Assembly (NCBI GenBank): GCA_011772475.1
Contig: WVZK01000062.1
Span: forward strand, 199-48,920
Source: Candidatus Aminicenantota bacterium
GTDB lineage: Bacteria; Acidobacteriota; Aminicenantia; Aminicenantales; Aminicenantaceae
DNA length: 48,722 bases
Reading direction: 5' to 3'
In this document: in pieces, positions 1-48,722 of the stretch
Numbering within the stretch: position 1 is the stretch's first letter
How the letters are laid out: each line of letters starts with the position of its first letter
The notes under the pieces: generated by a model
Seen by the model: the letters and a program-made list of their open reading frames with translations, nothing else
Told to the model about the DNA's origin: nothing
Databases searched by the model: none
Translations under genes and position numbers: made by a program

Positions 1-19
1 GCAGGTCAATGGAGCTTAA

Positions 20-1054
20 TTATTCAAAAATGTATCCTATTGCATATTTTATTAACTTTTTTCCATCCTCAGACCTTGAATAAAGAAAATTATTCCTGTC
101 TATATGTATTGTCCGGGAGGCCTCAGGCAAGGCGAAGGTAGTGATAAATTCGCTATCTTTGTTCAACACATATACATCCCGGTTGGTGTTTTCTGACAAA
201 TCACCGCACAAAATAAACAGATTCCCCTGCTTGTCTAGAGCAATTGCTTTGTAAACTGCCTCCACTGGGTAGACTCCAAAAGAACGCTTTGAGTATCCCT
301 CTCTTCTTGTTTGGGGGTCTTCATTATTCAGCAGACCTCTTGTCCATACTAATCTTCCGCTTTTATAGTACCTATCAATCTTATCTTTCCAGTTATAAGC
401 TATCATAAAATAATTCTTTCTATAATCTTGAAAACTAACTGTATGCAACATCGTAAAATCTTTGTCAGTGGAGTATACGATCTTGTCGTCTTCTTCTTTT
501 TGTTCTACTCCCTCTTCTACCTCTTCTTCCTTTTTAAGTCTATTTCCCTTGGAATCGTAGAAATATATACAATAAATAAACCCGGTCTCAGACCTGTCTT
601 TTATTAATGTTGAAATTGCAATGCGATCCTCATACAGGACGCTAAAATCAGTCATGGTAAACGGAATCGGGATTTCAAATTTAAAGATCAGGTCATCATC
701 GAACACCTGAATCCCGGGGTTGTAAACCTCAGATACATATATTTTACCTCTATAGTATCTTATTATATTCGGACCCTGAAACTCTTTCGGCTCTTCTCCC
801 TTTTGCCCGGCAAACCCAATTAATTCTCCCTTATTATTGAATTTTTTTATCGAATTATCCTCTAAATCGGTAATATAGATATTCCCCTCATAATCGGTTG
901 TAACACTACCTTGTTGATATACCAAACTCTCGCCCAAGCCTTCTATGGTAAGCACTTCTTCCAGATCAATGCCGACTAACTGGTTTTGAGCGATCAAAAC
1001 GGCAAGAATCGAGAAAAACAGGGCCGCGATCAAAATAAGCTTCATGGATTTCAT
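20..1054 (-). CDS. Secreted NHL/six-bladed beta-propeller-like protein
   Basis: The protein has about 344 residues, with an N-terminal hydrophobic signal segment (MKLILIAALFFSILAVLIA) and repeated strands of the type G-N-(I/L)-(Y/F)-(I/V)-x-D. Examples are GNIYITDLEDNSIKKF near residue 55, KIYVSEVYNPGIQVF near 105 and GNLFILCGDLSEN near 280. This pattern is typical of NHL/6-bladed propeller proteins, which bind ligands or act as extracytoplasmic scaffolds; the ligand is unknown. An acidic low-complexity insert rich in E and K lies near residues 175-195. A GTG lies two codons upstream, but the AAAAGGAG ribosome-binding site is spaced correctly for the ATG at 1054. No partner gene identifies a role. 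Confidence 0.75.
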   Translation of the reverse strand: MKSMKLILIAALFFSILAVLIAQNQLVGIDLEEVLTIEGLGESLVYQQGSVTTDYEGNIYITDLEDNSIKKFNNKGELIGFAGQKGEEPKEFQGPNIIRYYRGKIYVSEVYNPGIQVFDDDLIFKFEIPIPFTMTDFSVLYEDRIAISTLIKDRSETGFIYCIYFYDSKGNRLKKEEEVEEGVEQKEEDDKIVYSTDKDFTMLHTVSFQDYRKNYFMIAYNWKDKIDRYYKSGRLVWTRGLLNNEDPQTRREGYSKRSFGVYPVEAVYKAIALDKQGNLFILCGDLSENTNRDVYVLNKDSEFITTFALPEASRTIHIDRNNFLYSRSEDGKKLIKYAIGYIFE

Positions 1055-1182
1055 ATCCACTCCTTTTCCAAAGAAAAATTTATTATAACCTAAAGATATG
1101 AACTATTCCAGACGCCTTTTAGTTTCTTCTTGCTGCACGAGTTTCATTTAATCTATTTTTTGATTCATGAGTCTCCATTACT

Positions 1183-2001
1183 TTACTTCTTACGCGAAAA
1201 TAAGCGCCCAATCTCGGCCAGCTGAGCATCGGATAATCCTTCAGGATCAATACCAGCGCTCTTACATGCGAAAAATGTTCGAGCTGCCTTGTTGAGGATA
1301 TCAACTTGGTCAAATGTTTCAAGCACATCCGCGCCGATGGCCAAGCATCCGTGTTTCTCCCATAGAATGACATCATGTTTCTTGATAGCTTTTAGCGTTG
1401 CCCGAGCAAGCTCATCAGAGCCCGGAACAAAGTACGGAACCAAGCCAACACCTTTTTGGATGATAATTTTTGCGGCTGGATTCATCGACCACAGCAGGCG
1501 GTTTAATTTACTCTCTTTCCTATATTCTTTAATAAGCGTCAAAGCAGTCAGTTCTTCCGGATGAGCATGGATTATGACCTTTTGGGCAGTTTTCTTCTCG
1601 AGCAGAAAGCGGTGGATGCTCAGATGGCAATGAATTTCTGATGTGGGCTTAAAGCCTGATTCGGAGCTTTTCCCCCATATACAATGATACCTGTTTGATT
1701 TCTCTGCAATACGCAGTATACATGCATTCTCAGAAGGTTGCCTTGCCATGTCTCGCATTCTTGTGCCAGCACCAGTGATAAAAAAGGAATATCCGGATAA
1801 CTCGGGATAGCCTTTATCGATTTCTCCAATAGGGAATCTATTAAGTTCTCGAATATCCTCGGGAACGTGTTCTGTGACATTAAAAGAAATATTGCCAGCG
1901 TTACTATCCGCCCATCCTTGCTCCCATAGAATTCGGGCAACTCCTGCTATGTCTTTTATGATTTTATCCAGGTCTTTACTTACAGCAATCGACTTATTCA
2001 T
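1183..2001 (-). CDS. rhaD: Class II aldolase, RhaD-type (rhamnulose-1-phosphate aldolase family)
   Basis: The 272-residue length matches RhaD (about 274). Family signatures are GWADSNAGNISF near residue 30 (phosphate-binding N/GN loop), FFITGAGTRMRD near 75, the metal ligands in IIHAHPEE near 145, and a third ligand in LWEKHGCLAIG near 215. Known family members cleave L-rhamnulose 1-phosphate to DHAP and L-lactaldehyde using zinc. No rhamnose kinase, isomerase or transporter is visible nearby, so the exact sugar phosphate is inferred. The ATG at 2001 has only a weak ribosome-binding site. It could instead be another DHAP-dependent class II aldolase. Confidence 0.8.
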   Translation of the reverse strand: MNKSIAVSKDLDKIIKDIAGVARILWEQGWADSNAGNISFNVTEHVPEDIRELNRFPIGEIDKGYPELSGYSFFITGAGTRMRDMARQPSENACILRIAEKSNRYHCIWGKSSESGFKPTSEIHCHLSIHRFLLEKKTAQKVIIHAHPEELTALTLIKEYRKESKLNRLLWSMNPAAKIIIQKGVGLVPYFVPGSDELARATLKAIKKHDVILWEKHGCLAIGADVLETFDQVDILNKAARTFFACKSAGIDPEGLSDAQLAEIGRLFSRKK

Positions 2002-2196
2002 CTTGCATTCTTAAATAAAAGGCGTAATTTGATTTTAAATTTGACCCTGCCTAAGCGAGCAATCAGTACTTTAGCATCAGGAATTATAGCTCTTGATGAT
2101 ATACTATCTACTCTACTCTTCAAATAATTTGCACTTACCATACAGCCCTCATCCTGTCAATGAATAATATAAATTGACCTTAACTTTTCTATTTTT

Positions 2197-2202
2197 TATA
2201 AT
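2197..2202 (+). promoter_or_regulatory. Strong sigma70-type promoter for asnS (near-leaderless)
   Basis: TTGACC at 2174-2179 is followed by a 17-bp spacer and a perfect TATAAT at 2197-2202. The asnS ATG is at 2212, only 9 bases beyond the -10, so a normal start site would leave a 5' leader of a few bases or none. Confidence 0.6.
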
Positions 2203-2211
2203 TCTTGAGAC

Positions 2212-3504
2212 ATGAAGTGGACTTACATAGAAGATATCTCGAACTTTAAAGATAAAGAAGTCGAGATAAGAGGTTGGGTTTTTAACAAGCGTTCAAGCGG
2301 AAAAGTCCGTTTCCTGCTCATAAGAGACGGTACAGGACTTTTACAAGGGACGATCTTCAGCTCTAAAAAGGATGATCCCCTTTTTAAAAAGTTCGACACC
2401 CTCACTCAAGAATCTTCTCTCATCGTGCGGGGCCAGGTCAGGGAAGATAAAAGAGCCCCTGGAGGTTTTGAGTTAACCATCGAAGACATAGAAATTCTCC
2501 AGGTCGCTGGTGATTATCCTATAACTCCCAAGGCTCACAGCACTCCTTTCCTTATGGAACATCGTCACCTCTGGCTTCGTTCACAAAAACAGCACGCTAT
2601 TCTTCAAGTAAGAACCGAACTCATAAAAGCCATACATGATTTTTTTGACGGCAGAGGCTTCCGCCTCCTAGACACACCGATCTTGACTCCCAGTGCTTGC
2701 GAGGGTACAACCACCCTATTTGAGACGGATTATTTCGACCAAAAAGCTTTCCTTAGTCAAAGCGGCCAGCTCTATAACGAAGCCACAGCCATGGCTTTTG
2801 GCAAGGTCTATTGTTTTGGTCCTACGTTCAGAGCAGAAAAGTCAAAAACAAGAAAACATTTGATAGAGTTCTGGATGGTTGAGCCTGAAGTGGCTTTTGC
2901 CGAATTAGAGGACATAATAGAGCTGGGAGAAGATCTTGTTGTTTACCTAATTGAGCGTATTTTGGAAAAGAACAAGAAAGATCTTGAAGTTCTAGAAAGG
3001 GATACAAAACCACTTGAGAAAGTAAAAAGACCGTTCCCTCGTATAACCTATGATGAAGCTCAAAAGATGCTCAAGAAAAAAGGCTCAAAAATGGAATGGG
3101 GCGATGATTTTGGCGCTCCGGAGGAGACTCTCCTCGCTGAGATTTTCAACCTGCCTGTATCTATTACCCATTTCCCGGCTAAAATAAAGGCTTTTTACAT
3201 GCAGCCTGATGAAAAGCGACCTGAATTAGTGCTGGGAGTAGATATGATGGCTTCAGAAGGATACGGAGAGATCATAGGAGGAGGACAGCGTATTCATGAC
3301 CTTGATGTTCTTGAGAAGAAAATTAAGGAATTCAAACTGCCCCGTAAAGATTACGAATGGTACCTGGATTTAAGAAAATACGGGTCTGTCCCCCACTCTG
3401 GATTCGGGTTAGGCATAGAAAGAATGCTCGCCTGGGTTTGCAAAATAAAGCATATAAGAGAAACCATCCCTTTTCCCCGCCTTCTCTATAAAATCTATCC
3501 TTGA
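2212..3504 (+). CDS. asnS: Asparaginyl-tRNA synthetase
   Basis: This class IIb aminoacyl-tRNA synthetase of 430 residues charges tRNA-Asn in the cytoplasm. An N-terminal OB-fold anticodon-binding domain ([24 protein letters not shown]) occupies roughly residues 15-100. Motif 2 is [20 protein letters not shown] near residue 205. Motif 3 is [14 protein letters not shown] near 400, followed by [10 protein letters not shown], the AsnRS-type ending. The FRAE...[11 protein letters not shown] pattern separates it from AspRS and LysRS. The gene is transcribed alone from the promoter just upstream and is followed by a palindromic repeat before rimO. Confidence 0.95.
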
Positions 3505-3580
3505 ACCGTTTGTCTGTGAAATAAGGACTTTTGCTTTATATCTAGTATATCGAATCTCGTAAGCTATAATGACATAAGGT

Positions 3581-3600
3581 GGGTTTGATAAATCAAACCC
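3581..3600 (+). repeat. Palindromic intergenic repeat, copy 1 (GGGTTTGA type)
   Basis: GGGTTTGA and TCAAACCC form perfect 8-bp arms around a TAAA loop. The palindrome is followed by CTACAGATGAATCAAA, and AATCAAAnCCCTACA is then partly repeated at 3610-3624. A matching copy lies at 9692-9711. This copy sits between asnS and rimO and may form a terminator-like hairpin. Confidence 0.7.
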
Positions 3601-3681
3601 CTACAGATGAATCAAATCCCTACAAAAAACGATGTGATTGCTGTTTACTATTCGCGGTTAACGGATTACAATTTATGCCTC

Positions 3682-4995
3682 ATGGAAAAAGTAGCTCTTA
3701 TAAGTTTTGGATGTGCAAAAAACCTTGTTGATAGCGAAGTTATGCTGGGCTATTTGGAAAAAGCGGGATATACATTTATCACTGATCCCGGAGAGGCCGA
3801 TATCGTGGTTTTCAACACTTGCGGATTCATTGAACCAGCAAAACAAGAAGCACGCGATGCTCTCAAAGAAGCTGCCGCTCTCAAAAAAAAGGGAAAAAAG
3901 GCCGTTGTTGTCGGGTGTTATGTCGAAAGATACAAGGACCGCTTGTTGAAAAAATACCCTGAAATTGATGTCTGGTTAGGAGTCAATGACTTTGATAAGA
4001 TAGTCCAGGCGATAGAGGGAAAACCGTTTAAAAAATCTCAGGAATGCTTTCTGTATGATCATACCTCCCCCCGCTTCATCCAGACTCCTCCGGCATGGGC
4101 TTATGTCAAAATATCCGAAGGTTGTTCACACGAGTGTTCTTTCTGCGCCATCCCTTTTATAAAAGGACCTTACCGGTCTCGATCGGTCTCATCTATTCTC
4201 AAAGAAGTTGAAAAACTTTCTTTGAAAGGGGTGAAGGAAATAAACCTAATCTCCCAGGATACAACTTACTTTGGCCGCGATCAGGGCTTAGAGGACGGCT
4301 TGCCTCTCCTTATTAAAGAGCTTCTGAATATTCAAGGAATCGAGTGGATTCGAATCCTTTATGGGTATCCTGAAGAGATAAGCGACTCCCTTCTGGAAAT
4401 GATGCGGAAGGAGAGGATCTGTTCTTATCTTGATATTCCTTTTCAACACTCTGACTCAAAGATTATAAAAAAAATGAAAAGAGGGATGGACGGGAGGAGG
4501 GCACTCAAATTCATCCAAAAATTAAGGGAAAAGCTGCCTGGTATTGCCCTTCGGACATCTCTTGTGGTCGGGTTCCCGGGTGAAGGCAAGAAAGAATTCG
4601 AGGATCTAAAAAAATTTGTTAAAGAAGCAAAATTTGACCATTTGGGAGTCTTTGCCTATTCAAAAGAGGAAGGAACGGATTGCTATGACCTCGGAGATCC
4701 AGTTAAAGAAAGCGCAAAGAAGAAAAGAATAGATAAAATCATGGAAATTCAGTCAGAGATATCTTTCGAGAACAACAAAAAATACCTGAACCAGAGTTTT
4801 GACGTCTTGATTGAAGGGATCGCTAAAGAAAATCCCGATATATTGATTGGCCGGGGGAGATTTCAGGCCCCTGAAGTCGACGGAATGATTCTCATCGACG
4901 CCCCCGGGAAATGGAAAAAAGTAGTCAATACGATTCAAAAGGTTGAAATCACAGGTGGCGATGTATATGATTTATACGGAAAACTTGCTGAATGA
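3682..4995 (+). CDS. rimO: Ribosomal protein S12 (aspartate-C3)-methylthiotransferase RimO
   Basis: This radical SAM methylthiotransferase of 437 residues adds a methylthio group to the conserved Asp of ribosomal protein S12. The N-terminal UPF0004 domain carries three cluster cysteines (LISFGCAKN at C11, FNTCGF at C47, VVGCYVER near 79). The radical SAM domain has CSHECSFC (C148, C152, C155), and a TRAM-like domain ends the protein. I chose ATG 3682 because RimO proteins begin at M-E-K-V-A-L-I-S. An in-frame ATG at 3607 would add 25 residues encoded inside the intergenic repeat. It overlaps pgpA by 4 bases (ATGA). Confidence 0.95.
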   Translation: MEKVALISFGCAKNLVDSEVMLGYLEKAGYTFITDPGEADIVVFNTCGFIEPAKQEARDALKEAAALKKKGKKAVVVGCYVERYKDRLLKKYPEIDVWLGVNDFDKIVQAIEGKPFKKSQECFLYDHTSPRFIQTPPAWAYVKISEGCSHECSFCAIPFIKGPYRSRSVSSILKEVEKLSLKGVKEINLISQDTTYFGRDQGLEDGLPLLIKELLNIQGIEWIRILYGYPEEISDSLLEMMRKERICSYLDIPFQHSDSKIIKKMKRGMDGRRALKFIQKLREKLPGIALRTSLVVGFPGEGKKEFEDLKKFVKEAKFDHLGVFAYSKEEGTDCYDLGDPVKESAKKKRIDKIMEIQSEISFENNKKYLNQSFDVLIEGIAKENPDILIGRGRFQAPEVDGMILIDAPGKWKKVVNTIQKVEITGGDVYDLYGKLAE

Positions 4996-5465
4996 AACCT
5001 GCATCAAAAATCATCGCCACGTTCTTTGGAATCGGATACTTTCCGGTCGCTCCAGGAACGTTAACAAGCCTGATAGTAGTTCTGCTTTATAAACTCTATC
5101 TTCATAGATTAAGCTGGCCTATCTATCTTCTACTTATCTTCCTTCTGTTTTTAATAGCCGTTTTAACTTCTACAAAATATTCATCAGAGTTGAAAAAGGA
5201 AGATCCCCGGAGGATAGTGATCGATGAAGCATTCGGCCAGTTTCTGGTTCTCTTCCGGATAGGAGAAACCTGGGGCGCTGGCTGGCTTCCGCTCTTATCC
5301 TGCTTCCTCCTTTTCCGTATATTTGATATCATTAAACCCTATCCCATAAAAAAGGTGGAAACACTGCCACAGGGATGGGGAATCGTGATGGATGACCTCG
5401 TGGCTGCGGCTTATGCTGGTATAATCATCCATCTCTACTTACTCTTAAGATTCTACTTTGTTTAA
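4992..5465 (+). CDS. pgpA: Phosphatidylglycerophosphatase A
   Basis: The protein has 157 residues with three to four membrane segments. PgpA dephosphorylates phosphatidylglycerol phosphate to phosphatidylglycerol at the inner membrane. Family signatures are GYFPVAPGTLTSL near residue 17, IVIDEAFGQ near 75, FDIIKPYPIK near 112 and GWGIVMDDLVAAAYAG near 128. These carry the acidic residues of the Mg-dependent site. It is translationally coupled to rimO, and cinA starts 2 bases after its stop. With plsY and gpsA downstream, the operon groups several phospholipid steps. Confidence 0.9.
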   Translation: MKPASKIIATFFGIGYFPVAPGTLTSLIVVLLYKLYLHRLSWPIYLLLIFLLFLIAVLTSTKYSSELKKEDPRRIVIDEAFGQFLVLFRIGETWGAGWLPLLSCFLLFRIFDIIKPYPIKKVETLPQGWGIVMDDLVAAAYAGIIIHLYLLLRFYFV

Positions 5466-5467
5466 AC

Positions 5468-6748
5468 ATGAAGGCTAAGAAGGATTTTAAAATCGAGATA
5501 ATGGCCGTAGGCTCAGAACTCCTCACTCCTTACTTCCAGGACACCAATTCCCTTTTCCTTACAGAGCGTCTGAATGACCTGGGAATGGAAGTTTCTTATA
5601 AAACAATAGTCGGAGATGACTGGGATGATCTTGCCCTCTGTATAAAACAAGCTCTTTCCCGAGCGCATATCATAATCGCCATGGGTGGGCTCGGTCCGAC
5701 AAAAGATGATAGGACGAGAGAGGCGTTCGCCACAGTTCTTGAGCGAAAACTCATTTTCAACAAAGAGCTTCTCCAGAGAATAGAAGAAAGGTTTAAACGC
5801 CGTGGACTTTCGATGCCCGAAGTTAACAAAAAGCAATCCTATGTCATCGAAGGAGCAGAAAGCCTTAAAAACAGAAACGGCACTGCGCCTGGCCTTTGGC
5901 TTGATACTGGGTCGAATAAAATAGTGCTTCTCCCTGGCCCTCCGCATGAACTCAAACCGATGTTCGAAGAGTCAGTAATGCCCCATCTTCAAAAACACAA
6001 GATGGATTACAAGGCTCGCAAGCTTTTAAAAATCACGGGATTGACTGAATCCAAAATAGAAACCCTCATCCTGGATTTATATCCTGATGATCCTGATCTT
6101 AGGCTAACTACTCTCGCCCATCCAGGCCAGATTGAAATCCATCTTAGCAGTCATTCTATAAAAAGCCAGGAACAGGCGGACAAGAGATTACAAAAATTAG
6201 AAAAAGATATACTGGAAAGGCTCAAGGAGAATGTTTTCTCGACCACTGGTGAAGAACTGGAGGAGGTAGTAGGAAACCTTTTGCGACAAAACAAAAAGAC
6301 TCTGGCTGTGGCCGAATCATGCACTGGAGGCCTTATCGGTAATCGCCTGACGGATGTTCCCGGAAGTTCGGATTATTTCTTACAAGGAGTAGTAGCCTAC
6401 AGTAATCAAGCAAAAATCAACGCCCTAGGTGTTTCCCCAGAGTTAATAGAAAAACACGGAGCAGTCAGCGCTCAAGTTGCTGAAGCTATGTCCCAGGGAA
6501 TTAGGGAAAAAGCTCACTCGAGCCTCGGTATCGGGGTAACCGGAATAGCAGGTCCCGCAGGCGGAACCAGGGAAAAACCCGTGGGGCTTGTCTATATTGC
6601 CCTGGCCTGGGATAAAGGATTAGAATCTATAAAGAACATCTTTCTAGGAAATAGGGATAAAATAAAATATCAGTCCAGTCAAAAAGCTCTGGACATGGTG
6701 CGAAGACATCTTATTAAATACGAAAAAAAGAAAACAGGAATGAAATGA
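5468..6748 (+). CDS. cinA: CinA-family protein (MoCF domain plus nicotinamide-nucleotide amidase domain)
   Basis: The 426-residue, full-length two-domain CinA has an N-terminal MoCF/COG1058 domain (residues about 8-175: VGSELLTPYFQDTNS, MGGLGPTKDDRTREA, LPGPPHELKPMF). A C-terminal amidohydrolase domain (about 260-420) contains AVAESCTGGLIGNRLT and GVTGIAGPAGGTREKPVG. In studied CinA proteins the C-terminal domain deamidates NMN to nicotinic acid mononucleotide and the N-terminal domain hydrolyses ADP-ribose, both pyridine-nucleotide salvage activities. Both catalytic regions look intact. Its stop overlaps the thpR start (ATGA). Confidence 0.93.
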   Translation: MKAKKDFKIEIMAVGSELLTPYFQDTNSLFLTERLNDLGMEVSYKTIVGDDWDDLALCIKQALSRAHIIIAMGGLGPTKDDRTREAFATVLERKLIFNKELLQRIEERFKRRGLSMPEVNKKQSYVIEGAESLKNRNGTAPGLWLDTGSNKIVLLPGPPHELKPMFEESVMPHLQKHKMDYKARKLLKITGLTESKIETLILDLYPDDPDLRLTTLAHPGQIEIHLSSHSIKSQEQADKRLQKLEKDILERLKENVFSTTGEELEEVVGNLLRQNKKTLAVAESCTGGLIGNRLTDVPGSSDYFLQGVVAYSNQAKINALGVSPELIEKHGAVSAQVAEAMSQGIREKAHSSLGIGVTGIAGPAGGTREKPVGLVYIALAWDKGLESIKNIFLGNRDKIKYQSSQKALDMVRRHLIKYEKKKTGMK

Positions 6749-7302
6749 GAACCTTCATCGCTATTGACCTTGATCCAGATATCAAAAAGACTCTATCTCT
6801 CCTCATTGACGAGCTGGATAAAGGACACAGAAATATCAGGTGGGTCAAGCATCAAGGAATGCACCTAACTCTTAAATTTTTAGGTGAGATAGGCAGGGAG
6901 CAAGTTCCAGAGATTGAAAATGCATTGAGAGCGATTTCAAAAGAATATGATTCTTTCTCGCTGAAATTCAAAGGAACAGGCTCCTTCCCTCCAGGGATGA
7001 AGAACCCAAGGGTGCTCTGGGTCGGAATCGAAGAACAGGAAACTCTTGAAGCTCTTCAAACTCGATTGGAAGGAGAGCTTGAAAAACTTGGCTTTCCAAG
7101 AGAGCGGAGAAAATTTCATGCACATCTTACACTCGGAAGAGTCAAAACCTTAGTTAACTTAAAAGAGACGCTTTCGCTTCTTGAAAAATACAAGGATAGA
7201 AATTTCGGAGAAATGAAAGCAGATAAAATAAGCTTTATTCAGAGTACGCTCAAACCGACAGGAGCTGAGTACTCAATTCTTTCTGAATTCGAACTTAAAT
7301 GA
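6745..7302 (+). CDS. thpR: RNA 2',3'-cyclic phosphodiesterase (2H family)
   Basis: The 185-residue 2H phosphoesterase begins RTFIAIDLD, as is usual for ThpR/LigT. The two catalytic H-x-T motifs are HLTLKFLGE near residue 42 and HAHLTLGRV near residue 127, both complete. The family hydrolyses 2',3'-cyclic phosphates at RNA ends and can ligate tRNA halves in vitro. It is coupled to cinA upstream and plsY downstream by ATGA overlaps, so it is probably expressed at a fixed ratio with them. The physiological RNA substrate is unknown. Confidence 0.92.
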   Translation: MRTFIAIDLDPDIKKTLSLLIDELDKGHRNIRWVKHQGMHLTLKFLGEIGREQVPEIENALRAISKEYDSFSLKFKGTGSFPPGMKNPRVLWVGIEEQETLEALQTRLEGELEKLGFPRERRKFHAHLTLGRVKTLVNLKETLSLLEKYKDRNFGEMKADKISFIQSTLKPTGAEYSILSEFELK

Positions 7303-7889
7303 AAATACCGTTTGCTATCCTATCTTATCTCATCGGGTCAATCCCGATGGGATATATACTGTTCTATATCAGCGAAAAAAAAGATATCCGTAATTTTGGG
7401 AGCCATAGCACGGGTGCCACAAATTTATTTCGCCTCAAAGGCTGGAAGTTTGCTTTGCCAGCTTTGGTCGTAGATTTTCTAAAAGGATTTCTCCCTGTTT
7501 TTTTTGCATTGAAATTTTTTCAAGATAAACAATTTGCCCTGATCTGTGGTTTTTTAGCGGTTTTAGGCCATTGTTTCCCCCTATACATAAAGTTTAAAGG
7601 TGGAAAAGGAGTAGCGACCACGTTTGGTGCCTATTCTATCCTGGCTTTCAAGCCTTTTCTCCTCTGCCTGGCTGTATTTTTAATCGTTGGCGGTGCGAGC
7701 AGGTATGTTTCCCTGGGCTCTCTCCTGGCTACTCTGAGCTTTCCCTTCTTTATATTGCTCTTCAACGTAGAGGCGGAAATTGCCTACTTGAGCTTTGCGC
7801 TTTTCTTTTTAATAATGTTGATGCACAGGGATAATATTGAAAGGCTTGTTCAAGGGAAGGAGAGAAAATTAGGAGAGAAATCAAGATGA
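7299..7889 (+). CDS. plsY: Glycerol-3-phosphate acyltransferase PlsY
   Basis: This 196-residue integral membrane protein transfers an acyl group from acyl-phosphate to glycerol 3-phosphate, making lysophosphatidic acid. The start ILSYLIGSIPMGYILFY is typical. Motif 1 appears as FGSHSTGATNLFR (usual form GSGNxGATN, so the first N is replaced by S). Motif 2 is LGHCFPLYIKFKGGKGVAT near residue 90, with the phosphate-binding GGKG. It overlaps thpR and gpsA, and GpsA supplies its substrate. A second PlsY homologue of the same length lies at 21823-22413. Confidence 0.93.
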   Translation: MKIPFAILSYLIGSIPMGYILFYISEKKDIRNFGSHSTGATNLFRLKGWKFALPALVVDFLKGFLPVFFALKFFQDKQFALICGFLAVLGHCFPLYIKFKGGKGVATTFGAYSILAFKPFLLCLAVFLIVGGASRYVSLGSLLATLSFPFFILLFNVEAEIAYLSFALFFLIMLMHRDNIERLVQGKERKLGEKSR

Positions 7890-8899
7890 GAGCAAGTGTT
7901 ATTGGTGGCGGCAGCTGGGGAAGTGCTTTTTCCCTTCATCTTGGCCGTCTGAACATTGAAACCAAGCTCTGGATAAGAGAGAAAGATGTTTACGAAGAAG
8001 CGCTACAGCATAAAGAAAACAGAACTTTCTTGCCCGGATTTGTCTTTCCTGCTCAGGTTTCTTTTTTCAATGACATGAAAGAAGCTGTGGCATCTTCAGA
8101 CATTGTTTTCATCGCCGTCCCATCCAAATTCTGTCGGAATGTTTATGAAGAGCTCGCGTCGAATCTTTCCTCCAGTCATATGATTGTCAGCCTGACAAAA
8201 GGGATTGAAGAGAAATCGCTAAAAAGAATGAGCGAGGTTATGGAAGAAGTATTTTCTCCTTTCTTTGTTCCCAGAATTGCTGTCCTTTCGGGTCCGAGTT
8301 TCGCCAAGGAAGTTGTCGAGCATCACCCTACGGCAGTGGTCTTGGCCTCAAAAAATCAGGAAATGGCTAAAAAACTCCAGCATCTTATCTCATCCAACAC
8401 TTTCCGCACCTACACATCAGAGGATATAATAGGAGTGGAACTTGCTGGAGCTGTTAAGAACGTCATTGCCATAGCAGCTGGAATCACAGATGCCCTTCAG
8501 TTTGGCAGTAATGCGATAGCAGCCCTAATAACAAGAGGCATAGCAGAAGTAACAAGATTAGGTGTAAAATTAGGAGCAAGGATGGAAACTTTCGCTGGAT
8601 TAGCAGGCATCGGAGATCTTGTCCTCACCTGCACAGGCAAATTGAGCCGCAACAGGTATACGGGCTATGAATTAGGTAAGGGCAAATCTCTCTCCGAGAT
8701 AGTCTCTACCATGCAAATGGTGGCTGAAGGAATCAACACCACTCATTGTGTTCACCAACTGGCGAAAAGGGAAAAGGTTGAAATGCCTATCTGCGAACAA
8801 ATTTATCAAGTGCTCTACAAGAAAAAAGACCCCAGAGTTGCTCTACAGGATTTGATGATGAGAAAACTTAAGAGTGAATACAAGATTCGAAAGGAGTAA
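7886..8899 (+). CDS. gpsA: NAD(P)-dependent glycerol-3-phosphate dehydrogenase
   Basis: The 337-residue cytoplasmic enzyme reduces dihydroxyacetone phosphate to sn-glycerol 3-phosphate. The N-terminal Rossmann signature is VIGGGSWGSAFSLHL. SGPSFAKEV near residue 142 and the catalytic lysine segment VELAGAVKNVIAIAAGI near 190 follow. AGIGDLVLTCTGKLSRN near 250 is the family's substrate-binding segment. It overlaps plsY by 4 bases. The plsY-gpsA pair is a common bacterial arrangement in which product and substrate are handed over. Confidence 0.95.
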   Translation: MRASVIGGGSWGSAFSLHLGRLNIETKLWIREKDVYEEALQHKENRTFLPGFVFPAQVSFFNDMKEAVASSDIVFIAVPSKFCRNVYEELASNLSSSHMIVSLTKGIEEKSLKRMSEVMEEVFSPFFVPRIAVLSGPSFAKEVVEHHPTAVVLASKNQEMAKKLQHLISSNTFRTYTSEDIIGVELAGAVKNVIAIAAGITDALQFGSNAIAALITRGIAEVTRLGVKLGARMETFAGLAGIGDLVLTCTGKLSRNRYTGYELGKGKSLSEIVSTMQMVAEGINTTHCVHQLAKREKVEMPICEQIYQVLYKKKDPRVALQDLMMRKLKSEYKIRKE

Positions 8900-8903
8900 G
8901 AAC

Positions 8904-9677
8904 ATGAGATGGAAATTAATATTAATCATTTTTATCTGTCTGAATTTTATTCTTTGTGCCTCATCCCAAAAAAAAATCGAAGATGCAAGAAATAATGACC
9001 CTCAATACCAGTATAATATGGGCCTTTTCTACCTGAACGAGGGTGTCGTTGATGAAGCGATTAGATATCTTAAAAGGGCCCTTGAGCTTAATCCCCGCTA
9101 TGATCTCGCTCTCTACGCCCTTGGACTATCCTACTCAATGAACGGCAACCTCGAGGAATCAGTTAGATATCTCCAAGATTGCCTTAAGATTAATCCCACC
9201 TTAACCGACGCCCACAACGCCCTTGGAGCTATTTACCAGGAGATGGGTCGTCTCGATGAAGCTGAGAAAGAGTTCAGGATTGCTATTTCAGATGAAAACT
9301 ATAAAGCCAAGGACAACTCCTACTACAACCTGGCAAGAATATACCTAACAAAGGGCAACCTTAATGAGGCCTTGAATCATGTAGAAATGGCTCTTGGGGT
9401 AAACGGACGTATGGTCATGGCTCACAACCTTAGGGGTATTATATATGAAGGTTTAAACGATTTTGCCAAGGCGATTGATAGTTATAAGAGAGCCTTGGAG
9501 ACACTTCGCGAGGATGCAAGAGAAAAGGATGTTGATATCAACTTCAATCTTGCAGTTGCTTATTTCAAAAATAATGAATTCGAAAAGGCAAAAGAGATAT
9601 TTGTTAAAATCTTAGCTAGGGTAATCGAACCTGCAAGGAAAGCAGAGATCGAGCAATACCTGAAATTGATTAAATAG
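8904..9677 (+). CDS. Secreted or membrane-anchored TPR protein (PilW/PilF-like)
   Basis: The 257-residue protein has an N-terminal hydrophobic segment ending NFILCASSQ. The cysteine could be a lipidation site, although Leu at -1 is unusual for a lipobox. At least six TPR units follow, for example NMGLFYLNEGVVDEAIRYLK near residue 38 and ALYALGLSYSMNGNLEESVR near 72. The layout resembles PilW/PilF, the TPR lipoprotein that stabilises the type IV pilus secretin, but no pilus gene is nearby. I chose ATG 8904, preceded by AAGGAG, over an in-frame ATG at 8874 inside gpsA. It is the last gene of the rimO operon. Confidence 0.8.
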   Translation: MRWKLILIIFICLNFILCASSQKKIEDARNNDPQYQYNMGLFYLNEGVVDEAIRYLKRALELNPRYDLALYALGLSYSMNGNLEESVRYLQDCLKINPTLTDAHNALGAIYQEMGRLDEAEKEFRIAISDENYKAKDNSYYNLARIYLTKGNLNEALNHVEMALGVNGRMVMAHNLRGIIYEGLNDFAKAIDSYKRALETLREDAREKDVDINFNLAVAYFKNNEFEKAKEIFVKILARVIEPARKAEIEQYLKLIK

Positions 9678-9691
9678 AATATAAAAAGTGC

Positions 9692-9711
9692 GGGTTTGAC
9701 GAATCAAACCC
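9692..9711 (+). repeat. Palindromic intergenic repeat, copy 2 (GGGTTTGA type)
   Basis: GGGTTTGA-CGAA-TCAAACCC has the same arms as 3581-3600, with loop CGAA instead of TAAA, and is followed by the similar ATACAGATAAACAAAA. It lies between the convergent TPR gene and ahcY, where a bidirectional terminator hairpin would be useful. Confidence 0.7.
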
Positions 9712-9730
9712 ATACAGATAAACAAAATTA

Positions 9731-10999
9731 TTAGGTTCCTTCTTGCCAGTCAGCAAGATATTTCTTCTGTTCAGGAGTAAGCCTGTCAATTTTTATTCCC
9801 AGAGCTCTAAGCTTCAGGCGGGCAATCTCCTTGTCGATTTTTTCCGGGACCGCATAAACTTCTTTCTTTAAGCTTTTTCCTTTTCTATTCAGGTAGACAA
9901 TACTGAGCGCCTGGTTGGCAAAACTCATATCCATGACCGTAGCCGGGTGCCCCTCTGCCGAAGCCAAATTTATCAATCGTCCTTCACCCAAGAGATAAAT
10001 TTTTCTGCCATTCCTCAAGGAGTACTCTTCGACAAAATCTCTTATTCTTCTCTTTTTTTGGGATATTTTTTCAAGAGCTGGAATATCGATTTCGACATTA
10101 AAGTGGCCAGAATTAGCAATAACTGCTCCGTCTTTCATCCTCAAGAAATGATCTTTGTTGATCACACTCTTGTCTCCTGTTGTGGTGACGAATACATCGC
10201 CGATCTTAGCTGCTTCCTTTAGAGGCATAACCTGAAAGCCGTCCATGATAGCTTCTAAGGCTCTAAGAGGATCCACTTCGCAGATAATAACTTTTGCTCC
10301 TCCTCCTTCTGCTCTCATAGCTATGCCCCGACCACACCAGCCATAGCCGGCAATAACAAAATTCGTTCCTGCTAAGAGAATATTAGTCGCCCGGAGAATC
10401 CCGTCTATTGTGCTTTGTCCTGTTCCATAACGGTTGTCAAAAAGATATTTTGTGTTGGCATCGTTGACCGCGATTATAGGATAACGAAGGACCTTATTCC
10501 TGGCCATACTTTTGAGGCGAATCACACCCGTTGTCGTTTCCTCTGTCCCTCCGATGACATGCTCAAGGAGATTTTTTCTTTTGGAATGCAACGTAGACAC
10601 CAAATCGGCCCCATCATCCATGGTTATATGAGGTTTTTGATCAAGAGCCTGATTTATGTGCTTGTAGTATGTCTTATTGTCCTCTCCCTTTATAGCAAAA
10701 ACAGGAACGCCGTCGTTCTTCACTAGAGCTGCTGCGACCTCATCCTGGGTGCTGAGGGGGTTTGATGCGGTAAGTGCTAATTCCGCTCCTCCCTTTTTTA
10801 GAGTTTTCATCAAGTTTCCGGTTTCACTTGTTACGTGCAAACAAGCCGAGATCCTGACTCCCTTAAGAGGCTTTTCTTTTGAAAAATTTTCTTTTATTAA
10901 ACCAAGAACAGGCATGAATCTTGCCGCCCATTCCATCTTAAGCTTACCTTTATCTGCAAGCTTCAAATCTTTAACATCATAATCCATTCTCTCCTCCAT
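9731..10999 (-). CDS. ahcY: Adenosylhomocysteinase
   Basis: The 422-residue NAD-dependent enzyme hydrolyses S-adenosylhomocysteine to adenosine and homocysteine. The substrate domain has [20 protein letters not shown] near residue 52, [14 protein letters not shown] near 125 and [13 protein letters not shown] near 150. The NAD-binding loop is [20 protein letters not shown] near 215. [19 protein letters not shown] follows near 275 and [11 protein letters not shown] near 297. The length matches the shorter archaeal and thermophile-type proteins. It lies 25 bases after metK on the same strand, so the pair covers synthesis of SAM and removal of its by-product. Confidence 0.96.
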
Positions 11000-11024
11000 A
11001 TTGGTCTTTTGTCATTCTTTTTTT

Positions 11025-12191
11025 TTACAGCCCGGCATCTTTCTTTAAAGAATCGGCCTTATCGACTCTTTCCCAGGTGAATTCTTTCTCTGTACGGCCA
11101 AAGTGGCCGTAACATGCTGTTTTTTTGTAGATAGGACGGAGCAAATCTAGGGTTTTGATCATTCCCTTCGGAGAAAGATCGAAATGGGCTTTAATTAATT
11201 TTTTTATCTTATCCTCTGAGATTTTGGCTGTGCCAAAAGAGTCCACCATTAATGAGACTGGCTGAGCCACCCCGATGGCATAAGCCATCTGGACTTCCAG
11301 CTTATCGGCAATCCCTGCAGAAACTAAATTTTTAGCTATGTATCTTGCCATGTAAGAACCAGAACGATCCACTTTAGTCGGATCTTTTCCAGAAAAGCAT
11401 CCTCCTCCGTGGCTCCCGACTCCTCCATACGTATCCACAATGATCTTACGTCCAGTAAGTCCTGAATCCGCTAAAGGACCTCCCTGCTCAAAGCGGCCTG
11501 TTCTATTTATATAAAACTTTGTGTTCTTATCAAGCATTTCGGCCGGGATGATCTCCTTTATGACAACACGCTTGATATCTTCTCTTAAATCACTCATTTT
11601 GACTTCAGGGTTGTGCTGGGCAGCAATCACAACCCCCTCCACTCTTCTGGGGGTGTCGCTATCGTATTCGATAGTAACCTGAGATTTTCCATCTGGTCTT
11701 AGATAATTCAATATATTTTCTTTCCGCACTTGACTCAGCCTCCTTACGAGTTTATGAGCCAGCATTACTGGCATTGGCATGAGTTCTTCTGTCTCAGTGC
11801 ATGCATATCCGAACATCAGGCCTTGGTCTCCAGCTCCTTGTTCATGGTCCTCCGTCTCGTCGACACCTCTGGCTATATCAGGAGATTGTTCATGGATAGA
11901 GGAGATGACGGAACATGTCTGGTAATCAAAACCGTATTTTGCACTGGTATATCCTATTTCTTTGACAGTATCTCTGACAACCTTCTGAAACTCACAGTAT
12001 CCTACACTGGTTATTTCCCCTGCTATAAGAACAAGACCGGTTGTTACCAAAGTTTCGCAGGCCACGCGGCTTTTGGGGTCTTGATTTATAAGATCGTCGA
12101 GTACGGCATCAGAAATCTGATCGCAAACTTTATCCGGATGACCTTCTGTCACAGATTCAGATGTGAATAGATGCTTTCCTTCTTTACTCAT
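11025..12191 (-). CDS. metK: S-adenosylmethionine synthetase
   Basis: The 388-residue enzyme makes SAM from methionine and ATP. It opens with [20 protein letters not shown] (ATP/Mg site). [12 protein letters not shown] (the methionine adenosyltransferase signature) lies near residue 118, and [20 protein letters not shown] lies near 262 with the P-loop-like region and catalytic lysine. All core residues appear present. It is first in a two-gene unit with ahcY. The 5' region is short and shows no recognisable SAM riboswitch. Upstream lies the composite repeat at 12268-12423. Confidence 0.96.
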
Positions 12192-12267
12192 ACATCACCT
12201 CGCTCGGCAGATAGGATTAGCGCCTTATGTAGCAGAAAAAATTAACACAAAAAGCCTTTATTTTCAA

Positions 12268-12423
12268 TAAAAAAAGGGGGACAGGCTACTTTTTCTATGA
12301 AAGCCATCCCTTCTGATGAGGAGGAGATCAACCTATTATTCCGTTCTAAAATGCTGCGCCAAAAAAGTAGCTTGCCTCTTTTATTTTCAGGTTTTGTAGA
12401 ATAACTAGCCTGTCCCCTTTTTA
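12268..12423. repeat. Composite inverted-repeat element between metK and the M16 operon
   Basis: The left end carries AAAAAGGGGGACAGGCTAC (about 12271-12289). The right end carries CTAGCCTGTCCCCTTTTT (about 12405-12422), its reverse complement with two differences. A second, more degenerate inverted copy (AAAAAAGTAGCTTGCC) lies at 12361-12376. The element spans about 155 bp of the 290-bp gap between divergent metK and the M16 gene. The AGCCTGTCCCC core recurs at 41166-41249. Confidence 0.6.
12297..12404 (+). other. Small ORF inside the composite repeat (35 residues)
   Basis: ATG at 12297 to TAA at 12402-12404 encodes a peptide beginning MKAIPSDEEEINLLFRSKML. Its composition looks protein-like, but there is no clear ribosome-binding site and its 3' part runs through the repeat sequence. 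It may be a fossil of a former mobile-element or gene sequence, or chance. No function is proposed. Confidence 0.2.
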
Positions 12424-12481
12424 GTTATATTTGAATTTAAGCTAATATTTGTGTTATTTTTAAAAAATCCTAATTCTAGCC

Positions 12482-13822
12482 ATGAATAAAATTCTCAAAT
12501 CTAAATACAAGTTACTGATACTCGGTTTATTTCTGCTTTTCGTTTTCGGGGATTTCCCTGGCCTAAGCCAGGAGAAAAAACGTCTTTCTCTTCCTATCAA
12601 GCAGTTCAAACTAGAAAACGGGCTACAGGTTATTCTCTCTGAAGACTATTCCTTGCCTATTGTCTCTGTTGCCGTTGCTTATAATGTAGGCTCCATTAAT
12701 GAGAGGCCTGGAAAGACAGGTTTAGCTTATTTACTGGAGAACCTTATGCTCCAGGGTTCACAAAATGTAAGCAGAATGCAGCACATTAGTTTTATCCGCA
12801 GGACAGGAGGAGACCTGAACGCCAATACCACAGAAGATAAAACCATATTCCAGCAGACAGTCCCCTCCCACCAGCTTGCCCTAGTTCTCTGGCTTGAATC
12901 AGACAGAATGAAATCGCTCGAAATCACAGCTGCTAATGTAGAGCAAGCCAAGGAAGCGATTATTGAAGAGATTCATCAAAGGAAAGCAAACGAGCCCTAT
13001 TTTGAAAGCTTCTTGAGCTTTGATGAGATCCTGTATCCAAATTTTGCTTACAGTCATCCTGTAATCGGGGACGAAGCTGACGTGAGGGGCCTTACGGCAG
13101 AAGACGTTAAAGACTTCTACGCAACATTTTATAAACCTAACAATGCGGTTCTCTCTATTGCCGGAAATATTGATAAAGCGAAAGCAGAGGAAGATATCCG
13201 TAAATACTTCTCCACAATTCAAAAAGGACAAAGCATCCCTCTCCCGCCCTCTTCAAGTCCTTCTGATAAGGAAGAGCCTATGACCGTAAAGGAATTTCTT
13301 GTTCCTTTGCCTGGCTTTCATATAGGCTATAAAATCGCTTCTCCCTATTCACAGGATTTCTATTTTTTAAAAATCATTGAATATATACTTTTGCGGGGAA
13401 TAACATCTCGCTTATACAATAAATTGATTAAAAGAAGCCGGATTGCCAGAACCCTAAGCGGAAGTATTGAAAAAAGAAAAGAACTAGCCACTTTTAAAAT
13501 CTTTGTTTCGAGCAGCAATGAAATAATGGCTGAGAAAAGCAAGAGAGTTGTCTTTTCAGAAATAAACAAACTTAAATCAAGCCTTGTCTCCGAAAAAGAG
13601 CTAAGTAAGGCAAAGAATATTTTCAAGATGGATTACCTTAATCAATACGCGACTTCAGCAGATAAAGCTGTTTTTCTTGCCAAAGCTTTCCTTGCTAAAA
13701 AAAGCCTCGATGATCTTCCCGACGAGCTGGAAAATTATTTAGCTGTAGATCATTATGGCCTCATCAGGATTATGCGGAGATATTTCACCAACGAACTTGT
13801 CCTTGACGTCAAGAAAAAATGA
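12482..13822 (+). CDS. Secreted M16-family peptidase homologue with degenerate zinc motif
   Basis: The 446-residue protein has an N-terminal signal segment (LLILGLFLLFVFGDFPGLS) followed by the two-lobe M16B fold (LENGLQVILSEDYSLPIVSVAV near residue 45, FYKPNNAVLSIAGNID near 222). M16 enzymes use H-x-x-E-H with a distal Glu. Here the site reads Y83-L-L-E86-N87, so both zinc histidines are replaced. The general-base Glu and the distal Glu162/163 remain. Inference: catalytically inactive or much altered, probably a structural partner of the next gene's product. The two genes overlap by ATGA, which suggests a periplasmic heterodimer. Confidence 0.88.
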   Translation: MNKILKSKYKLLILGLFLLFVFGDFPGLSQEKKRLSLPIKQFKLENGLQVILSEDYSLPIVSVAVAYNVGSINERPGKTGLAYLLENLMLQGSQNVSRMQHISFIRRTGGDLNANTTEDKTIFQQTVPSHQLALVLWLESDRMKSLEITAANVEQAKEAIIEEIHQRKANEPYFESFLSFDEILYPNFAYSHPVIGDEADVRGLTAEDVKDFYATFYKPNNAVLSIAGNIDKAKAEEDIRKYFSTIQKGQSIPLPPSSSPSDKEEPMTVKEFLVPLPGFHIGYKIASPYSQDFYFLKIIEYILLRGITSRLYNKLIKRSRIARTLSGSIEKRKELATFKIFVSSSNEIMAEKSKRVVFSEINKLKSSLVSEKELSKAKNIFKMDYLNQYATSADKAVFLAKAFLAKKSLDDLPDELENYLAVDHYGLIRIMRRYFTNELVLDVKKK

Positions 13823-15279
13823 ATAAAAGAAACCGCATAAAACTCACTCTTTTTTTCTCTCTTTTCACTATTCTGTTCTGGAAATCTCCTCTCCTTTCTC
13901 AAGAAAAATTTAGAAAATCACCGCCTTATCCTGAACCTCTAGCTGAACTGAAGCTTCCTGAAATAAAACCCACCTATCTAAGTAATGGCCTAGGAGTCGC
14001 AGTAATCCAGCGAGAGGGCCTTCCAGTTATAAGCCTTAAAGTGATAATATTCACTGGAGAAAGCCCTTCTCTAAGGGAACTTCCAGGCATTGCCACTCTT
14101 ACAGCTTATATGGTTAGCCGAGGAGTTTCTTACCTAACTGCATCACAAATTGAGGAAATAATAGAATCTGTGGGCGGGAAATTCTACACCTATACTTATC
14201 CTGATTATTCTGAGTTTTCTTTTACCTTTTTAGAGGAGTTTCTAGATCAAGCTCTTAATCTCATGAGCAAGATGATCCTTCAACCCACATTTTTAAGACG
14301 GGAAATCGAAAACATAAAAAGAATCATGTATTACGACCTGCATGAGAAAAATAAAGACCCCGAATTTGTGGCCGAAAGACAGCTCGGTCGACTCGTGTTT
14401 CAGAACCACCCCTATGAAAAAAGCACCTTCAACGAGGATGTCATAAAAGCCTTAAACCAAAGAGCCCTTGTATCATTTTATGATAGATATTACAGGCCCA
14501 ACAACTCTCTGTTTGTGCTCACCGGAAATCTCAATCTCCAGACAGCAACAAGAAAAGTGAGCAGATACTTCTCCACTTGGCGAAGAAAAGAACTGGACTA
14601 TCCTTCAATCCCTCCTCTTGAGCCCTACGACAAGCCAAAGATTTGCCTGATCGATCTGCCAGAGGCCAAGGATGCGATGATTTATCTAGGAAATATTGTC
14701 TCACTAAGCGACCAGGATGTCTTCCCTTTTATAGTCCTGAACCAAGTTTTAGGCGGAACACACACCAGCCGACTCTTCATGAATCTCAGGGAATCAAAGG
14801 GATATGCCTACTATGCCTTCAGCGAGTTGGATTTATTTAAAAAAGGTAGCGTTTTCTTTGTCAAGGCTAAGGTGAGGCCAGAAGTTACCTACGCTTCCAT
14901 ATTGGAAATTCTGCGGGAAATCGAAAAAATCACCAGGGAGGAAATACCAAGTTCTGAGATTGAGCAAGCCAAATCCTATTTAATCGGAAATTTTCCTCTT
15001 CAAATTCAAACGCTTGACAAGCTCTCCTCCAAGATTTCTGAAATCAATGCTTTAGACTTGGGAGAAAAACATTGGAGCAAATACTATGAAAACATTATGC
15101 TCGTCAGCTCAGAGAGAGTTTTTGAAATAGCCAGAAAATACCGACTTCTTACTCCAGTGGTCGTCATAGTAGGAGACAAAGACATTATAAGCAATTACAT
15201 CCAAGAATTCGAAGAAGTGTTCGTGTACAATAACAAAGGAATTTTACAGTATACAATCAAAAAAGGAGAAAACGAATGA
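13819..15279 (+). CDS. Secreted M16-family peptidase homologue, non-catalytic subunit type
   Basis: The 486-residue protein has an N-terminal hydrophobic signal (LTLFFSLFTILFWKSPLLS) and an M16 fold: YLSNGLGVAVIQREGLPVIS near residue 55, YRPNNSLFVLTGNL near 230, VLGGTHTSRLFMNLRESKGY near 310. The zinc-motif position reads GIATLTAYMVSRG, with no histidine or glutamate ligands, as in the non-catalytic alpha subunits of M16B pairs. The R-x-x-x-G-Y substrate-tail motif (NLRESKGYAYYAF) is kept. It is coupled to the preceding M16 gene and to ftcD by ATGA overlaps. Confidence 0.88.
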   Translation: MNKRNRIKLTLFFSLFTILFWKSPLLSQEKFRKSPPYPEPLAELKLPEIKPTYLSNGLGVAVIQREGLPVISLKVIIFTGESPSLRELPGIATLTAYMVSRGVSYLTASQIEEIIESVGGKFYTYTYPDYSEFSFTFLEEFLDQALNLMSKMILQPTFLRREIENIKRIMYYDLHEKNKDPEFVAERQLGRLVFQNHPYEKSTFNEDVIKALNQRALVSFYDRYYRPNNSLFVLTGNLNLQTATRKVSRYFSTWRRKELDYPSIPPLEPYDKPKICLIDLPEAKDAMIYLGNIVSLSDQDVFPFIVLNQVLGGTHTSRLFMNLRESKGYAYYAFSELDLFKKGSVFFVKAKVRPEVTYASILEILREIEKITREEIPSSEIEQAKSYLIGNFPLQIQTLDKLSSKISEINALDLGEKHWSKYYENIMLVSSERVFEIARKYRLLTPVVVIVGDKDIISNYIQEFEEVFVYNNKGILQYTIKKGENE

Positions 15280-16946
15280 AGCTCGTTGAATGTGTTCCCA
15301 ATTTCAGCGAAGGGAGAGACAGAGAAAAGATAAGCACTATCACCAAAGAGATAGAATCCACTCCTCATGTGAATCTCCTTGACGTGGATCCTGGAGAATC
15401 AACCAATCGCACGGTAGTTACTTTTATCGGCTCTCCGGAAGGAGTAAAAGAAGCGGCGTTTAAAGCCATAAAAAAAGCGGCTGAAGTCTTAGATATGAGC
15501 AAACATAAAGGAGCCCATAGTCGTATCGGAGCCACAGACGTCTGCCCTTTTGTTCCTGTGTCAGGGGTAACCATGGAAGACTGTGTCCAACTTGCCCATG
15601 AATTGGGGGAAAGAGTCGCCAAAGAACTTGGAATTCCTGTTTATCTATACGAAGAGGCTGCTCAGAAGCCAGAGAGAAAGAACCTGGCCAACATCAGGGT
15701 CGGCGAATACGAGGGTTTGCCAGAAAAGTTCAAAGACCCTGAATGGGCTCCAGATTACGGCAAACCTGTTTTTAACCCAAAAGCAGGGGCTACGGTTATC
15801 GGGGCAAGGGAATTTTTAATCGCTTACAACGTAAATTTAAACACCCGGGACAGAAGACTTGCACATGAGATTGCGCTCAACATAAGAGAAAGAGGAAGGG
15901 CGAAAAGAGATGAAGACGGCAATATAGTAAGAGACGCCAATGGAAAAGCAATTAATATTCCGGGTAAATTTAAGGCTGTAAAAGCAGTTGGTTGGTATAT
16001 AGACGATTATGAAATTGCTCAAATTTCTATTAACTTCATAAACTACAAGATAACTCCACCCCACTTTGTCTTCGATGAAGCCATAAAAGAAGCAGAGAAA
16101 CTAGGATTAAGGGTTACCGGAAGTGAATTAGTGGGCTTAATCCCCAAGGAAGCTCTTCTTATGGCTGGCAGGCACTATCTTACCAAACAAGGAAAAAGCC
16201 CTGGAGTTCCCGAGGAAGACTTGATAAAGACAGCAATTTCTTCCCTCGGCTTAGATGATGTGGCTCCCTTCGATCCTCAAAAGAAAATCATCGAGTACCA
16301 GTTCAAGGAAACTGAAAGCTCTCTTCTTGACTTAAATCTCAGGGAGTTCGCCAACGAGCTCTCCGTAGATTCCCCTGCTCCTGGAGGAGGAAGCACAGCA
16401 GCCTTATGCGGCGCTTTATCCGCGTCGCTCTCCTCCATGGTTTCCAATCTCACAGTAGGCAAAAAAGAATACAAAAATGTCCAGAAAGATGTAAAAGAAA
16501 TTGCTATGAATGCTCAATCTTTGAAGGATGAATTCCTGAGAGCTGTTGATTTAGATACCATGGCCTTTAACAAACTCATGGACGCTTACAGGCTGCCAAA
16601 GAAAACAAAAGAGCAAGAGCAAGAGAGGGAGCAGGCAATTGAAGAAGCAGTAAAAGAAGCAACTATGGTTCCCTTTGGAGTCCTTGAGAAAAGTATAGAT
16701 GCTTTAAATCTGGCAACCCAGATCGCTCTTAAAGGAAATAAAAATTCGCTGAGCGATGCCGGAGTGGCAGGACTCACTGCCCAGGCTGCGGCTGAAGGCG
16801 CTTATTATAACGTCAAGATAAACCTGCCAAACCTCCAGGACAGCGAATTCAAATCAAAAATAAAAAAGCAAGCCACCTCCTTGAAGAATAAAGCCGTAAA
16901 ACTCGGGGATGAGCTGAAGGAAATTATCGAAAGAGAACTGAAGTAA
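15276..16946 (+). CDS. ftcD: Bifunctional glutamate formimidoyltransferase / formimidoyl-THF cyclodeaminase
   Basis: The 556-residue fusion joins a formiminotransferase domain (residues about 1-300: MKLVECVPNFSEGRDREKI, HKGAHSRIGATDVCPFVPV near 76) to a cyclodeaminase domain (about 355-550: LREFANELSVDSPAPGGGST). Together they transfer the formimino group of formiminoglutamate to tetrahydrofolate and release ammonia, giving methenyl-THF. This is a histidine-degradation and one-carbon step. The overall length is close to animal FTCD (about 541). No hut genes are visible. The ATG overlaps the stop of the M16 gene, an unexpected functional pairing. Confidence 0.93.
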   Translation: MKLVECVPNFSEGRDREKISTITKEIESTPHVNLLDVDPGESTNRTVVTFIGSPEGVKEAAFKAIKKAAEVLDMSKHKGAHSRIGATDVCPFVPVSGVTMEDCVQLAHELGERVAKELGIPVYLYEEAAQKPERKNLANIRVGEYEGLPEKFKDPEWAPDYGKPVFNPKAGATVIGAREFLIAYNVNLNTRDRRLAHEIALNIRERGRAKRDEDGNIVRDANGKAINIPGKFKAVKAVGWYIDDYEIAQISINFINYKITPPHFVFDEAIKEAEKLGLRVTGSELVGLIPKEALLMAGRHYLTKQGKSPGVPEEDLIKTAISSLGLDDVAPFDPQKKIIEYQFKETESSLLDLNLREFANELSVDSPAPGGGSTAALCGALSASLSSMVSNLTVGKKEYKNVQKDVKEIAMNAQSLKDEFLRAVDLDTMAFNKLMDAYRLPKKTKEQEQEREQAIEEAVKEATMVPFGVLEKSIDALNLATQIALKGNKNSLSDAGVAGLTAQAAAEGAYYNVKINLPNLQDSEFKSKIKKQATSLKNKAVKLGDELKEIIERELK

Positions 16947-16959
16947 ATTTGGAGGAGAG

Positions 16960-17475
16960 ATGAAAGCTCTTTTTGTTATTGATATGTTAAAAGATTTCAT
17001 TAACAAGGACGGTGCTATCTACTGCGGTGACTCATGCCGAAAGATAATTCCTTTTGTTAAAGAAAAAATTGAAGAGTTCCATAAAGACGGGAATTTAGTC
17101 GTTTTCATCTGTGATGCTCATAAGGAAGACGATTTAGAATTTAAAGTGTTCCCCAAACATAGTATTGCGGGCACTCCTGGAGCTGAGATCATCGACGAAC
17201 TTCCCGTCGCCAAAGATGATGTGATCGTAAGAAAAACTCGTTACAGCGCTTTCTATAAAACAAACCTTGATGATGTCCTGAAAGATAACGCTATCAGTGA
17301 AGTACATATGGTTGGTGTCTGCACCTCTATTTGTGTCATGGATACTGTGGGAGACCTTCGCAACAGAGACTATACGGTTTTTGTCTATAAAGAGGGCGTA
17401 GCAGATTTCGATGAAAGGTCTTTTCAATTTTCTGTCGATAGGATGGAGAAGATCTACGCAGCAAAGGTGCTATAA
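16960..17475 (+). CDS. Isochorismatase-fold cysteine hydrolase (nicotinamidase-like)
   Basis: The 171-residue protein has the family triad: Asp in ALFVIDMLKDF (residue 8), Lys in VIVRKTRYSAF (near 93) and the nucleophilic Cys in MVGVCTSICVMDT (near 118). The cis-peptide segment precedes the Cys, as in nicotinamidase PncA. Metal ligands of the D-x-H type are suggested by FICDAHKEDD near residue 52. Hydrolysis of nicotinamide is the most likely activity, though other small amides are possible. It starts 13 bases after ftcD with a strong GGAGGAGAG ribosome-binding site. Confidence 0.82.
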   Translation: MKALFVIDMLKDFINKDGAIYCGDSCRKIIPFVKEKIEEFHKDGNLVVFICDAHKEDDLEFKVFPKHSIAGTPGAEIIDELPVAKDDVIVRKTRYSAFYKTNLDDVLKDNAISEVHMVGVCTSICVMDTVGDLRNRDYTVFVYKEGVADFDERSFQFSVDRMEKIYAAKVL

Positions 17476-17550
17476 TCCCTCTACTTGGTGTTGGCTCGTG
17501 GCTTAATCTAGAAAAGCTACAAAGATAACGAAATAAAAAAAGGGAGCATC

Positions 17551-18081
17551 ATGAAAGAATTGTTTGTGAACAACAAAAAACTAAAGCTTGTTGAGGGCAA
17601 TATAGTGCTGCTCGACGTTGAAGCTATAGTTAATGCTGCCAACTCATCTTTAATCCTTGGAGGCGGCGTGGCAGGAGCCATCAGGACCTACGGCGGTCCT
17701 TCTATCCAGGAAGAATGTAACAGGATCGGACCCATCCGGGTTGGAGAGGCAGCACTGACAAACGCAGGCGACCTCAAGGCCAAATATGTCATCCATGCTG
17801 CCGGGCCTGTCTCAGGAGAAGGGGAAGAAGAAGAGAAACTGCGGAACGCAACCCTCAACAGCCTCAAGATTGCAAAAGAGAAGAAAATAAAAGACATCGC
17901 TTTCCCTGCCATCAGCACCGGTATATTCGGCTTTCCCATCGAACGATGCAGCCAGATCATGCTCAAAGAAGCCATGGAGTTCCTGGAAAATCATGACTAC
18001 CCCCAAGAAATAATCTTTTGTCTCTATGGAACGGAAGCTTATTCTGTTTTTGAGAAAACACTGGAAGAACTGACAGGATAA
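17551..18081 (+). CDS. Macro-domain protein (ADP-ribose binding / O-acetyl-ADP-ribose deacetylase type)
   Basis: The 176-residue single macro domain has LVEGNIVLLDVEAIVNAANS near residue 14, the glycine-rich loop LGGGVAGAIRTYGG near 40, KAKYVIHAAGP near 78 and AISTGIFGFPIE near 116. Asn/Asp residues and the G-rich loops match MacroD-type proteins, which bind ADP-ribose and remove acetyl or ADP-ribosyl groups. It lies 75 bases after the cysteine hydrolase on the same strand with a GGGAG site. If that enzyme is a nicotinamidase, both genes act in NAD metabolism. Confidence 0.9.
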   Translation: MKELFVNNKKLKLVEGNIVLLDVEAIVNAANSSLILGGGVAGAIRTYGGPSIQEECNRIGPIRVGEAALTNAGDLKAKYVIHAAGPVSGEGEEEEKLRNATLNSLKIAKEKKIKDIAFPAISTGIFGFPIERCSQIMLKEAMEFLENHDYPQEIIFCLYGTEAYSVFEKTLEELTG

Positions 18082-18105
18082 AATTCTTTAAAAGGTTTTC
18101 CTTTC

Positions 18106-18915
18106 TTAAAAAATTCTCTTCCCTCTTTTGAATATAAAAAACAATCCAAACAGAAGAAAAGAAAGGATAACAATAGTCCCGGAAGCTGGAAAGTCTAAAT
18201 AGAAAGCCAGGATAAGGCCAAATAGAACAGAAACAAAGGCGATAAGTGAAGAGAGGATTATTGCCTGTTTAAAATTGGATGCAAGCTGTAGACCGGCAGC
18301 AGCCGGGATAACAACTAAGGCAGAAACCAATAGAATCCCTACAACCTTCATGCCCAAAACGATTGTCACTGCTGTAAGAAGGGTTAAGAGGAGATCAAGC
18401 CGTCCAACTTTAATTCCTGAAGCCTTCGCAGCTTCAAAGTCAAAAGTCATATACATAAATTTGTGGTAATTTAGAATCACCATAAAAACGACTATGGCTG
18501 CCAATCCGATTGAAAGCCAGACTTCTGAACTCTCAATGGCCAAAATATCTCCAAACAAGTAGCTGAAAAGATCCACGTTAAAGCTTTGGGCCAAAGTAGC
18601 CAGCAATATCCCGAGAGCAAGCCCCACACTGCTGAAAATGGCGATGGCAGTATCCCCGTAAACACCAGCCTTTTCTTTCAGCTTCATGATTCCCAAGGCT
18701 GCTATCACCGCGACAACAAGGGCTACGGCCAAGGGGATAATCTCTAAAAAAAGCCCCAGGGCAACCCCAGCAAAAGTCACATGGGCTAAGCCATGGCCGA
18801 TCATAGCATCCCGCCTTAAGATTAGAAAAACACCCAAAAGCGCGCAGGCTATGGCCACAAAGATCCCTGCAAGGAGCGCCCGCTGAAGGAATCCATAGCT
18901 AAGGAAAGCTTCCAT
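18106..18915 (-). CDS. znuB: Zinc/manganese ABC transporter permease
   Basis: The 269-residue ABC-3 family permease has about eight membrane helices. It begins MEAFLSYGFLQRALLAGIF, typical of ZnuB, and contains MIGHGLAHVTFAGVALGLFL near residue 38 and LLVSALVVIPAAAGLQL near 190. It forms the inner-membrane channel for the metal delivered by the neighbouring binding protein. It is last in the run znuA-znuC-znuB, 9 bases after znuC. Manganese or iron cannot be excluded from the permease alone; the histidine-rich ZnuA points to zinc. Confidence 0.92.
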   Translation of the reverse strand: MEAFLSYGFLQRALLAGIFVAIACALLGVFLILRRDAMIGHGLAHVTFAGVALGLFLEIIPLAVALVVAVIAALGIMKLKEKAGVYGDTAIAIFSSVGLALGILLATLAQSFNVDLFSYLFGDILAIESSEVWLSIGLAAIVVFMVILNYHKFMYMTFDFEAAKASGIKVGRLDLLLTLLTAVTIVLGMKVVGILLVSALVVIPAAAGLQLASNFKQAIILSSLIAFVSVLFGLILAFYLDFPASGTIVILSFLLFGLFFIFKRGKRIF

Positions 18916-18924
18916 TTTCTAAAT

Positions 18925-19689
18925 TTAATGGCGATGGGAAATCAAGTGGTGTCCAGCCAGCATCTCTTTAAAAGCGCCGGAGCGGCAGAACTCTTCATGG
19001 GTGCCGTGGTAGACCAGTTGCTGGTTGAGGCAGGCGACCTGGCTGACATGCTTGTTGACGATACCGGTGTCATGGGTGATCAACACAATCGTAATCCCTT
19101 CCTTTTTATTCAAATTATCGAGCATATCATAAAAATGTTCTTGAGTTTCAGAATCGACACCAGTTGTCGGCTCATCCAGGAAAAGAATGTGAGGCTCGTT
19201 GACAATTGCCCGGGCAATAAAAATCCGTTGCTGTTGACCTCCGGAAAGACTCCCGATGCGCCAATTTTTAAAATGGTCCATACCAACCTGTTTCAACGCT
19301 TTTTCTATGCAAAGTTCTTCTTCCCGTTTCGTCAAGCTTGGAATCTTCCTACTGGCATGAAACTCCATGGCCACCACTTCTCTGGCTGATGCAGGAAAAA
19401 AGGGGTCAATATGAGTAGCTTGCTGGGGAACATAGCCTATCTTGCGCCAATCTTCAAACTCCTCCGCTGGTTTTCCTAGTATCCGAATCCTGCCTTTGGA
19501 AGGTTTCAGCAGTCCCAGGATTATTTTTATCAGGGTTGTTTTACCCGAGCCATTGGGACCTATGATGGCTAAAAAATCGCCTCGCTGGATGGGGAATGTA
19601 ACATCCTGCAAGACTTTTACAGGACCATAGCTGAAAGATATATCTTTGACATCGATCAATGTTTTGGAATCATTTGCAGATGAGTCCAT
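18925..19689 (-). CDS. znuC: Zinc ABC transporter ATP-binding protein
   Basis: The 254-residue ABC ATPase has Walker A GPNGSGKTTLIK near residue 42, Q-loop YVPQQATHIDP near 88, signature LSGGQQQRIFIARAI near 148, Walker B HILFLDEPTTGVD near 172 and H-loop ITHDTG near 210. It energises uptake through ZnuB. The start at 19689 overlaps znuA by 20 bases, with a GGAGA site upstream. All catalytic elements are intact. Confidence 0.93.
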   Translation of the reverse strand: MDSSANDSKTLIDVKDISFSYGPVKVLQDVTFPIQRGDFLAIIGPNGSGKTTLIKIILGLLKPSKGRIRILGKPAEEFEDWRKIGYVPQQATHIDPFFPASAREVVAMEFHASRKIPSLTKREEELCIEKALKQVGMDHFKNWRIGSLSGGQQQRIFIARAIVNEPHILFLDEPTTGVDSETQEHFYDMLDNLNKKEGITIVLITHDTGIVNKHVSQVACLNQQLVYHGTHEEFCRSGAFKEMLAGHHLISHRH

Positions 19690-20695
19690 TTTTTAAATTC
19701 TCCAAATTTTCTTCCATTATATCAAAAAAAGTCTTTCCCGACTTCAATTGCCCTTTTGTCAAGTTTGCTCCTGGGTTTAAAACAAGGGTTCTGGCTCCAA
19801 CTTCTCCGGCCAGGACCCTTGCCAATTCATCACTCACATAAACCTCAAAAAAGATAGTCTTTATCCCATACTTTTTAGCCAATTCCATAACCTCGATGAG
19901 CTTCTTAGGAGTAGGCTTGGAATCAGGACTCAATCCATAAACTGAAAGTTGGCGCAAATTGTAGCTTCTGGCAAGATAACCAAAAGCAGCATGACCGCCA
20001 ATAATAATGGTTCTATGGTCACAATCCTTGAGTCCATCCTTGAATTTTTGATCTAATCCTTGGAGCTTGCCTTTATAAAAGATTGCATTTTTTTTAAAGA
20101 TCGATGCTCCCTCGGGATCCATTTCGGAGAGGATTGTTTCGATTTTATCGACGATCATCTGATCGTTTCTAAAGTCCAACCAAATATGGGGATCGCGCGC
20201 TTCATGCTCGTGGTTGTGTCCACTGCTCAGGATCCCTTCCGTTTCATGCTCAGGATTGTAGTGGACAATACCTTCCTCATCAATCAAAGGGATTCCCTGG
20301 CTTGCTTCAAGGACTGTGAGGTTGGGATTTTTGACGCTTTTCAGGAGATCGTGTACCCATGGTTCCAGGTCCGCGCCAATATAGATAAAAAGGTCAGCAG
20401 AAGAAAGTCTTATTATATCGCTCGGTCTTGGCTGCCAGGTATGAATCTCAGCACCTGGAGGAAGAAGCAGGTTTACCTCTCCCCTTTCTCCTGAAACCGC
20501 CTCTGCAAACTCATAAAGAGGGAAAACGCTGGTTACAATCCTTATTCTTTTTGAGGCAGCTATATTTTCATAGCCATCCAAATTCTGTATTTGGAATCCA
20601 GGAAGTATAAGGGATGAAAAAAAGACCAGAAAAAAAAGAACAAACCTTTTCTCAAGCGTATTCTGTTTTGTTAGATAAAAATCCCCGCTTATCAT
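19670..20695 (-). CDS. znuA: Zinc ABC transporter substrate-binding protein
   Basis: The protein of about 341 residues is a cluster A-I metal-binding protein with an N-terminal signal segment (FVLFFLVFFSSLILPG). Metal ligands appear in PPGAEIHTWQPRPSD, DPHIWLDF and IIGGHAAFGYLA, with the last ligand in the C-terminal lobe. A histidine-rich loop (SGHNHEHEARDPH) precedes the second ligand, typical of zinc-specific ZnuA. I chose the ATG at 20695 because it overlaps the upstream glycosyltransferase stop as ATGA; an ATG nine codons further upstream is possible. This overlap couples zinc uptake to the glycosyltransferase/plsY2 genes. Confidence 0.92.
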   Translation of the reverse strand: MISGDFYLTKQNTLEKRFVLFFLVFFSSLILPGFQIQNLDGYENIAASKRIRIVTSVFPLYEFAEAVSGERGEVNLLLPPGAEIHTWQPRPSDIIRLSSADLFIYIGADLEPWVHDLLKSVKNPNLTVLEASQGIPLIDEEGIVHYNPEHETEGILSSGHNHEHEARDPHIWLDFRNDQMIVDKIETILSEMDPEGASIFKKNAIFYKGKLQGLDQKFKDGLKDCDHRTIIIGGHAAFGYLARSYNLRQLSVYGLSPDSKPTPKKLIEVMELAKKYGIKTIFFEVYVSDELARVLAGEVGARTLVLNPGANLTKGQLKSGKTFFDIMEENLENLKNGLICK

Positions 20696-21816
20696 TCCAC
20701 AGGATAGAGCCTTTCCTTCCACTCGAATTTTTTCTTAAAGACAGCGAGGCGGAAGGAATTGAGAAGGATTAGTACGGCAAAAATTACAGTGAAAGGATGG
20801 AGCTGGCCGTAGAAAATACTGATCTTAAATCTCAAGGATAAAATTAACTTTATAAGAGCTATTACGAATACCTGCAGAAGTGGGATTGTTAAGCTCTGGT
20901 GGGATTCATAAGCTCCCCAAAGGGAAATATAGGGGTAGATAAAAAGAAAATAGCAGGTAAAAAGCAAGGCAACTAGCACATGTGGTGCTCCTCCTATGGC
21001 CTCATAGGAATTTTTTGAAAATCCGTTCCAAACCTCTTTAAAGCAGGTGTAAAATCTGACATCTAAAATCCCAGTCCCATCAAGCATAGAAATTTTTCCT
21101 CTGTTTTCCTTAACTTTTCTGGCCATAGCGATATCATCGACAACTTCAAGCCTTATAGCCTCATAGCCTCCCCATGAAAGATAAAAATCTCTTTTAATGA
21201 ACAGAAAAGGTCCGATGGCAAATGAAAGCCGTGAATCTTTTGAGTAGTTGATTAGCTTAAAAGGAAAAAGAGCAACAAAAACAAAATGAATAACAGGAAA
21301 ATACAGCTTTTCTGACCACGTTTTCGTGATAAATCTCGGGATACATGACACAAAAACTGATTTCCTTTTCTGAGCCACTCCCAGAGCTGTTGAAACCGAA
21401 TTGGGCTTATGAACCGTATCGGCATCAGTAAACAGAAACCATTCGCCTTGGGCTGCTTGAGAAAGCTGATGGCAGGCCCAGTTTTTCCCGTTCCATCCTG
21501 GAGGAAGCTTTTTGCCTTTGATCACTCTCAAGTTTTTATGATGTTCAGAAAGCTCCTTCAAAATACCATAAGTTCCGTCGGTCGAGTTATCATCAAGAAC
21601 AATGATTTCAAGCTTAGGGTAATCAGATTGCAGGAGAGACGAAACGCAATTTTCAATGTTTCTTTCCTCGTTTCTGGCAGGAACCAGGACAGAAACAAAG
21701 GGCAAGGGCTTTTTAGGTTTTGTCTTTTCCTGTTCCTTGAGTCTCTTAAGATTCTTAAGCAAGTTTAAAAAAATAATAACCAGAACAAGGAGAATCACTT
21801 CCTGCATAAGTTCCAT
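20692..21816 (-). CDS. Membrane-anchored family 2 glycosyltransferase
   Basis: The 374-residue protein has an N-terminal membrane segment (VILLVLVIIFLNLL) and a GT-A domain: SVLVPARNEERNIENCVSSL near residue 43, IVLDDNSTDGTYGIL near 72, the FLFTDADTVHKP metal motif near 127 and GGYEAIRLEVVDDIAMARKV near 218. Several C-terminal membrane segments follow. The LPPGWNGKNWACHQ stretch is shared with HpnB- and CruC-like enzymes that glycosylate membrane lipids. A lipid acceptor is therefore inferred, supported by the acyltransferase homologue 6 bases upstream. Sugar donor and acceptor are unknown. Confidence 0.85.
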   Translation of the reverse strand: MELMQEVILLVLVIIFLNLLKNLKRLKEQEKTKPKKPLPFVSVLVPARNEERNIENCVSSLLQSDYPKLEIIVLDDNSTDGTYGILKELSEHHKNLRVIKGKKLPPGWNGKNWACHQLSQAAQGEWFLFTDADTVHKPNSVSTALGVAQKRKSVFVSCIPRFITKTWSEKLYFPVIHFVFVALFPFKLINYSKDSRLSFAIGPFLFIKRDFYLSWGGYEAIRLEVVDDIAMARKVKENRGKISMLDGTGILDVRFYTCFKEVWNGFSKNSYEAIGGAPHVLVALLFTCYFLFIYPYISLWGAYESHQSLTIPLLQVFVIALIKLILSLRFKISIFYGQLHPFTVIFAVLILLNSFRLAVFKKKFEWKERLYPVE

Positions 21817-21822
21817 TGTTCT

Positions 21823-22413
21823 CTACCAGCCAGACTGCTGTTTTATCTTTTTCATATAAGGCTCATCAATAAGTCTTTTTAAACCAAGAAAAAGGAGGAA
21901 CGAACACAAAAGGATTATTTCTGGCCAAGGCTCTGCTAACACCACCCACCAGAGGATGGGAATACTAGCCATGCCTGCGGTAAGAGCAAGGTGGAATCTT
22001 CGGAAAAGAATATAAAAAGCCCCTATTATTAGGCCGGAAGCAAGAATTATGAGCGGTTGCATTCCTAAGAGAAAACCTATGGCCGAAGCTGCTCCTTTCC
22101 CTCCCCTTCCTTTGAGAAAAACCGGGAAATCATGGCCAAAAACTACAAAAAATCCGCAAAGCCAGATCCACACAGGAAAAAGCCCTAAAAGATAGCCAAT
22201 CCAATAGGCTAAAAATCCTTTTGAAACATCCAGGAAAAAAGCCATAATGCCGGACTTTTTTCCGACAACATGCCAGACATTCCGCGCACCCACATTCCCT
22301 TCTCCCACGGCACGGATATCAACGCCTTTTACTTTTTTGGCAATAATATAGGAAAAAGGAATAGACCCGATTAAGTAAGAGATAATACAACCGAGAATAA
22401 TATTGGTAGTTAT
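21823..22413 (-). CDS. Second PlsY-like acyltransferase, apparent non-canonical ATA start
   Basis: The 196-residue frame is the same length as the PlsY at 7299-7889. It reads NIILGCIISYLIGSIPFSYI at the N-terminus, then a variant motif 1 (GEGNVGARN in place of GSGNxGATN) and an intact motif 2 (GHDFPVFLKGRGGKG). The first ATG/GTG/TTG-type start in frame is GTG 22308, which would delete the first helix. ATA 22413 sits five bases after a perfect AAGGAGG and gives a normal PlsY N-terminus. The E and R changes in motif 1 could alter substrate choice. It heads the operon with the glycosyltransferase and znuACB. Confidence 0.78.
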   Translation of the reverse strand: MTTNIILGCIISYLIGSIPFSYIIAKKVKGVDIRAVGEGNVGARNVWHVVGKKSGIMAFFLDVSKGFLAYWIGYLLGLFPVWIWLCGFFVVFGHDFPVFLKGRGGKGAASAIGFLLGMQPLIILASGLIIGAFYILFRRFHLALTAGMASIPILWWVVLAEPWPEIILLCSFLLFLGLKRLIDEPYMKKIKQQSGW

Positions 22414-22423
22414 CTCCTCCTCC
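22414..22423 (-). promoter_or_regulatory. Very strong ribosome-binding site before the ATA start of plsY2
   Basis: The minus strand reads AAGGAGGAGGAG immediately before ATAACTACC. The AAGGAGG core is 5 bases from ATA 22413. This placement supports initiation at or next to this codon and is the main reason for rejecting GTG 22308. Confidence 0.7.
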
Positions 22424-22436
22424 TTCCCTTTTCTTT

Positions 22437-22442
22437 ATTATA
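22437..22442 (-). promoter_or_regulatory. Promoter -10 for the plsY2-glycosyltransferase-znuACB operon
   Basis: A perfect TATAAT on the minus strand gives a start near 22430 and a leader of about 17 bases ahead of ATA 22413. The -35 is unclear: a good TTGACA lies only 12 bases upstream, while TTAATG lies at 18 bases. Confidence 0.5.
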
Positions 22443-22519
22443 TAAAGAGCAATATGTCAACATTAAAGCTTGCTATGTAAACATCTCTGATTCTGTTATA
22501 TAGGGTTGTTAAGCTCAGA

Positions 22520-22824
22520 AAAAAGGTTTTGGGAAATAGCTGTAGCGACCATTAAAGAATGGCTCAGGCAATATGGCTCAAAAACACGTTGCTTTTGCCC
22601 CAGCGAGTCAAAAGCAACTCGGATCAAGGCTTCGCTCTTCTCTCCTCCGAGAGAAACCATGCCCGTTCAGCCTTTCTCACGGTTTTTTCACCATACAGCC
22701 TTCGCCAAGCAAGGGAATCCGACAGCAAAAAAAATGGGGCCTGACCCCAAGGCCGGCGAGAAGAGCGAATGGAGAATGGCGTTAAAAATCTGAAGGGAGC
22801 CAGGCTATTTCCCAAAACCTTCTT
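22520..22824. repeat. About 300-bp element bounded by inverted repeats, with nested hairpins
   Basis: AAGGTTTTGGGAAATAGC at 22523-22540 and its exact reverse complement at 22804-22821 bound the element; arms extend to 21 bp with one mismatch. Inside, GTTGCTTTTG/CAAAAGCAAC (22588-22618) forms a 10-bp hairpin. TTCGCTCTTCTC (22632-22643) pairs with GAGAAGAGCGAA (22758-22769). A TGGGGCCTGACCCCA REP-like core lies at 22735-22749. It occupies most of the 438-base gap between plsY2 and the glycosidase. Short ORFs within it look spurious. It could be a MITE-like element or a structured RNA. Confidence 0.6.
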
Positions 22825-22851
22825 CAATTACCAACTTGGAGATGCTTCCGT

Positions 22852-25431
22852 CTACTCTTCAAACAGGATTTTGATTTCTTTCCATGAGTATCCTTCTCCA
22901 CCGTTCTTAAAATGTATCTTTACCTTTTTCTCTAGCTTTTCGTCTTCTTCTATCTTAGCTCCAACAACCGAGATTAAAGACCTTGGAGTAATAAGAACCA
23001 AATTATACTCCCTACCTCCTAATCCTTCGACGAGAACACTCAGTTGATTATCCCTGTATTGAGCTCTTATGATCTTGAGCCCTACAGTTCTATCTCCGAT
23101 ACGCGGAAAATAAGGGAGCAAATAAACGAGAATACTCTTTTCAATCATAATTTCAACAAGTGTTTTATCTTTTATTTCCCAGTTGAACAGACAACGTACT
23201 TCTCCTTTATCTGTCTCTATCCTGAAGTCCATGTCCTCGCCGTTGACTTTCACAGCCCCGACCTTCGTCCCATAGCCCAGGGAAGGTGAGAAATGAAGAA
23301 GATAAGAGGCATGAGCTTCGGGCTCTATTTGGAAAATAAGCTTATTCTCAGCGCGTTTCACATTAAAATGGAAAATATCCTCTCCAACACGAAAATTTCT
23401 GACCTTAACTTCGTCCCAGGCTCCAGGCACGCTTGGCCTGAATTCAATCTCTCTCTTTAAGGCATCTCCGCTCAGTCCTAAAAGTCCTCTCACCAGGCCA
23501 GTGATAACAGGGGAAGAGGAAAAAATCTGATGGGGGACAGATTCTTCAACCGGGCTGAAAAACTCCCCTGATAATAGTTCTGGGCAAAATCCTAAGGCAT
23601 CGATAAAAGTGTTGTTTGCTAAGTGCATGAGATGAGAAAAACCAGCAAAAGAGCGGCCGTAATTATATTCTGAAAGACACGCATAGCCAGTAAGAAAAGG
23701 CCAGACTGTTCCGTAATTATAGTTCAAAGGATCATAATGGGAGCTTTTTGGAGAAAGAGACCTTACTCCCCAGTCCGTGCTCATCTCTGAGGAAGCAAAG
23801 CGATCCAGGACATAATCTGCTCTGTTTGGAGGAAGTAGTTTAAAAAAGAGTGGCATAGAAGGCCAGACTGTGGTCTCCGCGAGCTGCTTATCCTTGACTG
23901 TTATGGCATGGGCATATTTCTTTTCTGCCTCTATCCAGAATTTTTTTCGAAGTGCTTCTAAGGCTTTTTCAAAGGTTTTATTCGCCTTCTGAGAGAGGGA
24001 TTTTTCTCCCATCAGGCCAGCAAGTTCTGAAAAAACTCGATGTGCTTCCACTGATAAAGCAGCCAGGTAAATATCTGTCTTGGTATTTTTCAGAAAAGCC
24101 CCAAGCTCCAGAGCGGCTAATCCCGCTACAGTGTTCTCCATGAGTCCATCTCCGTCTGTATCTGCAGAAAGAACATACTGATAGGCCTTCTTAAGGGAAG
24201 GCCAGCTCTCCTCGATAAATTTTCTATCACCGGACCATTTCAGATAATCGTGAAAAGAGACGATGTAATAAGGAGTTGTTTCAGCATGGTAGAAACCGTA
24301 AGGATACTTCTCAAACCAGGGGATAAAAGCGGCTCCCTGAGAGAGCTCATGCATTATTTTTCCATCCTGGCGTTGATTCTTCCTTATGAAGGCTAATCCT
24401 TGACGCGTCAAATCAAAGGAGCCGTAACTGTTGATAGCCCAGGAATTGAAAAAAGTATCACCACCGAAAAACCAGGCGAAACCAGGCCTTTCGCTTCTTC
24501 CTGAAAGACCATAGCCAGCCACCAGGCCGCATCCCAGTTGAGGATTACAGACAAGGGCCTTGTCCACAGCCACTTTTGCCCACTGGAAAGCTTGGTCGAG
24601 CCTCTCGTCCAGAGTTTGCACATAGAGATAATCTTTGGCCAGTTTTTCATAATAGCGAAACTTCTCAAGATAAAGATCTTTAAAATTTTCTCCTAGGCGA
24701 GAATAGGCTTTATCCGCCTGTTCCCTTCCATCATGGCTTGCTGCAATAAATATAGGAAAAAATGTCTGTTTCGAATCATCCGGTTTCACATCAATTTTTA
24801 TCTTCATATCTCCTTCTGGAAGGGCATGAGCCGGACCTGAAGAGTACTGCTCGCCTGCAGGACTTCCAATCAAGGCAACATTCTTTCTGGTCCCTTCGGA
24901 GACGACAAAATATTTTTTCTCTCTATCCCAGTAGCTATACTGACCTCCAAGGCCGGCCGGCCACATGGGCTTTAAATCAGGAGTGAAGCTGACAACAACA
25001 GAGATTGGCTTGATGGCTTCCACTGAAAGAAGGATAACAATCCCTGGCTCTCTTAAAGGAGAAAAGAAAATTTCCTCAACTTTGAAGGAAGAATGGACAT
25101 AGCGAAGCATGGTCTGATGGGGATAAACATCTATTCTGTGGGCCGTGTCTCTTCCTTCTACGATTTCATTTGCGTTCTCTTTCAAGAAGTGAAGTTCAAA
25201 ATTATGCAGAACCTTATAGGGATAAATCCAGACTTCTAGTTTTCCATCCTCTCTGCCTAAAATGGCACTTTTCTGACCAATACTATCAAAATATCGTTGC
25301 GGTTGAACAGTACGACTCAAGTGAAGAGCTTGGCTTTTTATTATAGATCTATCGATGAATATCCTTTCTTTCCCATAAGCGAAGTTGAACAGAAAACAGA
25401 AAACCAAAAAGAGGAGCGCTGTCTTTTTCAT
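22852..25431 (-). CDS. Secreted six-hairpin glycosidase, amylo-alpha-1,6-glucosidase/GDE-like
   Basis: The 859-residue protein has a cleavable-looking signal (MKKTALLFLVFCFLFNFAYG), an N-terminal beta-rich domain and an (alpha/alpha)6 catalytic region at about 290-690. The latter shows RPGFAWFFGGDTFFNSWAIN, IRKNQRQDGKIMHE, SADTDGDGLMENT and LNYNYGTVWPFLTGYA. This layout is shared by glycogen-debranching GDE-C-like and related GH families, which hydrolyse alpha-glucan or rhamnosidic linkages. Asp/Glu residues in GGDTFF and DGDGLMENT are candidate catalytic groups. Its ATG overlaps the galK stop (ATGA), suggesting joint use of an external sugar. The exact linkage is unknown. Confidence 0.78.
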   Translation of the reverse strand: MKKTALLFLVFCFLFNFAYGKERIFIDRSIIKSQALHLSRTVQPQRYFDSIGQKSAILGREDGKLEVWIYPYKVLHNFELHFLKENANEIVEGRDTAHRIDVYPHQTMLRYVHSSFKVEEIFFSPLREPGIVILLSVEAIKPISVVVSFTPDLKPMWPAGLGGQYSYWDREKKYFVVSEGTRKNVALIGSPAGEQYSSGPAHALPEGDMKIKIDVKPDDSKQTFFPIFIAASHDGREQADKAYSRLGENFKDLYLEKFRYYEKLAKDYLYVQTLDERLDQAFQWAKVAVDKALVCNPQLGCGLVAGYGLSGRSERPGFAWFFGGDTFFNSWAINSYGSFDLTRQGLAFIRKNQRQDGKIMHELSQGAAFIPWFEKYPYGFYHAETTPYYIVSFHDYLKWSGDRKFIEESWPSLKKAYQYVLSADTDGDGLMENTVAGLAALELGAFLKNTKTDIYLAALSVEAHRVFSELAGLMGEKSLSQKANKTFEKALEALRKKFWIEAEKKYAHAITVKDKQLAETTVWPSMPLFFKLLPPNRADYVLDRFASSEMSTDWGVRSLSPKSSHYDPLNYNYGTVWPFLTGYACLSEYNYGRSFAGFSHLMHLANNTFIDALGFCPELLSGEFFSPVEESVPHQIFSSSPVITGLVRGLLGLSGDALKREIEFRPSVPGAWDEVKVRNFRVGEDIFHFNVKRAENKLIFQIEPEAHASYLLHFSPSLGYGTKVGAVKVNGEDMDFRIETDKGEVRCLFNWEIKDKTLVEIMIEKSILVYLLPYFPRIGDRTVGLKIIRAQYRDNQLSVLVEGLGGREYNLVLITPRSLISVVGAKIEEDEKLEKKVKIHFKNGGEGYSWKEIKILFEE

Positions 25432-26603
25432 CCTTTTCCCTCCTTATCAAGGAAATAAGCTCTAGCTCCTTCTCCTATTTTAACCTCATAAAATTCAGGG
25501 GAAGGAAACTTTCTTTTCCTGGCTTCTTCATGGAGCTTTTTCCTGAAAGCAGCTATTCCCTTTTGTTTGACCAGAGCAATCCCCGCTCCGCCAAAACCGG
25601 CCCCGGTGAGTCGGGCTCCAAAGCAGCCGGGAAATTCCCGGGCAGACTCATAAAATAAATCAAGCTCTGGACAGGAGACCTCATAATCATCCCTTAAGCT
25701 TTCATGAGAGCGGAATATGAGCTCGGCAAGGAGGCGAAAATCCTCCTTTCTCAAGGCTTCTACAGCCTTCTTTACCCTTCCGTTTTCACTCACGACGTGC
25801 CTGGCTCTTTTATAAAGCGCCTCATCCATTTCATCTTCTTTCTCTTCGAGCAAGCTCAAGGTTAGTTGCTTGTAGCTTTTAACTCCGTTTTTTTTAAAAA
25901 TCTCAAGCGCTTGAGAAGATTCATTCCGGCGCTTGTTGTAATCTGAAGAGGCCAATTCCCTGCTGACTCCACTCTCAAAAACAAGGATTCGGAGATCTTC
26001 TTTTTCCAGATTAACCGGGACTAGCTCATTCTCAAGAGTCTCACAATCCAAAAACACGGCCTTGTTTTTCTCGCCAAAAAATGAAGCAAACTGGTCCATT
26101 ATCCCGCACTGCACGCCAACAAAATCATTCTCTGCCTTCCTGGCCAACTCCGCCATTCTCTGGGGCACCAGACCAAGTTTGAAAAGTGAGTTTAATCCCT
26201 GAATTATGCTCACCTCAAGAGCCGCAGAGGAACTCAGACCTGCCTCAAGAGGAATATCACTCCAGATGAGGCCGTTTATCCCGCGAAGGTTCAACTCTTC
26301 TTCCTGAAGTGCCCAGAAAATGCCCTTGACATAATTGATCCATTTATTCTGCTCGGAGAAAGATATTTTTTGTAAAGAAAACATCTCTCTTTCTTTGAAA
26401 TTTTCTGTCCAGATGCAGACTGATTTATCGGTTCTTTTAGAGAGTAATAAATAATTCTTTAAGTTTATCGCTGCTGGCAAGACATAGCCTTGATTGTAAT
26501 CGGTGTGCTCTCCGATGATGTTTATCCGGCCCGGCGCAGAAGAAACTAACTCTGGATAAGAATTATGGATTTCTGCAAATACAAGGCTTAATGATTTTTC
26601 CAT
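25428..26603 (-). CDS. galK: Galactokinase
   Basis: The 391-residue GHMP kinase phosphorylates galactose at C1 to start the Leloir pathway. The galactokinase signature SAPGRINIIGEHTDYNQGYV lies near residue 22. The ATP-binding motif EAGLSSSAALEVS is near 130, CGIMDQFASFFG with the catalytic Asp near 170, and GARLTGAGFGGAGIAL near 345. The GEHTDYNxG motif distinguishes it from mevalonate and homoserine kinases. No galT or galE lies in the window. It is first in a two-gene unit with the secreted glycosidase. Confidence 0.93.
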   Translation of the reverse strand: MEKSLSLVFAEIHNSYPELVSSAPGRINIIGEHTDYNQGYVLPAAINLKNYLLLSKRTDKSVCIWTENFKEREMFSLQKISFSEQNKWINYVKGIFWALQEEELNLRGINGLIWSDIPLEAGLSSSAALEVSIIQGLNSLFKLGLVPQRMAELARKAENDFVGVQCGIMDQFASFFGEKNKAVFLDCETLENELVPVNLEKEDLRILVFESGVSRELASSDYNKRRNESSQALEIFKKNGVKSYKQLTLSLLEEKEDEMDEALYKRARHVVSENGRVKKAVEALRKEDFRLLAELIFRSHESLRDDYEVSCPELDLFYESAREFPGCFGARLTGAGFGGAGIALVKQKGIAAFRKKLHEEARKRKFPSPEFYEVKIGEGARAYFLDKEGKG

Positions 26604-26617
26604 CCGGAATTAAATGA

Positions 26618-26647
26618 ATTTTAAAGAAAACAAAAAAGAAAAGTCAA
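26618..26647 (-). promoter_or_regulatory. Probable galK promoter
   Basis: On the minus strand TTGACT (26647-26642), an 18-bp spacer and TAAAAT (26623-26618) precede the galK ATG at 26603. Confidence 0.4.
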
Positions 26648-26696
26648 ATACCTCGGAGTCACGCTTTATTAGTCAAAATGCCAGGATAACCAAGAA

Positions 26697-26715
26697 AATG
26701 GGGCCTGGCCCCAAT
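26697..26715. repeat. REP-like palindrome TGGGGCCTGGCCCCA
   Basis: The perfect core is at 26699-26713, flanked by AAAA and ATATT. A second imperfect inverted repeat follows (ATTGTTGGC near 26716-26724, GCCACCAAT near 26737-26745). It lies between the divergent galK and pepD genes. Confidence 0.65.
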
Positions 26716-26829
26716 ATTGTTGGCACTTAGGGGAACGCCACCAATTTTTTCTTGAATCGCTAAGATTTTTATGTCATTATCTTTCTTCTTCTTTTAAGAA
26801 TATTTTCACTCATTGATAGGAGGCTTGAA

Positions 26830-28287
26830 ATGTCATCACTCTTTGAAGGACTTAAACCATCTCTTCTTTGGAAGCATTTTGAACAAATCCTGAAGATTCC
26901 CCACTGTTCGGGTAATGAAAAAGCCTTAGGCGATTATATTATATCTGTAGCAAAGGATAAGAAATTAGCCTGGAAAAGGGATAAAGTAGGGAATGTTATC
27001 GCTGAAAAAAAAGCATCATCGGGCCATGAAAACGCTGACACAGTTATTCTTCAAGGACACATAGACATGGTCGGCGAAAAAAACTCGGATGTTAAGCATG
27101 ATTTTAACAAAGACGCCATAAAGGCTGAAAAAAAAGGAGAGTGGATTCAGGCGATAGGAACCACCCTCGGTTCAGACAATGGGATTGGTTTAGCCGCTTC
27201 ACTCGCAGTGATGGAGGACGACAGCTTAGAGCATGGTCCTCTTGAATTTCTCTTCACCGTGGATGAAGAGACAGGCCTGACCGGAGCAACCAAGATAGAA
27301 CCTGGTTTTCTTAAAGGAAAGAAATTCCTTAACCTCGATAGTGAAGAGGAAGGAGCCTTTACTATAGGTTGTGCAGGAGGAGCTGATTCAGAAATCACGT
27401 TATCCCTAAAAAGGGAAAAAATTAAGGGCCTTGAGCCTTACAAATTGAAAATTTTCGGCCTTAGAGGAGGACATTCAGGGATTGATATCGACCAGGGACG
27501 CGGAAATGCCGTAAGATTACTTGCGCGCATGCTCTGGCAGGCTATGAAGGAATTCCAGTTTAGCCTTGTTCGCATGGAAGGGGGCAACAAAAGAAACGCA
27601 ATTGCCCGGGAAGCATGGGCTGATCTTCTGGTTGATCCGGCTCAAGGTCAAGATATATCCTCATTTTTCCAGAAGGCTTTTGACAAAATCCGGTTTGAAT
27701 ACAAAGCTGTTGAGAAAGAGGCAAATTTTTCTTTTGAAAAAGCTGAAAAGCAAAAAGAAGATCCTTTAACTCCAGAATCTCAAAAGACTCTCATCAACCT
27801 CATTTTCACTCTTCCTCATGGCGTTATAGCCATGCATCCTGAGATGGAAGGTCTTGTGGAAACCTCTTCGAACCTGGCTATTATCAACACTCACAAAGAC
27901 AAAGCTCAAATAATCTGCAGCAGCCGAAGTTCAGTGGCTTCAGCCCTGGAGGCAGTCCGAAATTCAATAGCAGCCTCGTGCGAGCTTGCAGGAGCAGAAG
28001 TTGCTCAGCCTGAAGGCTATCCAGGCTGGACGCCCAACCTGGAGTCCCCTCTTCTCAAAACCCTTAAGGAAGTTTATCAGAAAATGTTTCAAAAGGAGCC
28101 AGAAGTCGGCGCTGTCCACGCTGGGCTTGAATGCGGGATCATAGGAGAAAAGTTTCCGGGGATGGATATGATTTCCTTCGGCCCGACTATTGAGCACCCC
28201 CATTCTCCTGAGGAAAGGGTCCATACAGGCTCTGTAGAAAAATTCTGGAAATTCTTAACAGGCTTGCTTGCTGAGCTGGCGCAGTAA
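26830..28287 (+). CDS. pepD: Aminoacyl-histidine dipeptidase (Xaa-His dipeptidase, M20)
   Basis: The 485-residue M20C zinc peptidase cleaves Xaa-His dipeptides in the cytoplasm. Metal and catalytic motifs are LQGHIDMVGEKNSD near residue 76 (His and catalytic Asp), GSDNGIGLAAS near 115 (bridging Asp), FTVDEETGLTGA near 143 (catalytic Glu and Glu ligand), LNLDSEEEG near 170 and a C-terminal His in GPTIEHPHSPEERV near 460. The length and spacing match PepD. A good ribosome-binding site (AGGAGG) sits before ATG 26830. The gene is monocistronic and convergent with the COQ7-like gene, their stops 4 bases apart. Confidence 0.93.
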   Translation: MSSLFEGLKPSLLWKHFEQILKIPHCSGNEKALGDYIISVAKDKKLAWKRDKVGNVIAEKKASSGHENADTVILQGHIDMVGEKNSDVKHDFNKDAIKAEKKGEWIQAIGTTLGSDNGIGLAASLAVMEDDSLEHGPLEFLFTVDEETGLTGATKIEPGFLKGKKFLNLDSEEEGAFTIGCAGGADSEITLSLKREKIKGLEPYKLKIFGLRGGHSGIDIDQGRGNAVRLLARMLWQAMKEFQFSLVRMEGGNKRNAIAREAWADLLVDPAQGQDISSFFQKAFDKIRFEYKAVEKEANFSFEKAEKQKEDPLTPESQKTLINLIFTLPHGVIAMHPEMEGLVETSSNLAIINTHKDKAQIICSSRSSVASALEAVRNSIAASCELAGAEVAQPEGYPGWTPNLESPLLKTLKEVYQKMFQKEPEVGAVHAGLECGIIGEKFPGMDMISFGPTIEHPHSPEERVHTGSVEKFWKFLTGLLAELAQ

Positions 28288-28291
28288 GGGC

Positions 28292-28834
28292 TTAGGTCTC
28301 AACTTTTGACTTTTTAAGGAAAGATTCCCATCGCTTGATGTGGCCGTATTCATCGGCCTGGTCCTTTTCTATTATCTTTCGAGTGTCCGCATCCCATTCT
28401 ATTTTTCGCAGTAGCTCATCATAATGACGAACAGCTTTCTTCTCGACCCAAACACCAGTTCTAAGAATAGCTTTTGTGCCCAAAAGTCGCGAAAAGAATC
28501 CGAATTTGAAACCCACTATCCAGTACAACCACCTGAGCGTACTCGGTTTAAAACCGTATTCAAAAAGCTTAATTTGAAAATCTTGGAGATGCGTCATCTC
28601 GTTGGCCATAGCAGCAATAAGCTGAAGGTTGAGCTCACTCTCTTTTTTTGTGATCTGGAACTTGTAGATATTTACGGCCATGGTCTCTAGCGTATGCAGG
28701 GTCTGCAGTCCTTTCTTTATCCTTTTTAATCTATCCGAAGGCATATCCCGACCTCTCAGTTTAAAGTCTGTCTGGCTTATCTCAGGACGAATGATCGATG
28801 TATCAAAATCCTTTTTTTCCATCATTCTCACCAT
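28292..28834 (-). CDS. COQ7-like ferritin-fold di-iron protein
   Basis: The 180-residue protein has two pairs of iron-ligand helices in the COQ7 order: Glu in HTLETMAVNIYK, ExxH in NEMTHLQDF, Glu in WVEKKAVRHYDEL and ExxH in DEYGHIKRW. COQ7 enzymes hydroxylate 5-demethoxyubiquinol; related bacterial proteins are uncharacterised. No other quinone hydroxylase or ubi gene is adjacent, so the substrate is unknown. The first ATG (28834) lacks a ribosome-binding site; ATGs at 28825 and 28822 follow GGTGAG and may be the true start. Confidence 0.75.
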   Translation of the reverse strand: MVRMMEKKDFDTSIIRPEISQTDFKLRGRDMPSDRLKRIKKGLQTLHTLETMAVNIYKFQITKKESELNLQLIAAMANEMTHLQDFQIKLFEYGFKPSTLRWLYWIVGFKFGFFSRLLGTKAILRTGVWVEKKAVRHYDELLRKIEWDADTRKIIEKDQADEYGHIKRWESFLKKSKVET

Positions 28835-28849
28835 TTATATTTATATGCA

Positions 28850-28870
28850 AAAAACAAGACCTGACCCCAA
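28850..28870. repeat. REP-like half element (ACCTGACCCCA)
   Basis: AACAAGACCTGACCCCAAT is the half-palindrome form of the TGGGGCC(T/A)GGCCCCA family. It abuts the stop codon of the membrane protein encoded from 29626 to 28871. Confidence 0.5.
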
Positions 28871-29626
28871 TCAAATCCAGCCCAGCTCGCTGAACTCAGG
28901 AAATCCAGAGCGGGATATTCCCCAGTAAGCAAAAAGAATTAGACTCAATAAATAGCCACTCATGAAAAAGAAAAGAAAGGGATTCTGATTGCCTTCTTTT
29001 TTTCTTTTAAAATAAAGGAGGAGAGCAAGAAGAAAACCTGCGCCAGCAGCGGGAAAAGTGAAAATTACTGTCTGTCCTTCAATCCCGTTGGCTGCAAATG
29101 TGAAGCCATAAAAAGTAGCTCCTAAGGAGAGAAAAACAAAATTTTTCCAGGTGAGAGATTTAAACGAGATTTTATAAGCAGCGATAATTAAAGCAACAGA
29201 AATCAGAAAAACTCCTCCATCCCATAAAAAATGGGAGATTATTTCATCAAAAAGATATGTAGCCTTATACAATTCTGACTCTTTCATGTGATGAAGAAGC
29301 CTAGCAATTGAATTGGAGGAAAGATGAAGCCCGTGACCATCCACAAAAAGCAGAAATCCGATGGCTAATAAGACCTTGGGCAAAACGTTTAAAACTCTGT
29401 TTGATGACTTTTGGGGCTGCAGGGAATGTGAAATCTTATAAGCCCGTGAATAAAGAATATAGGCTAAAGGGATGACCGCAAAAGGAGTTAAAAAATCAAG
29501 TGTATCTCCCCAGGTTAGAGGGCTCTTAAGAATGGTCTTGAGTAAGGGCGGCATTATATGAAAATAAGCAAAGAAAAAACCATAAGCAAGCAGCCAGAAA
29601 CAAAGAATATCCTTATCTTCTTCCAT
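28871..29626 (-). CDS. Polytopic membrane protein of unknown function
   Basis: The 251-residue protein has about seven or eight predicted membrane segments (for example LAYGFFFAYFHIMPPLL, VLLAIGFLLFVDG, NPFLFFFMSGYLLSLILFAY). Conserved-looking polar clusters sit at membrane edges: DGHGLHLSSNSIARLLHH near residue 97 and FDEIISHFLWDGG near 125. These His/Asp groups could bind metal, but no family was recognised. It lies 10 bases after the Omp85-like gene on the same strand, so the two are probably co-transcribed. Confidence 0.6.
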   Translation of the reverse strand: MEEDKDILCFWLLAYGFFFAYFHIMPPLLKTILKSPLTWGDTLDFLTPFAVIPLAYILYSRAYKISHSLQPQKSSNRVLNVLPKVLLAIGFLLFVDGHGLHLSSNSIARLLHHMKESELYKATYLFDEIISHFLWDGGVFLISVALIIAAYKISFKSLTWKNFVFLSLGATFYGFTFAANGIEGQTVIFTFPAAGAGFLLALLLYFKRKKEGNQNPFLFFFMSGYLLSLILFAYWGISRSGFPEFSELGWI

Positions 29627-29636
29627 CAGATCACTT

Positions 29637-30794
29637 TCAAAAGATGTGGCCGAAATTAAAATAAATTCCTAATCCTTCGTTACTAAAACCCATATCAAAC
29701 CTAACAACAAAGTTCTGAAGATAATACCTCAATCCTAAGCCAATATCAACAACAGCTTTATCGAGCTTTATCCCTGACCAGGATGGCCAGACGAGCCCTC
29801 CATCCATAAAAACGTTTCCTCCTAATTTCCTCCAGAGAGGAAAACGATATTCGGTATTGACCAAGAATTTTCCCTTATCTTGAAAACGATTTAGCCTGTA
29901 ACCTCTCATCGCCGCTATCTCGGAGCCTCCTCCAAGCACAGAGTACTCAAAAAGTGGAATCTTTTCGGTCTTCCCCGAAATTTTTTGAACAAGCGCGCGA
30001 AAAGCCAAAACATCTCTATTCCCGAAGAGTAGGAAGTACTTTCTAAAATCTAGAGTGAAGCGGTGGAAGCGAGCATTTTTATTTGCTAAAAGGCTAGATG
30101 CCACATCATTCTGGAAGATAAGACGAAATCCCTTTTTCGGGTGGATCTGGCTGTCTGAGGTATCATAGCGGACAACAAGGGAAAATAAGGGTGAAAACTG
30201 ATCTCCTATTTCTTCCAGCATTTCTGAAAAAGGTGCGCCTACTTCCACCTGATAATACTTGATATTCCTGAGGACATAACGAGCCTCCATCACAAAACGG
30301 GGAGTAAAACCTCTTCCAATCCTCAACTGGAGCTCCTTTTTTTCGTATGTAAATTCGGTCTCATCATCAGTATCAGAATCAGGCCCTGTACCGTAAAAAT
30401 AGTAATTTATATATTTATCGTATTCAGCTACGAAATCAAAAGAGAGTGAATATCTTTTACTCTGGCGAATTTCTATATCAGGAATAGAAAAAGCAAAGAT
30501 ATACCACCTCTCTCCTTTGCTTGAATTAAAAACAACCAAATCAAAGGATTCTCTCCAGGTGAGATAATTCACAAATTTTGCTCTTCCCCCATACCCAAGG
30601 CCAATGTCCGTGTCATACATCAGAATCGGAAAGGCACTGAAGGATTTTACCGTATCTAAATATTCATTTTCCTGGGCGGCGCAAGCGCCTTCAGGAGAGG
30701 AATTAGAACTTTCAGAGGAAGCATTAGCATTGTCGGTAATAAAGAGTGAAAAGAAAAATGTTATTAATAATGACGGGAGTAATCCTTTTGCCAT
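29637..30794 (-). CDS. Omp85/BamA-type outer-membrane beta-barrel protein without POTRA domains
   Basis: The 385-residue protein has a signal peptide (LLITFFFSLFITDNANA) followed mainly by alternating amphipathic strands. The strand patterns RYDTSDSQIHPKKGFRLIFQ near residue 200 and EIAAMRGYRLNRFQDKGKF near 290 are typical of the surface-antigen D15 barrel. The final residue is Phe (NFGHIF), the usual outer-membrane assembly signal. There is no room for POTRA domains, so it is a small single-barrel homologue, not BamA itself. It implies a diderm envelope. A strong AAAGGAGGGGAAA ribosome-binding site precedes the ATG. Confidence 0.82.
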   Translation of the reverse strand: MAKGLLPSLLITFFFSLFITDNANASSESSNSSPEGACAAQENEYLDTVKSFSAFPILMYDTDIGLGYGGRAKFVNYLTWRESFDLVVFNSSKGERWYIFAFSIPDIEIRQSKRYSLSFDFVAEYDKYINYYFYGTGPDSDTDDETEFTYEKKELQLRIGRGFTPRFVMEARYVLRNIKYYQVEVGAPFSEMLEEIGDQFSPLFSLVVRYDTSDSQIHPKKGFRLIFQNDVASSLLANKNARFHRFTLDFRKYFLLFGNRDVLAFRALVQKISGKTEKIPLFEYSVLGGGSEIAAMRGYRLNRFQDKGKFLVNTEYRFPLWRKLGGNVFMDGGLVWPSWSGIKLDKAVVDIGLGLRYYLQNFVVRFDMGFSNEGLGIYFNFGHIF

Positions 30795-30883
30795 TTTCCC
30801 CTCCTTTATTCTTTAACTTAATTGAAATCCTTAAAAACTTCAATTTTATCTCGGATACTTAGAAGTTAAAATGTCTGAGTAAA

Positions 30884-30930
30884 ATTGGGGCCTGGCCCCA
30901 TTTTTTACTGGCCCCATTTTTTAGTCCCAT
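30884..30930. repeat. REP-like palindrome with tandemly repeated half sites
   Basis: TGGGGCCTGGCCCCA at 30886-30900 is followed by a 16-bp tandem repeat. CTGGCCCCATTTTTTA occurs at 30892-30907 and again, exactly, at 30908-30923, then a partial GTCCCATTTTTGA. It lies between the radical SAM gene and the barrel gene. Confidence 0.7.
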
Positions 30931-30980
30931 TTTTGAGCCTAATTTCAAGCAATAGAGGCTGCTCCCGTTTTTCATGTGTA

Positions 30981-32345
30981 CTATACAGAAATTGGGTACA
31001 CCTTTTTCTGAGCGTGGTCTCTCTGGAAAATAGACAGCTTAAAGAGAATAAAAGAGATTAATAGAGAATTAAATAACCACTTAAATATGTTCTTACCTGC
31101 TGACATGGTGGAGATGAACCGCCACCAACGTTTGAGAATGCTCTTCCGTGAATAGAAATATTTATTTATTCTACTGAAGGCTTCGAAGACTTCATCTGGA
31201 GTAACGCGTTTCGGTTTAAAGACAAGATGGTCGCCCTCATAATGAGATAAGTCCTTGTCAAATATGCGCCCTTCTGATTCTACTTGTTTATGGAATGGCG
31301 TTCCGGGAATCGGAATAGAAATTGAGAGGAGGATGGAGCTCGGGTCAATCTCATCAAGCTTCTTGGGCAGACTTTTATAATACGCAGGTGTATCCTCATC
31401 AAGTGCCAGCATCAAGCCTGTAAAAGTCAGAATCCCGCGCTTTTTAAGCTTTTCAAAAAGCTCCTGGTACTCCTCCACCTTATTCTGCTTCTTGTGGACA
31501 GATGAAAGGCTAGGTTCATTCAGAGACTCCAGTCCAATAAAAGCCATTGCACCGCGAGCCTTAACCAACAAGTCCACAAACTCATCGTCGTGGAGACAAT
31601 CAAAGCTAAACTGTGTTCCCAATCCCCAGAGCTTAATTTTCGCAATTTCTTTTAGAAGTTCCTTGGCGTAACCCAAATCGCCTCCGAGATTATTATCAAG
31701 AAGCATGGCCATTTTGCGTTTACGGAAAGGAAGCTTATCAGTGGCAGTTAGGTCACGAATCACATCCTCGATCGGTCGCAGGCGATACGGAGTGGGGTTG
31801 ATCGTCAGCTGACAAAAACTGCACCTGTACTTGCATCCGCGTGTTGCTTCAGTTACCACAGGAACTGCAAAGTCTGATTCAATTAAGTCATAGCGGGGTG
31901 GAGGGATGTTTTCCAAAGATGGTCCCACAGGAGCTTTATAAACCTTCTTCAGCTGGCCTTTCACCATATCTTCAACAACCTGAGGCCACACGGGTTCTGC
32001 CTCTCCCACGACCACCGAATCAAAATGGGGTATCACTTCTTCCGGAAATGTGGATGGATATCTTCCTCCTGCTACGACTATCTTCCCCAGCTTCCTAAAT
32101 TTTTTCGCCACTTCATATGCGTGCGGTGCACAGTAATCCATAAAGCTAAGACCAATGAAATCTGCATCTGTGCTGTAATCAATAGGACGAACCATCTCAT
32201 GGAGAAGGTCTACTTCAACTATAGGTGGAGTTAAACCCGCCACCAGGGCACCAGATAGTGGAGGAGCTGGAGAACGGGCAAAATAAGCCTGGTTCTCTCC
32301 AAGATTCTGAAAAAGGACGATTATCTGTAATTTTGGTTTACTCAT
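30981..32345 (-). CDS. B12-binding radical SAM enzyme
   Basis: The 454-residue class B radical SAM protein has an N-terminal cobalamin-binding-like domain (about 1-135, with DADFIGLSFMDYCAP and VVAGGRYPSTFPEEVIPH). The radical SAM core has CKYRCSFC (C171, C175, C178). A C-terminal hydrophobic segment (LLISFILFKLSIF) suggests membrane association, as in enzymes acting on lipids. Reaction and substrate are unknown; methyl transfer or cyclisation on a lipid is a reasonable guess. The start ATG 32345 has a perfect AAAAAGGAGG site that lies within the last codons of the upstream SDR gene, one base after its stop. Hence it is co-expressed with that SDR. Confidence 0.85.
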   Translation of the reverse strand: MSKPKLQIIVLFQNLGENQAYFARSPAPPLSGALVAGLTPPIVEVDLLHEMVRPIDYSTDADFIGLSFMDYCAPHAYEVAKKFRKLGKIVVAGGRYPSTFPEEVIPHFDSVVVGEAEPVWPQVVEDMVKGQLKKVYKAPVGPSLENIPPPRYDLIESDFAVPVVTEATRGCKYRCSFCQLTINPTPYRLRPIEDVIRDLTATDKLPFRKRKMAMLLDNNLGGDLGYAKELLKEIAKIKLWGLGTQFSFDCLHDDEFVDLLVKARGAMAFIGLESLNEPSLSSVHKKQNKVEEYQELFEKLKKRGILTFTGLMLALDEDTPAYYKSLPKKLDEIDPSSILLSISIPIPGTPFHKQVESEGRIFDKDLSHYEGDHLVFKPKRVTPDEVFEAFSRINKYFYSRKSILKRWWRFISTMSAGKNIFKWLFNSLLISFILFKLSIFQRDHAQKKVYPISV

Positions 32346-32346
32346 T

Positions 32347-33159
32347 TTATACCTCCTTTTTATCCGCAAGTTTATAAGCTATTCTTTGCATAGCTCCCTC
32401 AGCTAACCAGGGAATGAAAACTTTAGAAAATTTCAAGGCTTTGCCTTCAAGAGTGAGAACCAAATCCTGCCGTTCATTTTCAATTGCATTGACTATAGAT
32501 CTTGCCACTTTTTTGGCTGGAACATAGCGACCTGCGGGTCGACGGGCGCCACCCACTTTCTTCTCAACCCTGAAAAAGTTTGTCTGAGTATATCCTGGAT
32601 AGACAATCATTATAGAGATACCACTCGTTGCCAGCTCAGCTCGAAGACTCTGGCTTAGAGCTACAAGAGCGGCTTTACTCGCGCAGTAAGCTCCCATGTA
32701 GGGAACACCATGCATTGCTGCCACAGAAGCGATGTTGATAATTAATCCCCCTCCTGTCTTTTTCATATGGGGCAGGACTTCCAAAATAAGATTAACAGAG
32801 CCAAAAAAATTTACTTCCATTACTGAGCGAAAGTCGTCTAATGCAGTCATTTCAGCTTTGCCATAAACTCCTATGCCTGCATTGTTTATCAGTATGTCGA
32901 TGCCGCCAAGATGGTCCACACACTTTTTAACAAGCTTGATAGCATCTTCCCTATCTGAGACATCGCAGGGTATTAAAAGGGGAGCCTGGACATCAGGAAA
33001 AGCATCCTTTATCTCATCAGACACTTTTCTCAGAGTCTTTAGTCTGCGGGCTGTTAACGCCAAAATGGCTCCCCTCTTGGCCAATTCAATGCACGTAGCT
33101 CTGCCGATGCCAGACGATCCCCCTGTTACGAGGACTCTTGAACCTTCTATTTTTGCCAT
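32347..33159 (-). CDS. Short-chain dehydrogenase/reductase (unit 1)
   Basis: The 270-residue classical SDR has the cofactor motif TGGSSGIGRATC near residue 13, NNAGIGVYGK near 92, the catalytic Ser in INIASVAAMHG near 145 and YCASKAA (Tyr and Lys) near 160. An Arg after the second strand (LTARRLKTL) favours NADPH. The C-terminal part (WLAEGAMQRIAYKLA) resembles SDRs acting on lipids or steroids. It is first in a two-gene unit with the radical SAM enzyme, and its upstream region carries the phased hexamer array at 33255-33293. Confidence 0.88.
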   Translation of the reverse strand: MAKIEGSRVLVTGGSSGIGRATCIELAKRGAILALTARRLKTLRKVSDEIKDAFPDVQAPLLIPCDVSDREDAIKLVKKCVDHLGGIDILINNAGIGVYGKAEMTALDDFRSVMEVNFFGSVNLILEVLPHMKKTGGGLIINIASVAAMHGVPYMGAYCASKAALVALSQSLRAELATSGISIMIVYPGYTQTNFFRVEKKVGGARRPAGRYVPAKKVARSIVNAIENERQDLVLTLEGKALKFSKVFIPWLAEGAMQRIAYKLADKKEV

Positions 33160-33221
33160 TTTATAGCCTGTTCCTGATACTATGCGTCTCTTTATTCATG
33201 GATTTTTAATTTTTCTGCCTC

Positions 33222-33320
33222 TCACTGATAATATAGCCCCCCAGAATTATAAGTTGTCAAAAAGTTGTTAAGAGTTTGTTAAAAGTGTGTTAAAAAAGGC
33301 AGGAATATAAGAAAATGAGG
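33222..33320 (-). promoter_or_regulatory. Regulatory block A: four hexamers phased at 11 bp
   Basis: On the minus strand three TTAACA hexamers and one TTGACA occur as 33293-33288, 33282-33277, 33271-33266 and 33260-33255, exactly 11 bp apart. The TTGACA may be a -35; TATATT lies 19 bases beyond (33235-33230), a long spacer typical of regulated promoters. The block starts 96 bases upstream of the SDR ATG at 33159. A near-duplicate block lies at 37829-37929. Confidence 0.8.
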
Positions 33321-33338
33321 ATTACTGTACCTATATTT

Positions 33339-33764
33339 TCAATGTGTTCTATTCTTCCATAGCGTAACAATAAGAAAAATCCCTCCACTGAGACACAGCA
33401 AATTTATGAAAATATTCATAACAGCCTCTCCTACTCCAAGGAGATAGATTCCATTTTGAGTGTTAAAAGAAACATCCAGAAGCCCGAGAAATATAAGCGA
33501 ACTCCCTCCCAAAAGGGAAAATAAAAAGCCAAAAGGCGCCCTCTTAAACAAGCCAACTCCCCCGATAATCAATACTATAGCTAGAGATATATCAGCTACA
33601 GGAAAAGCTGATTCGAAGGCCATATAGATTTCCTCTAAGTGCGGATCACCTATTTTCACTAAATCCGCTGAAAAGAAGGCAATCCAAAAGGCAATTATTC
33701 CCACAGCTATTGCCAATTCCATAAAGGCAGCAATTCTTACTGATTTCGTATATTTAATATCCAT
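33339..33764 (-). CDS. Small four-helix membrane protein, unknown function
   Basis: The 141-residue protein has four predicted membrane helices (AAFMELAIAVGIIAFWIAFF, ISLAIVLIIGGVGLF, FLFSLLGGSSLIFLGLLDVSF, AVMNIFINLLCLSGGIFLIV). The loop after helix 1 is acidic. No motif identifying a family was recognised. It is last in the unit that starts with the lipid kinase at 37789, 58 bases after the SDR gene, so it probably belongs to the same lipid-linked pathway. Confidence 0.65.
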   Translation of the reverse strand: MDIKYTKSVRIAAFMELAIAVGIIAFWIAFFSADLVKIGDPHLEEIYMAFESAFPVADISLAIVLIIGGVGLFKRAPFGFLFSLLGGSSLIFLGLLDVSFNTQNGIYLLGVGEAVMNIFINLLCLSGGIFLIVTLWKNRTH

Positions 33765-33822
33765 TCTCTTTTATATCCATAAGGTTTAATAGGCCAGTAA
33801 TCCCTGGCCTACATTTAAGTCT

Positions 33823-34653
33823 TTATTTGCTAGGTTCTTTTTTCGCTTCCCTTCTTTTTTTTATTGTGCTTCTCCCCATTTTCTCCATGATGGGGAGAAG
33901 AAAGAAAAAAATCTTGGGAAAAGCTACTCCGATTCTGCATAAAATTCCCATGCTGGTGGGGATCATCACTTCTGGCTTTTTTTTACGAACAGCTTTGAGT
34001 ATTCCTTTTGCGGCCTGTTCAGGCTTTAAAGGCTTCCCTAGAAAAGAGAGAACAGCACTATCGAATAAAAGCTCATAATCATGTTGTGCAGTATCCACAG
34101 AATCGGGACAAACCACGGTAACTCCAACCGGAGTGCGGCGCAATTCTGCGTGGAGTGAAAGTGAATAGCCTCGAATAGCGTATTTTGTAGCGCTATAGAC
34201 CGCTTCACCTGGCAATGGGACGACACCCCCTAACGATGCAACATTGACAATCTTTCCAAAATTCTGAGGTTTCATAATACCTAGAGCGGCTCGACATCCA
34301 TGAATTGTTCCGGAGAGGTTTACCGAAAGTTGGCTTTGGACTTCATCCAAAGTAATCTTCTCCGCGGCACCAGGCTGAACGACTCCTGCATTATTAATAA
34401 GAATATCAACCTTGCCGTACTTTTGTCTGACTTTTTCCATGAGCGATTGCCATGATTCGGGGTCTGCGACATCATGTTCGACGAGCATTGTTTCCGCTCC
34501 CGAATCCTTCAAAAATGCCCCTAAATCCTCTAGCCCCTCTTTGTGGATATCGGTCAAAATTAAAATGGCACCATGCTTGGCAAAAAGATGCGCTGTAGCT
34601 GAACCGATGCCACCAGCAGCACCAGTTATAATTACCACTTTATCCTTGAGCAT
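33823..34653 (-). CDS. Short-chain dehydrogenase/reductase (unit 2)
   Basis: The 276-residue classical SDR has ITGAAGGIGSATA near residue 10, NNAGVVQPG near 88, the Ser of VNVASLGGVVP near 140 and YSATKYAIRGYS near 155. An Asp after the second strand (LILTDIHKEG) favours NAD. The C-terminus is basic with a short hydrophobic stretch (IFFFLLPIM), consistent with membrane contact. The GGAGGAATAATTTC ribosome-binding region precedes ATG 34653. It differs from the SDR at 32347 in cofactor signature, so the two likely catalyse different steps. Confidence 0.87.
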   Translation of the reverse strand: MLKDKVVIITGAAGGIGSATAHLFAKHGAILILTDIHKEGLEDLGAFLKDSGAETMLVEHDVADPESWQSLMEKVRQKYGKVDILINNAGVVQPGAAEKITLDEVQSQLSVNLSGTIHGCRAALGIMKPQNFGKIVNVASLGGVVPLPGEAVYSATKYAIRGYSLSLHAELRRTPVGVTVVCPDSVDTAQHDYELLFDSAVLSFLGKPLKPEQAAKGILKAVRKKKPEVMIPTSMGILCRIGVAFPKIFFFLLPIMEKMGRSTIKKRREAKKEPSK

Positions 34654-34693
34654 GAAATTATTCCTCCGCTTATCTTGAATTCATAAATAAGGA

Positions 34694-35740
34694 TTATCCT
34701 ATCTCAACCTTTTGGGCAATTTCCAGTAATTTATTTACGTAATTTTTTGGATCAGAGCCTGCTATCTCTGAGATATTCCTGATCGAAGCCGTATCAACAG
34801 GAACTAATCGTCCTTTGCTCCTGATTCTTACCCCTTCTCCCTCGGTAATCTCACCTAATAAGATTGGAGTCCAGTCAGCTTTAGCCGCTTCCTGGAGGAA
34901 GTTTTTTTCATTATCATGACTCAACGTAAAGCACAGCTCAAATTCCCCATGAACCGCGGCCAGAGTCAGCCACAGCGGCAAATTTTGAGCACTGAACACT
35001 TTTAAGGCGATCGGATGCAAAACTTGGTCCCAATTATCTTCCAGGACAAACTGGCAACTATTCAACCTCATAAGGGTATCTACTGTATGAATCACACCAT
35101 CGCTCGTATCCATGCAGGAGCTTGCAAATTTCCTGATTATTTTTCCTTCTTTTATCCTGGCCAGAGGTTGATAGAATGGCTTTGGCAGCATAGAATCCTG
35201 CTTGGTTAACCGCAAAAAAGCATAGACGCTCCCTAAACCAGCAGGATGCGTAATATATAATTTATCTGCCGGCTTTGCTCCGATTCTTTTTATGACCGAT
35301 TTTTGCGGAACAAGTCCTGCTGCGCAGCCAGAGAGGAACAATTCTTTTCCCTGGTTTGTATCTCCGCCCAGAACAAAGGTGTTTAGCTGCTGGCACGCAT
35401 CAGAAACCCCCTCTGTCAGCTTTGTCATAAAGGCGGCATTCAATTCTGGAGGATAACTAATTGATATGAGCAGACCTAGAGGATCTGCTCCAACCGCGGC
35501 TAAATCCGAAAAATTTACCGTGGCCAGCATCCATCCTATAAGATAAGGATCATCGTACAATCCGCTCGTAATTTCTTCAACCAAAGCATCTGTGGTAATT
35601 GCCAGGTAATTATCACTCCCGCTTGCTATATCGATTAATTCCGCATCTGTTTCATGAATTTCATGAATTTTATGGGGAGCTTTGCGAAAATTCTTGGCAA
35701 TTCTTTCAATCATTAAGTTTTCTAAAATATCTTTCATCAT
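34694..35740 (-). CDS. ThiL/AIR-synthase-related ATP-binding protein
   Basis: The 348-residue protein of the PurM-like fold resembles thiamine-monophosphate kinase. Segments are LAITTDALVEE near residue 47 (ThiL TTDxLVEG), WMLATVNFSDLAAVGADPLG near 70, VLGGDTNQGKELFLSG near 122 and the ATP/Mg motif MDTSDGVIHTVD near 210. Spacing follows ThiL, but the context is a lipid/prenyl cluster, not thiamine synthesis. It may phosphorylate another alcohol phosphate or act in a different ATP-dependent reaction. True thiamine-monophosphate kinase cannot be excluded. GAGGTGAG precedes the double ATG. Confidence 0.75.
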   Translation of the reverse strand: MMKDILENLMIERIAKNFRKAPHKIHEIHETDAELIDIASGSDNYLAITTDALVEEITSGLYDDPYLIGWMLATVNFSDLAAVGADPLGLLISISYPPELNAAFMTKLTEGVSDACQQLNTFVLGGDTNQGKELFLSGCAAGLVPQKSVIKRIGAKPADKLYITHPAGLGSVYAFLRLTKQDSMLPKPFYQPLARIKEGKIIRKFASSCMDTSDGVIHTVDTLMRLNSCQFVLEDNWDQVLHPIALKVFSAQNLPLWLTLAAVHGEFELCFTLSHDNEKNFLQEAAKADWTPILLGEITEGEGVRIRSKGRLVPVDTASIRNISEIAGSDPKNYVNKLLEIAQKVEIG

Positions 35741-35786
35741 TGGCTCACCTCAAGATACTCATAAAAATTTGAGAATATTTTTTGTC

Positions 35787-36770
35787 TCACACCTGTGTTT
35801 TTTCAGGTCTAAATTTCAAAGCTAGCTCAAACAAAAAATAGAAAAAGACGATAAAAACCAGCCAATGGATCTTCAGAGTAATGACAATTGCGGCACAGTA
35901 AAGAATGAACGAACGAACAACGTTGGCTATTGGACTATGAGCTTTTTTTTCATCTCGAGTCTGATGTATCTTTACCTGAGCATAAGCATTAATCACCAGG
36001 GCAGCAACAAAAATAACGACACCAAAAATGTTAAGAGTGCCGATTGAAAGCATTGCCCAACCCGTGAGAATAGCCGCTGAGATGGCAACAAGATCACTGT
36101 AAACAGCAGCTGGCACCCATCCAAAAACAACAGGGAAAGTCCTGTATCCAGTCTTTTTATCTGCTGATATGTCCTTGAAATAGCCCATCACCACAAAATT
36201 GGCATAGCCAAAGAAAATTGCAAGCACCGCCAAAAAGAAAGCAAAAGAAGGAGAGTCCTCTAAGTTAAGGATTTGTCTGACACTATACTCTCTATCCACC
36301 AGCCGTCCCATAACAGGCAACAAAGCCACTATCCAGGAATTCCACAGCGGGCCTCCCCACCATGTTCTCTTTAATGTCGTATAGCTTAGCAAGCCGACAA
36401 CTGCCAAAACTCCAAAAACTAAGATTACAGGATTCAAATATGTCAGAATTAATATGGCTAAGGTTAATCCTACAAGGCTCACGCATAAAACTTGCTTGCG
36501 TGAAATTACTCCTCTTATAAGGGGACGATAAGGGGAGGAAAGGGCATCGGTATCCATCTGGAAACAATCTGTAAGGGCCTGTCCTAACCCATAGGATAAA
36601 AACAAAGGAATAAAACCCAAGAAGATCCTGAAAATTCTTGAATCCTCAATGAACGAAAGCCCAACCAAACCTGCAGCTCCTGAGACAAAAATCAGATAAG
36701 GTCTCATTGTTAACCAAAAAGCTTTCCAAAAAGCTATGCTAAAGATGCTTGCGTACCGATTCTTAGCCAT
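35787..36770 (-). CDS. UbiA-family prenyltransferase
   Basis: The 327-residue membrane protein has about eight or nine helices. The first Asp-rich motif is TDCFQMDTDALSSPYRPLIR near residue 65 (family form NDxxDxxxD...P.RP), and the second is YFKDISADKKTGYRTFPVVF near 205. UbiA enzymes move a prenyl group onto an aromatic, tetrapyrrole or glycerol-phosphate acceptor. The DxxADKxTGxRTFPV form resembles chlorophyll-synthase and DGGGP-synthase-like branches more than UbiA/MenA. Placement between a lipid kinase and an SDR suggests a lipid or isoprenoid product. The acceptor is unknown. Confidence 0.85.
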   Translation of the reverse strand: MAKNRYASIFSIAFWKAFWLTMRPYLIFVSGAAGLVGLSFIEDSRIFRIFLGFIPLFLSYGLGQALTDCFQMDTDALSSPYRPLIRGVISRKQVLCVSLVGLTLAILILTYLNPVILVFGVLAVVGLLSYTTLKRTWWGGPLWNSWIVALLPVMGRLVDREYSVRQILNLEDSPSFAFFLAVLAIFFGYANFVVMGYFKDISADKKTGYRTFPVVFGWVPAAVYSDLVAISAAILTGWAMLSIGTLNIFGVVIFVAALVINAYAQVKIHQTRDEKKAHSPIANVVRSFILYCAAIVITLKIHWLVFIVFFYFLFELALKFRPEKTQV

Positions 36771-36859
36771 GATGTGTCCCTAGGGTAAGGAATTTACGTT
36801 TTTGAATTTTACTCATATTCCCCTTATCAAATGCAACTAGTTTCCTAAAGCATGCTTCA

Positions 36860-37789
36860 TCATTGGCTTATTTTTAATGTCCCCTGAAGCAATTTTATCT
36901 TGATTCTCCGTGCAAGATAGACCTCTCCGTCAAGTTCCAAAGGAGTTGGAAAATCCGGTTTAATCTCGACTTCCCTGGCCATCCAAGATCGAGTTTTTGG
37001 TAAGCCCGTGAACTTCCCGCGAGTTAAAGCGATAATTGTTTTTAGTCTAGCGAGTATACCCATCCTTTCACAAAGACCAACACCCAGGTAATCACTCTGA
37101 GAACTAATGTTGAAATCGTAGCAGAAATTACCGCTGACATGAGGATTGATAACCGCACTCAAGCTGGTGACTTCTGTAGAAATCTTTCTATTCTCGACTT
37201 TTATCTTTGCTGGAACATTTTTTGCAGCAAACAGTGTCCTTAGAGCGGCATACCAGATGGTTCCCATCACCCACTTAGATTTCATCCACTTTATAACTTT
37301 ATCTTTCGAATTAAACAAATAATTGGCTTTAGCAATTATTCCGATACTGCAATTGATGATAAAATATTTTCTGTTCCATCTCCCGTTCTTATCCTCGTAG
37401 TCAACCTGTCCTACGTTATGATTTGCGGCATTTTCATAATCAAGTTTTAACGGAACTTTATTATTGAGATATTTGTCTTCAGAGAGAGGCTTATGAAAAT
37501 CATTGCTTGAACCTAAGCCTATAGCTCCCAAGGTCAACTGACTTCTCTTTTCTTTTTTCAGTTGCATTATTTGATTCAATAAAAAATTTATTGTCCCATC
37601 TCCGCCAACGCCAATTAATACTCGTTCTCCTCTATCAAACTCGCTCGGCAGCCTTTTGCTGAAATCTTCAAAATCAGAAATTAGAGTATAATTTCCTCTA
37701 AAATATTTGCCTTCAAGTTCGGATTTATACTCCTCCCACTTTTTAACACATTTACCGCCGTTTGAATACTTGTTTAAAAGTACGATCAT
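36860..37789 (-). CDS. Diacylglycerol kinase-family lipid kinase
   Basis: The 309-residue protein has the DAGK catalytic fold. The nucleotide motif is IGVGGDGTINFLLNQI near residue 60, with LGAIGLGSSNDFHKP near 88 in place of the usual G-T-G-N-D. The C-terminal PLELDGEVYLARRI near 285 holds the D-G-E motif. Such enzymes phosphorylate diacylglycerol, sphingoid bases or related lipids at the membrane. No membrane helix is evident. It is first in the unit lipid kinase-UbiA-ThiL-like-SDR-membrane protein. GGAGCAAGAAA precedes its ATG, and the phased array at 37864-37902 lies 75 bases upstream. Confidence 0.87.
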   Translation of the reverse strand: MIVLLNKYSNGGKCVKKWEEYKSELEGKYFRGNYTLISDFEDFSKRLPSEFDRGERVLIGVGGDGTINFLLNQIMQLKKEKRSQLTLGAIGLGSSNDFHKPLSEDKYLNNKVPLKLDYENAANHNVGQVDYEDKNGRWNRKYFIINCSIGIIAKANYLFNSKDKVIKWMKSKWVMGTIWYAALRTLFAAKNVPAKIKVENRKISTEVTSLSAVINPHVSGNFCYDFNISSQSDYLGVGLCERMGILARLKTIIALTRGKFTGLPKTRSWMAREVEIKPDFPTPLELDGEVYLARRIKIKLLQGTLKISQ

Positions 37790-37828
37790 TTTCTTGCTCC
37801 TTTTTTTCAGTTCTCAATTTATCCACTT

Positions 37829-37929
37829 TTCATTGATAATTTAGCTCCCCTAAGGGCAGAAGTTGTCAAAAATTTGTTAAGAGATTGTTAAAAGTTTGTT
37901 AAAAAAGGCAAGATTATTGAAAAGTGAGG
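37829..37929 (-). promoter_or_regulatory. Regulatory block B: four hexamers phased at 11 bp
   Basis: On the minus strand TTAACA at 37902-37897, 37891-37886 and 37880-37875 and TTGACA at 37869-37864 are exactly 11 bp apart. A -10-like TAAATT follows (37843-37838) after a 20-base gap. Sequence similarity to block A (33222-33320) runs from CCTCA through TTATCAATGA. It lies between the response-regulator gene and the lipid-kinase gene. Confidence 0.8.
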
Positions 37930-37972
37930 AAAATGATGGAAAACCAAGAAAAAAAGTACGGAAAATGTGCGG

Positions 37973-37996
37973 AAAATGGGGCCTGGCCCCATTTTT
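37973..37996. repeat. REP-like palindrome TGGGGCCTGGCCCCA
   Basis: The core at 37977-37991 is flanked by AAAA and TTTTT, giving an extended hairpin that could terminate the response-regulator transcript. It lies between that gene and regulatory block B. Confidence 0.65.
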
Positions 37997-38016
37997 ACTA
38001 GAATAGGGAAAATATT

Positions 38017-38700
38017 TTATTTTTGAAACTTGTAGCCAGACCAGGGAACTGTGATTAGATGAGCAGGCTTAGCCGGACTACTCTCGATTTTTTGTCTAAG
38101 GTGATGGATAAAAGTATCGATTGTCCTTGTGGTCGGAAATTTGTCATACCCCCATACCTCATTAAGAATAGTTTCCCGGCTAACAACTTCTCCTTCACAA
38201 GAAATAAGAAGCTTAAGAAGACCGAATTCCTTAGCAGTAAGGTAAAGCTCTTTCTTTCCCTTAGATGCAATCTGCTTTTTAAAATTTATGTAAACATCAC
38301 CAAAAGTGTATTCTTCAATTTCTGCTGCTTCGGGTTTAGTGCGGCGAAGCACAGCATTTATCCTTGCTAGAAGCTCTTTTGTTCCAATAGGCTTGATGAG
38401 ATAATCATCCGCTCCAAGCTCCAAACCCAAGACCTTGTCGATCTCCTCCTTTTTCTCGCCTGTAAGCATGATTATAGGTGTGATTATCCCTTTTGCTCTA
38501 AGCCGCTTGCATATTTCCAGCCCACTTAATGAGGGAAGTGTAAAATCGAGAAGAACAAGGTCAATTTTTTCCTGACAGGCCAATCGAAACCCTTCTTCTC
38601 CATCACCAGAAGATACAACCTTAAAGTTTTCTGATTCCAGGAAAGATTTAAAGGTTTCAAGCAGAGCTTTATCATCTTCGACGATTAATATTTTTTTCAT
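38017..38700 (-). CDS. OmpR/PhoB-family response regulator
   Basis: The 227-residue two-domain regulator has a receiver domain (1-120) with IVEDDKAL acidic residues, the phospho-acceptor Asp52 in LVLLDFTLPS, Thr in IIMLTGEKKEE and Lys in DDYLIKPIG. The winged-helix domain (130-227) has LTAKEFGLLKLL and RTIDTFIHHLRQKIE (recognition helix). OmpR-family proteins bind direct repeats, commonly with 10-11-bp spacing, which fits the arrays at 33255-33293 and 37864-37902. That link is inference. Its ATG overlaps the kinase stop (ATGA). Confidence 0.93.
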   Translation of the reverse strand: MKKILIVEDDKALLETFKSFLESENFKVVSSGDGEEGFRLACQEKIDLVLLDFTLPSLSGLEICKRLRAKGIITPIIMLTGEKKEEIDKVLGLELGADDYLIKPIGTKELLARINAVLRRTKPEAAEIEEYTFGDVYINFKKQIASKGKKELYLTAKEFGLLKLLISCEGEVVSRETILNEVWGYDKFPTTRTIDTFIHHLRQKIESSPAKPAHLITVPWSGYKFQK

Positions 38701-41081
38701 GGCTTTGAAAAGACAAGACTAAAAGTGCTGCCCTTATGCTGTTGACTCATGACTTCAACCTCTCCTTTATGAGCTTCCATGATATGTTTGACAATCTTCA
38801 ATCCCAGTCCAACTCCTTTTGGACTATGCCGGCTCGCTTCAGCGTGCCTATAAAAACCCTCAAAAATCTTTTCTATCTCTCCGGTTGGAATTCCAATTCC
38901 TTTATCTTCAACCTGAATTTCTACCTGTTTTTCCTTCTCGACGACTTGAATCTTTATATCCTTTTTATCTGACGAATATTTAATAGCATTATCTATGAGA
39001 TTGGTCAATGCCTGTTTTACAGCATCCTTATCTATTTCTAAAAAAAGAGGATCCCCAGGTAAATTTGTCTTGAGAACAAATCCATCTGATTCCAACCTGT
39101 ACTGGAAAAGCTTCGTTGTTTCTCTAACAACTGACTGAATTTCTTCTTTCTGAAAATTATAGGTTTTTGCCTGTTGTTCAATTTTTCCAAAATCGAGGAT
39201 GTTATGAAGGAACCGGGAAAGACGGCCGCTTTCATCAGCTACAAGGCTTATGAGCTCATCCTGTTTTGCTTTGTCTTTTATCTTTCCTGCCTGGAGCACT
39301 TCGGCCAGTCCTCTGATAGAACTCATCGGTGTCCGGAGCTCGTGGGATACGGAGGAGACAAATTCAGTTTTAAGACGATTAAGTTCATCCAATTTTTCTC
39401 TCTCTGCCCTTTCTTCAAAGACTTCTTCCTGAAGTCTGATTCTCTCCAGGTTTAAAGCCAGCTCTTGGGACATTGTTAATAAAAGCTCAAGGTCATCCCG
39501 AGTATATCTTTCTCCAGATTTTTTCTTTCCCATTAAGATATAACCAGTCATAGCGGCCATCCTGAAAGAAAGAGGGATAATTAACTCTAGATTTTTTTCT
39601 TCAAGGAAGGACTCTTTCGAAAAATCCACACTTTCTTCTGTGCGGACCGCCTTTTTTCTGGCTAATATCTTTTCTGAATAGAGACTGAGAGAAGTCATAG
39701 AGGCAAGGTCCTCTTTTCCATTTTTGGCAATAAATAGCTTCCTTTTTCCGGAAACGAATAGATAGATAAACACTCCGATATGCTCCATCGGCAAAGTTTT
39801 CTTTATCTTTAAAAGGAAAAAATCAGTTAGATGGTCACTGCTTGCCATCTTATGAGCGCTTTCGTTGAAACTGAGAATACTCTTTCTGTAGTCATAACTC
39901 ATGCGGAAAAACGCTTTATCTACAAATGCTTGAATTTTTTTCCGTGCGGGATTAAAGGCAGCAGCAGCCACAAGAGCTCCTATCAAGGAGACAGTCGTTT
40001 CTCGAGCAGAAAAGAATTTAGAAAAAATATTACCAAGCAGATAAACAGAAAAGAGATATATGCTGACGGTGAAAACTGTGAGTATGGAATAGACAATGCT
40101 TCGATTGATAACAAGTTCTATGTTCATCAATTTAAACCTAACAATGGAAAAGGCGAAGGCTAGAGGGATAAAGATAAAAAAAGCGTTGGAAAATTCCTGT
40201 GACATTAAGGGGTCAATTCCTACAGCCAGGGGAAGCTGGTATAACAGAATAAACGGGGCCAGGCCAATAAAAAGGCCATAAAAAATCCATTTTATCTGAG
40301 CCTTCTCCTCCTCAAGGACAGCTTTCCTGTAGCTCCTAATCAGATATAACATGGCTGCAAGGACAATCAAGACAAGATATCCACGAAAGACATAAAAAGC
40401 GGATTCGTAGATCCGATGGGCCTCTATTGAAGAATTCAAACCCGACTGAAGAAACGTAGTCTCTAGGATTCCTATAAAAATCAGAGCTGGAAAATAAATA
40501 AGGAGCTTGCTTATCTTGAGCTTTCTCTTTGAAAATGAAAGAGAAAAATGAAGCAGAAGAGCAGCAGCCAAAGGATAGCAAAGATAGTATAAAACTCCAG
40601 GGATGTACGATAGCCAGTCTTTTCTTAAGCAGTAGAATCCTCCGCTTATGATGACAGCCGAGGCGAAAGAAAAAGATGCCCAATAATAGATGCGCGCTCT
40701 TATATCTTCTGCGCGGAGAAGAAAAACCACGATGGCGATAATGAAGCAGAAAATGCCTATTAAGAGATAAATTAAAGGAAAAAAACTCCGAGAATAGTAG
40801 TAAACAAATTTGGCTTCTTTTTTCTCTATCTTGCCGTCGATTTCGATAACGAAAGTTGATTGTTCACCGAAGGTTTTCTGGCTCAGGATGAATTCCATGT
40901 CCATTTTTCGTTCAATCCTTATGTCATCTACCTGAACGAGCTTTGCATCTTTCTTTTGAATGAAATCTTTTATTTCAAGAGGAAGACCGCGGCGCTGGCG
41001 AAGCAAAGAAAATCCATAGACACTTATGAGGATGATGAAAAATCCAGCGGTAAGAGAAAGCAAAAACGGGATTTTTTTCAT
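38697..41081 (-). CDS. Membrane sensor histidine kinase
   Basis: The 794-residue kinase has an N-terminal membrane anchor and a short extracytoplasmic region (about 30-100), then about eight membrane helices (105-360). A GAF-like domain spans about 390-550, followed by a coiled linker. The HisKA domain has VSSVSHELRTPMSSIRG (His580) and the HATPase domain has the N-box LTNLIDNAIKYS, then VEDKGIGIP and GVGLGLKIVKHIMEAH. All kinase boxes are present. The signal is unknown; the multi-helix sensor may read a membrane or lipid state. It is coupled to its cognate response regulator and lies upstream of the array-controlled lipid genes. Confidence 0.92.
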   Translation of the reverse strand: MKKIPFLLSLTAGFFIILISVYGFSLLRQRRGLPLEIKDFIQKKDAKLVQVDDIRIERKMDMEFILSQKTFGEQSTFVIEIDGKIEKKEAKFVYYYSRSFFPLIYLLIGIFCFIIAIVVFLLRAEDIRARIYYWASFSFASAVIISGGFYCLRKDWLSYIPGVLYYLCYPLAAALLLHFSLSFSKRKLKISKLLIYFPALIFIGILETTFLQSGLNSSIEAHRIYESAFYVFRGYLVLIVLAAMLYLIRSYRKAVLEEEKAQIKWIFYGLFIGLAPFILLYQLPLAVGIDPLMSQEFSNAFFIFIPLAFAFSIVRFKLMNIELVINRSIVYSILTVFTVSIYLFSVYLLGNIFSKFFSARETTVSLIGALVAAAAFNPARKKIQAFVDKAFFRMSYDYRKSILSFNESAHKMASSDHLTDFFLLKIKKTLPMEHIGVFIYLFVSGKRKLFIAKNGKEDLASMTSLSLYSEKILARKKAVRTEESVDFSKESFLEEKNLELIIPLSFRMAAMTGYILMGKKKSGERYTRDDLELLLTMSQELALNLERIRLQEEVFEERAEREKLDELNRLKTEFVSSVSHELRTPMSSIRGLAEVLQAGKIKDKAKQDELISLVADESGRLSRFLHNILDFGKIEQQAKTYNFQKEEIQSVVRETTKLFQYRLESDGFVLKTNLPGDPLFLEIDKDAVKQALTNLIDNAIKYSSDKKDIKIQVVEKEKQVEIQVEDKGIGIPTGEIEKIFEGFYRHAEASRHSPKGVGLGLKIVKHIMEAHKGEVEVMSQQHKGSTFSLVFSKP

Positions 41082-41165
41082 ATTTCGCTTATCCCTGATG
41101 CTCGGTCAAAAATATAGCATCTTGCTGAGGACAATGTCAATGAGAGTTTGCTGGATGCAAGAACT

Positions 41166-41263
41166 TCGTTATGCGTGAATAGAAAAAGTGGCCTGTCCCC
41201 TTTTTTCTCGTTATTCGTGAAGAGAAAAAGTAGCCTGCCCCCTTTTTTTGTCCCCTTTTTTTG
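41166..41263. repeat. 42-bp tandem duplication carrying the AGCCTGTCCCC element
   Basis: Two units (41166-41207 and 41208-41249) share TCGTTAT-CGTGAA-AGAAAAAGT and GGCCTGTCCCC/AGCCTGCCCCC with about five differences. A partial third unit (TCCCCTTTTTTT) follows at 41251-41262. The core matches the ends of the element at 12268-12423. Confidence 0.75.
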
Positions 41264-41388
41264 TCTTCTTTTTTCAACTTTTTTGAAATTGGCCTGGGCT
41301 CAGACCTTATCCAAATGAATGTCAGAGGGTCAAAGGGCAAGAAAAGTACATTTCCAGCTGACAAGGCCTGACTCCATATACAAGATGC

Positions 41389-41437
41389 TTGACAAAATGT
41401 AGTTACAATAAATATTATTCCGATGTAGTTATTGTAA
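41389..41437 (+). promoter_or_regulatory. vapBC promoter with inverted-repeat operator
   Basis: TTGACA (41389-41394), an 18-bp spacer and TATTAT (41413-41418) form the promoter. TTACAATAA (41403-41411) and its exact reverse complement TTATTGTAA (41429-41437) flank the -10. TGTAGTTA is directly repeated at 41398-41405 and 41424-41431. Autorepression by the antitoxin complex is inferred. Confidence 0.65.
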
Positions 41438-41459
41438 TCACAAAAAAGGTGAAGAAATT

Positions 41460-41747
41460 ATGAGGTCACTACGTGTTGGCATTCGCGAAGCTAAGATAAA
41501 TCTTAGCAAGCTGCTAAAAAATGTCCAAAAAGGCAAGGAAATTATATTAACCGATCGAGGCAAACCTGTAGGCAAGATTGTTCCTATGCCCGCAGATTCT
41601 CTGCCTTTAGCTGAACGCATTTATGAACTTGAAAGGCAGGGCTGGGTTGAGCCTCGAAAAAAGAAGACGATGAAAAAACTCCTTATTCCCATTCCAATTC
41701 CGGATGAACTTGCCCAGAAATTCCTCCAGGAGGATAGAAATCAATGA
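41460..41747 (+). CDS. Phd/YefM-family antitoxin
   Basis: The 95-residue protein has the Phd N-terminal DNA-binding fold: RVGIREAKINLSKLLKNVQK near residue 5 and EIILTDRGKPVGKIVPM near 25. The C-terminal part (about 60-95) is basic then acidic and would wrap the toxin. AAAGGTGAAGAAATT precedes ATG 41460. It overlaps the PIN toxin gene by 4 bases (ATGA), the usual antitoxin-first arrangement. The operator upstream suggests autoregulation. Confidence 0.87.
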   Translation: MRSLRVGIREAKINLSKLLKNVQKGKEIILTDRGKPVGKIVPMPADSLPLAERIYELERQGWVEPRKKKTMKKLLIPIPIPDELAQKFLQEDRNQ

Positions 41748-42172
41748 CGAAAATAGTTCCTGTCGCTGTTTATTGGGACTCCTCAAGTGTTCTTTCTGTC
41801 CTCTTCGAAGATTCCCACAGTAAAGAGGCTTTGAGCTGGTTCAGAAAAGATGGAGTCCATCTAATCTCAACTTTAGGCTATACCGAGGTTTGTGCAGTGA
41901 TATCCCGGATTAAAAGAGAAAAGCTTGTAGCTGATATTCTAATAGATGTGGCGTTTAGGGCATTGAAGACAGGGCCATGGAGGCATCTAAATATCTGGCC
42001 AGAATGGGAAAAGCTCAGGGCCTTTTCTCAGAAATGGTCATTAAGAGGTACGCACCTCTGGCACTTAGCCACGGCAAAAGCACTTCAAAATCAGATCCCT
42101 GAATTGAAAATATTAACTTTTGACAACAGGCTAGGGATTGCCGCTAAAGGAGAAGGATTACTGGCTAAATGA
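41744..42172 (+). CDS. PIN-domain toxin (VapC-like)
   Basis: The 142-residue PIN domain belongs to the VapC RNase family. Acidic residues are Asp12 in VYWDSSSVL, Glu48 in GYTEVCAV and Asp127 in ILTFDNRLG. The third conserved acid, normally in R-x-x-D-A-L-H-L-A-T-A, is replaced by His104 (RGTHLWHLATA). Metal binding and RNase activity may therefore be weakened. VapC proteins usually cut tRNA or rRNA to stop growth. It is coupled to the antitoxin gene. Confidence 0.85.
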   Translation: MTKIVPVAVYWDSSSVLSVLFEDSHSKEALSWFRKDGVHLISTLGYTEVCAVISRIKREKLVADILIDVAFRALKTGPWRHLNIWPEWEKLRAFSQKWSLRGTHLWHLATAKALQNQIPELKILTFDNRLGIAAKGEGLLAK

Positions 42173-42210
42173 TTAGGTCCAGAGCATAACTCTCTTCACG
42201 CTCAGAATTT

Positions 42211-43308
42211 TTATTTCCCTAATACAGATTTGATCTTGCTTTTATCCCGCTTGAGGAACCTGGACAATTTTTCTGGGCTGATTTTTTTCTTTTTATAAGC
42301 CTCGATGGCCAAGCTCTTCATCCGACTGGAGAGAACCACTCCTTTCGCTCCCTTTCTTAGTCTATCCTCTTCAGTTAACTTTCCAAAAAATACTTCCTCG
42401 TAAGGAGATGGGTCGAGCTTCTGATATTCCTCGAATTTGGAGCGCGAAAGGTATTCTAAGTCCTTAAGCGTTCGAAGCATGGCGATAGCACTTACTCCGA
42501 AATAACGCTTAAGGTAAAGAACATCCGTAAAACTCAGTTTCTTTGAATGAAAATCTTTATCGATTATCTTTTTGACCTTTCCAGGATGTATCAGGAAACG
42601 GACCGCAAAAGTTTGAGCAAACTTTTCGCGGGGATGGTAAAGAGAAACGTACTCATCGATAAAAATATCTGGATTGTCGATTATTGGTCCGGCGTTTCTG
42701 TCCTTGAGGTAGTGGCAGTATTCATGGGCTGCTATTAAAGCTTGCTGGCCGATGGTTTGATTGCTGTTTATTAAGGCGAAAGCCGCTCTTTCTACCTCAA
42801 AAAAGATAAATATACCCGAGATGTTCGATTTCTCTGGGATGGGCTGTCTTATGATATGTAATCCGTTAAGCTCAAGGAGAGAAAAAATGTCCCGGACAGG
42901 TTCGTCTCCAAATCCTATCCTGCGCCTTTCTTCATCCGCCATTCTCTCTGGTGATATATAGGCATATAGAGGACCGGGCTCAAGGCGGCGACCTGTCAAA
43001 TCTTCAAGATGAATATATTCTTCACAATATTTTTTGAATTTTTTAATTTCCGCTTTCGCTTTTTCATCCAGGCCCTCTGCTTTTAGAATAATCTTAAAAG
43101 TTTCTTCTTTTTCCTTCAAGAAATAGGAAACGTCTTTTCTAAAGTAATCGGCCAGGGCAGTTAAAGTTTCAAGGCTTGGCATTCTTTTTCCCAACTCAAG
43201 GAGGGAGATGAATTCGCTAGACAGGCCCACGCCTTTAGCTAAAGCATCCTGGGTGATCCCGAGCTCTTCCCTTTCCCGTCGGAGTCTTGTTCCTAGGATT
43301 CCAGGCAT
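42211..43308 (-). CDS. XRE-family regulator fused to ImmA/IrrE metallopeptidase
   Basis: The 365-residue protein has an N-terminal Cro/C1-type helix-turn-helix (LGTRLRREREELGITQDALA, about 5-60) and a central ImmA/IrrE-like domain with the zinc motif AHEYCHYL near residue 195. These fused proteins repress target genes and are thought to be proteolytically controlled. I chose ATG 43308: a TTG at 43341 overlaps the -10 box, so transcription would begin after it. Palindromes at 43342-43358 and 43382-43400 suggest autorepression. It is convergent with vapC; a link between the systems is possible but unproven. Confidence 0.86.
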   Translation of the reverse strand: MPGILGTRLRREREELGITQDALAKGVGLSSEFISLLELGKRMPSLETLTALADYFRKDVSYFLKEKEETFKIILKAEGLDEKAKAEIKKFKKYCEEYIHLEDLTGRRLEPGPLYAYISPERMADEERRRIGFGDEPVRDIFSLLELNGLHIIRQPIPEKSNISGIFIFFEVERAAFALINSNQTIGQQALIAAHEYCHYLKDRNAGPIIDNPDIFIDEYVSLYHPREKFAQTFAVRFLIHPGKVKKIIDKDFHSKKLSFTDVLYLKRYFGVSAIAMLRTLKDLEYLSRSKFEEYQKLDPSPYEEVFFGKLTEEDRLRKGAKGVVLSSRMKSLAIEAYKKKKISPEKLSRFLKRDKSKIKSVLGK

Positions 43309-43339
43309 TATTTGCTCAGGTAAATGATTATTTTTAGCC

Positions 43340-43400
43340 AATATAACTCTGAGTTATAAAATTGTCAATAATTCGTTAATTTTATTACTCAGAGCAATAA
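43340..43400 (-). promoter_or_regulatory. XRE-ImmA promoter with two palindromic operators
   Basis: On the minus strand TTGACA (43368-43363), a 17-bp spacer and TATATT (43345-43340) form a near-consensus promoter. The perfect 17-bp palindrome TATAACTCTGAGTTATA (43342-43358) covers the spacer and -10. A related 19-bp imperfect palindrome TTATTACTCAGAGCAATAA (43382-43400) lies upstream, with centres 41 bp apart. Both share ACTCnGAG. Confidence 0.75.
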
Positions 43401-43433
43401 TTTTATGCAAAATCTGGGACAAAGCTTATTTTT

Positions 43434-44426
43434 TCAAATATCCACATCAATCCCAAGTTTCATTTCTTCAGCTCGGCGCAGCACAAGCTCAGCAACAGAT
43501 ACGTCTTGAACTGCCAGGCCCACAGACTTGAAGAAGGTCGTCTCCTCTTCTGATTCCCGACCAGAAATTTTACCTGCTGCCAATTCTCCTATCTCTCCGT
43601 GAATATGCTTATCTGAAATGAGGCCTCCATCTATAGAAATTATTAAATCCCCTGCTTCTGCAAGTGCCGCCTGACGAGAATCAACTATAACTTTGGATCG
43701 GACTACGGTGCGTGCTGGAATTTCCTGCATTTCGGGCTTATAAGAACCAACACCGTTTATGTGGACACCGGGCTTAAGGTCAGAATCTTTAAATACAGGT
43801 CGAAAAGAAGTAGTAGCTGTGCAGATAATATCAGCTTCTCTGACAGCTTTCTTGGCTGATCCAGCTACAAAAATATCTTCAGGAATTGGGCTTCCTTGTT
43901 TTTTCATTTCTTCAACATAAGCGCTGGCGGTTATGGGCACTGCATCATAAACCCAGACTTTTTCGATGGACCTAACTGTACAGACCGCTTCCAATTGGGT
44001 ACGGGATTGAGTCCCTGCTCCAAAAATAGCGACGACGCGGGAATCTTTCCGGCTTAACAGATCTGTAGCGACACCCGAAGCAGCTCCTGTGCGCAAAGCT
44101 GTAAGATAAGTACCGTCCATAACAGCCGTAGGCAGACCTGTCTTGGCGTCAACTACAATCACTACGGCATGAACAGTGGGGAGCTTTCTCTTTTGATTTT
44201 CCGGAAAAACAGAGACAATCTTAGCCCCCATGGCATCGCTATCCACTAAATATGCTGGCATGAAAAGAGTCACTCCCTTTCGCTTTTCCACTGGAACCTG
44301 CGCCCGCAAAGGCATCTCCGCCTTCCCGGAAGAGAGCTGGATGAAGGCTTTTTTAACCGTTTCTATGGCTTCGGCCATGTTCACAGCTTTTGCCACTTCG
44401 TCTCGAGTAAGTATTTTTAATTTCAT
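43434..44426 (-). CDS. Ornithine cyclodeaminase/mu-crystallin family protein
   Basis: The 330-residue protein of the OCD/alanine-dehydrogenase family has an N-terminal substrate domain (GKAEMPLRAQVPVEKRKGVT, VDAKTGLPTAVMDGTYLTAL with the catalytic Asp). The NAD-binding motif is VAIFGAGTQSRTQLEAV, followed by ICTATTSFRPVF. Members include ornithine cyclodeaminase, archaeal alanine dehydrogenase and pyrroline-2-carboxylate reductase. I chose ATG 44426, 4 bases after the upstream stop; an earlier ATG adds a Lys-rich tail inside that gene. Pairing with a D-amino-acid-oxidase-like gene suggests imino-acid reduction after oxidation. Confidence 0.85.
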   Translation of the reverse strand: MKLKILTRDEVAKAVNMAEAIETVKKAFIQLSSGKAEMPLRAQVPVEKRKGVTLFMPAYLVDSDAMGAKIVSVFPENQKRKLPTVHAVVIVVDAKTGLPTAVMDGTYLTALRTGAASGVATDLLSRKDSRVVAIFGAGTQSRTQLEAVCTVRSIEKVWVYDAVPITASAYVEEMKKQGSPIPEDIFVAGSAKKAVREADIICTATTSFRPVFKDSDLKPGVHINGVGSYKPEMQEIPARTVVRSKVIVDSRQAALAEAGDLIISIDGGLISDKHIHGEIGELAAGKISGRESEEETTFFKSVGLAVQDVSVAELVLRRAEEMKLGIDVDI

Positions 44427-44430
44427 CGTA

Positions 44431-45585
44431 CTACACCACCCTTTTTTCTCCTTCTTTTTCTTTTTTTTCAAACCGGTCATAAGAAAATGGTTTCAAGTTA
44501 AAATCAGTGTGACCATCGAGGATGAGTTGGCTCAGGATAAGGCCTACTGCTGGTGCTTGTTGAAAACCGTGACCTGAAAAGCCTATGGCCGCAAAGAGTC
44601 CTTTAAAGCCCGTCGCTTCACCGATTATCGGATTATCATCAGGAGTGATAGTATAAAGTCCTCCCCACCCCCGCAAGATCCTAGCCTTCTTCAGGATAGG
44701 AGCACGGCGAACTGCGGCCTCGACAACCTTTTCTAAAAAATCCCGGTCAGTATTAAGATTGAAACTCGATGGCTCATTTGGATCACTCATCCCCATGATA
44801 ATGCCTGGCTCGTAACCACAGAAATAAAAGGTGACATCCTGATCAATGACCATCGGAATAGGCTTGGGAATGGCATCAAAGGATTTAGTCACAAATACCT
44901 GGCGGCGGTAAGGTTTTACGGGCAAGTCAAGCCCTGCCATCCTGGCAACTTCTCCTCCCCAGGGCCCGGCTACATTAACCACAGCTGGCGCCGAGATTGG
45001 GCCTTTGGCTGTCTCGACCCCCTGAACTCTTCCACCCTCGATGCTTATGCCAGTTACTTTTGTCTGCTCTTCGATCCGTACACCGAGCTTTCTCGCAGAA
45101 TTCGCAAAACCCATTGCTGCAAGGTAAGGATCTGCACAGCCATCCTTTGGACCAAATGTTCCGCCTTTCAGATCGTCAACATTCAAGTAGGGCCAGCGCT
45201 TCTTTAATTCCTCAGGGGAAAGCACTTCTACCGGGACATTGTGTTTTCGTTGGGTTTCAACATCGGATAAGAAATCATTCCAAGTCTCTTCTTTCTGGGT
45301 TAAAAAAATATAGCCTACCTGGCGAAATTCAATATCGGCGCCGAACTCTTCCTCAAAGCGTTCATACACCCGAACAGATTCCTGTGATAAGCGAATATTC
45401 GCAGGATTAGAGAATTGCTGACGGAAGCCTCCGACACTCAATCCAGTAGAAGCCTGTGCAAGAAGGTCCTTTTCCAACACAACGACATCTGATACACCTC
45501 TCTTGGCCAGGTAATACGCTGCACTGACTCCCATAATGCCGCCGCCGATGATGGCGACTTCGGCTGTTTTCTTCCAGCTTTTCAT
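44431..45585 (-). CDS. FAD-dependent oxidoreductase of the DAO/sarcosine oxidase family
   Basis: The 384-residue protein starts with the dinucleotide-binding motif AIIGGGIMGVSAAYYLAKRG and an acidic residue (VVLEKD) that contacts FAD ribose. STGLSVGGFRQQFSN near residue 46, VVNVAGPWGGEVA near 200 and LYTITPDDNPIIG with FSGHGFQQAP near 345 are typical of sarcosine oxidase beta/glycine oxidase-like enzymes. It would oxidise an N-alkyl or D-amino acid to an imine. It is followed 4 bases later by the OCD-family reductase, implying a two-step amino-acid conversion. Confidence 0.87.
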   Translation of the reverse strand: MKSWKKTAEVAIIGGGIMGVSAAYYLAKRGVSDVVVLEKDLLAQASTGLSVGGFRQQFSNPANIRLSQESVRVYERFEEEFGADIEFRQVGYIFLTQKEETWNDFLSDVETQRKHNVPVEVLSPEELKKRWPYLNVDDLKGGTFGPKDGCADPYLAAMGFANSARKLGVRIEEQTKVTGISIEGGRVQGVETAKGPISAPAVVNVAGPWGGEVARMAGLDLPVKPYRRQVFVTKSFDAIPKPIPMVIDQDVTFYFCGYEPGIIMGMSDPNEPSSFNLNTDRDFLEKVVEAAVRRAPILKKARILRGWGGLYTITPDDNPIIGEATGFKGLFAAIGFSGHGFQQAPAVGLILSQLILDGHTDFNLKPFSYDRFEKKEKEGEKRVV

Positions 45586-45644
45586 GCTTAGCCTGACTTG
45601 TATAAAGCTTCTCGTTTTCCGTTCTTCAGGATAATATTTTGCCT

Positions 45645-46793
45645 TTAAATAATTTCCGCTGTTTTTTCTTTCTTGTAACTTTCAGCCATCGCCAACCGTT
45701 CGCCAACCGGAGGATGAGAATAATAAAGAAGCTTTACCCACCACTCTGGATAGGCGTTTGATAGATTCCGGTCTGCGAGTCCAGCCATAGCTGTCATAAA
45801 CGCTTTTTTATCTTGAATGCTTTCCAGGGCGTATCGATCTGCCTTTTTCTCAAAATAGCGAGAGATAGCATTGCTGAAAGGGCTAAAAAGAAAGATTGAA
45901 ATTCCCCCTGCCAAGATCACAAAAACGGGAAAGAGGGAAAGGTTCCAGCTTGTCGAGGAAAGAAACTGGGTAAACATCGATCTCATTACCAAGTTTAGTA
46001 TGAAAAAAGCAACCACTCCCTCCAGAGTCCCGATAACTATATTTTTCCAGATATGCTTGTTTTTATAATGCCCCACCTCATGAGCTATTATTGACTCAAT
46101 CTCCGGGACTAACATGTTTTCCATCAAGTTATCTCCCAAAACAACGCGTCTTGTTTTACCCAATCCCGCCAGAAAGGCATTTTCCTTCTTTGTCTGCTTG
46201 CTCATATCTTCTTTAAAAAAGCCGCTGCTCCTTAAACCTCCTTGAGATAGGATTCTCTCCAAAGTGTCCGTCAGTTCCTTATTCTCTACAGGAGTATATT
46301 TGTTGAAAATCGGAAGAATAACGACTGGAAAAATCGTAGCCATGATAACGCTCACCAAAGCAAAGGCCAATCCCGCACTAAGCCACCAGTTTTGAGGGTA
46401 TACTGCCATGATCCAGAATAGCAAGCCAAGCAAAATGAGCATTAGAATAAATCCGACAAAGAAGCCTTTAGTCTGTTCCCAGAGCCAACTCTTGACCGTG
46501 TGGTTTGAGAAATTCCATTTATGTTCATGGATATAACTTGAGTAAAAACTAAGCGGAAGACCAAAGAATACTAATATTATCTGAAAAGCCAGCACATAAA
46601 GGATAAAAGTCAAAATTATAGAGTTTCCGATGTTAAGGTTGGCTAGCCAAGCACTTAATCCACTGAAATAAAAGCCGAGCAAAATAACAAGCGAGAGAGC
46701 CATACCGGCGAGTCCCAGCAGCCGCTTTTCTTTTTCATAGCGTTTTGCTTGGAGCTGTTTTTCTTTGTCCAGTAGGGGGTGAATCGTGTTCAT
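45645..46793 (-). CDS. M48-family membrane zinc peptidase (Ste24/CAAX protease-like)
   Basis: The 382-residue protein has five or more membrane helices. The zinc motif IIAHEVGHYKNKH has His238, Glu239 and His242; the third ligand is in YFEKKADRYALE, as in Ste24-type enzymes. Bacterial members degrade or process membrane proteins. The start is uncertain: ATG 46793 begins MNTIHPLLDKEKQLQAKRYE, typical of the family. A longer frame from 46859 would encode 22 extra residues, the first from a REP-like palindrome (TGGGGCCAGGCCCCA), so I reject it. Confidence 0.88.
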   Translation of the reverse strand: MNTIHPLLDKEKQLQAKRYEKEKRLLGLAGMALSLVILLGFYFSGLSAWLANLNIGNSIILTFILYVLAFQIILVFFGLPLSFYSSYIHEHKWNFSNHTVKSWLWEQTKGFFVGFILMLILLGLLFWIMAVYPQNWWLSAGLAFALVSVIMATIFPVVILPIFNKYTPVENKELTDTLERILSQGGLRSSGFFKEDMSKQTKKENAFLAGLGKTRRVVLGDNLMENMLVPEIESIIAHEVGHYKNKHIWKNIVIGTLEGVVAFFILNLVMRSMFTQFLSSTSWNLSLFPVFVILAGGISIFLFSPFSNAISRYFEKKADRYALESIQDKKAFMTAMAGLADRNLSNAYPEWWVKLLYYSHPPVGERLAMAESYKKEKTAEII

Positions 46794-46841
46794 AATAGAT
46801 TCAATCTGAAGCTTATACTTTGGGTTCAGGCTTTTTTTATT

Positions 46842-46866
46842 AATGGGGCCAGGCCCCATTTTTTTA
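46842..46866. repeat. REP-like palindrome TGGGGCCAGGCCCCA (inverse orientation)
   Basis: The core at 46844-46858 has central A, the reverse complement of the other copies. It is followed by TTTTTTTAATT. It lies just upstream of the M48 peptidase start and could affect its transcript or terminate the gene from 47365. Confidence 0.65.
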
Positions 46867-46972
46867 ATTCCGAGAAATGTTTACAGAGACGTACCTTTTT
46901 TCAGTTCGCAAAGAACTCAAAAAAAGGATAAATATGTCTACGGAGATAGTCCCCTGTTCAGATCCCATATAT

Positions 46973-47365
46973 CTACTCTGGCCTTTTTGCCTTCCATAGA
47001 GAAGATAGAAGGATTCCGACACCCACAGCAATAAGTATCAGCGGCCACCAATTTGACCATCCGATGACGAAAGAGCCGCCGATGAAGACGAGAACAAAGC
47101 CTCCGATCAGCTTTCCTGTTATATCCCGGCGATAAGAAGGACTTATACTCCTGATAATTGCCTCAAGGATTAAAATAACACCCAATCCCATTAAGAAATA
47201 TTGCCACCAATCGCCCCAAGTGATGTAATCCATCGTAGCCAGGAGAAAAAGCACTCCTAAGAGAATGAGTATCAAACCTCCCGTAATACCTGAGAAAGGA
47301 TCACGTTTATGCTTTTTCTCCTCAGAGATGCTCTCTTTCTCTTGGTTTTCTTTATCTTCGGACAT
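46973..47365 (-). CDS. DUF5668/LiaF-TM-like small membrane protein
   Basis: The 130-residue protein has a charged N-terminus (SEDKENQEKESISEEKKHK) and paired membrane segments rich in Gly and Trp: GGLILILLGVLFLLATM, WWQYFLMGLGVILILEAII, LIGGFVLVFIGGSFVIG and WWPLILIAVGVGILLSSLW. This is the repeat pattern of LiaI/LiaF-TM (DUF5668) domains, which occur in envelope-stress and sensing proteins. A strong AAGGAGG site precedes ATG 47365. No regulator is adjacent, so its role is unknown. Confidence 0.75.
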   Translation of the reverse strand: MSEDKENQEKESISEEKKHKRDPFSGITGGLILILLGVLFLLATMDYITWGDWWQYFLMGLGVILILEAIIRSISPSYRRDITGKLIGGFVLVFIGGSFVIGWSNWWPLILIAVGVGILLSSLWKAKRPE

Positions 47366-47404
47366 CTTTTGCCTCCTTGAATAATTTCACGACGTTTAAC
47401 ACTA

Positions 47405-47427
47405 AGATAAGCTGCAGTTGCTTATCT
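47405..47427. other. 8-bp inverted repeat downstream of the DUF4438 gene
   Basis: AGATAAGC and GCTTATCT flank a 7-base loop (TGCAGTT). It lies about 100 bases beyond the DUF4438 stop. A T-tract is lacking, so termination is uncertain. Confidence 0.3.
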
Positions 47428-47527
47428 GCCTTAACTCAATTACTGCTGCTCAGTTGCAGTTGCTAAATCTCCGTTATTCGGTTGTTATAACTCGCCAATA
47501 GCATCATCGTGGGCCAGCTACATTACT

Positions 47528-48559
47528 TTATCTGATATTCAGTATCTTTGCCAGGTTGGCACTCGGATCGATAACTACCTCAATTTTCCCCTCGCGTGAG
47601 GTAAAAAGAGTCGTCACACCAGGCCCATGGCCTGCCACTGAGCTTCGGCTATGGGATATTACTCCAACAGAAACAGCACCTTCCTGATAAATTCGGCCAT
47701 AAGTATGGTCAGCATTAATTATGGCCACGATATCCCCGAAGCGAAGCGATTCCAGATTATACTCCTTAACGGTTTTTTCATCGAACAGTTGAATATCGTA
47801 ATCACCCCTGTAGACATGTGATCGACCAAGTCCTGAGCCCATGATTCTTGCCGGGATGCGGTGTGTTACTGATATGCGCAACTTCCCTTTTTCTGTGACT
47901 CCCATTCCAGATTTTGTTAAGGCTTCTAAAAGGAGGGGACTCATGTTTATGGCCTTAACTCCTTGGATGTTCTTTAATTCCATCCCCACTCCAATAGCAT
48001 AAATCCGCATCTTATCCCCTATTGCTAGCTTTCTAAAAACTTCATCATCAGGAAAATCAACCATGACATGCTCAGCGCCTCCATGCTTGCCGACTACCCA
48101 GCCCTCTGCTCCCTTAGCTTCGCCTGTTAGAACCTGAACTTTGTTCCCGATACAAGATAGCCCGTTTAGTCCCCTGCTTTCATAGCTTGCGCCGCCACCA
48201 CCCCTGCCTGGATTGTGAAGGGATACAGCGGGTTCAACGTGGTCTCCAGCAAGACGAACAGCAGAATCTCCAGTCCTGAAATTATAGGTAATACTGCCTC
48301 CTCCTGGGAACACGGTTATTTTCCCTTGGGGGTCAATTTCGTAAGGTGGCTCACCAAATCCTGGAGGCGCGATAAAGCCCTGCACAGCCATCATCACCAA
48401 TTGCCTCTGGTTATATTCAACTGGCTTAAGGGAAGCTGATTTGCCTTCTGCTGCTGAAGTCACAGTATGCAAAAAAGAGATAAGAGTTAAGGCAAAAACC
48501 ATAACAAATGCTGTGAGGATAATTTGTCTTAAGGTCTTTTTAGAAGGAGTTTTTTCCAT
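47528..48559 (-). CDS. DUF4438 domain protein, probably exported
   Basis: The 343-residue protein has an N-terminal hydrophobic stretch (IILTAFVMVFALTLISFL) likely to direct export. The remainder matches DUF4438-type proteins: QRQLVMMAVQGFIAPPGFG, HVEPAVSLHNPG near residue 120, LNGLSCIGNKVQVLTGEAKG near 140, GGAEHVMVDFP near 165 and a final SRSSVAGHGPGVTTLFTS. Structures exist for the family, but no activity is established. The start at 48559 follows AAAGGAGATTAAA; an in-frame ATG at 48592 is less well placed. No co-transcribed partner is visible in the window. Confidence 0.75.
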   Translation of the reverse strand: MEKTPSKKTLRQIILTAFVMVFALTLISFLHTVTSAAEGKSASLKPVEYNQRQLVMMAVQGFIAPPGFGEPPYEIDPQGKITVFPGGGSITYNFRTGDSAVRLAGDHVEPAVSLHNPGRGGGGASYESRGLNGLSCIGNKVQVLTGEAKGAEGWVVGKHGGAEHVMVDFPDDEVFRKLAIGDKMRIYAIGVGMELKNIQGVKAINMSPLLLEALTKSGMGVTEKGKLRISVTHRIPARIMGSGLGRSHVYRGDYDIQLFDEKTVKEYNLESLRFGDIVAIINADHTYGRIYQEGAVSVGVISHSRSSVAGHGPGVTTLFTSREGKIEVVIDPSANLAKILNIR

Positions 48560-48722
48560 TTTAATCTCCTTTAGTTTTTGAATAGTACCCACGAATCTTT
48601 TTTCTCAGAATTTAAGACCACTTATTTAGAAATTCAAAATCTTCAATTTTTCCGATTGCCCAACTTCTTAGTTGCAACAAAGTGAGAAGAATGGATACTC
48701 CAAGCAATCTTCCGTGGCATCA

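Follow-up and report, generated by a model that had tools for sequence, protein, structure and literature searches.

The window, that is the whole stretch of 48,722 nucleotides analysed from contig WVZK01000062.1 of a Candidatus Aminicenantota bacterium, carries on its minus strand a two-component system and, behind it, two runs of genes, each preceded by a block of repeated hexamers. The gene of a membrane histidine kinase of 794 aa (38697..41081; HisKA, HATPase_c and a weak GAF domain) overlaps by 4 bp with that of its presumed partner, an OmpR/PhoB-family response regulator of 227 aa (38017..38700; Pfam Response_reg and Trans_reg_C), the proposed binder of the repeats. Block 2 is followed by a DAGK_cat/YegS-like lipid kinase (36860..37789), a UbiA-family prenyltransferase (35787..36770), an AIRS/ThiL-like kinase (34694..35740), an SDR oxidoreductase with a 3-ketodihydrosphingosine reductase model among its many SDR matches (33823..34653) and, as the last gene before block 1, a 141-aa protein without a family match (33339..33764). 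Past block 1 lie a further SDR oxidoreductase (32347..33159), a B12-binding/radical SAM protein (30981..32369), an Omp85-superfamily outer-membrane protein (29637..30794), a 251-aa protein without a Pfam match (28871..29626) and a COQ7-like protein (28292..28834), the last gene of this run.

Array structure and promoter geometry

Along the minus strand, each block has the sequence (TTAACA-N5)x3-TTGACA with a phase of exactly 11 bp. The four half-sites of block 1 (33255..33293) are TTAACA at 33293-33288, 33282-33277 and 33271-33266 and TTGACA at 33260-33255; those of block 2 (37864..37902) are TTAACA at 37902-37897, 37891-37886 and 37880-37875 and TTGACA at 37869-37864. The -10 hexamers are TATATT (33230..33235), 19 bases past TTGACA and in a conserved TAnATT column, for block 1, and TAAATT (37838..37843), 20 bases past TTGACA, for block 2. 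Genes on the same strand follow, the SDR gene 32347-33159 at 95 bp past block 1 and the lipid kinase gene at 74 bp past block 2. The sequence-only reading had described the hexamers, their steps, their common orientation upstream of same-strand genes and the -10-like elements in these terms, and it was borne out letter for letter in both blocks; its suggestion of a regulated promoter was right as well, with an 11-bp direct-repeat operator. A three-box pattern with up to two mismatches matched only blocks 1 and 2 in the window and had no match in 100 dinucleotide shuffles, and from base composition about 2e-6 four-box matches are expected in the 3.14-Mb genome. The two blocks are identical at 36/39 positions within the array and at 22/30 upstream of it; since they are alike within and outside the array, a duplication within the cluster is a plausible origin of the pair, judged from the sequence. 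Local duplication as the sole account of the arrays was rejected despite the common flanks, as the array recurs at unrelated promoters.

Recurrence in the genome and in relatives

The array has about eight copies in the Aminicenantes genome studied and occurs in 20 of the 60 related genomes, while a reversed-pattern control gave zero matches in all genomes scanned. The consensus of 44 arrays is TTAACAAACTT-TTAACAAACTC-TTAACAactTT-TTGACAACTTT, then TAnATT; in 36 of these 44 the distance to the -10 element is exactly 20 bases. A G at the third base was found in box 4 of 30/44 arrays and in 22/132 of boxes 1-3 (p 5e-10), which upholds the earlier proposal that TTGACA doubles as the -35 element. 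Within 250 bp, a gene start in the same direction was found for 34/36 arrays and one in the opposite direction for 15/36. Refuting checks proposed with the sequence-only reading were run and came out in its favour: the phased array recurs at the orthologous clusters of related genomes, and its copies sit upstream of genes. The array, its conservation and its fixed link to a -10 element and a downstream gene are established by computation, as are the co-occurrence and synteny with the regulator described below. A further repeat (C163), in which A-rich spacers separate five hexamers of the TTAACA/TTAATA type, was not accepted as an array: it has no ACTT and no -10 element, and the adjoining gene runs the opposite way.

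The neighbouring regulator and other candidate binders

Which protein binds the blocks had been left unknown; the candidates are now narrowed, and co-occurrence and synteny point to the OmpR/PhoB-family regulator next door as the predicted binder. Within the family, array and regulator orthologue (>=66 % identity) were found together in 14 genomes, the array only in 3, the regulator only in 1 and neither in 19, a Fisher p of 1.5e-6, or about 2e-7 once a contig-edge regulator fragment in G001 is counted; these p-values overstate the evidence, as related genomes are not independent. Two of the assemblies with arrays and no detected regulator orthologue, G004 and G035, are incomplete, and in G009, with a regulator and no array, no more than 300 bp of contig remain after the gene. 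Several regulator orthologues from the order's other families occurred without a recognisable array nearby. An array often stands shortly past the regulator gene: the distance is 26 to about 240 bp in this genome (about 115 bp), in L120, L121, L122, L125, L128, L129, L130 and L153 and, with drifted boxes, in L139 and L140, and G025 has the arrangement as well; the genes after these regulator-adjoining arrays vary (lipid kinase, UbiA, serine palmitoyltransferase-like, Omp85). In G013, a genome with at least six arrays, the sole OmpR-type regulator found at E<=1e-30 was the orthologue of 38017-38700, and in G003 the only other OmpR-type match was a receiver-kinase fusion. Three features of an OmpR/PhoB-family two-component operator are present here: a winged-helix regulator encoded with a histidine kinase, direct hexamer repeats about one helical turn apart (four boxes, 11 bp, 44 instances) and an operator whose distribution follows the regulator across genomes. 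Some species encode, between the genes of the histidine kinase and the regulator, a Ser/Thr kinase that carries a near copy of the regulator's receiver domain as a fusion, an insertion that suggests cross-talk between two types of signalling.

The genome's second OmpR-family regulator (C164) belongs to the same protein class and is 51 % identical to the window regulator, so that this protein, or several paralogues, might be thought to bind the arrays. However, its orthologues (>=68 %) are spread over 3/17 genomes with arrays and 4/20 without (p 0.72), and neither G003 nor G013 has one. By this distribution C164 was rejected, and its role as binder is very improbable.

The sequence-only reading had offered CarH as one candidate, and as far as the letters go the fit is good. 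CarH repeats read nnnnTnnACAn and stand three or four in tandem, one of them containing the -35 TTGACA, as in Thermus, Bacillus megaterium and Myxococcales (PMC9304148). Both TTAACA and TTGACA fit TnnACA. The arrays share this layout of tandem 11-bp TnnACA repeats over the -35 element, on which a tetramer of CarH/LitR, a MerR-family B12 photoreceptor, would repress in the dark. The CarH system differs in its protein, a fusion of a MerR DNA-binding domain with a B12 module, of which none was found in the array-bearing genomes examined. In this genome the open frame of the sole MerR protein measures 136 aa, those listed in the array-bearing G001, G003, G008, G013, G022, G027 and G032 have 119-161 aa, and G026, also with arrays, has no MerR protein; frames of such length are too short to hold MerR together with a B12 module. 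In seven array genomes, B12-binding_2 frames of 125-248 aa occur, none coinciding with a listed MerR match, and no carotenoid or photolyase gene was among the target genes examined. The absence of CarH from array-bearing genomes, as read from their gene content, is strong rather than absolute, since the genomes are incomplete. CarH/LitR was rejected as binder for want of a MerR-B12 protein, and we hold it to be the most improbable of the candidates.

Pho boxes, bound by PhoP in Bacillus and by PhoB in enterobacteria, are likewise 11-bp direct repeats, several per promoter, that overlap the -35 region, and their regulators are of the same protein class as ours. On this second earlier candidate, the regulator would be functionally a PhoB, the targets Pho regulon genes, and the lipid genes would serve a remodelling as in phosphate-starved bacteria. 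The box sequence and phase of the array resemble Bacillus PhoP boxes, for which a literature search found nothing confirmatory. The closest solved relative of the regulator by profile is RegX3, which is linked to phosphate in mycobacteria, and a 5'-nucleotidase-like protein, judged by eye, lies 3' of an array in G026. The regulator scores 186.6 bits on the PhoB model, yet this is far under the cut-off of 296.2 and also under its YycF and MtrA scores. Moreover, the genome has no PstB above cut-off, its best match sitting in an Mla-type (MlaE/MlaD) lipid transport operon, and no phosphate transporter or PhoU was among the targets examined. Membership in a classical Pho regulon was therefore rejected, and a Pho function of the switch is distinctly improbable.

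WalR/YycF (VicR) is another of the closest known systems. Its operator TGTWAH-N5-TGTWAH is also a direct repeat of hexamers in 11-bp phase. On the opposite strand TTAACA reads TGTTAA, a match to TGTWAH, and TTAACA-N5-TTAACA presents there two such half-sites 5 bp apart. YycF gave the best NCBIfam score of the window regulator, and both systems have envelope-type targets. The published consensus has two half-sites, whereas the arrays have four plus a fixed -10 element, and here TTAACA, not TGTTAA, reads in the direction of transcription. The regulator reached 192.2 bits against a curated cut-off of 340, and the partner kinase did not reach the WalK cut-off.

Predicted operator function and regulon

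Very probably, blocks 1 and 2 are operator-promoters of the regulator 38017-38700, on which two head-to-tail dimers fill the four half-sites and activate lipid and envelope genes; direct binding, activation rather than repression and the number of dimers are what we infer from the arrangement. The membrane histidine kinase 38697-41081 would activate the regulator by phosphorylation, and the phosphorylated dimers would occupy the half-sites, which at their 11-bp phase share one face of the DNA and run from about -71 to -33, the last half-site, TTGACA, overlapping the -35 element. Because 20 bp rather than the customary 17 separate this -35 element from the -10 element, the promoter would be weak by itself, and the bound regulator would recruit RNA polymerase. 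The same regulator and operator could differ only in sign, with repression by a blocked -35 element and release by one phosphorylation state, and the overlap of box 4 with a good TTGACA speaks for it. Such a repressor is unlikely, as a promoter with 20-bp spacing is predicted to have poor basal activity and to depend on help, and a repressor would not require a spacing so fixed and suboptimal.

Under activation, each block would drive one half of the lipid/envelope gene cluster, and the arrays elsewhere in the genome would drive mostly exported or envelope proteins. A relative of the SDR 32347-33159 comes after an array in G001, G013 and G022, and Omp85 look-alikes, recognised by position and N-terminal sequence, lie directly 3' of one in G008, G016 and G027. 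A serine palmitoyltransferase-like gene is among the array-linked genes of relatives, while the serine palmitoyltransferase-like genes of this genome (C103) have no array upstream. The best reading of the predicted regulon is one of lipid and envelope functions: lipid kinase, UbiA, ThiL-like kinase, SDRs, Omp85 and COQ7-like protein. More tentatively, one two-component system may control a lineage-specific membrane-lipid pathway of the Aminicenantales (serine palmitoyltransferase-like protein, SDR, lipid kinase, UbiA, ThiL-like kinase and COQ7-like protein) together with its outer-membrane partners, in some species with cross-talk between it and Ser/Thr kinase signalling.

A literature search on Aminicenantes with two-component systems or sphingolipid found nothing relevant. 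The type of switch is familiar, but the regulator itself and the genes under it appear to be undescribed; the best reading is a new, lineage-specific regulon run by a device of a known kind. A row of 11-bp TnnACA repeats that looks like a CarH operator could be assigned to a response regulator through co-occurrence and synteny. For the uncultured Aminicenantes, regulator, operator and regulon are now predicted in a form open to in vitro tests, and uncharacterised envelope genes can be recognised by the operator as their tag.

Putative operator arrays and promoter architecture

The two blocks of the sequence-only reading were recovered on the minus strand, block 1 at 33255..33293 (-) and block 2 at 37864..37902 (-), both with three TTAACA and one TTGACA in exact 11-bp steps, followed by the -10-like hexamers TATATT after 19 bases and TAAATT after 20 bases, respectively. 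A three-box pattern with up to two mismatches matched only these blocks in the window and had no match across 100 shuffles of it; a composition estimate predicted about 2e-6 four-box matches in the whole genome. At up to four mismatches no further array was found in the window, including upstream of the histidine kinase gene. The minus-strand order starts with the histidine kinase (38697-41081, -) and the OmpR/PhoB-family response regulator (38017-38700, -). Block 2 is followed by genes for a YegS-type lipid kinase, a UbiA prenyltransferase, a ThiL-like kinase, an SDR and a 141-aa protein, block 1 by an SDR, a B12/radical SAM protein, an Omp85 protein, a 251-aa protein and a COQ7-like protein. 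The first half of the cluster is thus separated from the regulator gene by block 2, and the second half begins at block 1. On the opposite strand, a Phd/YefM antitoxin and PIN-domain toxin pair (41460-42172, +) immediately precedes the histidine kinase gene. A predicted glycoside hydrolase (MGH1-like) is found beside a galactokinase-like GHMP kinase at 22852-26603 (-).

The exact three-box pattern was present in 20 of 60 related genomes, its reversed control in none. Outside the order, matches were apparently sporadic, with one or two sites each in five genomes of a phylum-wide sample of 297. The consensus of 44 non-redundant arrays, a set including two overlapping registers of a repeat on contig C163 that is probably not an operator, was TTAACAAACTT TTAACAAACTC TTAACAactTT TTGACAACTTT, then TAnATT. 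The -10 began exactly 20 bases past box 4, the box nearest to it, in 36 of the 44. The third position of box 4 was G in 30/44 arrays, against 22/132 in boxes 1-3 (p 5e-10), consistent with box 4 serving both as a half-site and as the -35. A gene start in the same direction followed within 250 bp in 34 of 36 testable cases, in the opposite direction in 15 of 36; this contrast is the useful comparison, because the random-position figure of 63% is inflated by accepting starts inside genes.

The candidate regulator

CarH operators and PhoP boxes had been named as known operator types that match. The CarH operator consists of three or four tandem nnnnTnnACAn repeats, one containing the -35 TTGACA (PMC9304148), and its letters match the arrays well. 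The proteins did not follow: array-bearing genomes checked had only short MerR proteins (136 aa in the window's own genome), and their B12-binding_2 proteins were of corrinoid-protein size and did not coincide with MerR matches. By these searches the case against CarH is strong rather than absolute, because the genomes are incomplete.

The window regulator (227 aa) scored well below the PhoB model cut-off and slightly higher with the YycF and MtrA models; by profile, its nearest solved relative was RegX3. PstB above cut-off was not found in its genome, the best match being part of an Mla-type operon. It is therefore likened to the PhoB/WalR type in its mode of action, but filed as neither.

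Among the genomes of the GTDB family, 14 had both an orthologue of this regulator and arrays, 3 arrays only, 1 the regulator only and 19 neither (p 1.5e-6), or 15/2/1/19 (p 2e-7) if a contig-edge regulator fragment in G001 is counted, p-values inflated by relatedness among the genomes. The co-occurrence held across many genera, whereas the second OmpR regulator of the genome showed no association (p 0.72). Synteny is an independent line of evidence: the regulator gene is followed by an array at a distance of 26 to about 240 bp in many relatives, although the gene after the array varies, encoding a lipid kinase, UbiA, a serine palmitoyltransferase-like enzyme or Omp85. In the Saccharicenans pair (loci L139, L140) this array has drifted to TTGACA-type boxes. 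Genome G013 has at least six arrays, and the orthologue was the only OmpR-type regulator found there. The stretch TTRTxDTFxxxLRxKxE, putatively the recognition helix, hardly varies within the regulator group. Some relatives encode a protein of about 900 aa between histidine kinase and regulator, at L122:472-3174 (+), with similar proteins in L127 and L129 and a split version in L130. It joins a receiver domain much like that of the regulator to a Ser/Thr protein kinase and TPR repeats, as judged from domain searches of L122 only; in G003 its receiver is 86% identical to the window regulator. The window lacks this protein.

The four half-sites imply a pair of regulator dimers, which would sit head to tail along one face of the DNA as far as the -35. 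With 20 bp between this element and the -10, the promoter is predicted to be weak and dependent on the regulator, from which we infer activation. TTAACA has the same orientation relative to transcription in Bacillus PhoP-activated promoters.

Predicted regulon

In the window's own genome (an Aminicenantes MAG of 3.14 Mb, 204 contigs, 88% complete), a stricter four-box pattern with ACTT and up to three mismatches matched eight sites, blocks 1 and 2 included; the reversed pattern had no match. The other sites precede genes for a carbamoyltransferase, three members of an uncharacterised family with an ERRGA motif near the N-terminus (contig C127 twice, C89), a beta-helix protein and a protein of 315 aa that begins with a signal-like sequence. 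A three-box version on contig C139 lies ahead of a lumazine-binding-like protein gene; a Ser/Thr kinase of 1048 aa (L023:74-3220, +), which has a zinc ribbon and TPR repeats, ends 66 bp before this array. On C163 (L021:1236-1285), TTAACA-like hexamers recur five times in 11-bp steps, separated by A-rich spacers; they lack ACTT and a -10, do not precede a gene and look like a simple tandem repeat, probably not an operator.

Recurrent first genes behind arrays encode the lipid kinase, UbiA, the block-1 SDR, Omp85 proteins, carbamoyltransferases, an epimerase and the ERRGA family. A serine palmitoyltransferase-like enzyme (best NCBIfam score SerpalmtaseCFB, 413 bits, under the cut-off of 640) comes first in G003, G016 and G032; such genes of the window's own genome have no array upstream. 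The ERRGA proteins are signal-peptide-like, carry the motif K/ERRGAxLxIxxxDGxxIxGEL and occur repeatedly behind arrays in several genera (L019:5833-6186, L019:12706-13239, L179, L106, L113, L057, L110, L112, L115); one full-length member tested had no Pfam match.

As a device, this operator-promoter arrangement belongs to a known type. No prior description of the regulator, the operator or the regulon in Aminicenantes was found in the part of the literature covered, and all three appear undescribed. The genes behind the arrays suggest a programme for envelope and lipids.
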